Assembly (NCBI GenBank): GCA_022575985.1
Contig: JAKSXM010000040.1
Location: 17,254,001-17,318,000, forward strand
DNA from: Anagrus nilaparvatae
Taxonomy: Eukaryota > Arthropoda > Insecta > Hymenoptera > Mymaridae
Reading direction: 5' to 3'
DNA: 64,000 bases
Shown in pieces: positions 1 through 64,000 of this stretch (its first letter is position 1; the number at the start of each line of letters is the position of its first letter). The translations under genes were made by a program, and so were the position numbers. The notes under the pieces were generated by a model, which did no database searches, was not told where the DNA came from, and saw only the letters and a list, made by a program, of their open reading frames with translations.

Positions 1-478
1 TATATTGTCGAATACTCTCCAACATTGCAACATTTCGAAGTTCTTGTAAAAAGTTTTTCAATTGCGTCCCTTTTAAACTGTAAGGTGTGTTGACAAACCT
101 TAACGTTTCAAGTAATGGTTGCAAAAGATTTCCTACAGCATCTAAATGTTCAGGACAAGTCTTAGTATTTTCAGATACGTATATATCTCTCTTTAAATAA
201 ATGTTTACTCGGCAACCAACTCTAAGTCTTTGTAAATTATTATTGTTGTTGCAGTCATGTATAAAACAAGTGTGGGAAGAAGTTTGCGTTAGAACGTTTA
301 AGCGCAAACAATCTGGATCTTGCTCTAATCTTTCAATTTCATTTACGATAGAAATATTACAAGTATTACAGACCCTTGTTCTATCATTTATATCAAAGGG
401 CTCTCTATTATTTGCCTCACGCCGAGCAACAGCTATTTCGCGTTTTAGAGCGTCATCTTCGCGATCTATTCGCGCCAT
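1..478 (-). CDS. N-terminal part of an ISL2EU/Harbinger-like DDE transposase (runs off left edge)
   Basis: The minus strand is open from upstream of an ATG at 478 through to the window edge. The predicted protein has a Cys pair (CNTC), then the blocks IERLEQDPDCLRLNVL and TSSHTCFIHDC, and later CRVNIYLKR and CPEHLD. From memory, this Cys/His arrangement is the zinc-binding region that precedes the DDE_Tnp_4 nuclease in ISL2EU-type transposases of insects. The catalytic domain would lie to the left of the window and is not seen. The frame stays open upstream of the ATG towards about 540, so the true start or an upstream exon could lie nearer the satellite. The plus-strand ORF over the same bases is a shadow. 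The family call is by recall, not by search. Confidence 0.55.
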   Translation of the reverse strand, partial: MARIDREDDALKREIAVARREANNREPFDINDRTRVCNTCNISIVNEIERLEQDPDCLRLNVLTQTSSHTCFIHDCNNNNNLQRLRVGCRVNIYLKRDIYVSENTKTCPEHLDAVGNLLQPLLETLRFVNTPYSLKGTQLKNFLQELRNVAMLESIRQY

Positions 479-549
479 AACGCGTGGTATTAGGGCGGCT
501 TGTCCGAGCCCTGTTTGCCATTTTAATAAATTGTTGAAAAAAGTTTTAT

Positions 550-1990
550 TAATGTTTAAAATTATAAGAAACTTGTAAAAATAAACTATTAAAGTTTAAA
601 ATTATAAGAATCTTGTAAAAATAAACTATTAAAGTTATAAGAATCTTGTGAAAATAAACTATTAAAGTTTAAAATTATAAGAATCTCGTAAAAATAAACT
701 ATTAAAGTTTATAATTATAAGAATCTCGTAAAAATAAACTATTAAATTTTAAAATAATAAGAATCTTGTAAAAATAAACTATTAAAGTTTATAATTATAA
801 GAATCTTGTGAAAATAAACTATTAAAGTTTAAAATTATAAGAATCTTGTAAAAATAAACTATTAAAGTTTATAATTATAAGAATCTTGTAAAAATAAACT
901 ATTAAAGTTTAAAATTATAAGAATCTTGTAAAAATAAACTATTAAAGTTTATAATTATAAGAATCTTGTAAAAATAAACTTTTAAAGTTTATAATTATAA
1001 GAATCTTGTGAAAATAAACTATTAAAGTTTAAAACTATAAGAATCTTGTGAAAATAAACTATTAAAGTTTAAAATTATAAGAATCTTGTGAAAATAAACT
1101 ATCATAGTTTAAAATTATAAGAATCTAGTAAAAATATACTATCAAAGTTTAAAATTATAAGAATCTCGTAAAAATAAACTATTTAAGTTTAAAATTATAA
1201 GAATCTTGTAAAAATAAACTATTCAAATTTAAAATTATAAGAATCTTGTAAAAATAAACTATTCAAGTTTAAAATTATAAGAATCTCGTAAAAATAAACT
1301 ATTAAAGTTTATAATTATAAGAATCTCGTAAAAATAAACTATTAAATTTTAAAATAATAAGAATCTTGTAAAAATAAACTATTAAAGTTTATAATTATAA
1401 GAATCTTGTGAAAATAAACTATTAAAGTTTAAAATTATAAGAATCTTGTAAAAATAAACTATTAAAGTTTATAATTATAAGAATCTTGTAAAAATAAACT
1501 ATTAAAGTTTAAAATTATAAGAATCTTGTAAAAATAAACTATTAAAGTTTATAATTATAAGAATCTTGTAAAAATAAACTTTTAAAGTTTATAATTATAA
1601 GAATCTTGTGAAAATAAACTATTAAAGTTTAAAACTATAAGAATCTTGTGAAAATAAACTATTAAAGTTTAAAATTATAAGAATCTTGTGAAAATAAACT
1701 ATCATAGTTTAAAATTATAAGAATCTAGTAAAAATATACTATCAAAGTTTAAAATTATAAGAATCTCGTAAAAATAAACTATTTAAGTTTAAAATTATAA
1801 GAATCTTGTAAAAATAAACTATTCAAATTTAAAATTATAAGAATCTTGTAAAAATAAACTATTCAAGTTTAAAATTATAAGAATCACGTAAAAATAAACT
1901 ATTAAAGTTTATAATTATAAGAATCTTGTGAAAATAAACTATTAAAGTTTAAAATTATTAGAATATCGTAAAAATAAACTATTAAAGTTT
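550..1990. repeat. 40-bp AT-rich tandem satellite with 600-bp higher-order periodicity
   Basis: About 36 copies of a 40-bp unit, typified by attaaagtttaaaattataa followed by gaatcttgtaaaaataaact. Small variants (ataattataa, gaatctcgta, atcatagttt) recur in the same order every 15 units. Positions 721-1260 and 1321-1860 read identically over 540 bases, so the present array grew by duplication of a 600-bp block. There is no unique sequence between units, and the unit length is not a multiple of three. Confidence 0.95.
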
Positions 1991-2929
1991 TAATGTAAGT
2001 AATATAATGCTTGTTCTTAAAAGCGAAATAGATCTTTTTAAAACAAGTGGAGAAAAACCAAGATAGTACACGAGGGGAAGACAGGAAACAGTTTTCATGC
2101 CATCTTCGAGTTTGCTATCTTGAACTTTTTCTACATGTGTTTAAAAATGATTTTTTTTACATTGTATGATAGAAAAGATCACTTTTTGAAAGATGACCCA
2201 AAGGTACTTTATATACAGTGATAACTAATAATTAAAAATACTATTGTTTTTTTTTTTATATCATTCAATACTAAGTGTCATCTTCCATTTTCAGTTATTA
2301 TATTTGATATTATCCAAATGCCTATTATAATTATTTTTTATAAAAGATTTTTACATATGAAACAGTGGGGGCATTTTACTATTATCGTGAGATAACACAT
2401 TGCTTCTCCTCTCTCTATCTTCACTAATTAATAGTGGCCAAAGAATTTTATCTCTCTCATACTTATAAATACGAGAAAGATAAGCATTTTTTTCCACATT
2501 ATTTCGATTTCCCCACCGTGACCATGTGCAAAGAGTTCTTTTCTTCACAAAATCATGCTTCATAAGTGCTCTTTTCTATATAAAATTTTAAAAATATTAT
2601 TTTCTTAACAGCAGCCAGAATACAAGTATTTTTTGGCCTCTGTATGGCCAGAAGATTCGCATTTCTTTGCTGCTGACTACAAATAATTATATAATACCCA
2701 AGGAAAAAAAAAAATATTCCAAACATAAATGCAATCTGAGCCATTCTAATAAACTACAAAACTTTGACAGCTAAATGATAACTAAGCGCTATGAAATAAA
2801 TAAACAAAACTCTCTACTAGTAAGGATAGGAGCAATACAGGTAACTTGGGCACGAATTTTTTTTTAAATTATAAAGTAAATAACCAAAAAAACATAGAGG
2901 AATAAAAATATATTAGGGTACTTACTTTG
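1991..2929. other. AT-rich spacer, no gene seen
   Basis: There are only short ORFs without recognisable motifs, homopolymer runs near 2243 and 3030, and no convincing splice-linked frame. I see nothing I can name here. Confidence 0.5.
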
Positions 2930-3860
2930 TTATTTTACGACAGCTAGTTAACAGTTATAAACTGTCAATTTTTATCTAAATTCGACTTATTAACTAAATT
3001 TGGCAACCTCGAAAACATAAAGTTATAAGATAAAAGTAAGATTTTTTTTTTTTTATCGATTTTTGACAGCTATTTGCCAGCTGCAAACTGTCAATTTTAA
3101 AAATATAACATTATATTTGAATTCAGCTACCTCCAAAAAGTAAAGTAATAAGATAAAAGTATGATTTTTGTTCTTTATCGATTTTTGACAGCTGTGAAAT
3201 GTCAATTTTAAAAGAAAACTTTACATTTGAATTCAGTAACCTCCAAAAAATAGAGTAATAAGATAAAAGTTAAGATTTATTAGTTTCTTATAGACTTTTG
3301 AAAACTATTTGACAGTATTAAACTGCCAATTTTTAAAATCCGACATCGGGTTTGAATTAAGCGACCTCGAAAACATAAAGCAATAAGATAAAAGTAAGAT
3401 TTTAAAGATTTTATCTAATTTCGACAGCTATTTGACAGCTGTCAACTGTCAATTTTGAAAGTCCGACATCGGATTTGAATTGAGCGACCTCAAAAACATA
3501 ATGTATGAAGATAAAAGTAAGATATTTAGAATTTTATCGATTTGTGACAGTTATTTGACAGCTGTCAACTGTCAATTTTAAAAATTTGACATCGGATTTG
3601 AATTCAGCGACCTTGAAAACATAAACCTAGTCATTAAAAATAACAATATAAGCCATTTAAAGCTCTCTAAAAACTTTGCGAATAAGTTAATCTGTGATAG
3701 AGCTTTAAAACTGAAAAGCTTCGTAGCGGCCAAAGAATTGAATTCTGAGCTTTGTGCCCATTACGAGTTTTGCTTAGAAAACCGGTATCTAGAACATATC
3801 AAAAATCCAGACATTTTGACCGAAACCCAATTTCCATAAGATTATTGCGGGGTTCTTTCT
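2930..3860. repeat. TGACAGCT minisatellite and flanking MITE end
   Basis: Roughly six diverged copies of a unit of about 120 bp recur from 2935 to 3630. Each has TTGACAGCTATTTGACAG, CTGTCAATTTT, a GACATCGGATTTGAATTCAG block and GACCTCGAAAACATAAAG. The right flank (3660-3860) carries AAGCTTCGTAGCGGCCAAAG and ends in GCGGGGTTCTTTCTTT, matching the right ends of the related copies at 10512-11369 and 49620-51110. It is best read as a 5'-incomplete copy of that MITE family. Confidence 0.7.
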
Positions 3861-5845
3861 TTCTTTTTGAAATTGGATTGCAAAGACACTTATCTTTCCT
3901 AGGATATCCAACTTCACTATTCAAAATTAGATGTTCACTTATTCAATTCAAAAATACAAAATTAATGAAAACTGTCGCGACGATAATTATATTAAAAATT
4001 ATATAAGAAAACACGTGGAAACAGAATCTAAAATTCTTTTGTCTCTCGTTTATGTTCTCCAATATTCACGACATTTCACTGAATCTAATTATGCTATCAA
4101 TATTTTCTCGGTCACAAATGAACATAAATCTATAGCAGAATTCTTGATCGCGACGTACATTTTCAAAACTTTATCATAACTATAAATTTATTGTACATAT
4201 AAGAATTTAACTATAATGGCCGGCGACGCGTAATTATATTATCAATATAAAAACGTGACCTATATTTAGAAGGGTCAGTCTCCGAATATTGTCCTCGCTG
4301 GTCACTTAATCCCGCGTTGTCGATAGGCTTCTCTCCCTTCTCCTTTTCTTATCTAGTTCTTCGCGGCTTTTACTAAATATCCATGTGTACGTGTGTCGCT
4401 AATGTCACCTATATTTTTAATTGAACTATTACTTAATTTACAAAAATCTCGCAGCTTTTTTCTAAAATTTAAACATTTTATTAAATTTAATATAAACGTA
4501 TTTTAGCGTTTGTAACCACGTTACAAATATTAAAACAAGATATTAAAGAAAATAGTTTTAATTTTCTTTTAAAAATAATTAATAAAAAAGGTAAATAGTT
4601 AAGAAAAAATTTTTCAAAAAATTAATTATAATATTCAAGAATTCGAGAAAAACGATACTTCTAGTTGTTATTACTTTCATGGAAAAAATGAGGTATTACA
4701 TCTAAATTAAAAAAAACAAAATGTACAACAAAATTTTTTGGTGGAAAAATTAAAAAAAAATAATTAAGCTAAAAATAATAATAACAAATATTTCAGACAA
4801 AATAAGACTACAACATTTAGATTAATTCTGTTGCTTTTGTGTAGTTCATTAGAACCTGCAAAGAAATAATTCAATAAGTCAATAGGTTCTAATAAATAAA
4901 TAGAACTTCACAAAGGCAACATAGTTAATTTAATTAATGACGTTTGTATATTTTAGTTTTAATAAGTAAATAGAACTAGGGAAAAGATACTTTAACACTC
5001 CAGTATTACAGGATCCCAGTTTGATACAGAAACTTTTAAATTAAAAGTAACATCTTATTTCAATTATCAATAATAACTAAAATAAATAAAATCTTCGGAT
5101 AGCTCATACAAGTCTCTATAATCAAAATTAATAATTCTGAACCAGATACAGGCAAAAATTATTTCTCTGCTGATTCTAATGGATAAATAGAACTTCATAA
5201 AAGCAACACAACTAATATAAATAATGCAGTTCTTGTTTTGTTTCTGGAACAACTGCTCTCATAATAATAGATATTATTATCAATAAACGAAATAAGATGT
5301 TACTTTTAGCTTAATTATTGTATAAAATTGGAAAACTAAATAGTACGAATCATAAAGTTTGTATTTTATATTCAAGTTTTACTTAATTATCAAAAAATTC
5401 ATTACTAGAGTAGTCTTTGTTCTTACGATGAATGTTCTGGAGTTCAAAAGGAATTAGCTATTACACTATATGAGTCTTGTCGTCTTTAGATACTGATTAC
5501 ATGTTTTCTACAATTAATGAGTTTTTAAACTGCAGAGAATTCATTGGAAGAATAAACACTGCTTCAGCCATGGATTTCATGATACTTAAGTAATACATGA
5601 GACTGTAAATGTAAGGCCAAACTGAATTATATTTTTTAATCCCTTAGTTAAAAGCTTATAACCTAAAAGAAAAAAATTGTTCATTTATTTATTTATTTTT
5701 TATATATAATAAATAAAATAATATTTATATGTATGTATGTATGTAATAATTAGAGTAAAATAGCCAAAAAAAGTCCTGAGATTTCAATATTTAAAGTCAG
5801 GTTCCTCTGAAAGGTTATTCTGAATGAAAAATAACACCACTATAA
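3861..5845. other. AT-rich intergenic DNA with dispersed repeat fragments
   Basis: I see no gene. At 4630-4720 there is a copy of a motif (AAACGATACTTCTAG, then CATGGA and AATGAGGTATTACATC) that recurs near 6560-6640 and 14165-14260. Around 4830-4925 the segments GTTGCTTTTGTGTAGTTC and GAACTTCACAAAGGCAAC form an imperfect inverted pair, with a third similar segment near 5185. Confidence 0.5.
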
Positions 5846-5852
5846 AACTTAA

Positions 5853-5878
5853 GAGGTGCGGAATTTTGTCCCCACTGA
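5853..5878 (+). repeat. Left terminal inverted repeat of the giant MULE
   Basis: 26 bp beginning GAGGTGCGG and ending CCCCACTGA. It pairs perfectly with 24622-24647. Confidence 0.85.
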
Positions 5879-6116
5879 CGAAATCTGACAACGCCACGAA
5901 ATACTTACTGATTTAAAGCGCCGCATGGTGCTAATATTAATAACTTATATATATTTGCAGCAAAATATTTGAAATTTAAAAATATATTTAATGTGTATGC
6001 GCTAAATACGTTAATAAATGCTTTTAAATAAATAAATTATTTAAATGATAGATAAAAAATGTTTTTGTAGTATCCATAAAAAAAGAAATTAGAAAAAAAC
6101 ATTTAAAAATTTTATC

Positions 6117-6122
6117 TTTATT
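6117..6122 (-). terminator. Polyadenylation signal of the MULE gene
   Basis: AATAAA on the minus strand, 112 bp past the TAA stop of the last exon. Confidence 0.6.
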
Positions 6123-6233
6123 ACATAAAGAAATATATTTACAAGCTCCGCTTGTTACATTTATTAAATACTTAAAACAATAATAATATTTTTTAAAATC
6201 TACTTTTACTTTTTAAATATATGCAAACTAAGC

Positions 6234-6346
6234 TTAGAGAAACATGTTTTGAAACTGAACTTGGGAAAAGATATCTAATTGTTCGATGAATTCCTGTATT
6301 GTCGCAGGTTCTTCATGATTTTGTTGAATGTTTGCATGGGGCAATT
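6234..6346 (-). CDS. MULE gene exon 7: last exon
   Basis: Too short for a simple ORF scan. The acceptor is TTTCCAG|AA, and the codon GAA is completed across the intron. It reads LPHANIQQNHEEPATIQ and ends QFQNMFL before TAA at 6234-6236. The frame agreement and the downstream AATAAA at 6117-6122 support it. Confidence 0.75.
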
Positions 6347-9300
6347 CTGGAAAAAAAATTATTTTTAATTATAAGTCGTAACTTTTATTTATCTTATATT
6401 ATTAATATTTCTATTTGAAAGGATTATTTTGAAATATAATGGAATAAAATTGTATATAATGTTATAAACGTCGAATGCATGTTACGAAAAAATTAATGGA
6501 GTTTTTTTATTTAGTAGTGTAAAAAATTTTGAGAAAAAAATTTTCTGAAAATTAAGTATCAAATTTTAGATATCCAGTAAAAACGATAATTCTAGATATT
6601 AGTACTTTTATAGAAATAAATGAGGTCTTACATCCAAATTAAAAAAAAAAAATTAGACTTTCAATAAAATATTACCCTCTTCAGTTTGTTGCATATTTTC
6701 GTCAAAATCAGCATTCTGCATACTTTCAGCATTAAAAGTAGGCTCATCTTCATTTAAAATACTACAAGTTTCCATTTCGTCATTTGCTATAGCGTTATTT
6801 TGTGTGAGATAATAATGAGAAAAATACGCATCTTCTGTGGTCTCCTCTTCTGATATTTCAGTATCACTGTCTGAGTACTCACTACCTGAATCCGAGTCTA
6901 ATGACTCTGCTTCATCTTCATCCGAATCTACCTCAACATATAGAGACTCGTCTATTATCCAATCCTCATGATATCTAGTATCAGCTGCAGATTCTCGCCT
7001 ATTAATTATTATATCACGGTCAAAATTTGGAACTGGGACATCATCTATTGTTTCCGGTACGTAAGCGTTGCGTTCCATATTTAAATTATATCTTTGGCGG
7101 TTATAATTTTCTGCCAAATTCTGACCAGCTAAAATAAATAAAAGAAATAATTTTACTTGAACCCATTTTCTAGAATTACATTTACATACATATATTTACA
7201 TATGGCTTAAGCCCAACAAATAATGCGATATTTACTCCAGTCAAAAAAAAGGGGGGGAGGGGTTGTACTGATTCTGGCCACTACCAGATTTGGTCTATTG
7301 TAGGTTTTTTGGGTCGCTGAACACAAAAATCGGGGTCTTTTCTATGAAAAATCGGAGCTTGACCCTTGAATTGACCAAAACTTGCCCTAAAAGGGGCATT
7401 TTTGCTACATACACTCTAAGTCTTTGAAATTTGGTATATAGGGATTTTTCGGGTCACTGAAAACAAATATTGAGGTATTTTTAATTCAAAATTAGACCTT
7501 CGTCCTTACATTGGCCTAAACTAGCCCTAAAAAGGGCATTTTTGCTACATTCACTCGAAGCCTTTGAAATTCGGTGTAGGGGGGTTTTTTGGGTCGCTGG
7601 CCACGAATATTCAGGTATTTTTTATGCAAAATTATACCTTCACCCTCAAATTGGCCAAAACTACCCCTAAAAATGGCATTTTCGATGTACTCTCTTTAGA
7701 CCTTTAAAATTTGGTATGAGGGGGTTTTTGGGTAACTGAAAACGAATATTGTGGTATTTTTTATAAAAAACTATACCTTCACCCTTAAATAAGCAAAAAC
7801 TACCCTTGAAAAGGTTTAAACTTATTATTAAAATTAACAGAAAATCACAAGGAAGGGCTTGAATGAATTTAGCAAAAATGCCTCTTTTAGGGCTAGTTTG
7901 GGAAAATTTAAGGATAAAGGTCTAATTTCGCATAAAAAATAACTGAATATTCGACCCAAAAAACCCCCGTATGCCAAATTTTTGAGGGCTAGGGAATGTA
8001 GCAAAAATGCCCTTTTTCAGGGAAGTTTGGGCCAATTTAAGGGTCAAGCCCCAATTTCTCATAGAAAAGACCCCGATTTTCGTGTTCAGTTACCCAAAAA
8101 AACCTATACTAGACCAAATCTGGTGTTGGCCAGAAACTATACAACCAAACCCGTATTTTGACTGGTGTAATTTTATTATTTCTAAACGCGATAACAGTTA
8201 AAAAATAATTAGCCATATCTTTTTTTAATCCTGAGACTTATTACTCCTTACCACAGTAGGTGCAACAAAATCTAAAGTTACACCTATTAATCCAAAAATT
8301 ATACAGTTGAAAAAAATAAAGAGTTTCATATTTTACAAAGTACGATAGCTTCAAACCAAAAATTATGCAGCATGTTAGTTCAGCATTCGTTTCCTGTCTT
8401 TTCGTCTGTATGGAACCTAAATACGATTCTTGAGATATAGTAAGATAAATAAATAATTAAACAATTAAACGCAACAAACAAACAAAGGAACAAACAAACA
8501 TACAAACAAACAAACTTGCCAAAAAACTCCATTCGTATTCATATATGTGTATATACAATGTTGAATGCAACATTTAATTTCAAAACTTACCAAATCAGCT
8601 GTCCTTATACTCAGTTCTATAAATACTGTAAAAAATTTATTCTTCAAAAACTGTCGAAGACAATATTATTCTTGGTGCATGAAGTGACGATTTCAGTGAA
8701 GTATAGAACAAGTATTTGCAAAAAGAAATAGGCATTTTTAACAGGGTTTGCAAATACATTTCTGCCTGCGAAATAGTTTATTAAAAATTAGCATTTCATT
8801 ATTAAAATGACAATCCTTATACCAGCGCAACGAAACAAACGACCGAAAAATTGAACGTGAAAATAATATATAATTTATCGCCTGTAAAGTTTCATCTTAA
8901 AATTTTATTTTTAAAGGTCACAAACTAGCTGGAGCATAATCAGTATATAAATACATATTATCAGATTTGTAGAAATGCACGTATCAAAAATTATTATTTT
9001 ATTTTATATCTGCGACTAAATTGAAATTGAAATGTTAAACAGTTTTCAAAAATTTTTTCATAACTTGGACAATAATTTAAAACTTTGAATGCCAATATAA
9101 TTTTTATCGTTGCAAATAATGTATAACTGCATCTCATTAACAAAATTTATTTTCCTTCCCTCGGTCATTACAAGCCCTTGAGTTCGAAAACCTGCTTTTG
9201 GCGCAAGAAACTTTTCTTCGAATTCGATAATAATTATGTAGTATTTTGTTTTCGATCTTATACTTCAAAATTTATAAACCAATAAACAAATAATATAAAT

Positions 9301-12300
9301 AATAATATCTACTCGAATTTCGAAGTTAACAGCAGTGAGATTTTCAAACAAATTTCATACAAATAAAATTTGGAAATAGAAAACTAGAACGATATGCGAA
9401 TTCACAGTTAAATCAAATGCTAAATACTTGTTATAACAAGTAAATTATTCAAGTTTAAAAAACCAAACAAATTCGCTTGTGGGTTAATTTTTTTTAACGC
9501 TGAAGTTAAAGAATATCCCGGATGCCATAATGTATACTCCATACATACATATTAGAGTGCCTTATTTTTGTTTTCGATATTTTTTGGCTCCTCCCATTTT
9601 GTTTCAAATATTTTGGCCAGAAAAACCCCCAACTCCAAGGATTTTGATTTTCAGTTTTTTTAACTAGTTCCGCCAAGCACTTGAAGTTTCCCATTCAAAT
9701 AACATGACAATTTTGAATTTTGAGCTTCCTAATTTTTAACGAGCTTCAAAATCTTTTTTAACACTACAATTTTTTAAATTCAATGTTTCCATTTAAAATA
9801 CATTGTTTTTTATTTGTAATGTATTTTAAATTCGACAATTGCAATTTTAAAAAATTGTTATATGGCTATAAATCATTTTTTACCTGTTGACTAGTGTTCA
9901 AACAAATTTTGAAGCACGTAAAAAAATTAGAAAGCTCGAAATTCAAAATTCCCATGTTATTTAAATGGGAAACTTCAACTGCTTGGCGGCATCAGTTCAA
10001 AAATCGAAAATCAAAATCCTAAGAGCTACACTCAGCGACTGTTGGTATTGTGGCAGCACCAACAGTCGCTGAGTGTAGGGGTTTTTTATGACCCAAATTT
10101 TTTAAAAAATGGGGGGAGCCAAAAAATATAGAAAAAAAAATAAGACACACTCGTATGAAAGTGCATTTATGTTCGTGGAGTAGCAAGAAAGTCAGCGGTT
10201 TATTAGTACACAATAAAATGAACTAAAATTAAAGAACAAACCTTCTATTGCTTCATCCAAATTAAGATCCTTGTTTTTAAATGTAGCGTAAGCCTCTATT
10301 ACCGATAGTGCAGGCCATATTCCATTCTTATAATTATTTAAACTTCTTTCAATTAGTAGATTCCTTGTAACAGTTAATTTGCTAGGTCGGCTTCTGACAT
10401 CCTTTCCTGCGCGTATAGACTGTATATCAAGAATGGCCAAGCTAATTAGTTTTTGAATTCCACCTGTAAATAAGTAATAACTTTTTATGATATGAAGGAC
10501 CAATTTTATTCGCTAAAAAACCCCGCACAAAAGATTAGGATTTTGCCTTTATGTCGAATTGGCCGAATTTTGGATATGTGGTAGATTTTATCTTTTTGAA
10601 CAAAAGTCCAAATGGGCACAAAGCTCGAAAGCTTCAACTTGGCGGGTACGGAGCTTGAAAGCTCCAAAGCTCCACCATGGAAAGATCGCTTTAAAACCTT
10701 TTTTCTTTTACTTGTAAAGTATACCTATATGTCTTTGTGGCCGGTAATTCCAAATCTGATGTCAAATTGACATTATTGATAGTTGGCAGCTGTCAAATAG
10801 CATATTGACAATAGAATACAAATAATATTTATAAACTACAGTTCTTAGCTTCTGACACTAAAAGCAAGTACCAACTATCTGTTTTGCAATTTTAATTCAG
10901 ATTTGAACTCATCGACTATATTAAGTTTCTTGTATTTCTTCTGTTAATTTGACAGCAAATTGACAACTGCCGATTGTCAACTTTGTCATTTTGACATCAT
11001 ATTTGAACTCAGTGACCTCAAAAACATATGGTGAAATAATTATTAAAAGTTTTTTGTATTCTGTTGTCAATTTTACAGCTAGCTGACAGCTTGCCAACTG
11101 TCAATAATGTCAATTTGACATCAGTTTTGGAATTAGCAACCTCAAAAACATAAAGGTATAATTTAAAAATAAAAGAAAAAAGATTTTGAAGCGATCTTGC
11201 CATGGTGGAGATTTCGAGCTTTCAAGCTTCGTGGCCACCAAAGTTGAAACTTTCGAGCTTTGTTCCCATTGAGACTTTTGTTCACAATGATGAAATCTGT
11301 AACATATCCAAAATTCGACAAATTCGACCAAAAGGCAAAATCCTATACTTTTGTGCGGGTTCCTTTAGCTTTGCATGTTATTACTGACGTAGAAATACTG
11401 GTAATACAGGGCGTATTCCAAAAATGCCTGGTAGCCTAGAGTGGTAGGACTCTAGTTTATTGTTTGTCCTATCCAACTCGCCGAATACCGAAAAGTCTTC
11501 GGGTCCAATTTTATCCATCCACTGGTGCATATAGTATTCGTCCGTAAAATCAAGACATGCATAATCGCTCTCGACAAATAAATTTGCATCATATTCATCA
11601 TTACCTTGAAACTCAAGGCATGCATCTAAGTACACTTCGCCTAACACTTGCGGTATTATATGCGGAGGTAGTAACGCCAATCCTTGAATTTTTCTGACAA
11701 ACTTCTTTTTTCGAAGGTCTTGATTTCTCTTACTTTTAGTTATTAGTCTGAACTTAAAGGCATGTTTGTTGACATTCTGAAATTAAATGAAATACATGTA
11801 ACTCGATATGAAAATTCAATTGTATATGAGTATTTTGATACAAGTTTAGGATATTAAATGACACCGGTGATAAAGTTATAGAAAATATTAAATAATAAAT
11901 TTTTTGCACCTTTGGCACTTTTCTAACCGCAAATTTCAATAAAACAAACGACTTTCAAGCAATCAATTAAAGCCTCTGAAAATATGCAATTTTTAATTGC
12001 TTTAGTTATAAATACTACTTGCACAGTGAAAAAAAGAACGGATTGTGGCTAGCGGATTTTTTTTTTTTTTTTGCAAACAATTGCAAATACCTGAAACGTA
12101 AAGAAAATTTAAAAAAGAAACATCGTTTCTTTTCTTTTTCCAAATTTCTTTCAAATTGCATCATACCGATATACGCATAGCCCAATTAACCGGGAAAAAT
12201 TTGTTATTTAATTTTTTTTGCGTTTCAAATCATTTGCAATTGCTTGACGAGATAAAACATTCACCTTGCCACAAGGGAATTTTTTTTTTATATGTATACC

Positions 12301-15300
12301 TTCCCGAATAGAATCTGAAGTATGGGATGATCGGGCTCCGGATCAGCCCATACTTCAGATTCTATTCGGGTTATCTTGGTACTTAGTAAAAGTGCTAACT
12401 TTTTTCTTACGGAGGCCTTCATTGACTGTCTTAGAGTCGTTTTTTTTATTTTCTTGAAAATATACGTAAAGGTAAAAAGGTTGTCAGAAATAAATATTTA
12501 TTTGAGGGAAAAAAAAATTATTTGCCTCAATGCAGTTGTAAGCACGAGTAACTGCAACTCGTAAAGACAACATTTAAAGTAAAAATGTTAACATTTTTTT
12601 CCGTACTCTACACATACTTTTTTATTAACAGAGATAAAAACCCCGGAAATCAGAAAGTAGATGTTTTTTGCAGCGTATAATGAAATATATTTCTATACTA
12701 CGATTATGCCACGTAAAATCTATAACTTAGAAATACTCATAAATATTTATTTATAAAAAAATTCTTTTATTACATGCGTATAATGAAACCAGCATCCAAT
12801 TAATCGAATGCCGGGAAATTCTTCTGCAAGAGAATATCGTATGGCATCCTCATAGTCAGAAATTGCCTCTTCCGGTAAAAAATTACTGAAAATTTTTTGG
12901 AGTTCCTTCCAGATGGCCTTATATGTTTTCTTTTCTTTATTGGGCATGAGTATCCAAATTGCTGGGATGCCCTAAACGAATAAAATTTTAAACATTAGAA
13001 GCAAATTCTTAAAAGTTGATATGTTACAGTTAATAACGGAAGAAACGAATATTATTACTACCTTTCCATTGACATCTACCATAATCGTTAAAAGTTGGTA
13101 TATGTTTTTAATGTTTGGACAAGACTTAAAGGTTGCGTCCACGAATATTTTCTTGAAGTTGCCAATAAGTTTCAGTAACTCTTCAGAATACAGAATTATG
13201 AAAACATCATCCTTAGTATCAGTAATTCCATTTTTTAGGTTTCTCTTTATCCTTTTCTGTGATTTTGCGACATAACCGACTTTTTTGTTTATAAATATAG
13301 TTTTAGTTGGATCACTCTTATCGGTTAATGTTATTTTCTCTTTTTCAGTAGCGAAATCCCGCATTGTATTGAATTTAGAAAAGTTTTTTTCTAAATTTAC
13401 TTTTAATTCGTTGATAGATCTTCTATTTCTTATGCTTCGAGCACATGTTTTGAAGCCTTTTTTTTGCAAGATTTCATACCTAAAAAGAATATGTCTGTTA
13501 TAATACTTTGTGCATTGAACTTCTATACTTAAAAATAAAATCAAAAGTTAAAAGCTTCTTTGTATTCATTTAGAACAGAAGAAGTTTCTCCGAATGTTGG
13601 TACGGCGTAGGGCTCGTAGCGCTAAGTATTAAAGGTGTTCGGTAAAATCTAATCTCAAATATCTCGAAATTTCTCGTTGCGGTATTTTCCCGAAGGTCCC
13701 GAAGGTATTATTTTCGTGATAGGGTTTCCACTCAAAACTATACAAATGCAGTTGTTCGAAATCGTAATTTTTCACTTTGGTTGGACAATTGAAAATGATA
13801 AAGAAAAAACAAGAAAATATTACAATTATATTTTAAATCGTGATGAAACAAAATTTTATTACAAAAAAATATTATATTGTAATAATTGGCTATATTATTC
13901 AAAAGTTAGCATAGGGAATATAAAACCTTGTTAGATTAAAACTAATTGTAAGTATATTAAATGATTTTAAATACACAAAAAAAAAATCGGAAAAAGCGGA
14001 ATTTCACCTGCGGCTAGCGTAATTTTTTTTCTTCGCAAACAATTGCAAATGACTTGAAGCGTAAAGAAAATCCAAAAAAAAAACATTGTTTCAAACAATT
14101 TCTCTAACCTCATCATATCTCGATTAGTGGGAAAAACATTTTTAACAAATAAATAAATTATAACATTCAAGATATAGAGTGAAAACGATACTTCTAGTAT
14201 CAGATATTAGTACTTTCATGGAGTAAAATGAGGTATTACATCCAAATTAAAAAAAAAAAGTTTATCGAAATTTTTAGGTGAAAAAAATTTTGACAACAAA
14301 CTTAGGTCTTCATACCAGAATGGTTGTTAAATATCACCGGTTACAGTCATACACATACATACACACACACATACACCTATATACTTTTTTTTAAAAACGG
14401 TTTTTTAGCTTCCTGAGTAATACAGGAGAGGAGCCAAATTTTTTTGTAAAATGAAGCAGTAATTACAGGCAAGTCAGTTCAACTTGAAATTTTTTGCAAT
14501 TTGTTAAAAAAGGTGTCAAGTTCACAAGCACAGTTATTTTGATTATTATATCAAATTATTTTGATTCCCTAAACCTGAATTATTCTAAGTCCCTTAATCG
14601 ATATTATTCTAAGACCATAAACCTATATTAACCTAAGTCCTTAAGCCCAGATTTTTCAAAGTCTCCTAATTATTCTAAGTCTCATTTAACCCCCCCCCCC
14701 CCTTAAATAGTTCAAATTTGACCCCTCCCCTCAATTTTAAGTTCCGAAGTACCCCCTCCCTATAAAAATGTTCCATATTAATATTTTAAGGACCTTTTTT
14801 TTGTAATTTGATTCAAATTGCCCCCTCAAAAAATTTTCTAGATCCGCCACTGAATGCACAGTGGTTTTTTTTTAACCAATTCTAAATATCATTTAAAATA
14901 GCGCTCATAGCAAAGAAACTTGCCTTAAGCAACAAAAAAAACAGTTTTCAGCTCTTAAAGTCATTATTATTCTTTAACCTTTTAACGAAATTATTCCAAG
15001 TTTGTAATTAGAAATTATTTGAAGTCCCTAAATCAAAATTATTCAAAGTCCCTTAATGAAAATAATTTTAAGTTCTCAATCTAAACTCAAATCATTCTAA
15101 GTCTCTAAATTTAAATAATTCAAAGTTCATTTGCCCCTCCCTCCCAATAATGTGCTTCAAAAACCCCCTGCCTAAAAACATTTGTCGTGTAAAAATTTTC
15201 AATGAAATTAAATATTTACACGAAAAAACACAAATCTTTGATTTTTGTGCCTTTTTTATTACATACTTTAGATTTTACGGCTAATTTACAGCTGAAAAAA

Positions 15301-17690
15301 TGTCGGAATTTGATATTTTACAGCAGCATTTTATTGAGTTATCATAAGGTAAAAAAAAAATTGAAAATTTTTCATAACACTTAGAAATAGAGTGACCTAA
15401 TGGATTAAGTATACAAATTTTTTGTAATTGCTGAAAAAAAAAAGAATTTTGGCCACAAGTTTTTTTTTTGGCTAATGATAACGAGATGTACAATGAAACA
15501 TTTGAAACCTAAGGTTAACGCCGAAATTTCATGTAATTTGCAACATTTCAATTGGATCGGTCATTTGTCTTTGATTTCACCTGACAACAAAAAAGAGCAT
15601 TTACCATTATAAACATAAAATAGGCAATTTTAAACGGCCAAATCTGCTTGCAAACGAAAAATTATAACAAAAACTTGAATTACAAACAACTTTGAAATAA
15701 ATGCTAAAAAATTTGGCTTAAAATAATTAATGTTCACGCTGCTGGCCAAAAACTGAAAATGTTTTAGAAAATACACGATTTTACCCAAATTTATCAGGCC
15801 AAAACATAAACAATAATTATCCGATAGGGCCAAAAATGGCTGGCCATATTTATGAACAAGTGTTTTCACTTATCGCCAAAGGATTTTTTTTTCAAAGCAC
15901 CTTAGCCCAGTTGGCGCTAAAAAATTGGCTTGAAAAATTTTGGAAAAACGTTTATTTTGTCCATAACTTTTTTTCTGCTTATTTTAAACGATTCTAGGTG
16001 GTCTCTAAATGTAAAAAAATTATAATTTATCGATTGGTTACGTTATTCCCCCCCCATTTAGTTCCCCCCCCCACCGCCGTTTTTGCAACTATCGGAAGTT
16101 GCTTTGGTACTGGGCACCTTTCTTAACAAAATTCGAGTTACATCAAGTACCTGCTACTTGCCTGTAATTACTGCTTCAAAATTTTACCTCTTCTCCTGTA
16201 TTAGAGGTCTCAAGACGTGCTTATATGCCAAAAATTCAGAAAACAAAATTTGTCCGAAAACAATGGTTCCTCTTTAAGGAACCAAAATTACCTCAAGATT
16301 TTTTTGTGAAAAAAGTTTTGAAAAAAAATTAAGTGTTAATGACATAATAAACGTAAAAATAATATTTTATTGACAAAAAAAATATTTAAAAAAAATAATA
16401 TTTTGTTTATAAAAATAATATTTTTTTTATAAAAGTAATAATATTTTATTGACAAAAAAAATCAAAAATCAAAATTTCACCTATCACAGTAATAAAAAAT
16501 AATAAAAGAAACTTATTTGTTTTGTTTTATTTTGGGAAAACCAGTATTGCAGAGAACTGGTAATCCCAAAAAAATATGCATAATGTTAACACTTAAATTA
16601 ATAATATTAAGTGCTTATATTGCCAAAAATTCAGAAAACAAAATTTCTCCGAAAACAATGGTTCCTCTGTAAGGAACCAAAATTACCTCAAGATTTTTTG
16701 GTGAAAAAAGTTTTGAAAAAAAATTAAGTGTTAATGACATAATAAACGTAAAAATAATATTTTATTGACAAAAAAAATATTAAAAAAAAAAAATATTTTG
16801 TTTATAAAAATAATATTTTGTTTATAAAAATAATAATATTTTATCGACAAAAAAAATCAAAAAACAAAATTTCACCTATCACAGTAATAAAAAATAATAA
16901 AAGAAACTTATTTGTTTTGTTTTATTTTGGGAAAACCAGTATTGCAGAGAACTGGTAATTCCAAAAAAATATGCATAATGTTAACACTTAAATGAATAAT
17001 ATTATTTACTTACAATGGAATGATTGACATCATTCATAATGTTAAAAATTGTAAATACTTAAAATAGATAAAATGTAGTTAAACGTTAAATACAAGTAAT
17101 TTACACGTGAGGATTAGAATATTAATTAGAGTAGCCGATTCTACAGCAGCACATAGTATTTTTTTATGAAAGTCATGTCTGTTAGACATTTATTGGTATA
17201 GTTTTGTATTTAGTGTATATATTTTAAGATGTAATTACGCCATAATTATCATAAAAGAAGATTATGTGCTGGTGGTATTAATAATAAACAGTAAATTACA
17301 AAAGAAATTGAAAAATTGTACTTACCCATCCTTTACCGAAAAGGCATCAAATGATTGTCGAGGTGGTTTGGATGCTGGACTCTCCATGTGTTTTAAAAAT
17401 CTTTTATATGATCCATTATCCATTAGCTTCCCTAGACACCAATCCGCGTGCGGTTTTTTACCCGGTTCTAAGTGGATAGCTTCTTCTCCATTTTCTAATA
17501 CTTTAGCTACTTTAAAAATAGATCCTCGACACTTTTGACGAGTTTCAGGATCCTCTCTTCTACTGTGCACGCATTTAAATTTAAATTTATTTTCACTGAT
17601 AAGTCTATCGCGTGTATATCGGTACCCTTTGTCATCTGTGAAAGCTAATCCCCATTTGTCAGATTGTTTTTTTATTGCTCCGGTATTCAT
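6234..17690 (-). CDS. Seven-exon MULE transposase gene, apparently intact (718 aa predicted)
   Basis: Exons on the minus strand are 17690-17326, 13479-13062, 12971-12774, 11776-11389, 10463-10242, 7128-6676 and 6346-6234. Every intron starts with GT and ends with AG, and the phases (2, 0, 0, 1, 1, 1) join into one open frame of 2157 nt including the stop. Domains in order are an N-terminal FLYWCH-like Cys/His region (about 1-100), the MULE core with VDATFKSCP (candidate catalytic D236), ISDYEDA (D300), the CWFH signature (C321, H324) and RTNNKLESYH (candidate acidic residue E436), and then a long acidic tail. The product should bind the element's TIRs and catalyse cut-and-paste transposition in the nucleus. 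The start is uncertain: an upstream in-frame ATG at 17723 would add 11 residues. No stop or frameshift is seen, so the gene could be active or recently domesticated. Confidence 0.85.
6676..7128 (-). CDS. MULE gene exon 6: acidic low-complexity tail
   Basis: Encodes residues 531-682. After acceptor TTATTTTAG it reads AGQNLAENYNRQ, then a strongly acidic, serine-rich stretch (for example VEVDSDEDEAESLDSDSG). Function is unknown. Such tails often serve as interaction or activation regions. The donor is GAGG|GTAATA. Confidence 0.8.
7233..8169. mobile_element. Palindromic TA-flanked MITE (family A, copy 1)
   Basis: The ends are TACTCCAGTCAAAA and TTTTGACTGGTGTA (13 of 14 inverted match) at TA dinucleotides, as in Tc1/mariner-type elements. 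The whole body is an imperfect palindrome with about four internal repeats around GGGCATTTTTGCTACAT and TTTTTTGGGTCGCTGA. It lies in intron 5 of the MULE gene. Related copies are at 23705-24078 and, truncated, at about 20160-20475. Confidence 0.75.
8170..9554. other. Intronic AT-rich DNA, no gene seen
   Basis: Part of intron 5 of the MULE gene. It holds a (CAAA)-type microsatellite at about 8470-8514. No coding signal is recognised. Confidence 0.5.
9555..10152. mobile_element. Inverted-repeat MITE (family B) with a hairpin inserted in its right arm
   Basis: The left arm begins GAGTGCCTTATTTTT and the right arm ends AAAAATAAGACACACTC. The arms match for about 150 bp (TTTTTTGGCTCCTCCC against GGGGGGAGCCAAAAAA) and the centre is AT-rich. 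It lies in intron 5 of the MULE gene. A half copy of the same family is at about 19620-19760. Confidence 0.75.
10026..10078. repeat. Perfect 21-bp-stem hairpin insertion
   Basis: 10026-10046 (CTACACTCAGCGACTGTTGGT) pairs exactly with 10058-10078 around an 11-nt loop. The left arm of the same MITE and the related half copy near 19690 read straight through this point (ATCCTTGGA followed by G-rich sequence), so the hairpin was added after the MITE formed. Confidence 0.8.
10242..10463 (-). CDS. MULE gene exon 5: helical C-terminal region
   Basis: Encodes residues 457-531. The acceptor is TTTACAG|GT. The sequence FLRGIQKLISLAILDIQSIR continues the segment after the DDE fold, and ALSVIEAYATFKNKDLNLDE follows. 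The donor is GAAG|GTTTGT. Confidence 0.8.
10512..11369. mobile_element. Inverted-repeat MITE with TGACAGCT core (family C)
   Basis: The left end is GCTAAAAAACCCCGCACAAA and the right end is TTTGTGCGGGTTCCTTTAGC. Arms of about 200 bp contain AAGCTCGAAAGCTTCAACTT and its inverse, and the centre has three or four TGACAGCT repeats. It sits entirely inside intron 4 of the MULE gene, just downstream of exon 4. Confidence 0.8.
11389..11776 (-). CDS. MULE gene exon 4: C-terminal part of DDE domain
   Basis: Encodes residues 328-457. It begins NVNKHAFKFRLITK after acceptor TTTCAG. It carries ALLPPHIIP, the YYMHQWMDKIGPEDFSVF block and RTNNKLESYHSRLPGIFG. The R-x-NN-x-x-E/x-x-H signature is typical of MULE transposases. 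The phase-1 donor C|GTCAGT is chosen because it alone keeps the frame with exon 5. A nearby GTAATA would break it. Confidence 0.85.
11940..12260. repeat. Imperfect inverted repeat in intron 3
   Basis: Near 12070 the sequence GCAAACAATTGCAAATACCTG is inverted as TTGCGTTTCAAATCATTTGC near 12220, enclosing poly-A and poly-T tracts. A similar segment recurs directly at about 14010-14100. It is probably a short MITE. Confidence 0.45.
12303..12370. repeat. Perfect 24-bp-stem hairpin
   Basis: 12303-12326 begins CCCGAATAGAATCTGAAG and is exactly complementary to 12347-12370, with a 20-nt loop. It lies in intron 3 of the MULE gene and is richer in GC than its surroundings. Confidence 0.85.
12774..12971 (-). 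CDS. MULE gene exon 3: second catalytic aspartate and CWFHY motif
   Basis: Encodes residues 262-327, reading GIPAIWILMPNKEKKTYKAI at its start, then ISDYEDA and LIGCWFHYTH. These match the family pattern in which a second Asp sits in a (T/S)DxE motif before a GCxFHY motif. The acceptor is CGTTTAG|GGC and the donor is CAT|GTAATA. Confidence 0.85.
13062..13479 (-). CDS. MULE gene exon 2: first catalytic block
   Basis: Encodes residues 122-261. The acceptor is TTTTTAG|G at 13480, and the joined codon GGG restores the frame. A basic linker (KSQKRIKRNLKNG) leads to FVDATFKSCP and IYQLLTIMVDVNG, the DxxF-type start of the MULE DDE fold. The donor is AAG|GTAGTA. Plus-strand ORFs here are shadows. 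Confidence 0.85.
14417..16205. mobile_element. 1.8-kb element bounded by inverted repeats, in intron 1
   Basis: TAATACAGGAGAGGAGCC and AAGCAGTAATTACAGGCAAG at 14418-14490 recur inverted at about 16125-16204 (CCTGTAATTACTGCTTC, CTTCTCCTGTATTAG). The interior has poly-C tracts near 14690 and 16050, and repeated ATTATTCTAAGTCCCTTAA-like phrases. No ORF is recognised. It is probably a non-autonomous element. Confidence 0.55.
16220..17005. repeat. 395-bp tandem duplication in intron 1
   Basis: The segment starting GCCAAAAATTCAGAAAACAA at about 16227 is repeated from about 16622 with few differences, including the phrases TGGTTCCTCT, AAGGAACC and CCAGTATTGCAGAGAACTGG. It is a recent tandem duplication of AT-rich DNA. 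Confidence 0.85.
17326..17690 (-). CDS. MULE gene exon 1: FLYWCH-like zinc-binding domain
   Basis: Encodes residues 1-122. It contains WGLAFTDDKGYRYTRDR, FKFKCVHSRR, QKCRGSIF and KPHADWC, an aromatic/Cys/His layout like the FLYWCH or WRKY-GCM1 finger that begins many MULE transposases and binds TIR DNA. The donor is GG|GTAAGT at 17325, a consensus site, and the exon ends in phase 2. Confidence 0.8.
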
Positions 17691-17727
17691 TGTTTTAAAG
17701 AAAATAAATAGTATCGAAAACAAATCT

Positions 17728-18962
17728 AATCACGAAAAAATCAAATACGTGCGCTTATCTCGGATAACACCATTAAACTAAAGATTATGCTGCGTATATC
17801 TCCCACTCCGCACTTCTTTTTCAATGGAAATGCAACATTTCCCGATGAAGTCTGGTAGACCAGTTTAGATATATTTTCATATAATTAGATTTTATCTGAC
17901 CTATATAAATATATTTTGGTCACATCAAAAACCACCTTAGATGAAAATTTAATTGTGACTATTTCAAAATAATTGACTTTTTACTAACGTTTATCAATTT
18001 TATGTTTTCTAATAATCCTATTTTTTTATAATTAAATCTTCCATTTATGATGATATAATATACAAGATTTTTTGTTAATAAATGAAATAATAAATATTTT
18101 AAAATCACTTTTATAAAAAAAATTAATAAAAACTAGTAAATTAAATCGTTAGTTTACTTAAGTAACTTAATAATGTATCTTACTGATGTCAGCTGACCAT
18201 CTGAGTGGTTAAATTAGCTGCCGTGGTGGTTTTTGATTTTGCAAAAAAATATTTTTATTGGTCCAGTTAGGTCCAATTCGATCTAAATAGATCTAAATGG
18301 GTCTGCCGAGTTTTTATATTATTTATTCATTGTAATTTAATTTAAATATTTAATTAGATTATATTATATAAGAGCTTTTTTTAATTTTATAAGCGGTAAG
18401 GTACTTTTAAAATGTAAATATAGTTTTTAACTTATCAATTGAACAATTGAATTCAAGGTACTAATTATATAAACAAAGATAAATATTATTTTATCAAAAA
18501 ATGCCAATTTTAAACATATGTTTTAAGTCTCTGCCTAAAAACTCATAACGATGATGCATTCCTTTTTTAAAATCTTTAACTTAAACTTGTATACTTAGCT
18601 AATAGTAATATATCAATTTACAACTGAAAATTAATCCATCGATTAATTTAAGAAACCACCTTTAAAAAATTTGTGTTTTCGGAGAAGAAAAAAATGGTTA
18701 ATACAAAAATGTATTTAAAGCTGAATTTCAGAATAAAAAAATATTGTACAAATAATAATAATAATAATAAGAATAATAATTGTGTGATAGAAGATAATAT
18801 ATTTCTTTATTATTTTAATAAATCTCAGTGTAAAATCTTTTTTTACATAAATAACGGTAAAAAAGTCAATGTTTATCATTATCTTTGAAAAGCAATATTT
18901 TAAAAACTAATTAAAAAAAGGAGACTAGTATAGTATATTTACGGCTCGAGTCCAGAAAAGTA
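17728..18962. other. 5' flank of the MULE gene, AT-rich
   Basis: It should contain the gene's promoter, but no clear TATA or initiator could be assigned. An (AAT)n microsatellite lies at about 18757-18783. No other gene is seen. Confidence 0.4.
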
Positions 18963-19039
18963 AAGAATGGCCCAAATCGCACGTAAATTACCTTCCGAGG
19001 CGAAGCCGAGGATGGTAAACTGCGATTTGGGTCATTCCT
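18963..19039. repeat. GC-rich hairpin repeat (copy 1)
   Basis: AAGAATGGCCCAAATCGCA at the left pairs with TGCGATTTGGGTCATTCCTT at the right. The loop includes CCTTCCGAGGCGAAGCC. A second copy lies at 63513-63576. A plus-strand ORF over this hairpin (18967-19200) looks spurious. Confidence 0.75.
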
Positions 19040-19082
19040 TATTTATGGACAAGGCTCGTATAACATTTTTCTGTGCCTGTGG

Positions 19083-19138
19083 CGAGAAAGCACGTCTTTT
19101 TCGGACGCGTAGCGTCCGGGAAATACGTGCTTTCTCGA
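19083..19138. repeat. Nested hairpin next to the GC-rich repeat
   Basis: CGAGAAAGCACGT pairs with ACGTGCTTTCTCG, and inside it CGGACGC-GTA-GCGTCCG forms a second perfect stem. Confidence 0.8.
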
Positions 19139-19139
19139 C

Positions 19140-19804
19140 GCAGACCAGAAAAAATATTTTTGGGAATTTGGAGCTTGTAAAAAATTTTAAACGCCTATAA
19201 AACTCAATGTCGTAAAAAATTACAATTTTGGCAGCAATTTAAATAAATTAAAATGTTGGTCATTTCGGGTAAAAAATTACCAGTAGGTTAATTGACTATA
19301 GCGCTGAGAGAAACAGTGATAAAAATACGGTTTACGTCTCGGTTTACGTCGTTTGAAAGGTGACACTTACAACAAAAAAAGTAGACCAACCAGAAGTGTT
19401 TTGGTTAATTTTTGAGGTTGTAGCATTTTATTGAAAATTACCGGTAAACCATGTTTTATAAGATTGAGCCAACATGTAAATTTGCGTTTCTAGCCCCAAA
19501 ATTCCCTTTGGAATGAATGCAGGGCTATTTGTATATCCTTACAACATATAAAAGTACGTTTTCCAGTAAAAATTAGCATTTTAAAACGTTTTTTGGCTTT
19601 TGCGAAAATTTTTATAGCAAAAAACTAAAAATTCCCATGTTATTTAAATGGGAAAATTGAGGTGGTTAGAGATACGTGTTTTTGCAAGGCGAAAGCAAAA
19701 TCCTTGGAACTGGGAACTTTTTATGGCCAAAACGTCACAAAAAAACCCGGGGAGCAAAGTTTTTCCACAAAGTCCAAAAATAGGTCCACTAGATGTAATT
19801 AGAT
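19140..19804. other. Half copies of palindromic MITEs
   Basis: 19200-19400 resembles one arm of the palindromes at 19813-22432 and 33441-35744 (ATTTTGGCAGCAATTT, then GACTATAGCG and AAAGGTGACACTTA). 19620-19760 resembles the right arm of the family B MITE (AATTCCCATGTTATTTAAAT, CAAAATCCTTGGA). No gene is seen. Confidence 0.5.
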
Positions 19805-22440
19805 ATGTTTAGTAGGGTTGTTCACAAAAAAAAAAAGTGCGCCAAAAATGTTCTTCCTGAAGTATGTTGAAGTTTAGGTGACAAAATGATTCCATACCAA
19901 TTTTCAGCACATTTGAGAATGATTTAGGGGTCGCACAAACCCAGGGTAGCTCTCAAGTGGTTGGCTAATACCGACAATTAGTGCGAACGACAAAAATTTT
20001 TTTCGAAATACAGTTTTCTATGCTTCCACATATGTTTTCGGTGTCGCTAAACTTGAAAATGAGGTCCTCAGAGTCCGAAAATACCTTAACTCATTAACGC
20101 CGGGGCGGAGAGTTTTGGAAATGAGCAAAAATAAGTATATTCCCTTATAGATAAGTAACAAAAACACCCCTTTTAGGGGCAGTTCTAGCTATTTTAAGGG
20201 TGAAATTTTTATTATTTATGAAAAAGAAGTCAAAATTCTTGATTAGCGACCCAAAAAACCCGTATGGTGCAAATCTGAGTGCTCAAAATGCGAATATGTA
20301 AAAAGAAACCTTTTTGAGGGTAGTTTTTGCAAATTTAAGGGTGAAGCCCCAATTTCTTTACCAAATAACCCCGATTTTCGTATTCAGCGAGCCAAAAAAC
20401 TTATAGTAGAACAAATCTGGTGTTCATCAGTGATAATACAACCAAACCCGTATTTTGACTGGAGTATCACCCCTATCCACCTTTTAAGGGTTATAAATAG
20501 GGCCAAAATGTATGAGATCTCAATGTATATGAAGTTTACTTAAATTTGCATAAAAAATATTATTTTCAAACATTTTTCAATAAAATTGGATACTTTTTTC
20601 ATTGATTTTTCCAAACATTTTCTAATAATGCCTGACCTACCCCTTTCACTCCCGATTTTAGGGTATTTTTAAGAGTTGTAGGTAAAAACTAATGTCAGAT
20701 TCTGAAAGAGCATGAAATTTTATTGTAAGGATGAACTTTTTAGCCACTTATCTATAAGGAAATATACTTATTTTTGCTCATTTCCATAACTCTCCGCCCC
20801 GGCGTTAATGAGTTAATCACCCTTAACAGGGTTTCCACTATTTTTTCGAAGTCAAAATCCCTGACTTTCCCTGACTTTCCAGCCCAAAAATTAGTAAATT
20901 TCCCTGACTTTTTTTTTTGATTTTCCCTGACTTTCCAGACCAAAAGTGTTAAATTTTTAAAAATATTATGTACTCTTTGTTTAAATGCTATTTAAAATTA
21001 AATATATCACAGTGGTCTGGATCACGAAAAAAGTGAACACGTAAAAAAGAAAACACCCCTTTTTTTACCAAAAATTTTTGGTTTTTATAGCGAAAATCGT
21101 ATATATTCGAAACATCTGGATTATAAATTACAATTGATGACTTAAAAATTTAAAAAAAATACCGAAAACTCCTTCCATTTATTCTAACGCGCCTTATTGG
21201 CCGAGAAACGCAGGGCTCAATTCTATAACAATGTTATAAGATAGGGTTTTTAGGCAATTTTCCAAATAACGCTGTCATATTGCCATTCTACCAAAATACT
21301 ACCGTTTGGTCTCATTTTTTTCGTATAAGTTCTACCTTTCAAACGCCGTAAACCGCAATTTTTCATCACCAATTTTCTCATCGCTATAGTTAGTAAATCA
21401 TTTTTGCCAAAAATGACCAAATTTAAAATTGCTGCTAAAATTGTAATTTTTGAAGAAAATAAGTCTTATAGATCTCCAACATTTTGTACTAGTCTCAAGT
21501 TTCGAAAAATTTTTCACTCGTCCATTTTGCTTTATACCTTTTCGAGATATGACTCGACAAAGATAGTGATAAAATATGATATTTTTAAAAAAACCTTAAA
21601 TTAAGACTCTTTTTTTAAATTATCATATCTGCTAAACAAACAATTGAAAAGGAATGAGTAAAAATTTTTTCAAAACTTAGAGCTTAATTGAAATTTATGA
21701 GACCTTTAAGACTCATTATTATCAAAAATTAAAATTTTAACAGCAATTTTAAAATTGGTCATTTTCGGCAAAAAATGGACATTTGATTTTCTAACTATAG
21801 CGATGAAAGAATCGGTGACGAAAAATTGCGGTTTACGGCGTTTGAAAGGTAGAACTTATACGAAAAAAATGAGACCAAATGGTAGTATTTTGGTAGAATG
21901 GCAATATGACAGCGTTATTTGGAAAATTGCCTAAAAACAATATCTTATAACATTGTTATAGAATTGAGCCCTGCGTTTATATACGCGTCAATAAGGCGCG
22001 TTAGAATAAACGGAAAGAGTTTTCGGTATTTATTAAACATTTTTAAGTCATCAATTGTAATTTATAAACCAGATGTTTCGAATATATATGATTTTCGCTA
22101 TAAAATCCAAAAATTTTTGGTAAAAAAAAGGGGTGTTTTCGGTGTTTAAGGGTGATTAAGGTATTTTCGGACTCTAAGGACCTCATTTTCGAGTTTAGCG
22201 ACACCGAAAACATATTAGGAAGCATTGAAAACGTATTTTGAAAAAAATTTTTGCCTTTCGCACTAATGGTCGGTATTAGCCAACCACTTGAGAGCTACCC
22301 TGGGTTTGTGCGACCCCTAAATCGTTCTCAAATGAGCTGAAAATTGGTATGGGATCATTTTGTCACCCAAACTTCAACATACTTCAGGAAGAACATTTTT
22401 GACGCACTTTTTTTTTTTAGTGAACAACCCTAATGTTTAG
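19805..22440. mobile_element. 2.6-kb palindromic hAT-type MITE with perfect 8-bp TSD
   Basis: The ends are TAGGGTTGTTCAC (from 19813) and GTGAACAACCCTA (to 22432, interrupted by a short T/A run). They are flanked by the identical octamer ATGTTTAG at 19805-19812 and 22433-22440. The arms are inverted copies through a centre near 21610. TAGGG-type ends with an 8-bp duplication are typical of hAT elements. The left arm carries a nested TTAA element (20090-20813) that the right arm lacks. No transposase is encoded. Confidence 0.85.
20086..20817. mobile_element. TTAA-targeting MITE nested in the hAT-type palindrome
   Basis: The element 20090-20813 (724 bp) starts CTCATTAACGCCGGGGCGGA and ends with the inverse. 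TTAA is present at both sides (20086-20089 and 20814-20817). The opposite arm of the host palindrome shows the unfilled site near 22156-22159 with a single TTAA. Such targeting is known for piggyBac and Kolobok-type transposases. The interior contains a truncated family A MITE. Confidence 0.85.
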
Positions 22441-23704
22441 ATCTATGTATTTACTTCTATGTAGATATTATATAATGAGATTTCGTCTGGGTTGAATGAG
22501 TGTACAGAATTTACGTGCAAAGTTTTTTGCACGAGTTCTACATGGCTAGGCAGCTTTGCTTAAAATTTTAAGCACTTGTTTAAATCAGCTATAAAAGACT
22601 TAAGGAAAGCTTGAATTTTTTTTCCCTACCCTTTTTTTAACATTAACCACCTATTCCCTCTTGATAACGCAACATCAGCTGCAAACCATAAATTTATCCA
22701 GAAATTTATAAGTAAAAAATAAAGAAATACACCATTGGGTATAACCGCAGGAAATCCTCATTTTTTTTTCCAAATAAATATTAAAAAAAGGGAAGGGAAA
22801 AAAATTTTAGCTTCCTAACGTTTTTTTTATTGATTTAAATAATTGCTTGGAATTTAAAGCAGCTATATTTTTGGCTTATATTTTCAAGCACAGCAGCCTT
22901 ACCGTGTACGCCCAAGAGAGCAAAAAATTATTTACACGTTCACTGTTGCATAGCCAACATGAGTCGACCCAAATCGGTGCAACTTTCAGAGCTAAAAAAC
23001 TTCAGAAATACATTTGAACGTATGCATATATGAGCTAAGGGTCTGAACATTTAATAACTGCAGGGCAAAACTATGACAAATGATTTAATAAGGTGCCCAA
23101 ACTTGCACTATAAGGCAAGCTTTTGCTAACCTGTCCTAAGTGATAGACCTTTAACGCTAAGAAAGTACTATTTGTAGGGTGGTAGGTAAGAAAAATAAAT
23201 TAAGTTCCCAGGTGGCTATAGTGTAGAAACCAGGCCAAATACAACAATATGCGCTTACTTATCCCTTAAATAGCACAACGTTACATTTCTACTATACCGA
23301 TCTGCCCATAGTGAAAACCAGAGGACAAAGTTTTCGCAGATGGGGGAGGGGAACCAATTGGAGCGATTTTTAGGGAAGTTTCATTTTGATCCAAATGAGA
23401 CGTAGTATAAAAAGTCAAGCCAATCGGTACTCTTACTCCTTGAGAAAAATCTGTCCTCTAGTTTTTCACTCTGGGCCAATCGTTATGGGCGAAAATGTAT
23501 GGTTGTGCTATTTAAGGAATAAGTAACTTTGTATTAAAATTTATCCGCTTTCTAGACAAGACAACTTCATTTACGGTTGTATTACGGAGATTGGAACAGT
23601 TTGTAAATAAACATTTTGTTCCGAGTACAGTATACTCAAGTAAAAAGAGGCGGGATTTAGTTCCACTCAGCATGAGATTTGGTAATTCTTGGGTAACCGA
23701 ATAT
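22441..23704. repeat. Two further imperfect inverted repeats, no gene
   Basis: From about 22545 to 22910, phrases such as GAAAGCTTGAATTTTTTTCC and CTACCCTTTTTTTAACATT recur inverted. From about 23250 to 23540, TTACTTATCCCTTAAATAGC and CCATAGTGAAAACCAGAGGA recur inverted. Both look like short MITEs. Boundaries are uncertain. Confidence 0.45.
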
Positions 23705-24078
23705 TAGTCCAGTCAAATCAAGAGGGGGTATATAGTTTTTGGCCACTTCCAGATTTGGTTTACTATAGGTTTTTTGGGTCGCTGAACACAAAAATCGAGG
23801 TCTTCTTTATGAAAATTTTGGGCTTCACGAATAGAAAATACATCAATATTCATGATCAACGACCCAAAAACTTTGTTAGAGCAAATCTTGGAGGGCTAGA
23901 GTGAATGTAACGAAACTACCCCTTTTACCCCTTTTAAGGCTAATTCAAGGTTGAAGCCTCAATTTGTCATACAAATGACCCAAACAATAAAATTCAGCGA
24001 ACAATAAAAAAACTGTAGTAGACCAAATCTGGTGGTGGCTGCTAACTATACATCCAAAACCGTGATTTGAGTGGACTA
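23705..24078. mobile_element. TA-flanked MITE (family A, copy 2)
   Basis: Ends TAGTCCAGTCAAATC and GATTTGAGTGGACTA match inverted in 14 of 15 positions. The interior shares TTTTTTGGGTCGCTGAACAC and CCAAATCTGGTG with the copy at 7233-8169 but is much shorter (374 bp). Confidence 0.75.
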
Positions 24079-24621
24079 TATTGGGTTATTTTTGAATTGT
24101 GTAAGACGTTAACCTTAACTTAAACAATTTTATTTTTTTCCTATAATAGAGAAATCTTTGTATAATAGCTCTTAATATTTAGGGGTAATTTTAAGTATTA
24201 AAATTAATTATTAAAAATAAAATTAAAATTAACTATCCCAATTAACCTTCGGGTAAAAATTTTCATGTCTAAAGCAAAAAACTTAAGCATTATAAGAAAA
24301 AAAAGAATTTTTGTAAATTTTATTTTTTTTTTATGTTATAAAATATTATAAATTGTATATATAATTTAGGCATAATAACAAACAAAATGATATATCATAA
24401 AGAGTATAATTTTTATAAATTGTTCAATATCCATATTTTTCCAACTGTTATACTTTGTTAGGTTTTTAAAGTCCATTGATATTATATAATATAATATAAT
24501 TAGTAAGAAAATTTAAACTTTTGGAAATTGGCGCTTTGATCAGAGCCATCTTTTGGTTGAAAATTTATAAAAAGTTTTGTGCGCTGTTGCCACGTCTTGT
24601 GGGGACACATTACCGCTTCGA

Positions 24622-24647
24622 TCAGTGGGGACAAAATTCCGCACCTC
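24622..24647 (-). repeat. Right terminal inverted repeat of the giant MULE
   Basis: 26 bp beginning TCAGTGGGG and ending CCGCACCTC, followed at once by the AACTTAA duplication. This end lies upstream of the transposase promoter, about 6.9 kb from the start codon. Confidence 0.85.
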
Positions 24648-24959
24648 AACTTAACACAAATATTTCCTGTTTCTTTTTTATTTATGATTTTTAAATTCTT
24701 TTTTAAACACACACAAATAATTTTAACTTACAAAATAATACTATAAGGGCTGTTAAAATTCACGAGATTTTTTCAAAATTATGAATTACTATTTTCTTTT
24801 TTTTTTTTATTTATAATATTGAGATAATATCTTATACTGGGCGAGAGAAGACGCTATATTCTATATATTGAAATGTTTTTTTCTGCTTCTTCTTTTTGCC
24901 ATAACCAATACTCTATACTCCTTTTATAGATACCAGTGTAGAAGAACGCATAATAATTA

Positions 24960-27900
24960 AAATTCGAGCTTTTCGAGCTATTCGACTTGGAGCTCTTGAA
25001 GTTCATCTCAAAATTAGAGAGAGAAACCTTAATTTCCTGTATATAAATGCTTCTAAGTTTAGAGACTTAGTTTTTTTTTAGCATTCAGTTTAAAGTTTCA
25101 AGGAATAGTTGGTTCAAAGGTGTTTAAAAATTTTCAAAAAGTTTGGAGTGATATTGATCAAAAATCTTATGAAATAGACCTTAAAGAATTAAACTATATC
25201 CTACTTTGTATGCTAAAATAGATTCTATAAATGCCTATATCAACAGAATTTAAAAAAAAAATTTTACACGAGATGATTATATGGAACTTTTAATTTTATC
25301 TAAAATTTTTATTGGCAAAATGCCAGTAGATAAAGTTGTTTTCCGAAATCCAGGTGCATGTCATCATGCTAGATGGATGGCAAAAGCCATATATGCATTG
25401 AAAATATTTTTTTTAGGAAATTTTTCGGTTTGAGAAAACAACAAGAGTAAAAACTTTTTGAAGTTTGTTTATTGTTACGTATCCTGAGGTTTAATTCGGG
25501 ATACATAATATATAAATAAATATAAATAAGTTTTATCCTGGGGATATTGAGTGCCCCAGGTATTTTAATACTTATATATGATATTAGAAGTTGATATATA
25601 ATGATAAATATTGATGAATATGTTGTAGACCTCGGGTATTGAAACTGGCTAAACTTAACTGCGTTAAGTTCTTGATTTTAGAAGGAATTGGTCACTTATT
25701 AAACTATTTGTTATGTATTTAACCCACTAGGTTAAATGCTGAATATTGATGTTGTTTGCTTTCACCCGTGATTTTGATGTAAATGGCGATTCAGGATACT
25801 CCTGGATCCCGTGGGATGTTTTGCGGAAAGGTTTTTAAGGAAATAGTTCAATTGAATAGCCACTGATTTTAATTATATACTTTTATTTAATCAAAGTTCA
25901 AGATTTGACTTTTCTACACACTAATTCGATGGATTTTTATGATTGACCAGAATGAACAGACTTGCCCGCACGCCCGTGTGTCTGTCGGTATGATACCCCG
26001 ATCTCTACTGACTCTAACTCCAACTCTAACTAGCTGACTAACTGCCTCATCTGCCCTCAGGCAGCGATTTATATAGTCTTTCTTGGGGGAGGGTTCAAAC
26101 TAGGATAGTTCAATGCATCGGTTTTGATTGGTGTTGTTAGGGATGTTATGGCGCGTTGCTAAGGGTGTTTCCATTATGGCGGAGAAAATGAGAAAATCTT
26201 ATTGGTGTTGCTAAGGGGCGTATGATTCTAGTGAGGAGTTGACTATGGGAATTTATGTTATGGAAATCTGATTATTATGCGTAGGGTGTGTAATAGGGAA
26301 AACGTGATAATGTCATTGTTTATGTGTCTAGACCTTTTAATAAGAAACGCGTGTTATTGCTATGTAATGCTTTATTTATGCGTCTAGACTTTCTATGTAT
26401 TACGTGACAATGTCTTTCATACTAAGGTTGAGGTAAAATCATTGTTTATGTGTCTCGACTTTTTAATAAGAAACGCGTGTTATTGCTATGTAATGCTTTA
26501 TTTATGCATCTAGACTTTCTATGTATTACGTGACAATGTCTTTCATACTAAGGTTGAGGTAAAATCATTGTTTATGTGTCTAGACTTTTTATGTATTACG
26601 TGATAATGTGTTTTATAATAAGGTTGGAGAAAATCATTATTTATGTGTCTAGACTTTTTATGTCTTACGTGATAATATCTTTTACTATAAGGTTGAGGAA
26701 AAATCATTATTTATGTGTCTAGACATTGTAATAGCAATAAACGAGTGGGTTAATAAAAATATGAGTCTAGACATAGTTATCATAAAAGGTAAAGTTTGTG
26801 AAGATATAGTAGTATATATTTGGCAAAAAATAATGGGTATATTAGGTCCTTAATTAATATATTATTAAATAAATACACTGAGCACTTTTGCTTAAGTTTT
26901 AATGACTTTATTATAAGTTGATATAAAAAACTGTCTAAGTCAACAAGTCTGAATGGTTAATTAAACTGTAAGATAGTTATACTAAGAAGGTTGTTCTAAT
27001 CGAATATAAGTCTCCTAAACTAGACCTGATGTTAGTAGGCCAGTTATCATGGGAGTATGTAAAAGTAACTGAGAGTAACTGTTCTAATTAATGACTTTTG
27101 GGCGTTTGTAGGGTATATTATATAAACTAATTAGTAACTGCCCAGGTACTTGAATTTGAGTAGGATTGTCCAATACGCGGAAGCGTCGGTCTCGTCGCGT
27201 CCAATTAACGAAAGCGTCGTTGATTATTTCGGGGGAAATCGTGAGGGGATTTATGCAACTCTTCGTTGCCTAAAATATTTATAAATGCGTCATTAATGAC
27301 CTTCGATTTTATATTTCTGTCAATTTATTAGGAGCCGGATCTGAATTGGTGAAATAGGATATTAAAGAATGTATGAAAGAGGAAATGCAGGTATGTTAGC
27401 TCGATTTACGAGCTAACATAAGCAGGAATAATTATATATAAATATATAAATAAATATATAAATATTAATATAATTAAATATATAAATATTAAAGAATGCG
27501 GATGCGATAGCTCGAATTATGACCTATCATACGTAACATTATTTGTTGTTTATATCTAATTAGAAGCTTGGTTTACAGCACCATTACCAATAAAAGCCCC
27601 AAATCATGATCTTAAATTTTAAAAAAAACTTGATTATAAAATAATTGATTCTAAACTATCAAAAGCTTTAATAAAAGAATTTTTGCATCATTTATGGTAC
27701 TTGAGTTCTGAGAATTGTGTACTTTTAATTTTTGATAATGATGTGTCAAAAAATGTGAAGTTAAAAATTGTAGAGTTTTTATTATCCCAGATAATATATC
27801 TAGCAAATTTTAGAGGTATTATTATACGTAGAGGTTTTATTATTCTTATAATTTAACTTTAAATTGTGATACTGATGTTATTGATAAACCAAAACGTTTT

Positions 27901-28265
27901 ATTGTTAATAAAATTCAAAAAATTCAATTATTATTGGACAAAGAAGACTATATCCATGACTCACAATTTTGGACTATTTCAAGAGATTCAATATTAACAC
28001 TCATTTTTAAAAAATTGAAATAGATAAATGGCCAGAAAATATATTTTATCAAGAAGGATTAAAAGTAGCAAAAAATTTAAAATTTGTCAATGATGTTGTT
28101 GAAAGAGCTTTAGGTCACTGAACAATACATTAATAGTTTAAATAATGATCCTGTCCAAAAACAATATTTGATCAAAGTTGTTGAAGACTACAAAAATCAG
28201 TATAAAAAAGGCTACAATAGTAAAAAAAATGAAAATTTGTGCATAGAAAAAAAATATTGCTAATT
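24960..28265 (+). pseudogene. Decayed transposase-like ORF, split by a solo LTR
   Basis: Stop-interrupted coding sense remains on the plus strand on both sides of the LTR at 25473-27538. Before it, one frame reads DDYMELLILSKIFIGKMPVD then FRNPGACHHARWMAKAIYAL. After it, AWFTAPLPIKAPNHDL and then EFLHHLWYLSSENCVLLIF can be read. From memory, the phrases HHARWM-KAIY and HLWYLSE occur together in a family of large repeated proteins in several invertebrate genomes, presumably transposases, but I cannot name the superfamily. Several stops and frameshifts make it inactive. Confidence 0.55.
25473..27538 (-). mobile_element. Solo LTR (2066 bp) of a gypsy-like retrotransposon, minus orientation
   Basis: The sequence runs from TGTTACGTATCCTGAGG to CTATCATACGTAACA, has TG...CA ends, and is flanked by TTAT on both sides (25469-25472 and 27539-27542), a perfect 4-bp duplication. 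On the minus strand a TATATAAATCGCTGCC promoter-like box lies near 26070. Tandem repeats of about 110-170 bp (GTGTCTAGACTTTTTATG) fill 26310-26740. No internal coding region accompanies it, so it is read as a solo LTR. It interrupts the decayed transposase ORF. Confidence 0.8.
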
Positions 28266-28665
28266 ATTATCATAACTGTATAACCTTTTATATAAGTAAA
28301 CTATTATAATACATTAATTTAGATAGATTAAATAAATTAAATTTAACAAATAATAATTATCGTTAAGTAAAACTTAATATAAATATTTTTTACGTACAAT
28401 ACTTATAATTTAACTTTAAATTTTGATAAAAAATAAGCTATTTAAATGAAAAATTTAATTGTCAATAATATTATTAAAATGATTAATTATTGCAATTTTT
28501 AACTAAAAAAATAAAATTTATATATTATAAAATAAAATTTATAATTTATATTTTTTTACAAAATAATTTTTTTGTTTTATTAAAACTACTTGGAACCTTG
28601 ATTTAAAATTTTTTATTTAAAAAAAAAACTTGACGATTTTACTTCTTTAATTTTATAATAGCTAA

Positions 28666-29329
28666 TTAATCATCGTCAACTTCGTCCAAGTTTGCTTGTA
28701 GATCTATTTGGCTTTGCTTCTGAAATTTGATATTCAACCTATTTTGATTCCCACTTAAATAATTTTTTATTGCAACTTTTGCTTTATGATCTGAGTACTC
28801 ATAAAACTTTACAGCAGCAGCATCTAAAAGTTAAAATAAATGGTACAATAAATTCAAAAAAAATTCTTAATTAAGTATAATAAATAACAATCATACTTTA
28901 ACTCGAATAAACGAACGCTAAAGTCTCTAAAACCTTGTCCCACAAGTCACCATGTTTTCTTCCTTCCCAATTAAACAAAACAGCAACTTCTCCACTAGTC
29001 AAATGACTCATCACCTGACGAATATATTCGTTACCTTTGCCTTCTTTTGATAGCAAAAACTTAATCTGTATTAGATTAACATAATAATTAATATTTGGTT
29101 ACACTTATTTGCATTAAGAAATAAGAATATTTACAAATTCGCGTTTTGCTTCTTCTAAAGTTGTAACCTAATTAAAGAATTTTTCGAAATCAAGCTTATT
29201 TTCATACAAATAACTGACTGACCTCTTGATAATTATATCTATACGATCATTTTCTGAATATTCAGATGTCCGTTGTTTAGACTCTGTTAACGACTTTTTT
29301 TCCACTTGAGTTGGTTGATGAAGATTCTT
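28666..29329 (-). CDS. Four 3' exons of a DUF4806-like gene
   Basis: Minus-strand exons are 29329-29219, 29167-29135, 29065-28903 and 28823-28666, with GT-AG introns and phases 0, 0, 1 giving 154 codons before a TAA. The joined protein contains VTTLEEAKREF-IKFLLSKEGK, then VMSHLTSGEVAVLFNWEGRK, and ends in an acidic DEVDDD. This order resembles the DUF4806 domain (a TLEEL start, then a TN-x-x-A-x-x-x-NW-x-GRK-like end), often found in insect repeat-borne proteins of unknown role. The 5' part is missing, and a related LTR begins 188 bp upstream at 29517, so the gene may have been truncated by that insertion. Confidence 0.6.
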
Positions 29330-29516
29330 CTAAAACTAATAAAGTAAATTATAAGAATATAAATTTCATAATCCAAATTTAAGAGATAAATTACAATTTA
29401 ATCAATTAATGTGGAGCTTTTTCTTTTCTTTTTAAATAATTTTCATAGGGAATTTTTCGTTTAGGTAATTTTTTTTTCACTGGAATTTAATTTTCTTTTT
29501 TTTTAGATAAAGCTTG

Positions 29517-29711
29517 TGTTACGTATGATAGGTCAAAATTGATATCCCTAACATTAGATATATATAAATAATAAACCCTACATCCGATAGTTGTATTAAG
29601 ACGAAATAGGAACCCGCAGGTGCATTTCTGCTGATGCTAATCTAGCACAATAGCGTGGGACCAAAAGTCAGCTATGACATAAATTAGGAGGGATTTATAG
29701 GCGTTATAAAC
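29517..29711 (+). mobile_element. 5' piece of a second LTR (same family), cut by the hAT insertion
   Basis: It begins TGTTACGTATGATAGGTC, identical for 18 bases to the start of the 25473-27538 LTR read on its minus strand, then diverges. The rest of this LTR appears to resume after the hAT element at 42738. Confidence 0.55.
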
Positions 29712-30230
29712 CAGTGCTGGTAAATTCAGAGAGCACGGTTTTTTGGTTATTTTCTATGGCTAAAAAATACAATTAACGCCACATGCAAGTAAAATCATAA
29801 ATGATTGCACGAAATTCAAATAATATAAAATAAAAATAAGTAATTATTAAAAATAATTAATTAAAATTGAATAATAATAGTATTTAATTAACAAAAAGTA
29901 AGTACAAAGTACTTTGTTATAAAATAGTATAAATTTTTAATTAATTGCATGGATAAAGTGATAACGGGCACATATTATGTACTGTGAGGTTAGAATTATT
30001 GCATAAACATAAACAAACAAATATTGTTTTTGTTGTTCAATAATAAGCTAATTAATTAGCTAAATTATAAATGAAACGTTAATTTATTATTATTTTTAAA
30101 TCGTAAAAAATTAAAATAATGCAATAATCTCCAAAAATTTGTAGGTTGCATAAAACAACCAGTTTAATAATAATGAAGAAAGCAGCTAAAATGTTAATTA
30201 GTTAAATTATATAAATTAAATTTTGATAAG

Positions 30231-32087
30231 TGTTACTAAAGCATTTTAATTTGTTAAAAGTTTATATTAAGTTTAGCAATAATTTAATAAACTCCAAAAT
30301 TGTGAAACAGTATAAATAAGAAAAAGTTAAAAAACAAAGCATTAGTTAAAATTTTGTATCCTCCAAGAACAAAAGTTTCTTGAAGGAAATCAAATGATCC
30401 AATACATAAAAAATAAATGCAGAGCTTTGTAGAATCTAGAAGAAATTCAAGTGATAATCAAAACACAGTTACCGTTGAATGAGTTATAAAATAAGAATAT
30501 TTAGAAATCTTAATGTCATACAGAACTTATAGCCTATAAATGCAACAATAATAAAACTCCATCCTTATCAAGAAATAAAATAGATTAACATTCATCGATA
30601 TCAACTTTGAGCTTGAAGCTTTAGCAACGTATGATACCAATTTTTAATCGTATTCCTGGAACTCAACTGCTGGATATAATTTTAAGTCTCATCTTATTCA
30701 TTCAAAACACATAACATTATTTGGCTAGCTATGTCAATTCATCTAAATAATAGTAGTACAAAAAGTAACAACCCTGGAAAAACAATACTCAGAAATCAGA
30801 AAATTTGCTTAAAAAAGACTTCTTCGACTCAACCAGCAAACTATTTATTTTTAAAATAAACTGGAGAACAACAGTGGCATTAACAGCAACTTGTTGACAG
30901 CATGCTGTAAAACCAGTATCAGCGATTATTTTTTTTATCATTTCAAGCCGCATCCTTCTCATGTACATGAAGATCAAAACCTTATGCCGATTAATAACAA
31001 AATGTATCAAAAGTTCTTGTAATTATTCTTATACGTTAAATGTTACTGTCAATAAACTAAAAGCTATTTTAAATTTAATTTTGCAGATTCTTCCTTAAAT
31101 TGCCACTTCATTAAAAGCAAAATTAAAGCAACTTATTGTAGGATGAATACCACCATTGCCAACTCCAGTAGTTAGAACTTACCAGCACTTTAAATATACT
31201 GTATGATAGGATAAATAATGACTATAACCAGAAAACGTTAATTTTATATCAGTATTAGTTGACCAGTATTTACATAAAATTATTTATTTATGTTAATGAA
31301 TAAAATTAGCTGGATTAAATGTAATACTTTTTGGAAAAGATCAAGAAATAAATGATTTGTCTGAAAAAATTTTATAACTTAAATAGGCAGTTACTTCATC
31401 GGAACAAACTAAAACTAATTTAGAAAGTGAATTGCGTATGTATCAATTGCTAATGAAAATTTGTATATACAGTGGAGAAAATAATACATCTGATGACTAA
31501 TCAGAAAAATGCATTGTAAGTTTTTTGAAACGATAAATAATGAGGTACATTTTTCATTTAAAAAATAAATTTACTTATTTATTTTTCAGGAACAAAAAAT
31601 TAAATATGCTTTAAGTACTTCAGTAGATTCATCAGAAAAACTCGTAAAATGCAATATCGATTTGAAACAAATAGAAAAGGAATTAGAGGAAGCTCGAGAT
31701 AAAGTTTATTTTACAAAAATATTTTATATCCCAGAATTAAGGACAAAATTAAATACCGTTGAAAAAAAAATAAACAAATCTAAGTTTTATCTATATATTT
31801 GGAAGTTTGCAATTAGAAAATGAGGAACCTAAATCTAAAATTATAATAGAAAAAGAAGAAACTAAAATAATTCACTAGAAAAATCATCTAAATATACAAA
31901 GTACAACTAATTAATAAATTAACAAATAAACTAAAATTGAATAAATTAAATTAAATTTATTAATGAATTAAATAAACTAAAATTTTTTATTTTATAAATG
32001 TTTGACTTAATGTACACATTTTATTTTTTTGTCAAACATGTTATTTTTTATCAAATGTCAAAACTGAATATAAAATATTCAATCTAA
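30231..32087 (+). pseudogene. Decayed coiled-coil coding remnants
   Basis: Around 31320-31510 a stop-broken plus frame reads DQEINDLSEKIL and TKTNLESELRMYQLLMKI. After a TTTTTCAG acceptor-like site at about 31590, an open stretch reads EQKIKYALSTSVDSSEKLV and DLKQIEKELEEARDKVYF, rich in Lys and Glu as in a coiled coil. The rest of the interval is AT-rich without other features. It may be cargo or part of the hAT element. Identity is unknown. Confidence 0.35.
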
Positions 32088-32569
32088 TTAAGGGAGTTGA
32101 AGCGTGGATTGAAAGGGAGATATTTTTTTTCGGACTTCTTTCTTCCTCTCACGAGTTTCGTATAAGAAATTTCAAAATGTATTTGTTTATATTTCTGTAA
32201 ATAAACTCCTAAGAACTCTGAAATTTTTTCAGTGTTTTTATAATAATAAATTATATTTTAACCAAATATTATCAAAATCTGTTTTGTAAATTTTTTTTTT
32301 GAAGCTCGTAAAATTTCTTACGGTGAATAAGTATGTAATATAAATAAGTACGTATTGTACAAAATTTACAAAACAGATTTTGATAATATTTGGTTAAAAT
32401 ATAATTTATTATTATAAAAACACACTGAAAAAATTTCAGAGCTCTTAGGAGTCTATTTACAGAAATATAAACAAAAACATTTTGGAATTTCTTATACGAA
32501 ACTCGTGAGAGGAAGAAAGAGGTCCGAAAAAAAATATCACCCTTTCAGTTCACGCTTCAACTCCCTTAA
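32088..32569. mobile_element. TTAA-flanked near-perfect palindromic MITE (474 bp)
   Basis: It starts GGGAGTTGAAGCGTGG and ends with the inverse, CGCTTCAACTCCC, between two TTAA tetramers (32088-32091 and 32566-32569). Almost its whole length folds on itself around a centre near 32310. No ORF. Confidence 0.85.
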
Positions 32570-33440
32570 TAGATAAAATAAATTTTGATAACATTTAATA
32601 TAATTGTAGAAAAAATTTTATTTTCATAGATTTCCCAATCTACAGTAAGTATTCCAATAATTATTTAAAAATTTTCTTTTGACACTCTTTTCCAGTACAG
32701 TGTCCTTAAACTAAATTCTGAATAATATTTAGCATATTGATAGGAAAAAAATGAACATTTTTAATTAATTTACTACTGATATTTTCAATTTTTCATTAAG
32801 AAGTTGCCAAAAATTTACGAATACGTTCTGAAAATACCATAATACTTTAGCTAATTAAAAATTAAAGTTTTCTTATTTTTTATTAATCTAGACATTTTAG
32901 GAGTGTATGCAATCATAATTATGTTGATAACATTAATAGATTATTTATTTAATTTTGAAAATTTCAAAAGTTAAACAGGTTGCAGATAGAAAGGCTCAAA
33001 TATTTTAGGGAGTTTTAATCCTCTTGCGATTCAAATCTATTTTCTAAAGATTTACACATTAATACTAAATAGCTCTATTAAATATCATATTATAGTAAAA
33101 ATTTTTTTTAATTTGGTTTATTTTATAATGTAGCAATAGTTAAATAATTATAAAGGATGGAATTGCCGTCAAAGTAAGAAAAATTGAAAAAAAGCTTCAT
33201 TTTTTTAAATACTTTTTTAATTATAAATGTTTTATCGTATTCTGATCTTTATACAAGTTATAGACCCCTACCAGGAGATGAAAATGGGTAAAAATTATCC
33301 ATAAATAAAAAAACTTAATTATATTTTATTTGTCAATCTTTCCTTTAAAAAAAAGTCCTTTTTTAACACCGTTCTTTAGTAAATAAAAGGAGTAACAGTG
33401 GTTTAAGGTAAAATTTTTAATGTATAATTTTGGATAAGGC

Positions 33441-35744
33441 ATATGGGTCAATATTTGTGAACTGTATATGACTTTGCATGGGTGGGTCTTGAAATGTACT
33501 CCAAAGCATGTTTGGTCGAAAGTATATATAAAAAAAATAATTTTCCCCAATTTTTAGCTTTTTAGATCCAATTCTCTATTTTTTACAGCGATTTTTGTTT
33601 TTTTCAATTTTTTGAAATTTTTAATTTTTGAGAAATTTATGTTTATTAATTTTTCTCGCAAACGTGCACTTTACAATAAAATTTTTTTTCCTTATAGTAC
33701 CCCATAGGACATTTCCCGTAGAATTCGATTCTATGGTCCAAATTTTTTTTTGAACTGCGCATGCGCGAGAAAATTGACTTTCTTGCTTTACCTTTTCTAG
33801 CTTATATGCCTCAGCTGCAGACAGCTCAATTTTCATCCTGTTGGTCTTAAATTGTAGTTTTTTTCATATACTTTCAGCACATGAAATCATTTTTTTGGGT
33901 AAATTTATTTTAAAAGCAGTAAAATTGAAAAATAGCGATTTTTAAAAAATCATTTTTCACAAATTTTGAATTTTCCGCCAAGTCACGTGACCAAATGAAA
34001 ATCTGATTGAAAATTCAGATTCAGCGGAAAATTTTACATAAGAATACCAATTTTCGTCTTGTTTCATTAAATAGTTTCTAAGATATCCCATTTTAAAGAT
34101 AAATATTAAAATTGACTTTTTTTAAAAAACCCTAAAAATGGGACTCTGACTTTAATTATCATATATGTTAAACAAATAATTATAAAAAGACAAGTATAAA
34201 TTTTTTGGAAACGAAGGGCTTGTAAAAAATTTTTGAGGCCTATAGAACTCGTTTCTTTTAAAAATTAGAATTTTGGCAGCAATTTCAAAATTGGTCATTT
34301 TTGGGTAAGAATAGGGATTTGGTTTATTGACTATCGGCATGAGAGATTCAGCGACAAATAATTACAGTGTACGGAAACTGAATAGTGACACTTATACCAA
34401 AAAAATGAGACCAATTGGAAGTATTTTCGTTAACTGGCAAGTTTGCAGCTTTGTATTAAAGATTACAAAAAAAGTTCTATTTGATAACATTGTGGTATTT
34501 TGTAGTTATTTAGTATTTTGCTATTTCTTTTATTTCTATAGCGTTACGGAAACATCCAAAACTTTTCCAAAAAGGGGGTCTTTTGTAAAATTTCTCGAGG
34601 AATCCGAAAATTTCGTCAAAATTTTCATTAGGTAACTAGAAAATTCGGAAAATTGAAAATAAGATAGAATAGCTACAAAATACAACAATGTTATAAAATA
34701 GGATTTTTTTCATAATCTTTAATACAAAGCTGCAACCTCGCCAGCTAACCAAAATACTTACAATTGGTCTCATTTTTTCGGTATACGTATCAACATTTAT
34801 TTAGCGTACACCACATTTATTTGTTGTTAATTCTCTCATGGCGATAGTTAATAAACCAAATCCCTATTCTTACCCAAAATTGACCAATTTTGAAATTGCT
34901 GCCAAAATTCTAATTTTTAAAAGAAACGAGTTCTATAGGCCTCAAAAATTTTTTATAAGCCCTTAGTTTCCAAAAAATTTATACTCGTCTTTTTATAATT
35001 ATTTGTTTAACAGATATGATAATTAAAGTCAGAGTCCCATTTTTAGGGAGTTTAGGGAGTTTTTTAAAAAAAGTCAATTGTAATCTTTATCTTTAAAATG
35101 GGATATCTTAGAAACTATTTAATGAAATAAGACGAAAATTGGTATCCTTATGTAAAATTTTCCGCTAAATCCAAATTTTCAATCAGATTTTCATTTGGTC
35201 ACGTGACTTGGCGGAAAATTCAAAATTTGTGAAAAATGATTTTTTAAAAATCGCTATTTTTCAATTTTACTGCTTTTAAAATAAATTTAACCAAAAAAAT
35301 GATTTCATATGCTAAAAGTATATGAAAAAACCTACAATTTGAGACCAACAGGATGAAAATTGAGCTGTCTGCAGCTGAGGCATATAAGCTAGAAAAGGCA
35401 AAGCAAGAAAGTTAATTTTCTCGCGCATGCGCAGTTCAAAACAAAATTTAGACCCCAGAATCGAATTCTACGGGAAATTTCCTATGGGGTACTATAAGGA
35501 AAAAAAATTTTATTGTAAAGTGCGCGTTTGCGAGAAAAATTAATGAACATAAATTTCTCAAAAATTAAAAATTTCAAAAAATTGAAAAAAAAAATCGCTG
35601 TAAAAAATAGAGGATTGGATCTAAAAAGCTAAAAATTAGGGAAAATTATTTTTTTTATATATACTTTCGACCAAACATACTTTGGAGTACATTCTGAGAC
35701 TCGAAAATCCAAACTGTATACACTTCACAAATATTGACCCATAT
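33441..35744. repeat. 2.3-kb giant palindrome
   Basis: The arms 33441 to about 34505 and about 34685 to 35744 are inverted copies of high identity. For example ATATGGGTCAATATTTGTGA is answered by TCACAAATATTGACCCATAT with few changes, and GCATGCGCG and TTGGCGGAAAATTC are mirrored. The spacer is about 180 bp. It shares a core (ATTTTGGCAGCAATTTCAAA) with the 19813-22432 palindrome. Outer TIRs and a target duplication are not clear. Short ORFs in the arms look incidental. Confidence 0.8.
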
Positions 35745-37211
35745 ATTAATTAATAAACATTTTGCAGTAAAAACTATAGCTTAAGTTCCCTTGTGCAAAA
35801 ATGTGACATTTTCTCGGTCACTCTTTTCTTTCGGCAACTTTTTTTTTGGTTTCAGAGAACAAAATTAGTCATTAATTGAAAGTATTTTTCAGGTGCAGGA
35901 AGTCTAATCTTAGAAATGACATATTCGTTTTTTAAATAACGACCAAAAAATGCGAAAATGATGATTTTTAAAATCATTTTTTAATTATAACAGTATTTCT
36001 GTTGTAAAATTATATTATTAAACAATATTTTTAATTAAATGCTCATTCAATTTCTAATTGTACCTTTTTTTTAATTTACAAGAATAACTTTTTGTATGAT
36101 CTTATATATACCTATTTTAAAATAAAAAAATCCCGTGTTTAAAAACTTGTTGTTTATTGTTATTTGTAACCTACTAAATTTAATAATCTCCGAACAATTT
36201 ACTGCATAATTGTTTTTTGTTTTGCTTGTTGGTTTTCGCAAGTTTTAGAAACAAAGAAACTGTTTTATTTTAATTATATTGTATTTGTCAGTGTTTGCTG
36301 TTATTTTATCAAAAATTGTTAATAAAAGGTATGTACAAGAGCTATATGTATATTAAATACAATCAAAATAAATAAAAGTAGCAAATTTTATTTCTTAAAT
36401 TACATTTAAAAAATTAGAAAATTTAATGAATTATTTATAAACATACTTACGGATAAAAATAATTTTTACATTGTCCAATTAAGTCAATATTAAATCTAGT
36501 TTATCTGAGTAGTTGGGAATTTTTAACGATTAATCGTGATTAACTTATAACTACACTATTAAGTTTGAAAGGTAGTCTAGATTTAATATCGAATTTTTAT
36601 CTTCTACAGAATAAAGCACTATAGATAATTATTTTAATCTTTTATAAAAAGTTTCATTCAAATTGTAGGCTACGCTTCGAAATCTGGTAAAAGGGTTATC
36701 AAAATTGATTAAGCATACTTTTTTTCAAAACTGCACATAACAAAAAAGTTATTTCATTTAATTACAGCTTGTGAGCATTATTCTGGAGGCATTTAAAAAA
36801 AAAAATTCACAATTTTTTTATCACAATAAACATTTTTCTTATTTATTTAATATTTATTAAACTTATATATTTATAAGTTCCTATTTTTTGACTTTATCGA
36901 GAAATCGTATATTAAATTACGATCTGTAAGCTAAGAAATCTGATTATTTAGTTTTTTGTCATAAATTTTGTATCATATTTTTTATATATCTAGGGCAAAG
37001 AAAGCCTAATTTAGGGTTTTTTGCCCATTGTATGCAAAAATATGTTTTAAATCATTAGAAAAAATATGGGGTATAAGAAAACCAATATTTTGTCCCTCGT
37101 TTAAAAAGTAGCTTTTTTTTAAACAAATAATTTGCTCTTTTTAATTATTTATTTACATTTTACATAATAGCATCTAAAAATTTATTTTTAAACATCCAGA
37201 TTAGCATTTTT
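35745..37211. other. AT-rich interior of the hAT element, no gene seen
   Basis: Long poly-A and poly-T runs and many stops in all frames. No motif is recognised. Confidence 0.5.
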
Positions 37212-37217
37212 GAAGAG

Positions 37218-37700
37218 TTGATTAAACATCGCAAAACAATGTATAGAGCTGAGTGGCAAGAAGATCCACGTTTTGAAAGACGGCTTAGACCGGTTGATAC
37301 TGATCTATATAGAGCACAGTGCATTATTTGTCCTATTTTTAATGTGTTTAGATCCTACATCTTTACTGTGAAAAGGCTCTATGACTCTGCTAATCATACC
37401 AATTCTGAGATTAGAGTCTATGGAGAGGAATATGCTTACCAGTGCTTAAAGAAATAGCAGCTGACGAAGATGCTGCATTAATATGGCAAGGTATTCGGTT
37501 AGGACGAAAAACCGTTCCCATAGTACTTCAAGAAGTTATTGCAAGTGGCTAGAAAGAAAATTTGGCTCGTTGCTTAAACAACAGTAGGTTTTCAGTGGAG
37601 ATAGACGAAAAAACGGACATAACTTTGAAAAACTTATGTTGTATAATTGTTAGGTATGTTGATTTCAAAAACCGAAGAATAGTAACGATTTTGTATTTTT
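37218..37700 (+). pseudogene. Decayed hAT transposase, N-terminal and core start
   Basis: One frame reads MYRAEWQEDPRFERRLRPVD and YRAQCIICP, a BED-like finger as seen in hAT proteins of the ZBED/KIAA type. After a frame change it continues EIAADEDAALIWQGIRLGRK, then RCLNNSRFSVEIDEKTDITL and CCIIVRYVDF, the region that begins the hAT RNase H fold (SVxIDExTD). A TAG stop interrupts it, and the catalytic C-terminus and dimerisation domain are gone. It probably belongs to the enclosing 29712-42737 element, whose ends are also hAT-like. Confidence 0.65.
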
Positions 37701-38086
37701 CAAAATAAAAATTTACAATTTCAATAAAAAATTTCATTGCAATTAAGTGTCCTTATTTTTTTTTTTTATTTAAACCTAATATTATTATTATTATTTATTA
37801 TTTATTGATACCAGTAATACAAATATACAATATATACATACAACGTAAATACAAATTGAACATAATATACCATGCAGGGATTGTCAAATGAATCCGTGTT
37901 CATGTGCTGGTTCTAGTTTAATATAAAAGTATAAATAAAATAAAATGTCAATTACTTAGAAATTATTTTAAAAATAAGAAAAGAAATAAATATATTATAT
38001 AATTTAAGATTATTAAAATTTATATACAATATAATGAATATAGCTGAATAAATTCTTACTGCAGATATTAAAGAATTAGAGTAGCA

Positions 38087-39590
38087 TTATTGAAGTTTAG
38101 TAGAAATTATGTATTGCTTAATGCTATTTTTGATTGTTTTCTTGCTACTGTTTAAGATTTTAAGATGACTAGGAAGCACATTAAAGTATTTTGTAGCTAC
38201 TATTTTGTGTTCTTTAAAACCTATGAATTTTTGTGCTTTATATCGCAAATTCTTGTTTCTTGTAATGCTTGTGCTATTTATGTAATCTGACTTTAATTTA
38301 TCATAGTTCATTAAAATGGAATTAAGAACAAATGCTTGCTTAAAGTTAAGAATACAGTTTTGGTCTACACCTATTAATTTTAATAATCGGTTTTGGATAT
38401 TGGTTAAGGGATTAAAGACATTGTTGTAAGCTCCGCCTCAGGCCTCAATGCCATAAAAAGCTTTGTTTTGAAATAATGCATAATATATCATCATCAAGAT
38501 ATTTTTTTCCACGTATAAAGACATTTTTTTAAGTACAAATAAAAGATAACGAGTTTTTTTTAAAATGGAAATTATGTGATGATCCCACTTAAGGTGGGGG
38601 TCAAAAATAACGCCTAAATATTATACTTGTTCAACTCTATTTATTTTAGTCTTATCAATGTAAATTTCAATGTTATTTGGGACACTACTAGTATAAGAAC
38701 CAAAAGCCATGAAAACTGTCTGATTTATATTTAAAGATAAATAATTTAGGTTTAGCCATTTATAGGTTTTTTCAAGATATTCAGATATTTTAATTTTAGC
38801 AGTAATCCAATCTTTGTCAGAACTTACAATTGCTGTATCATCAGCATATGAAAAAATACAGTTTTCAGGGAGGATGTGAAAGATGTCATTGATATAGAAC
38901 AAAAAAAGCAGTGGACCCAAGATCGTGCCTTGAGGGACACCTATAGTCACATTTTTAAAATCACTAAAAATATTATTTAACTTGACCCTATGTAATCTAT
39001 TGGATAAGTAATCTCTCAGCAGTTCTAAAGGCCCACCTCTAATTTCATATCTATAGAGTTTAGATAGTAAAATTTTATGGTTAACTGTATCAAAAGCCTT
39101 TGCCAAGTCTAGAAAAGTTATAATTGTTGGTAATTTATTGTCTATATTGCTATAGATCAAATCACTGACTTTGGCAAGGGCTTCTTTAGTACCAATATTT
39201 TTTAAAAAACCGTATTGATTTTTAGAAATGACATTATTACCATTTAAAAAATATATAAGTCTGTTGTGAATTATTTTTTCGAAAACCTTTGCTAGATTAG
39301 AGATTAGAGAAATGGGTCTGTAGTTTGTTGTGAGATGTTTGTCACCTTGTTTATAAATAGGGACAATGTCAGCAGATTTTAGGCTAATGGGCCATTTATT
39401 TAGCATAATAAATACATTAAAAATATAGCTTAAAGGTCTACATATTAATCTAGAAATACTTTTAAGGATTTTCACATTGATATTATCAATTCCATCTGCT
39501 TTAAGTGGCATTGAAGCTATGATTTTATTAATCTCATTAGCACTACAAGGTCTAATGTAAAACGAATTATTGATATTTTCAGGAAAATTA
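38087..39590 (-). pseudogene. LINE reverse transcriptase and C-terminal region
   Basis: The main open part (39511-38621, 296 residues) has the RT blocks in order: ADGIDN near residue 5, NYRPISLIS near 63, FLDLAKAFDTVNH at 133-145, GVPQGTILGPLLF at 191-203 and the catalytic YADDTAIV at 222-229. The frame is also open upstream to the MITE border at 39590. Downstream a TAA interrupts it, after which it continues GVIFDPHLKWDHH and, from 38311, LRYKAQKFIGFKEHKIVATK to a stop at 38087. It would copy the element's RNA into a nicked target. The stops and missing 5' half make it inactive. Confidence 0.8.
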
Positions 39591-40936
39591 ATCCGCGCTC
39601 AAATATATTTGGGGCAACATGTTCAAATACTTAAAAAACTAAAATAACTTTTGTTTTTAATTTTGCGATTTTTCGAAATAGGACCCCGCACAAATAAATA
39701 GGAAATGGCCGTTCGATCATATTAGGTGAATTTTTTGTATGTTTTAGATTTTATTATCCTGAAAAAAAGTCTCCAGTGACACAAAGCTCCAAAGTCTCAA
39801 CTTTGGCTGTTACGGAGCTTGAAAGCTCCATAGCTGTATTACATAGGCACACAAAAAAAAATCAAGTACCAGAGGGTAGACCCCCTAATATGGGGGTTTT
39901 TGGTGGTGCTAAAACCGAATATGGCCATAGAAATGCAATAAAACTAGCCAATTTTCCCCCAGTGCCGCCATTCATCCCCCCCCCCCACCAAACAGGTAAA
40001 AATATTTTTATTACAAAAATTAAAACTTAATATGAATTCTTATATTTTTTGGGACGGTGAAACCAAAAATGAATATAAAAAATGTTTTCTACCAAAGTTT
40101 GGCCCTGTAAACCACCCCAGTGGCCCCATGCGACCCCCCCCCCCCCAAACGAGATATAAAAGTTTTTTATTACAAAAGCTAATACTCAATATGTATTGTT
40201 ATGTTATTTGAGGCACTGAAGAATGAAATAAAAAAAATGAATATAAAAAACTTGCCATAAAACTTTGATCTACCAAAGATGAATATAAAAAATGTTTTTA
40301 ACTAATGCTTGGCCCTTTACAGGACCTCAGTGCCCCCATTCAGCCCCCCTCAAACGTTTCAGTGTCCAAAAAAATAAGACTACACCTTGAGTTTTAATTT
40401 TTGTTATTGAAATATTCTCAACTCGTTTGATGGGCGGGGTGAATGGGGGCAATGGGTTGGCCTAGAGGATCCAGCATTGATCAAACACATTTTTGATATT
40501 CATCTTTGGTTTCAGCGGCTCAAAAAACATTACAATACACATTGAGTTTGAATTTTCCTAATAAAAATATTTTAAACTCGTTAAGGGGGGTTGAATGGGG
40601 GCACTGGGGTGGCCTAGCACCACCAAAAACCCCCATATCAGGGGGTCTACCCTCTGGTACTTGATTTTTTTTTTGTGTGCCTATGTAACACAGCTATGGA
40701 GCTTTCAAGCTCCGTAGCAGCCAAAGTTAAGACTTTGGAGCTTTGTGTCACTGGAGACTTTTTTTCAGGATAATAAAATCTAAAACATACAAAAAATTCA
40801 CCTAATATGATCGAATGGCCATTTCCTATTCATTTGTGCGGGGTCCTTTTTCGAAAAATCGCAAAATTAAAATCGAAAGTTATTTTAGTTTTTTAAGTAT
40901 TTGAACATGTTGCCCCAAATATATTTGAGCGCGGAT
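39591..40936. mobile_element. Palindromic MITE inserted in the LINE
   Basis: Its ends are ATCCGCGCTCAAATATATTT and the inverse, AAATATATTTGAGCGCGGAT, and the inverted arms run about 320 bp inward (including GGACCCCGCACAAAT and GAGCTTGAAAGCTCC). The CCCCGCACAAA and AAGCTC phrases link it to the 10512-11369 family. The centre has C-rich repeats (CCCCCATTCAGCCCCCCT type). No clear target duplication was found. Confidence 0.75.
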
Positions 40937-41227
40937 GGTCGCAAATAAAAATTTGTTTTATTTTTCATTAGTTAAAAAAAAAATAGAATGGGCATATCTC
41001 TTTATTTTTTTTAAATCGCTGCCAAAGTTGAAATTTGAGAAGAAAAAAAATTTATTTTGGACGGTTTATGGTCTACCAATCAAAAAGATGCACTAAAATC
41101 CCTTCCAAAAGTAATTTTATCTCAAAGTATATCGTCTAACCTTTTGAATGAGAGGTCGCAAGATCATTTTGACAGAATCGTTTTACCACGGGAGCATCAG
41201 AAAGACGACTAAAAAGTCGCTAAAAAT

Positions 41228-41690
41228 TTACTTTTTTTTTGTCATTAATAGGCTTCCAATCAGAGCTGAAGGCATCTGGAGGTCTGAAAACTTCAGGATC
41301 CTATTTTTTGTAGGTGTACTTTGACCGAATACAATTAGTTTTAAAATATCTGTCGTGGGCCGATTCACTATATAGATCCGGGCATAGCCTTTGATTAAAG
41401 TCAGCTGACTCGATAAAAGCATTATCAATGCAAGAGCCGCCAAGTTTGTTCAAAGCATTTGGTCTAGTTACTTGCTTAAAGTATGGAATGTATTCGTTTT
41501 CAAGAAAATTATTTATAAATTCTTCACTATCAGTATCACTCTGCATTAGATCAATGTTAAAATCACCAATAATTATGTGATTTTTGATCTTTTTATTAGC
41601 TTTTAAAAATTTATTAACTGAGTCAATATAGGGATGTACTTTCAATTTAGGGATAGGGATGTACTTTCAATTTTGAATTTTAATATATGT
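41228..41690 (-). pseudogene. LINE APE endonuclease fragment
   Basis: The frame from 41645 reads NHIIIGDFNIDLMQSD, then TRPNALNKLGGSCIDNAFI, the GDFNxD and xxSxIDxxF-type motifs of APE endonucleases that nick the target. It shifts frame near 41400 (continuing PTTDILKLIV) and stops. The N-terminal catalytic residues are missing, and a short direct repeat (GGGATGTACTTTCAATTT) marks its 5' edge. Confidence 0.7.
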
Positions 41691-42224
<534 letters not shown>

Positions 42225-42737
42225 AACTTTTTAGCTGCTTTCTTCATTATTATTAAACTAGTTTATGCAACCTACACTTTTTTTGAGATTATTGCATTAA
42301 TAAAGAACGAATTCTTTAAAACTATAATCAATGCTTCACTTTTAATTTTTTACGACTTACAAATAATAATTAAATAACGTTTAATTTATAATTTAGGTAA
42401 TTAATTAGCTTATTATTGAACAAAAAAAACAATATTTGTTTGTTTATGTTTATGCAATAATTCTAACCTCACAGTGCATAATATTTGCCCGTTATCACTT
42501 TATCCATGCAATTAATTAAAAATTTATACTATTTTATACCAAAGTACTTATTTTTTATTCATTAAATACTATCATTATTCAATTTTAATTAATTATTTTT
42601 AATAATTACTTATTTTTATTTTATATTATTTGAATTTCGCGCAATCATTTATGATTTTACTCGCATGTGGCGTTAATTGTATTTTTTAGCCATAGAAAAT
42701 AACCAAAAAATCGTGCTCTCTGAATTTACCAGCACTG

Positions 42738-43090
42738 TTGTAAACTGCATAAATCCCCCCCCGCGATTGTTAGTAATAATTAGGGACACCTTCGCTAATT
42801 GGACGTGACGAGACCGAAGCTTTTTTGTATTGGACTTCTCCCCCAAAATCTCGCAGTATGGGCAGATTCACATTAGATTATATATGCCCTTCAGGCGCCC
42901 AAAATACTCATTAGAGTACCACCACTTATTAGAGTACCATCACTTGTTAGTCACTTCCTTTTTGAGTATTACTACTCTATTATAGTACTACCTTTAATTA
43001 CTTGACTTGTAGACTTATATTATTTGAACTTATAATCAATAAAGTGAAGTTATATAACCAAACCAAATTAGTTATCAGTTATTTTAAAGT
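42738..43090 (+). mobile_element. 3' part of the interrupted LTR
   Basis: Just past the hAT target duplication, the sequence (TAAACTGCATAAATCCC, TTGGACGTGACGAGACCGA, CAATAAAGTGAAG) parallels the reverse complement of about 26880-27260 in the solo LTR. This shows that the hAT element split an LTR. An AATAAA lies near 43040. Confidence 0.55.
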
Positions 43091-43119
43091 AAGTGACAAA
43101 TCCTTCTGTAATTAAGAAA

Positions 43120-43795
43120 TTAGCCTCAGGTTAAGTTCATCAAGCTAGAATCCAGGATCATCTTAAAATTGAACGCCTAAATGCGCAAATGATACGAGAA
43201 CGCGATCAAATGGCAGCTATGCTTCACGCTGAAAGAGCATTGCATTTAGATAGAACAAACGAATTCAATAATTGTAATAGACCTACAATAAATAATACCA
43301 TTCTACTTATAACTGCCATTGCAAATATACCCGATTTTTCTGGTCAACCTCAAACTTTACAAGCTTTTCCAAAGTTTTAAAAGATATTGTTAGAACTTAT
43401 GGACCTGAATGCAAACAGTTTTTATTAAATTCAATTCCCCGCCACCTTAAAGTTAAAGCATATGATGCTTACTCAGGTATTGCTCCTAATTATAGCTGTT
43501 TAGAAGATTTTTTACAAGATTTAAAATTAAGTTTTGGCTGTATAACACACGCAGACGCTATTAAATTAGACATGAGACAAGCTGAACAAAATCCAGGTGA
43601 ACCAGTTGACGATTACGCCTTAAGGGTACAAAATTTAGAAGAAACTTTGCTGAAGCACTTGAATGCTTTCTTTTTGGATTAAGAAACCCACCGGAATATA
43701 GAGTAACTTCAAAACAACCAAAAACCCTACGTGAAGCTGCTAATATTGCAGTTAACCTTGAAAGCAGACGTCGTTCGGTACAAAGACATGAATGA
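43120..43795 (+). pseudogene. Decayed Ty3/gypsy-type gag
   Basis: Plus-strand frames read DQMAAMLHAERALHL, IPDFSGQPQTLQAF and, after a frameshift near 43380, CKQFLLNSIPRHLKVKAYDA, DFLQDLKLSFG, EPVDDYALRVQNLEETLL and LREAANIAVNLESR. This is the layout of a gypsy-type gag capsid region downstream of a 5' LTR. Two frameshifts and no pol are seen, as minisatellite begins directly after it. Confidence 0.65.
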
Positions 43796-43839
43796 AAAAC
43801 ATGTCCGCTTAAAGCTCCACCTTGGTCAAAAATTTTAAA

Positions 43840-44035
43840 CATTTCTTCCTTCCACTGTTTTTAAAAGAATTTATCCTTCCCACTATTTTAAAAAAATTTA
43901 TCCTTCCCGCTATTTTAAAAATAAAATGTTATCCTTCCCACTGTTTTAAAAGAATTTATCCTTCCCGCTAAAAATTTATCCTTCCCACTATTTTAAAAAA
44001 ATTTATCCTTCCCACTGTATTACAAAATGATTAAC
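43840..44035. repeat. TTATCCTTCCC minisatellite, array 1
   Basis: About seven units of roughly 25-30 bp, each TTATCCTTCCC(A/G)CT followed by ATTTTAAAA. Confidence 0.85.
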
Positions 44036-44219
44036 ATCCACTATATTACAAAGTGATTAACACCGACCAAACCATAAATTTTTATCTTTTTTATCTTGTG
44101 TTCCTTTTTTTTATTATAAATGGTAATAAAGTTGCGTTAAATTCAAATCCATTTAAAATTTTTCAGTTAAATAATAATTTTTACTAACCATAAAATTTTT
44201 TTATATATAAAAGAAAAAA

Positions 44220-44769
44220 CGTGAAAAGTCTTTACATAGTTTTCTCCCTCCCCCCCCACAATCTGCTCGGAATTTTTCCTGGTTAAAATTGGTTGTCTGG
44301 ATTGCTGTGGGGTGAGCTAGATCCTTTTTAGCCTAGATTTGGGATGAATGGCCCTCACACTACTGTGGGGCGAGCCAGATTTCTAAACCTGGGAAGAGAG
44401 GTGAATGACCCTCATACATGAAATGGACATTTTAAAGGAAAAACTAGGCCTTATTATAGGGAATAATTTACTCTGAAACGAACAGCATAGATAAATAGCT
44501 CCAGCACGGCTCAGCAAGTTCACTTTTCGTTTTAGAGTAAAATTCTGGGTGATAATGAGGGACGTATAATAATAACTATACCCCATGTTATTTATAATAA
44601 TGAAATAATAATTAAATAATACAAAATAAATAATAAATAATAAATAATAATAAATATTGAATAATAATTAATAATAAGAATAATAGTATTTAAGTATAAA
44701 ATACATGGATAAAAAGATAAAAGATAAAGAACAATAAAATGATGAAAATTATATAAAGATTGAAATAAC
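44220..44769. other. Unassigned DNA with one hairpin
   Basis: A long-range hairpin (TTTACTCTGAAACGAA near 44468 against TTCGTTTTAGAGTAAA near 44527) and a repeated phrase (TGTGGGGTGAGC, TGTGGGGCGAGC) are visible. No gene. Confidence 0.4.
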
Positions 44770-45518
44770 TTAAGTGGGGGGTATGGTCAGAATTGCATTT
44801 TTTGGACTAATTTTTAAGATTTTTTTTTATCGATTTGGTAAAAGTAAGATAAACGGGTGAAGGTCTATACTAAAGAACAACTATTTAAGAGTATACAAAA
44901 AAATTTTTATTTAAAAATATTGAAAATTGGCCATTTGGTCGTTAATTTAAAGTTGACGTTTTTGTAAAAAATAAATTTGCGGTGAGACACGTAACTAATA
45001 GCTGCATCATCTAAAACCAAAAAACCAAAAATAGTTTGTTAGTTAATAAGTTCCTTGAGGTAGTGACGTCGAGTTTTTTTATTTATTTCAGTTATTCAAT
45101 TTTTGGTGCGAGTTCAAACTCAAAAAAACGGAAAAAATGAATTTTTTTTTTTTTTGGAATTCCTTTTTTCAATCTTAAAAATTTCTATAAATAAAAAAAA
45201 AATTGAAAAAAATAAAATATCTCGACCTCAATACCTTGTAAATTGTCTGAAGAAAAAGTGTGCAAATTTTCTTAAGGATTTATAAAGTAGTTTTCGAGTA
45301 ACTTGTCTCACCGACTTGAAAAAAAAAATTCCTCAGAAAACGCGTTTAAAGTTTTTTTTTGTAAATAGTTTTGTAACATTTTTATAAAAGTCTATGCCCA
45401 TAACTTCGTTAATTTTGTTCCGATCAATATGAAATTTTGTAGGGACATTCTTGAAATATTATACAATCGAATGAAATAATAAAAAAAAATTCGATTTTTT
45501 GACCATACCCCCCCCTTA
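44770..45518. mobile_element. TTAA-targeting MITE (741 bp)
   Basis: TTAA at 44770-44773 and 45515-45518 bracket ends GTGGGGGGTATGGTCA and TGACCATACCCCCCCC (15 of 16 inverted match). The phrase AACGCGTTTAAAGTTT is shared with the larger TTAA element at 49727-50859. A 60-codon ORF inside is Lys/Phe-rich and looks incidental. Confidence 0.8.
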
Positions 45519-45959
45519 ACATTAAAATACAAACTTTCAAAGGCTGTGAAAAATTTTATAATTAATAAACAGAGGAAAACTACAAAAAAAAATTTTTTTT
45601 ATCTCAACACAATTTTTATCATTCAGCTTTTAACATTCCATATTTTATTATATTTTTTTTTACTTTTTATCTCAAAGTTTTACGTATTCGCAGAAAATTT
45701 TATATGTTAGTTTCAATACGTTTATTACGGTGTTAGCAGATTAATTCAAATTTTTTTAGACATACTTAAATATTTCTGAAAAACTAGTGGAAAACACAGA
45801 TTGACTTGCAGATTTAAATAAATTTTTTCCCAAATGTAATTTCTATAAAAACCTTTTAAATATTTACATAATTTTAGGTTCAAATTTATATTCGGATTAT
45901 GATCCTTGATAATTATTTTAACCCATATATATATATTTTTAATTTCTTATATTAACCAA

Positions 45960-46406
45960 TATGTATCTATTTTAAAAATAAAAAGTTATCCGTCCCGCTA
46001 TTAAAAAAAAAAAATTTTTATCCTTCCCGCTATTTTAAAAATAAAAAGTTATCAATCCCACTATTTTGAAAAAAAAATTTTTTTTTCTTCCCGCTATTTT
46101 AAAAATAAAAAGTTATCTGTCCCGCTATTTTAAAAAAAATTTATCCTTCCCGCTATTTTAAAAATAAAAAGTTATCCATCCCACTATTTAAAAAAAAAAT
46201 TTTTATCCTTCCCGCTATTTTAAAAATAAAAAGTTATCCTTCCCAATATTAAAAAAAAAAAAAATTTTTATCCTTCCCGCTATTTTAAAAATAAAAAGTT
46301 ATCAATCCCACTATTTTAAAAAAAATTTTTATCCTTCCCGCTATTTTAAAAATAAAAATTTATTCGTTCCACTATTTTAAAAATAAAAAGTTATCCTTCC
46401 CTATTT

Positions 46407-46437
<31 letters not shown>

Positions 46438-46440
46438 TTC
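45960..46440. repeat. TTATCCTTCCC minisatellite, array 2
   Basis: About a dozen units of TTATCCTTCCCGCTATTTTA and AAAATAAAAAG, the same unit family as 43840-44035, separated from it by 1.9 kb holding a TTAA MITE. It runs into poly-A and an (AT)n tract. Confidence 0.85.
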
Positions 46441-47580
46441 TTCCTAATATATATATATATATATATACTAGCAAAAGTTGGAGGGGGGGGGCTCCGCCCC
46501 CCCCCTGTGTCACATTTCCTTCTGTTTGTGTTGCTTCAAAAAATCATTTTTCATTGCAAATTTATAATTATGCAAACACATTTAGAATTTTCGAATGAGA
46601 CTCAGTCCCTCCTGTTCACATTTACTTCAATACTTTTCTGTTGCTTAAAAAAATCATGTTTCTCTTCAAATTTATAATTATGCAAACACATTCAAACTAT
46701 TCAGAGCAGCGTAGGTGAATCATTAATGAAAAATTATAGGTTCTGATTGATTCTCTAGTTATAATAGAGAAAATAAAAAAATTTAACTTAGTACGTATAA
46801 ATTAGTGCCAAATTAAATAATTAAGTAATAAAGTATAAATACCAATTGTGTCAGTAAAATTTAATCATATTTTTTAGGTATTTCACTTTTTAAGCAAATT
46901 TACAAAAAATTTTATATATCCTAAAAATAGTAAAAATTGAATGTCTCCAAAAGTAAGAAATCTGAGTCAGAAAACTATAGCCTATGTTATCCGAATACTT
47001 TTATTCTTTATTATGACACTGGTTTCATATCAAGTGGTTCGGCGGTTCTTGAGTCATTAGGGTACAGACAAACAGACAAACAGAAAAACAAACAAATATA
47101 TAATATACAATAATATAATAAAAACAATCAAATAATATAATATACTATACCCTAAAATTTGAGTTGAATATATATAATATATAGTAAAAAATTTTAAAAA
47201 TATTTTATAAAATTTTAAAGATACCTCCGTTTTGAATAAAAATTTCAGAGAATACGTAAAAATTAGTGCTGAATTGAATACTATGAAGTGCGATACCAAA
47301 ATTTTTCGATAGTATCGAGATATTTCAATTTTTGATAAAATTTTTAAAAAATGTTATCAAGTTCAAAAATACTAAAAATTAAATATCTCAAAAACTACGA
47401 TAGTTAATCAGAAAATATAGGGCCTATGTCACCCGCATTTTTTTTTTCTTCATTTTGACGCTGGTTTCATGCCAATCGGTTCGGTGGTTCTTGAGTCATT
47501 AGGGTACAGACAAACAGACAAACAGACAAACAAACAAATAAATTTTCAAATATATATAGTATTAAGATATATATATATTC
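46441..47580. mobile_element. RTE-like non-autonomous repeats ending in CAGACAAA runs
   Basis: After an (AT)n tract there is ACTAGCAAAAGTTGG and a strong GC hairpin (46481-46506). Two direct copies offset by about 420 bp then end GGTTCTTGAGTCATTAGGG and (CAGACAAA)n at about 47040-47095 and 47490-47540. Such tails are common at 3' ends of RTE-type LINEs and their short derivatives. No RT is present. Confidence 0.5.
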
Positions 47581-48479
47581 ATATTTACTATAAATCTTCT
47601 ACATACATACCTAATTCATAACTACTATTAGCTTACAATTATAACTTAATCAACTAATCATAAGCGTAATCTTAATATATCCTAATATAAATTACTTTAG
47701 ATTTAACAAATACGTAATCTTTTATCGAAAATCGCTTGTACTCTAAAAATGATTAATGGAAATATTATTAAATAATAATAAAATTGGCAATCCATAATGT
47801 ATGAACAAAAAAATGCTTCTGAGAGCTTATAAACCAGACGAGAAGCTGTATAACCGATTAATCGTAACTACAATTAACTCTATCCTAGTTTCCTGAAGCT
47901 GATATCAAAAGAAAACAGAGCTTTTCTAAACTGGTGCTGTTATTAACTAACTCACCAACGCTGTATAGCGTTTTATCTCATCGACACTCAACTTGGGTTG
48001 AAAGTTTTTTTTTCTATAACAAATTAATCAAATTTATTAAATTGGCCTCTCTCTTTCTCCTACGATTTGTAAATATCATAAAGTTTTGCAAAATTTTTTC
48101 AAACAACCTCTTTGTCATTCTGGTATCAGGCATACACCTGTGTATATAAATATTATGAAAACTATTGTTTAAAATTTTTTATTTTTTATTGTCTTAACAA
48201 TATTATATCTCTGTTTTTCTTGCTCCATTTGACTTTCTCAATACAAAATTTTTATAAATAAATAAATTTAAAAATAAATATTTACGTACAAAAAAAAATA
48301 AAAAGAAAGAGGAGAAAAGGAAGGAAATCATACTCAACACATAACGAATAATAAAAATATTAATTTCATTTTTTTTTCACTCACGCGTTCATTATATGGC
48401 AACATTTTAAATATACCTCATATTCATAAATGAAATCTATTAAATAAAATTAATATAAAATACAAATAAAATTGTTTAG

Positions 48480-49340
48480 CCCCCAATCGTACCCTTTTTT
48501 TTAACTTTAAAAATAAAAAAATAATTTTCTATCGTACCCTGTTTAACATTTAAAACTAAAAATTTCATCTAAAGTTAGAAAAACTTTAAAAATAAGTTTT
48601 TTTATCGTACCTTATTTTACATTTAAAATTAAAAATTTCATCGTACCCTCTTTAACTTTAAAAATAAGTTTTTTTTTCGTACCCTCTTTAAAATCTAAAA
48701 TAAAATTTTATCGTTCTTTAGAAATTGTATCATTTTTCTCAAATATTTTCAATAAATTCTTGTTTTATAAATTAAATTACACTAAAATTTCATAAAATTT
48801 ATAACTTGAACCCTTTAAATTATTATCAAATCATTCAAAAATCATAAAATTTACCGAAATTGTATGATTTTTTCTAAAATAAATTCAATAAATTCTTTAT
48901 TTATAAATTAAATTACACAAAAATTTTATAAAAATTATAACTTGAACCCTTTAAATTATTATAAAATCATAAAATTTACCGAAATTGTATGATTTTTTCC
49001 AATATTACCTATAATATTCTTGTTTTACAAAATAAATTACATTATAATTTTATAAAATTCACCAATTTTAACCCTTTAAATTACAATAAATTAGTCAAAA
49101 ATCATAAAATTTACCGAAATTGTATGATTTTTTTTCCAATATTTTCAATAAATTCTTGTTTTATAAATTAAATTATATCAAAATTTTTTTAAAATTATCA
49201 ATTTTCATCCTTTAAATTATTATAATTAATCCAAAAATAATAAAATTTACCGAAATTGTATGATTTTTTCCAATATTTTCAATAAATTCTTGTTTTATAA
49301 ATTAAATTATATCAAAAGTTTATAAAAATAATTGTTGTTT
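48480..49340. repeat. Two diverged tandem arrays
   Basis: 48480-48710 repeats ATCGTACCCT(T/G)TTTAAC every 60 bp or so. 48715-49340 has about five copies of a 125-130-bp unit with AAAATTTACCGAAATTGTAT, ATTTTCAATAAATTCTTG and GAACCCTTTAAATTATTA. Confidence 0.8.
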
Positions 49341-49470
49341 TGTGTATCGCCCATTTTTTGATGAATAAATTCTTGTTTTATCTTTTTTAATGACCAGTAC
49401 TGGGCTACATGAAAAGAAACTTTAGAAGGTTCTTTTAATTTTTTTCATAGATGTTTTTTTATTTTTTTTA

Positions 49471-49505
49471 GACGTTTCGCCTATTTTATTATAGGCCTTT
49501 TCAAT
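49471..49505 (-). ncRNA. Degenerate hammerhead-like motif
   Basis: The minus strand reads TTGAAAAG, stem GCCTAT/ATAGGC, then GAAACGTC. The GAAAC-GTC part and the stem fit a hammerhead ribozyme with a two-base stem III, but two core bases (C3 and G8) are changed, so activity is unlikely. It resembles the better motif in the Penelope element at 60199. Confidence 0.35.
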
Positions 49506-49722
49506 AACTATAACATATAATTATAAAATTGATATAAACTAATTATAATTTATCATTTTATTTTATTTAAATTGGATTTGAACAAAGTAAGCTGAAAAGT
49601 CATATTATAACAATATGATTTACTCTTTGTTTTCACCCTTTGAGAGCTAGTTGATGGACTTAAGCTGTCAATTTTGCCAATCCGAAATTAAATTTGAATT
49701 TAGCTACCTCAAAATCATACAT

Positions 49723-50863
49723 TTAAGGGGGATCATTGGGTACGGCGCTCGAATTTCGAGTGATTTTTAAGTCGAAATAAAAAAAGAACGGTTCGAGGAA
49801 ATTTAATGAAATTTTTTTTATTAACAAAGAATGTATTTAAGATTACAAAAATTTTTTTTTTTTTTGTTTCCATGACGTCATGCCGGTGAATGAGAGATTA
49901 TTGAGAGGCACAAAAAAAAGGTGCGTTGCGGTGTGCAGGATAACCCAATTTAGGATCGTCTGAAAAAAAAAATATATATATATTATTTTTCTTAAAGCTT
50001 AAAGCCAGGGATCAACGTAAAGTTTTTTCAAAAATTTTCATTTTTCACGCTGTGACGGAAAAAATAAAAAAAAAGTCAAAAAAGTGCCCTGTTTTTTTTT
50101 TGTAATCGGTCCTAAAAATTTTCTGGGGCAGTTATAAAAAAAAACTATACGTCAATCCCTGGCAAATACTGTGAAAAGTGACTTGTGAAAAGGGCAAATT
50201 AATCGGTTGAGTAGCTTTTCCGTTATAGTGCACTGATTTGAAAAAACACGTTTCGAGAAAAACGCGTTTAAAGTTTAAAAACAAGTTTTTCCATATATAA
50301 AATTAAATTTTTTTTTATTTTAATTTTTTTTCTGTTGGTACAACTTATTAGGAAGAGAATAAAATAAGAAAATTGAAAATCGGTTCAGTAGTTTTGGAGT
50401 TATGTCATTCAAAAGATTGAAAAACGCGTTTTTAAAAAATGAGCAAAAATTTTAAACGTCGAAAAAAACAAAAATATGAGTTGAAAATTACTTAAATACT
50501 TAACTGACCAATCTTCTGCGATTCCGGGACCATACAGCAATCCTTCAACTTCCTCAAATTCCATCTCTTGAGCAGCATTTTCTTCTCTTAATTCCATTTT
50601 CCGGTTTTTAGCTAACTCGGTATGTACTTAAAATGCTGTCTGATGCTTTATTTTAGACCTATTAACGGAATTCAAGCAGCAACTGCGTTCAAATTTTAAA
50701 AATATACGTCTGCGGCGCGCGCTATTATGCCTCATAGAATCAAAAATAAAGCGAATTTCAAAACAAAATTTTTTTTCCATATTCTTGAAACATATGCGAA
50801 TACATTAAAAGAAAAAAAAAATTTTCGTTGTCGGAAAAAAAATTAGCCAATGATCCCCCTTAA
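49723..50863. mobile_element. TTAA-targeting element (1133 bp) carrying a start exon
   Basis: TTAA tetramers at 49723-49726 and 50860-50863 flank ends GGGGGATCATTGG and CCAATGATCCCCC (perfect inverted match). Unlike the other TTAA MITEs here it contains a plausible first coding exon on the minus strand. It may be an internally deleted copy of an autonomous element. Confidence 0.8.
50505..50597 (-). CDS. Possible first exon of a small acidic protein
   Basis: ATG at 50597 begins MELREENAAQEMEFEEVEG, then LLYGPGIAEDW, followed by a possible donor (CA|GTTAAGT). The N-terminus is acidic, which is frequent at the start of transposases. No downstream exon was identified within the element, so function is unknown. 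Confidence 0.4.
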
Positions 50864-51110
50864 GAATTTAGACTTTTTATTTTAGACCCATTCAGAATTT
50901 AGACTTTTAAATACATTTAAATAAGAAATAAACAAGACTTCCGCAGTGCTTCTGTGTTTTTATTCTCTTTAACGGCCAATAAATTGATTATGGAGCTTTT
51001 TACCCATTCAGAATTTTTTTAGGGATGACCTAAGAAATATCCAAAATTCAGAAGATTTGATCAAAATCTAATTCTCTAAGGTTATTGCGGGGTTCTTTAG
51101 ATATATAGTA

Positions 51111-51960
51111 ACGAGATATTAGTAACTTCCTAGTTACTATAAACTAGTTACTCTTACCTGTTATTTTATTTGAGCTGCTGCTTAGTTTGGTTGAAGGTTC
51201 GGAAAATTTAAGCTAGACTAGGGGACATATTTTTTAGTGCACAAATACACAATAAACTACACTGAGGGAAGAGCCAACCTCCTCTATCTCTATTAGAAAA
51301 CATAGAATAATAAATATTTTATAAAAATACTATTATTAATGCGAAATTTTTATTATAACATTAAATATAAAATTCTTTGTAATCTACTTAACCTTTTAAA
51401 TTATTAAAATTAAGACGTCAATAAATATTATAAATTAATACTTAATATTTTTTTGAGGTATAATAACTTTTTAATAATTTTTCTCTTCAAATTTATAAAA
51501 TACAAATTATAAAATAACTACTTACATTCTAAGTGGTCCCGTTTTTCCTAAATACCAATTGCAGAAATTACTCTCAATAAGTAGGAAATATTGATATTAT
51601 TTGAATGCTGAGCAATATATGAAGTAAATAAATATATTTTAATTTTTCTTATTTTTGCTTATTCAGAAAGTAAATAAATTGTTTGACATGACTTTGTCAG
51701 CATTTATAAAATTTAAAACTATAATTTAAAAAAACTATAATTTAATTTAATGTTAGGTGTCTGTTCTGTTAATTAATTAGATATATTGCACTTGTCTTTT
51801 TTTATTACTAATGAATCTTTTAGTAATTTGACACACCTTTAAGGAACTGTTTAAATAAATTGCTAGATTATAATTTGTCGTTATCTAATAAAAGCTTTAT
51901 TAAATATTAAATTTTATATATGTTTTAGTAATTACTCATACTTTTATCTTTATATTTTCA
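51111..51960. other. AT-rich DNA upstream of the acidic exon
   Basis: No upstream exon of the 51961 gene could be identified. Confidence 0.4.
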
Positions 51961-52095
51961 GAAAACAATCACGACTATGGCTAGTCTTTCTGAAATGGAG
52001 GGACCTGAACCAGCAGAGACAGACAATGACGAACAGGGAAGAGAAGACGAATATGAAGATTTCGCAGAAGAAAATGATAACCTAGCTGAATAAAG
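51961..52095 (+). CDS. Terminal exon of an unknown acidic protein
   Basis: A strong acceptor (TTTATATTTTCAG) precedes KTITTMASLSEMEGPEPAE, followed by an Asp/Glu-rich tail ending ENDNLAE and TAA at 52093-52095. AATAAA lies at about 52130. Either this is the last exon of a spliced gene, or the ATG at 51976 starts a 40-residue peptide. The exon's balanced codon use stands out from the surrounding AT-rich DNA. The gene is not recognised. Confidence 0.45.
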
Positions 52096-55000
52096 ATATA
52101 CCTTTATAAAATGTATTTTTAGCTTTATTAAATAAAAATGTAATATTATTATTTTATCTTTCCACGATTTGTACCGAAAATAATGCCTTTGAGCAAACTT
52201 TCAGTTAATTCAAAAAATAAAAAAATTGTATTTTTAGCTTTATCAAATTAAAAAAAAAAACTAATAATATAAATAAGTTATATTGATTCTGAAATTAAAA
52301 GCATTGTATAAATTTTATAAATATCTTTAATGGTTGAAATAATTTTTTAGTTGTAAAAGAATTGAAACAAATGCCATAAAAAGTCACTATACATAAAATT
52401 GCAGAATACTGCTTATAACCTATTCTAAAAAGGAGTTGTTGCTATGCACATTGTTGTATATTGTTATCGCAATAAAAGCGTTTTTATTGGCTACTAATAT
52501 CGACTCAAAATAATCGATGTGTATTTATGTATTCATAGTATTAGTAATGTTTATTTATTGCAGAAAAAATATATACATAACCTAAATTTAAATTATTTTT
52601 TTTATTGATAAAAATTAAAATACATATTTTGTTGATTAGTCGAAAATTGATATTCCAATAAAAGTATAGGAATTATAAAAGTATATACGGTTATTATTTG
52701 AAAAGTAAAAAATTACATGAAAGTAAAAAATTTCTTATTAATAATTCAGCTCATTTACAAATTAACCGGTATTTTAATCCAAATGGGAGTATAAAATGAA
52801 ATGTTCAAATAAATTCATAAAAGCATCAGTTATTATGATAATATAATAAGTAATAAGTAAAATTATTAAATGGTGAATATCCTATATTCCTATTCTAAAA
52901 AAGACATTGCTCATCACAACAGTAACTATATACATTGTTATAGTTAAAGAATCATTCGAAAAAGACATGTTTAAGAAGATTAAAATTTACGCGGATGTTT
53001 AAAATATCCCGCATAATACATACAGTGTTAGATTTTGACTTGGTCTTATCTGCAAGTAATAATCAATTTTATGAATAATTCTAATAGTGGACCCCGTTAA
53101 AAAAGAGAATTTAAACTGATTATACAGAAATCACGTTAAATAATTAGGCTTTAATATATTAACAAATACCATATTTAAAGGTTCTCCGACACGTCCAGTA
53201 ATCGAGGTTGCAAGGGTGTGTGTAAGATTACTTAAAATAATTCGAGTTTTGGGATTTAAAATAATTTTGATATAGAGACTGAAAGATTTAAAAATTATTT
53301 GAATTTATATGCTCTAGTAAACTGAAATACCTCTGGAAGAAGAGCAGGGAAGAGGTATTTTTTCTGTAACTGAAATGAAAAATGGTCTGTTAAAGGTATT
53401 TTTAAATCGGTTATTTTTATCTTAGTTATCTGATAAAATAACGCTGGGTGTTCTGAACCGCAGCGATATCCACCACCCCAACCTTCTCCCTATGCATAGC
53501 TGTTAAAAGTAACTCTTGCAAATGTACAAAAAAATAGTTTATTCATGAAAAATTAGTACCATACAATTTGCTACTTTTATTTTAAAATTTATATCTCCAG
53601 CACAAGAAAAAATCTCGAAAAAAATTAAAATAGTCTAAAAAGTCTTAAAAAATCGACATTTTCAATCACTTTTGTATAGAGCCAGATGTATGAATTTTTG
53701 AATTAATGAACAAATTTTGGTCCTTCCTGCGCTCTAAGAAAATTATAAAAATTACTGTAATTATCAAAAATTTACTAACCTTTCGTAAAAAAATTATTAT
53801 TTTTTAAAAATTTAGAGACGTTAAAACTAATTCTAAGGGTAAAGTTAATTTATTTAGTGAAATCATTTATTTTAAACAAAAGGCATGAACTATGAGCTAT
53901 CCCCTTGTCAATCATCAACCTCAGTGAAACTCATATTAAATTTGAAACTCATATCATAATTTCGTTGGCATTACTATTCCGTGAAAATATTACTCAAAAT
54001 TTTTTGCACATTTTAGTTAACAATTCATTAAAAGTCATTATTTTTTTTTTTATTGAAATAGTTAATTTTTTAGTTTTTCTCCTCTTTTTTAAGCTCAAAC
54101 GAAAAATTTTTTGACCTCCAAAATTCATAGGATTATTCATAGTATTAGTCATGTTTATTTATTGCAAAAAAAAATAAATGTATATATAACCTAAAATGAA
54201 ATTATTTTTTTTTTTGGTAAAAATAAAATACATGTTTTTTTAATTCGTCCAAAATTGATAATTCAAAAAAAGTATACAGGGTTATATTTTTTTTTCTTAT
54301 TATTATTTTAAAAGTAATAAATTACATAAAAGTGAAAAATTTGTTTTTAAAAATTTACCTTATTTACATAAAGGAACTGCTATTAACATGGAACATGTTA
54401 ATTTGTTGGGGTATTTGATTATGTTTGGCACGGTAGAGGGGGGAGTGACGTTTTTAGGTGGGTGGAGTAAAATGGACTATGAATTGGTCAAATTTTTTAC
54501 TATTTTTTGAGCTTGACTATTTCATGAATTCGTCAATTACACATTTAGGGTGTAAAATATACATTGTAATTTTGTTAAAATGGAAAATGTTTGTTAGAAA
54601 GGGTATTTGGTGTTATTTGTTAATATTTTTATTGGTTTCACTCAGGATCAAGAATTTTTCAGCATGGTTGTAATATCATATAGTATACTCATTAAAAGTT
54701 TAATAAGAAACAGATTTGTAAAAATTAATTTTTTATTCGTATATAAAGTATTTATTATATTATAAGTATATGTTTATTGAATGGAGTATTTCAAAAAGTT
54801 TGGCTTGGCAAGGGGGGGGGTTGAAAAATTAACGTTTTTAGGGGGGGTGGTAAAATATTGATGTTTTTAGGGGGAGGGGGTGAAAAATTGACGTTTTTAG
54901 GGGTGGGGTGACAAAGAAACATTTTTAAAGGGGGGCTTAGATTATTTTCAATTTAGAATAATTTGAAGTGGGAGTCAAGGCCTAATCAGGCCCTGATAAG

Positions 55001-55500
55001 TTCAAGAACTTAGAATACTTTAAGTTTATGGATTTAGGATAATTTATATTTCAGGATTTATTGTAATTTCGGTTTTTGGATTTATTATCGTTATAAATGA
55101 ACATGTTTGATGCTCGTTGGTTGTGTATAGTTAAACAAACTGGAAATTCAAAAAAAAGCGTCAGTTTTTGTAATAATATAATAAGTAATAAATAAAATTA
55201 TTAAATATTAAATATCCTATCCTAAATATGGGTTAGTCATCGATTCGGTAACTATGTACATTGCCATCGCTAAAAGAGTCATTCTGATTGGCTCATACAA
55301 ATTTCATTGTTAATAGGTAAAAATTAATTTTTTATATTATGTTTTTATTATTTTTGAGGTTAGTTAATTAGTTGAGTAGTTGATATCAATAAAAAAATTA
55401 AAGTAAAAATAAATTTTGGTATTTAAGCAAATAATTAAGGTTGAAAGTTTTAAATCATTCTGCGCGCGACGCGCCCCTAATACTAGTTATTTATTAATGT
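52096..55500. repeat. AT-rich DNA with dispersed direct repeats
   Basis: 52530-52700 (TTCATAGTATTAGTAATGTT, ATAACCTAAA) recurs at about 54134-54290, and 52810-52960 recurs at about 55150-55290 (ATAATATAATAAGTAATAA). A G-rich segment at 54800-54940 (AGGGGGGGTGGTAAAA repeats) lies between. No gene is seen. Confidence 0.5.
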
Positions 55501-55559
55501 AGTGAAGAAAAAAAAATTGTATAAAATAGAACTTCAAGTGCAATTGAAATAATACGGGA

Positions 55560-56480
55560 AGGTATAATATTTGAGAACGTGATAAATACCTGCTTGTATT
55601 GAAATAGACAGCCGTGAAGAACTAATATAGCTGCTTTTTTAAAATCAATAGTGAAATTTTTTATTTGCCCGTTGATCTCTGGTATTATTCCAAAAATTTT
55701 TGTTAAAATGGTTTCAGATGTATTATGCTATTGGCGATTGCTTAAAATGACAATAGCTGGAAATGCCGGAAAATATTTAGGAATTAAGTTTTCTTTTCAT
55801 ACATTTAAGTAATACGTAAAAGGATTTTATTTGAATATTTTATAGTTATTTACCGAATCGAATTTCCTATTATGAATCGTGTACAAGTTGAAAAACTTTA
55901 GATGATGTGGCAACACCTGAAAATAATAAATTAAAAAATTTAATTATAAGCATGTATACTTTATTTGATTGAATAAAAGTTATTTAAAAAAATTTTAAGC
56001 GAACTACCTTGGAATGTTCCACCCATTAAAAAATCGATGACATTCTTCTTATTTTTTAGCATTCCAAGACTGTGGTCAGTTATAAATATTAAACTCGTAG
56101 ACCGATCATGTTGACAATAGATTCAACCACGATATAAACCTTTGATTAGAGCGTAGCTGTAAGTAATTCTGCAAGTTGTGGAACGTCTTTTGGATTCTTT
56201 GGCCTGTATTATAACCTGGCCTGTCTCATTTTATAAGCCACATCTTTAAATTTTATTTCGTATAGAACATCAGTAAAACTAAAATTTAATACCAATTAGT
56301 ATTAAAATTACATAAATAGTATAAAAAAGCAAAAAAAATTTCTTACAGTCCATCGAGTTTTAAAACGTCGTTAAAAATATCGACTAATTTTTCGTTGCAC
56401 TGTCTTTATAATAAAGCAGCCCTTTTTAATAATACACCGTTGAACCATTCCTTGCACCAGGCAATTTTTTTACTTTCGAC
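55560..56480 (-). pseudogene. Second, decayed MULE transposase
   Basis: Minus-strand exon-like pieces in order are IAWCKEWFNGVLLKRAALL and EKLVDIFNDVLKLDGL (donor ACT|GTAAGA near 56348); KFKDVAYKMRQARL and KDVPQLAELLTATL; LIFITDHSLGMLKNKKNVID and FLMGGTFQ (donor CAAG|GTAGTT); GVATSSKVFQLVHDS after a TTTTCAG acceptor near 55920; and FGIIPEINGQIKNFTIDFKK with HGCLFQYKQ at 55580-55690. GGTFQGV-ATSSKVFQL corresponds to the DGTF...YQL block of MULEs, here with the catalytic Asp changed to Gly. IDFKKAA and GCLFQY match the second Asp block and the CxxH block, with His lost. Several stops confirm that it is dead. It is a different subfamily from the 6234-17690 gene. Confidence 0.6.
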
Positions 56481-56609
56481 ATCTTTTTTTCTTTAAATAA
56501 GTCATGTAAATTACAAAAAAAAATACTTTTTTATTTTTTGACCAACTTTCGGTTTTTCCAAGTCTTTTTTATTATGATAAGGTTTTTCAAGTTAAAAAAT
56601 ACAACAGTA

Positions 56610-57120
56610 ATTAAGGGGGGAAGGCTATGAAATGCTATACTTTTTCAGATATGATTTTTTTATGAAGGAGTTGAAATAAATTAATAAAATTTTAGGAGAA
56701 TATTTTTTAATTATTAAATTCGAAAATTCTCAATTTTTGAGAAAAAAATTTTTTCAAGATGGCAGAGTTACAGCAATTGAAAGTCGGCATGTTTTGAAAT
56801 TGGTGTGACATCTGGAACATCAAATATAAGTCTTAAAAAATAAAAAAAAAATGTCTTTAAAACACTTGTATGATTTTGGGAACGTTTTTTGAAAAGTTGG
56901 CTATTTTTCCGGACTTTAAAATATGCCAAAAGGTGCCTTAAACTTAAGATATTTTACAACACGTAGGTTCATCTAGAGCGAAATTTAGGGCGTTATTTAG
57001 ATAACAATAGAAATCGGTACGCGCCAATTTTTTTTTTTTAATGTAAGAAAAAAACTACATGATTGATTGTGAGTAACGTTAATTTATTATGTTTGAATTT
57101 TAACGTCTGGTCATATGAGT
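56610..57120. other. Possible TTAA-MITE end and spacer
   Basis: TTAAGGGGGGAAGGCTATG near 56611 resembles the ends of the other TTAA elements, but no matching inverted end was found to the right, so the copy may be truncated. No gene. Confidence 0.35.
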
Positions 57121-57184
57121 AAACTTGTGTATAAAAAATATATAAACGACCTTTTCCAGACAATTATTTTATTTATTTAAATTA

Positions 57185-57228
57185 AATCCAATATTTCGAG
57201 CATAAAATCTTGCTCCTCTTCAGGGATC
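57185..57228 (-). ncRNA. Hammerhead-like motif, inverted copy
   Basis: The same motif as at 60199-60242, on the minus strand in the left inverted arm, without base changes in the core. Confidence 0.55.
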
Positions 57229-58108
57229 TACAACAATTATTGTACATAAAAATATAAAATTAGAAAGATGTTTATATGTATATATATATACTACTATAAC
57301 GAATAATTGATAATTTTGGTATTTACATTTAATGGTATATAAAAATTAATATAACGTCAATATAAATTGTCCATATAAATATAAATATATAAATAATCTG
57401 TACTTATAACTAGTTAACATTTTTTTATAAATGAACATTTTGTTATTAAAATTAAAGATAACAATAAAAATATTGCACGTTGATTTAAAGTTACTAAATC
57501 ACTGAACTGGTTTTATAATGCGCATGCCTATCTAAAAATGTTTTCTTAAATGTGTTAGTGGCGTAAATGCTATATTGAGAGTACATATGTACATTTTACA
57601 GGTTGCCAACGTAATTTTTGGAATTATGTAGTACAGTTATTTATGATTGGTAGTAATGAGGTTTTAGTGTAATATCAAAAATTTTTTTATGATATTTTGT
57701 CAATGATAACATTATATGAATCTACAAGTTTGTCACAGTCAGATTTTTTATTGATTGCATGAATGATGTTTTTTTGTATATAGACTGTTTCAGCAAAGGA
57801 TCTTTTATGGAAATTTGATTCTCTGTGTAATATTTCAACGTTGTCATAATCAAATTTGTGTTCATTATTGGTTTCTAGAACGTGTTTGCTTATAACATTA
57901 TGATATTTACTAGATAGTTTGATGTTTTTTTCATGTTCAGAGGATCTAGTTTTCAGTAAACGTTTTGTTTGGCCGACATAAGTTTTAGGGCAATGTTTGC
58001 AGTTGATTTTGTAAACTAAATTTTTATTATTGCACTTTTTTAAGGGGTCTTTACCAGTCCAAAGGCAATGTCACAGTATTATATAACACAATTAATTATA
58101 AAAGTGAC

Positions 58109-59740
58109 ATGAACAATATTTTTCAAGATAAAAGCAAATACTCCATTATTGATAAAGACCCTTCTGACATGGTTAAAAATAAAATCTTCAAACTTTTAAA
58201 CCAATGGAGATTAAATAAATATCTAAATCCAAAAATAGAAAGAAAAGATATCTTAACTGAAGATACTAATTTGCCTAGAGCTTATGGACTGTATAAAATA
58301 CATAAAGATGGATATCCACTAAGAGTTATTATTTCATGTATCGATTCACCTCTCTCTTTTATCTCTGATTTTTACAAAGAAATTTTGGACTCAGCATGTT
58401 CCAGACCTTCTCAAGTTGTAAAAAATAGCATGGAGTTCTTATCTAAAATTCAAGGAATTTGTATACCTAATAATTATGTTTTAGCCTCCTTTGATATCGA
58501 AAACATGTTCAACAATATTCCCACTAATAGGGTAATAGATAGTATTAAAAAACGTTGGCCCAAAATCAAAAACTTTACCAAACTACCCCAAAAAGAATTC
58601 ATCAAAGGCTTAGAAGTATTAATGGGTTCTCTAGTTTTTCAATTTGACAACAAATTTTACCGTCAAACCAGTGGCTTACCTATGGGACTTAGTTTATCTC
58701 CAATTTTAGCAGATCTAGTCATCCAAGATCTTGAAGAAGAAGTTTTAACTTCTTACAACGAACACATAATTTCATATTCTAGATACGTAGATGACTCCTT
58801 TATGATATTAAAAAAGGAAAAAATCCTTGAAGTTTTGGACTCATTCAACAAATTTGACTCTAATATAAAATTTACTTATGAACTGGAAAAAAATCATCAA
58901 CTTAATTTCTTAGACATTCTTGTTGTTAAAAACAAAAATCAAACCATATCAACAGACATCTATAAAAAACCTACTTTTTCTGGCCGCTATTTAAATTTTG
59001 CTTCAAATCATTCATTTTCTACCAAAATTGGAATCATTAAAAATACATTACACAAAATAGTTAATCTTTCTAGTCCAAAATTCCATGGAAAAAACTTGAA
59101 AATTTTCAAAAAAGATCTTGTCCTTAATGGTTACCCCACTGAATTTATTAACAAGCAATTTAAAAATTTTTTCATCAAACTCAACAATCCTCCAAATACA
59201 GAAAGAAACAACAATAATAACACTGAATCAGAACCTTATAATCATAGAAACACCATTGTTTTACCTCTCATCCCTAAAATCTCTAAAAAGTTACAATACA
59301 CATTGACGAACAAATGTAACATCAGAACAATCTTTAGAACCCCTTTCAAATTAAACAAAATAATAAAAACTGGTAAAGACCCCTTAAAAAAGTGCAATAA
59401 TAAAAATTTAGTTTACAAAATCAACTGCAAACATTGCCCTAAAACTTATGTCGGCCAAACAAAACGTTTACTGAAAACTAGATCCTCTGAACATGAAAAA
59501 AACATCAAACTATCTAGTAAATATCATAATGTTATAAGCAAACACGTTCTAGAAACCAATAATGAACACAAATTTGATTATGACAACATTGAAATATTAC
59601 ACAGAGAATCAAATTTCCATAAAAGATCCTTTGCTGAAACAGTCTATATACAAAAAAACATCATTCATGCAATCAATAAAAAATCTGACTGTGACAAACT
59701 TGTAGATTCATATAATGTTATCATTGACAAAATATCATAA
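58109..59740 (+). CDS. Penelope-like reverse transcriptase with GIY-YIG endonuclease, 5' truncated
   Basis: Predicted 543 residues with no internal stop. Motifs in order are RAYGLYKIHKDGYPLR (57-72), SFDIENMFNNIP (127-138), QTSGLPMGLSLSPILADL (186-203), the catalytic SRYVDDSF (224-231), LNFLDILV (265-272) and IYKKPTFSGRYLNF (284-297). A GIY-YIG nuclease with a CKHCPKTYVGQTKR core (440-453) follows. This order defines Penelope-like retroelements, which prime reverse transcription at a nicked target. The frame is open upstream of the ATG (KGNVTVLYNT from 58060), matching the conserved DKGN region of the family, so the N-terminus was cut at 58058 by the junction with the inverted arm. The nuclease region lies in the right inverted arm. 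Confidence 0.9.
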   Translation: MNNIFQDKSKYSIIDKDPSDMVKNKIFKLLNQWRLNKYLNPKIERKDILTEDTNLPRAYGLYKIHKDGYPLRVIISCIDSPLSFISDFYKEILDSACSRPSQVVKNSMEFLSKIQGICIPNNYVLASFDIENMFNNIPTNRVIDSIKKRWPKIKNFTKLPQKEFIKGLEVLMGSLVFQFDNKFYRQTSGLPMGLSLSPILADLVIQDLEEEVLTSYNEHIISYSRYVDDSFMILKKEKILEVLDSFNKFDSNIKFTYELEKNHQLNFLDILVVKNKNQTISTDIYKKPTFSGRYLNFASNHSFSTKIGIIKNTLHKIVNLSSPKFHGKNLKIFKKDLVLNGYPTEFINKQFKNFFIKLNNPPNTERNNNNNTESEPYNHRNTIVLPLIPKISKKLQYTLTNKCNIRTIFRTPFKLNKIIKTGKDPLKKCNNKNLVYKINCKHCPKTYVGQTKRLLKTRSSEHEKNIKLSSKYHNVISKHVLETNNEHKFDYDNIEILHRESNFHKRSFAETVYIQKNIIHAINKKSDCDKLVDSYNVIIDKIS

Positions 59741-60198
59741 AAAAATTTTTGATATTACACTAAAACCTCATTACTACCAATCATAAATAACTGTACTACA
59801 TAATTCCAAAAATTACGTTGGCAACCTGTAAAATGTACATATGTACTCTCAATATAGCATTTACGCCACTAACACATTTAAGAAAACATTTTTAGATAGG
59901 CATGCGCATTATAAAACCAGTTCAGTGATTTAGTAACTTTAAATCAACGTGCAATATTTTTATTGTTATCTTTAATTTTAATAACAAAATGTTCATTTAT
60001 AAAAAAATGTTAACTAGTTATAAGTACAGATTATTTATATATTTATATTTATATGGACAATTTATATTGACGTTATATTAATTTTTATATACCATTAAAT
60101 GTAAATACCAAAATTATCAATTATTCGTTATAGTAGTATATATATATACATATAAACATCTTTCTAATTTTATATTTTTATGTACAATAATTGTTGTA

Positions 60199-60242
60199 GA
60201 TCCCTGAAGAGGAGCAAGATTTTATGCTCGAAATATTGGATT
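60199..60242 (+). ncRNA. Hammerhead ribozyme-like motif of the Penelope element
   Basis: GATCC, then core CTGAAGA, one extra G, stem II GAGCA/TGCTC, core GAAA, a two-base stem III (AT/AT), T17, and GGATT closing stem I with GATCC. This is the compact hammerhead layout described for Penelope-like elements. The extra G between core and stem II departs from the consensus, so cleavage is uncertain. Confidence 0.55.
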
Positions 60243-60304
60243 TAATTTAAATAAATAAAATAATTGTCTGGAAAAGGTCGTTTATATATTTTTTATACAC
60301 AAGT

Positions 60305-60625
60305 TAATTTATTAAAAATAAATTTATGAATTACCTGATTAATTAGAAATATAAATCAGCCTATCCTTCAGATAACATAAATCATTCTTTCTAACTTCAA
60401 AAGCGTCTTTTTGTGTAAAAATCAGAAAAACACGTGCACGGCAAAAATGAATTCAGCACTTTTGTCTTTTGGTTTTACTTTTTAGTCCTTTTGAGCCACT
60501 TATAAACATTAATAAATAAAACCATTTAAGTAACAAAAAAATAAGTGAACATTGTTAATATTGGACACGTGATATAAAAAAAAGTTAGTAATAACAAAAA
60601 TTATCAAAAAATCAACGCCGATATT
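60305..60625. other. AT-rich spacer
   Basis: No gene or repeat is recognised between the Penelope-like element and the R1-like element. Confidence 0.45.
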
Positions 60626-60664
60626 AACAATCACACTCCGCATTTTAGCATTTCCCAGAAGCAA

Positions 60665-62400
60665 GTGCAGAACATCACGCCCACAGAGCAACAACATCTA
60701 GCTCTAACTGCTGAAGAAAAGACGGCAAGGGTAGTCTTAACTAGGCTAGAGGTCAAGGATTCCTCCCACAAATCTTCAATGGAAGGTGATATAAGCGCAA
60801 AATGTGAATCCCAAAAAGGTTCAAGCAATAGCTTGATACGGCCTTCTATTCTGTAGGACCAGAGGTCATATTCGTTGCCTAATGTAAGCGAAGTTGGGCT
60901 TGATGAGAAAGGCAAGAAGGAAGCAAATATAGAATATATGTGCATTGAAATCCAAGTAAACATGGAGAGAGATATTACTCAGATGAGAGACTCAGTCAAA
61001 GTACAGAATAACTGTAATATGACTGTCAAAAAAGGCATAGCTCAGTTTGAAAAATATTTAGCCAGGCTAAAGACAATTTTGAACTGCAGCATAAGGTTTT
61101 AAATGGAAAACAAAAACCCGATATTCCTATACAGGAAGCATCAGGGACTATTAATGGAAAAGGAAAGAAATGGGCTCGGACTGCGTCCCAAAGCCCAACT
61201 GGAAAGGATAATACAAAAAAGAGACCGGCACAGAAAACTTCTCCGAAATTCTGAAATTCAAGAAGACTTTTGCTAACGCGGTGACGTCTCCTCTGAAAGA
61301 TAAGGATCAGGAGGGTGCTAACGTAGCTTCTGGCCAGCAAACGCAGCCAAGGGATGTAGCTATAGACACCCCGCCTCCAAATGAGGATGATTTTATCACC
61401 GTTAAAAGTAAAGGTCAAAGAAAAAAGGAAAAGAAGAAAAAGAAAAAAGAGTTTGAAAGACATGAAGCAGAGGCTCGTAAAAACCAAGAGCAGGAAAAGA
61501 AGAAGCAGCAGGAGAAGCAGCAGCAGCAGCCAAAAATAACTGCAACAGTAGCAGACTACCGGCAGGGGGCAGAGAATAAAAGAAGAAAAAAGAAAAAGCC
61601 GCAGAAGAAGGAAGGAGATGGTAAATCTCCTCCTTCCGAAGCGATAGAAAAAGGCAGGAGAAAGAAGCGTCAGAACCGGTGCATAAGGATCTCTAAGCGT
61701 AAGGAGGCTCTAACAATAAAGCCTCCTGAAGGGAAGTCTTATGCGACAGCCCTGCTGGAGATCAAAAGAGGTGTTTAACTAAAGGATTCGGAGACTGAGG
61801 TTCACCGAATCCATAAAACCCAGGAGGGCAGTGTCCTATTAAAGCTGAGCCCGTCGATAGACCCGCAAAAACTATTGACGCGCTTCAAGACGGTCGCAGG
61901 TCCAGAAAGTACAGTCAAGGAACTGATTCCCTACCTAACCGTGAAGATCAGAGGCATAGATGGTACTGGCAGCGACGAAGTGAGGCAGGTGGTAAAGGAG
62001 GCAACCAAGCTGCAGAACGATGACGACATAAAAGTCGCTATCTTCAAGGATAAGGGCACTAAGGTGGATATGGCGGTCGTAGAGCTACCAGAGGCCGCCG
62101 CACTAAAATTAACCAATAAAGGACGGCTAAATAATGGCTGGTGCGTATTATATTATATTATATATTATATCTCTTATTGGCAAGTGCGCTTAGGAGCCGA
62201 GGTTATACGGTACATTAAGTGTCTTGGTTTCGGCCACAACCAGTAGTCATGTAAGGGCACGGACCGAAAGTTTGCGTGTTTTAAATGTGGCGTTCAAGGC
62301 CACAAGTCAGAAAAATGTCCTGTGGAGAAAGCAAAATGCTTCTTCTGCAGGGAAAGAACTGATAAGGCCAAGACCGACAACTTCCCAGGATGCGGAGCAT
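60665..62400 (+). pseudogene. R1-like ORF1 (gag) with CCHC knuckles
   Basis: Pieces in several frames: an N-terminal part from 60665, a highly basic Lys/Gln-rich region (61281-61778) ending PPEGKSYATALLEIKRGV, a middle region from about 61875 (ELIPYLTVKIRGIDGTG, VELPEAAALKL), and knuckles at 62215-62360. The second knuckle, CFKCGVQGHKSEKC, is an intact C-x2-C-x4-H-x4-C. The first has lost a Cys and contains a TAG. An AT-microsatellite-like insertion (62135-62180) interrupts the frame. In life it would coat the element RNA. Confidence 0.65.
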
Positions 62401-62404
62401 GTAA

Positions 62405-63420
62405 GTGATATCGGGAGGCACTTACGGCAAGGAAGATAAAAAATCATTGGTAACGTTTGGAGTCTTGCAAGGAAATATGAACAATACCATTCTTGGTGAC
62501 CTTTTGCTCGATCGGCTCGTGGACGAGACAGACTCTAGCGTCGTCTTGCTATCCAAACCGCATCGCAATAGGAATCAGCAATTCTGGTTAACCGATGATA
62601 CAGGCCGGTGCGCTATATGGCTAGGAGGTCGCGCTCAGACGTCTATGTCCCGACATGGAAAAGGCAACTGCCATGTCTGAGCAAAGTTCGGTGATACAAC
62701 TTTCATTAGTTATTTTTTATCGAATGACACTATTGGGATGTTTACCGCAAACTTGGCCTCATTGGAAGAAACCATAAGGGAAGTCTCTGGCAATATCATA
62801 TTTGCCGGAGACTTAAATGCCAGAGCCGTGGAATGGGGAATGAAAAACACGAACCGTAGGGGAACTTTGATCTTAGAGATGGCCGCTAGAACTGATCTGG
62901 TGGAGTTCATCTCTGGGAATAATCCAACCTACGTAAGGCCAGGCTTTGTTGAATCAATTCCTGACGTCACTTTAGCCTCGGCCGGGTTAGCAGGAAGAGT
63001 GGGCGGTTGGAGGGTGATGAATGGAGCCAAAGGCAGTGACCATAATTAAATCACCATCAAAGTGCGCGATAGGTTCGTTAATCGGCCCCCGTATAAAAAG
63101 CGCCCACTATACTGGAATATATCAAAGATGGACGAGGACAGATTTGTGGAATATCTTCGTGAAGAGTCCTCGTCTATCCTAGCCTAGCATGGAGGGCCGA
63201 CCACCCCGTGAGAGGCAGAGACTCTCGTCAAGAGGGTAACTGCTCTTATGAGGGGAGCTTGCGATGCCTCTATTCCACGTAAACGGCCCTGTCACGGGGC
63301 ACGCAGAAGACGGCAAAGAGCGCATGGCCGCCCAGACCTGGCTACGCGCTCTGAAGAGTACAAGGAAGCCAAGCATAGGCTGGCGAAAGCCATCCGCCTC
63401 AGCAAGGCACACTGTTTTAA
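62405..63420 (+). pseudogene. R1-like ORF2, endonuclease part
   Basis: Frames read VVLLSKPHRNRNQQFW and GRCAIWLGG, then IIFAGDLNARAVEWGMKNTN, PDVTLASAGLAGRVGGW and GAKGSDHN. These are the EP, GDxNA, DVTL and SDH motifs of APE endonucleases in R1-like elements. A TAA follows SDHN, then WNISKMDEDRFVEYLREE leads toward where the RT would begin, but the element ends near 63420. Inactive. Confidence 0.7.
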
Positions 63421-63512
63421 CTTTAATTAATTAACTTTTAATTAACTTTTAAAAGATGTAACACCTAAATAATAGTATTTTACGACTCATTACCAGAAAA
63501 ATAAAGAATGGC

Positions 63513-63576
63513 CCAAATCGCACGTAAATTACCTTCCGAGGAGAAGCTGAGTAAACTGCGATTTGGGGCATTCTTT
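63513..63576. repeat. GC-rich hairpin repeat (copy 2)
   Basis: AAAGAATGGCCCAAATCGCA pairs with TGCGATTTGGGGCATTCTTT (19 of 20). It matches the hairpin at 18963-19039 with a shortened loop, and both are preceded by CAGAAAA and TAAAGAATGG. Confidence 0.75.
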
Positions 63577-63603
63577 TTTTATGGTTAATAAATTATTTAT
63601 TTA

Positions 63604-63707
63604 ACTTTTAACTTTACAAGGGGGTTTTTGAGGGAAAGAAATATTAATTTTTGATAGAAAATATTCAATTTTTTACCATCAAATAACCCCCTTGTAAAGT
63701 TAAAAGT
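63604..63707. repeat. Short palindrome with 23-bp arms
   Basis: ACTTTTAACTTTACAAGGGG at the left is exactly inverted at the right end (63685-63707) around an AT-rich centre. Probably a very short MITE. Confidence 0.75.
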
Positions 63708-64000
63708 CATTATTTTTAAATTTTATGGTCCGCCATCTTGCAAAATCGGAAAATATGTGGGGTCGAAAAATTGAAAATTATACCCCCAGGCTATGCGCTT
63801 CTACCTGCAAGGTTCATTTTCATCCTGGGGTCTTATTTTTTTTTAAATACCTAGTGGTTAACCATCTAGAAAACCAGCATGGTTTTTTTTGGGCGAGACC
63901 AAAAAGCATGATAGAATTAGCGTTTTTCATTTGCCTGGGGATTTTGAAGGTTGATCGAGAAAATCGTTATCTGAAGATGGGAATTTTCATTTTTTACCCT
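63708..64000. other. Right edge, unassigned
   Basis: The sequence has short near-inverted phrases (TACCCCCAGG, CCTGGGG) but no gene that I can support. Confidence 0.4.

Follow-up and report, generated by a model that had tools for sequence, protein, structure and literature searches.

Described MULEs and the element in the window

Complete Mutator-like elements (MULEs) from 4,268 arthropod genomes, surveyed in 2026, measured 1,875-9,972 bp and carried one open reading frame, or two in six species; the search relied on tblastn hits covering 80% or more of the DDE domain, taken with 5 kb of flanking sequence (PMC13359780). Muta5 of Aedes aegypti is 3,496 bp long, has three predicted exons and is present as three identical copies, yet did not transpose in yeast, and the duplications of Muta1 and Muta5 are 8-9 bp (PMC5225508). 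Muta1 has itself been put through an excision/reintegration assay in yeast. MULE target-site duplications are given as 8-11 bp (PMC6446971), and a rice study counted perfect 7-bp duplications as MULE (PMC4858842).

The 64,000-bp stretch of DNA analysed here (the window) contains a seven-exon gene, which is very probably the transposase gene of a large, probably autonomous and recently active cut-and-paste DNA transposon of the MULE type (Table 1). We infer from sequence that the gene would be expressed and spliced in the animal, that the enzyme would be active, and that this protein mobilised these copies. Like the surveyed arthropod MULEs, the element encodes a DDE transposase, and its TIR length falls within their 13-1193 bp; 63 residues separate the two D and 135 separate D from E, values inside the survey ranges (60-76 and 120-135) or at their limit, and low divergence between copies was likewise taken there as recent activity (PMC13359780). 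In contrast, the copies found here measure 18.8-20.4 kb and have seven exons, about twice the top size of complete elements in that survey (PMC13359780). The element resembles Muta1 and Muta5 as an insect MULE with TIRs and few near-identical copies (identical in Muta), but is larger and has a 7-bp duplication (PMC5225508). Features in common with Phantom and other MULE groups are the DDE core, a zinc-finger N-terminus (in some groups) and variable TIR length (PMC6446971). Because a 7-bp duplication, found in all three copies, lies outside 8-11 bp, we class the protein with the MULE transposases and the element as a non-canonical variant with a MULE-like mode of action.

By our reasoning, the survey as described would likely miss a domain split over exons 2-4 or an element above ~10.5 kb (PMC13359780), and intron-split catalytic domains combined with 5-kb flanks are a suggested reason why such elements go undetected. 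No arthropod MULE above 10 kb was announced in the titles and abstract openings retrieved by full-text searches, which mostly left subscription papers outside.

Table 1. Positions of the transposon, its transposase exons and its nested repeats in the window
Feature	Position	Strand	Remarks
Whole transposon	5853-24647	minus	18,795 bp; two further full-length copies found in the genome
Left TIR	5853-5878	plus	26 bp, perfect; 3' end of element in gene orientation
Right TIR	24622-24647	minus	26 bp, perfect; 5' end of element in gene orientation
Left target-site duplication	5846-5852		7 bp, AACTTAA; identical to 24648-24654
Right target-site duplication	24648-24654		7 bp, AACTTAA
Exon 1	17690-17326	minus	Start codon and N-terminus with C40, C54, H81, C85
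Exon 2	13479-13062	minus	First half of MULE domain, D236
Exon 3	12971-12774	minus	Second half of MULE domain: D300, C321, H324
Exon 4	11776-11389	minus	RTNNKLE, catalytic E436
Exon 5	10463-10242	minus	From rebuilt gene model, protein alignment and sister gene
Exon 6	7128-6676	minus	Acidic tail; counterpart exon in sister gene
Exon 7	6346-6234	minus	C-terminal motif PATIQ-FI-LD-FSQ-Q-QN-FL and stop; counterpart exon in sister gene
MITE-like repeat, intron 3	12023-12288		At least 37 other places at 83-86% (40 of 2,261 candidates scored)
Palindromic repeat filling nearly all of intron 4	10514-11373		At least 14 other near full-length places at 82-85% (40 of 1,274 candidates scored)
Fold-back repeat, one arm, 5' part	19800-20089		Copies elsewhere mostly 91-95%
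Same fold-back repeat, main part	21049-22434		At least 35 other places at 89-94% by our count (40 of 15,955 candidates scored)

Gene model and the predicted transposase

The first-pass annotation had proposed seven exons joined into 718 codons with junction phases 2, 0, 0, 1, 1, 1, and an independent rebuild on the minus strand returned the same gene, with a 718-aa product and all six introns of the GT...AG type (3.8 kb for intron 1 and 3.1 kb for intron 5). At each junction 4 to 20 frame-keeping GT-AG joins, counting the chosen one, were found within 60 nt of the chosen sites, so the phase argument alone is weak. Of 300 Markov-model simulations of the element, 84 produced a longest frame of at least 122 aa, 43 one of at least 133 aa and 2 one of at least 180 aa; chance often yields open frames the length of exon 1 or exon 4. 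A stop-free frame would be expected about half the time after 13 random substitutions, and is weak evidence. Homology supports the predicted gene: (i) the MULE match rose from 33.6 to 45.3 bits once exons 2 and 3 were spliced; (ii) two Prorops nasuta proteins, P0001 and P0002, aligned without gaps across junctions 2, 3 and 4; and (iii) a sister gene in the same genome has corresponding exons and phases.

The match to PF10551 (MULE), at 45.3 bits versus a curated cut-off of 27.6, assigns the protein to the MULE transposase family. The DDE triad with C-x-x-H between the second D and the E was invariant in a five-protein alignment (D236, D300, C321, H324, E436), and the residues named in the first-pass annotation, including RTNNKLE with E436 inside it, were all found in place. 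We read C40, C54, H81 and C85 of exon 1, which are present in the sister protein too, as zinc-finger-like; for FLYWCH, Pfam gave no match with exon 1 or the whole protein at E up to 1, and neither did BLASTP of exon 1 against one FLYWCH-bearing protein. The tail encoded by exon 6 is acidic (43 D/E versus 7 K/R among 151 residues) and had been suspected of being a new fusion, a suggestion that is not upheld: matching exons 6 and 7 occur in the sister gene (43/147 and 17/37 aligned residues identical), so both are genuine parts of the protein and the tail predates the divergence of the two families.

The search for relatives that had been recommended returned, as the closest public proteins found, the same two from Prorops nasuta (Hymenoptera), with 34% and 31% identity over 285 and 275 core columns. 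Their sequences, of 452 and 451 aa, show no acidic tail. In a tree of the proteins found in this analysis they grouped with the window protein (support 99/97), a placement made unsure by the long window branch. Among the eight best loci of a PF10551 scan of the genome (150 of 341 candidates scored), only three (L005-L007) resembled the window protein, at 24-29%.

Element ends, copies and mode of spread

The first-pass annotation had recognised the gene but missed the TIRs, the limits at 5853-24647 and, working without search tools, the other copies. The perfect TIR pair of the window copy had an expectation of 0 in 100 shuffles, and the flanks of this copy agree at duplication lengths of 1, 2 and 7. 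A genome-wide scan allowing up to two mismatches detected six TIR sites forming three pairs 18.8-20.4 kb apart (reversed control, 0), of which the two further pairs enclose copies of 20.4 and 19.6 kb. In all three copies 26-bp perfect TIRs surround the transposase gene, the arrangement by which a MULE element is recognised, and the frame of 718 codons is intact, with no exon indels. Near-identical copies, if many, had been named as support for an active transposon; the three found here show 99.5-99.7% identity by substitutions (65/18,785, 68/18,198 and 89/19,515 aligned sites differ in the pairwise comparisons). Such identity might also reflect segmental duplication or an assembly artefact rather than transposition, an explanation to which we give almost no credence, as the alignment between copies ends at the TIR edge or at most 12 bp from it, the 5-kb flanks of different copies share no sequence at E 1e-6, and the 7-bp direct duplications bordering the TIRs differ from copy to copy (AACTTAA, ATAATTG, GATCTTG). 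The one match in the flank comparison was a 77% inverted pair between the two flanks of copy C itself, away from the edges.

The sister family consists of two elements, C113:9319765-9341909 (22.1 kb) and C79:17333247-17347276 (14.0 kb), whose TIR differs from the window TIR at 5/26 positions and whose genes likewise lie between TIRs. Of these, C113 was read through: its gene has seven exons, phases identical to those of the window gene and an open frame of 751 aa, with 327/709 aligned residues (46%) identical to the window protein. In the C79 copy, of which part was read, exon 5 is interrupted by a stop. Neither of the two sister copies has a clean target-site duplication. Between window and sister gene dN was 0.48 and dS, which is saturated, 2.7, values that point to apparent long-term purifying selection on the lineage. 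This selection and the intact multi-exon frame would suit a domesticated, MULE-derived host gene at a fixed locus, the second of two readings offered by the first-pass annotation, next to a recently active element. We regard domestication as very improbable and already contradicted, since instead of occupying a TIR-less immobile locus the gene exists in three near-identical copies, each at an unrelated site and enclosed by TIRs and target-site duplications, and the sister genes too sit between TIRs; the recently active element is the reading that is supported.

Within the family, the dN/dS test that had been called for gave NG86 values of 0.25-0.50, resting on 12 variable codons (seven replacement and five silent) in the 718-codon frame. 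Exons and introns diverge to a similar extent between the copies (0.28-0.46% and 0.31-0.48%), so this comparison gives no sign of selection within the family. This similarity of rates, the limited weight of stop-free frames and the abundance of other MULE matches genome-wide (150 of 341 PF10551 candidates scored, in a scan that omitted the window's own exon 3 and therefore undercounts intron-split genes) would fit an element that is dead or non-autonomous and was mobilised in trans by a different MULE of this genome, its frame an undecayed hitchhiker. We judge this unlikely, given that all three copies are intact, that these TIRs (up to two mismatches) occur only at the three elements, with no shorter derivatives seen in that scan, and that the gene lineage appears constrained. 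By analogy with Muta5, near-identical copies would not be proof of function (PMC5225508).

Matches to the element's 3'-terminal 500 bp were confined to the three copies (3/3 candidates scored), those to the 5'-terminal 500 bp comprised the three copies and one decayed relic on C161 (4/4 candidates scored), which has no transposase within 20 kb, and exons 2-4 as DNA matched at full length at the three copies only (40 of 2,261 candidates scored). No second gene was recognised in the 5' part among unspliced frames of at least 75 aa in 9.99 kb around the 5' end of copy B: ahead of exon 1 they reach 107 aa at most, and 10 of them had no Pfam match over the cut-off and only three at E 0.035-0.043, and Rfam gave nothing over the gathering score in 5800-24700.

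For the autonomous element, the proposed enzyme would combine a zinc-finger-like N-terminus, a DDE/C-x-x-H core divided among exons 2-4 and an acidic tail bearing a conserved C-terminal motif. It would bind the 26-bp inverted ends, excise the 19-20 kb between them and reinsert this DNA elsewhere via a 7-bp staggered cut.

Nested repeats and element size

Nested multi-copy repeats were found in introns 3 and 4 and in the 5' non-coding part, within stretches common to the three copies. Because the repeats fall outside the exons, the frame remains intact, and it is probably the loaded element in its entirety that spread. There is, in our estimation, about an even chance that these elements represent a clade of giant Mutator-type transposons (14-22 kb, seven exons), probably of wasps and undescribed as far as our literature searches reach, and that in this clade (i) introns serve as safe landing places for repeats; (ii) a growing nested load is borne by a still-mobile autonomous element; (iii) the acidic tail and its conserved C-terminal motif have a dedicated function within the transposase, such as chromatin contact or self-restraint; and (iv) the cut is 7 rather than 8-11 bp. 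With three intact near-identical copies here and the same gene in an older sister family, the element is well suited to asking how far size and introns limit cut-and-paste transposition, whether a transposon is protected from the effects of insertions by its introns, and which role the acidic tail plays.

The 1.3-1.5 kb adjoining the main part of the fold-back repeat is missing from the window copy. By matched stretches in introns 3 and 4 and the 5' part, this copy holds at least three nested repeats amounting to ~2.8 kb, and intron 4 would measure ~65 bp without its palindrome. A MULE of normal size may have been inflated by nested repeats shortly before amplifying, a tentative reading that we rate somewhat below an even chance and that is compatible with a recently active autonomous transposon, as it concerns the origin of the size only. 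Against it, the sister elements measure 14.0 and 22.1 kb, so large size recurs.

A seven-exon transposase gene within a TIR-bounded element

The first-pass annotation had joined seven minus-strand exons into a 718-codon MULE transposase. This gene was rebuilt with identical exons, phases and length, and the observation of a seven-exon MULE gene is confirmed. The Pfam MULE score rose from 33.6 to 45.3 bits once exons 2 and 3 were joined (cut-off 27.6), and the catalytic residues D236, D300, C321 and H324 were present as claimed and, together with E436, invariant across a five-protein alignment. The phase fit of the six junctions was likewise reproduced but is poor evidence taken alone, because each junction has 4 to 20 frame-keeping GT-AG joins within 60 nt (chosen join counted) and open frames of exon 1 or exon 4 length were common in simulated sequence.

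The true unit around this gene is a transposon. Local comparison of the gene's two flanks revealed a single strong inverted match, a perfect 26-bp terminal inverted repeat (TIR; 5853-5878 and 24622-24647) bordered on both sides by AACTTAA. When the 488.7-Mb genome was scanned, the 26-mer was found at six places at ≤2 mismatches (reversed control, 0), corresponding to three facing pairs: in the window and on contigs C175 and C196. The three elements aligned end to end, with the alignments ending at the TIR edge or ≤12 bp from it. The elements are edged by 7-bp direct duplications that differ from copy to copy (AACTTAA, ATAATTG and GATCTTG); extending the comparison to 15 bp gave no match at any greater length in the three copies, and the 5-kb flanks of different copies had no common sequence at E 1e-6. 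Substitutions numbered 65/18,785 aligned sites (window versus C175), 68/18,198 (window versus C196) and 89/19,515 (C175 versus C196). The 3′-terminal 500 bp had three genome matches, and the 5′-terminal 500 bp had three plus a relic on C161. This decayed relic of the 5′ end (C161:7039833-7040176) consisted of two pieces at 80% and 70%, with no transposase within 20 kb.

Location of the window element, its full-length copies and the sister elements
Element	Coordinates	Length	Ends
Window element	5853-24647	18,795 bp	facing TIR pair
Copy B (C175)	C175:5821974-5842324	20,351 bp	facing TIR pair
Copy C (C196)	C196:12531921-12551474	19,554 bp	facing TIR pair
Sister element C113	C113:9319765-9341909	22,145 bp	facing TIR pair
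Sister element C79	C79:17333247-17347276	14,030 bp	facing TIR pair

Activity, selection and predicted transposition

The genome-wide check for near-identical copies thus found three elements, each with the 718-codon frame intact and no exon indels. With their own 7-bp duplications and unrelated flanks, these copies support the proposal of a recently active element, and the likeliest reading of the window element is a giant MULE-type transposon with recent activity. Among the three copies, dN/dS (NG86) was 0.25-0.50, based on 12 variable codons (7 replacement and 5 silent). Divergence was 0.28-0.46% in exons and 0.31-0.48% in introns. Since the ratio rests on few changes and exons were not slower than introns, the three copies are young and bear no visible mark of selection. 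The other proposal, a domesticated host gene derived from a transposon, was rejected, as the gene is part of a transposon with TIRs and duplications that is present in three copies.

The sequence comparisons establish the element's ends, its flanking duplications, a set of young copies whose frames are intact, and an older sister family that carries the same gene. By analogy with known MULE transposases, the protein would bind the element's ends, cut the element out and integrate it through a staggered cut, which in this case would span 7 bp. The N-terminal C40, C54, H81 and C85 are common to the window and sister proteins, and in our reading this region looks like a FLYWCH-type finger, with no Pfam match and no significant fold match to such a finger. 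The exon 6 tail is acidic (43 D/E versus 7 K/R). Open frame, Pfam and Rfam searches of the element's 5′ part revealed no recognisable second gene.

An older sister family and known MULEs

A protein search of the genome (best 62 of 458 candidates scored) gave at least 69 matches, the three copies among them; beyond these, collinear exon matches lay at C113:9323201-9338356, C79:17340093-17342466 and C196:16271542-16272868, with weaker matches at further places. Like the window gene, the C113 gene has seven exons; their GT-AG splice sites fall at corresponding positions with phases 2,0,0,1,1,1, and the joined frame stays open for 751 aa. It was read as two stretches, with intron 1 in part only; its junctions were mostly set from matching sequence, while the exon 1 end and both exon 2 ends were set by longest frame (8 combinations tried, 2 of which gave 750-751 aa). 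The window and C113 proteins were identical at 327/709 positions (46%), or 52/121, 73/139, 39/66, 69/125, 34/74, 43/147 and 17/37 for exons 1 to 7, respectively. The matching gene in this sister family supports the window gene model. On account of its matching exons 6 and 7, the suggestion that the acidic tail may be a new fusion was rejected; the best-kept tail part is the exon 7 end (PATIQ, FI, LD, FSQ, Q, QN, FL). A dN of 0.48 and a dS of ~2.7 may point to long-term purifying selection on the gene lineage, though the ratio of ~0.18 comes from a saturated dS and is only a guide.

A TIR-like 3′ end, differing at 5 of 26 letters, was located 1.15 kb past the C113 gene's stop, and a search with the pattern GAGGGGCAGGATTTTGTCCCC detected four sites at ≤2 mismatches (reversed control, 0) forming two facing pairs. 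Neither sister element (0/2) had a clean duplication: at C113 the edges share just 6 bp, TGCACA, and these are offset. The C79 element has a stop in exon 5 (3.7 kb of element read); on these grounds the family is judged the older one. The C79 element shares the window's contig, 15 kb past the window's right end and ~55 kb from the window element.

Among public proteins, the closest found were a pair from Prorops nasuta, a wasp (34% and 31% identical over the core), which group with the window protein, itself on a long branch, at 99/97; aphid, adelgid, planthopper and Daphnia MULE proteins were next. Genome-wide, PF10551 had at least 150 matches (best 150 of 341 candidates scored), several at loci with open frames >400 aa (e.g., L001-L003, L006 and L008) that are distant from the window protein. 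In the consulted parts of an arthropod survey of 4,268 genomes, complete MULEs spanned 1,875-9,972 bp and had one ORF, or two ORFs in six species; its search would likely overlook the window element because of its criteria of 80% DDE-domain coverage and 5-kb flanks (PMC13359780). The 7-bp duplications differ from the 8-11 bp reported for MULEs in the section consulted of one source (PMC6446971), while a rice MULE study, as excerpted, admits perfect 7-bp duplications (PMC4858842). Insect MULEs with introns have been described, but they are of small size, such as Muta5 with 3,496 bp and a predicted 3 exons (PMC5225508). In the consulted portion of a review on giant transposons of eukaryotes, MULEs appear as Pack-MULEs, which reach up to 7 kb (PMC6431247).

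Nested repeats and neighboring features

Within intron 3, 12023-12288 matched 37 other places at 83-86% (best 40 of 2,261 candidates), and a palindrome at ~10514-11373 that fills intron 4 recurred nearly in full at 14 other places (82-85%) and in part at many more (best 40 of 1,274 candidates). In the 5′ part, 21049-22434 matched 35 other places at 89-94% by our own count, and 19800-20089 had matches at places of this kind too, for the most part at 91-95% (best 40 of 15,955 candidates). These repeats fall within stretches aligned among the three copies and were therefore aboard before the copies spread. Size differences among the copies lie in the 5′ fold-back (1.3-1.5 kb) and in a 395-bp tandem unit of intron 1, paired at 16217-17004, of which copy C is without one unit. 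Left of the element, 123-bp tandem repeats (3003-3650) resemble parts of the intron 4 palindrome (60-76% over 90 nt; inverted, 70% over 117 nt).

The copy B insertion lies 3.3 kb from an open frame for a 199-aa histone H1 (C175; L029:1184-1783, in the locus by copy B), whose first named relatives were from Phymastichus, Eretmocerus and Trichogramma (among 120 of 2,295 matches listed); by these relatives, the element probably resides in a parasitoid wasp. In the window, an open 577-aa frame at 58007-59740, which looks like a putative Penelope-type reverse transcriptase, has part of its C-terminus repeated in facing orientation at 57687-58070, and a minisatellite with a 40-bp unit (36 units, 92% matches) occupies 547-1990.
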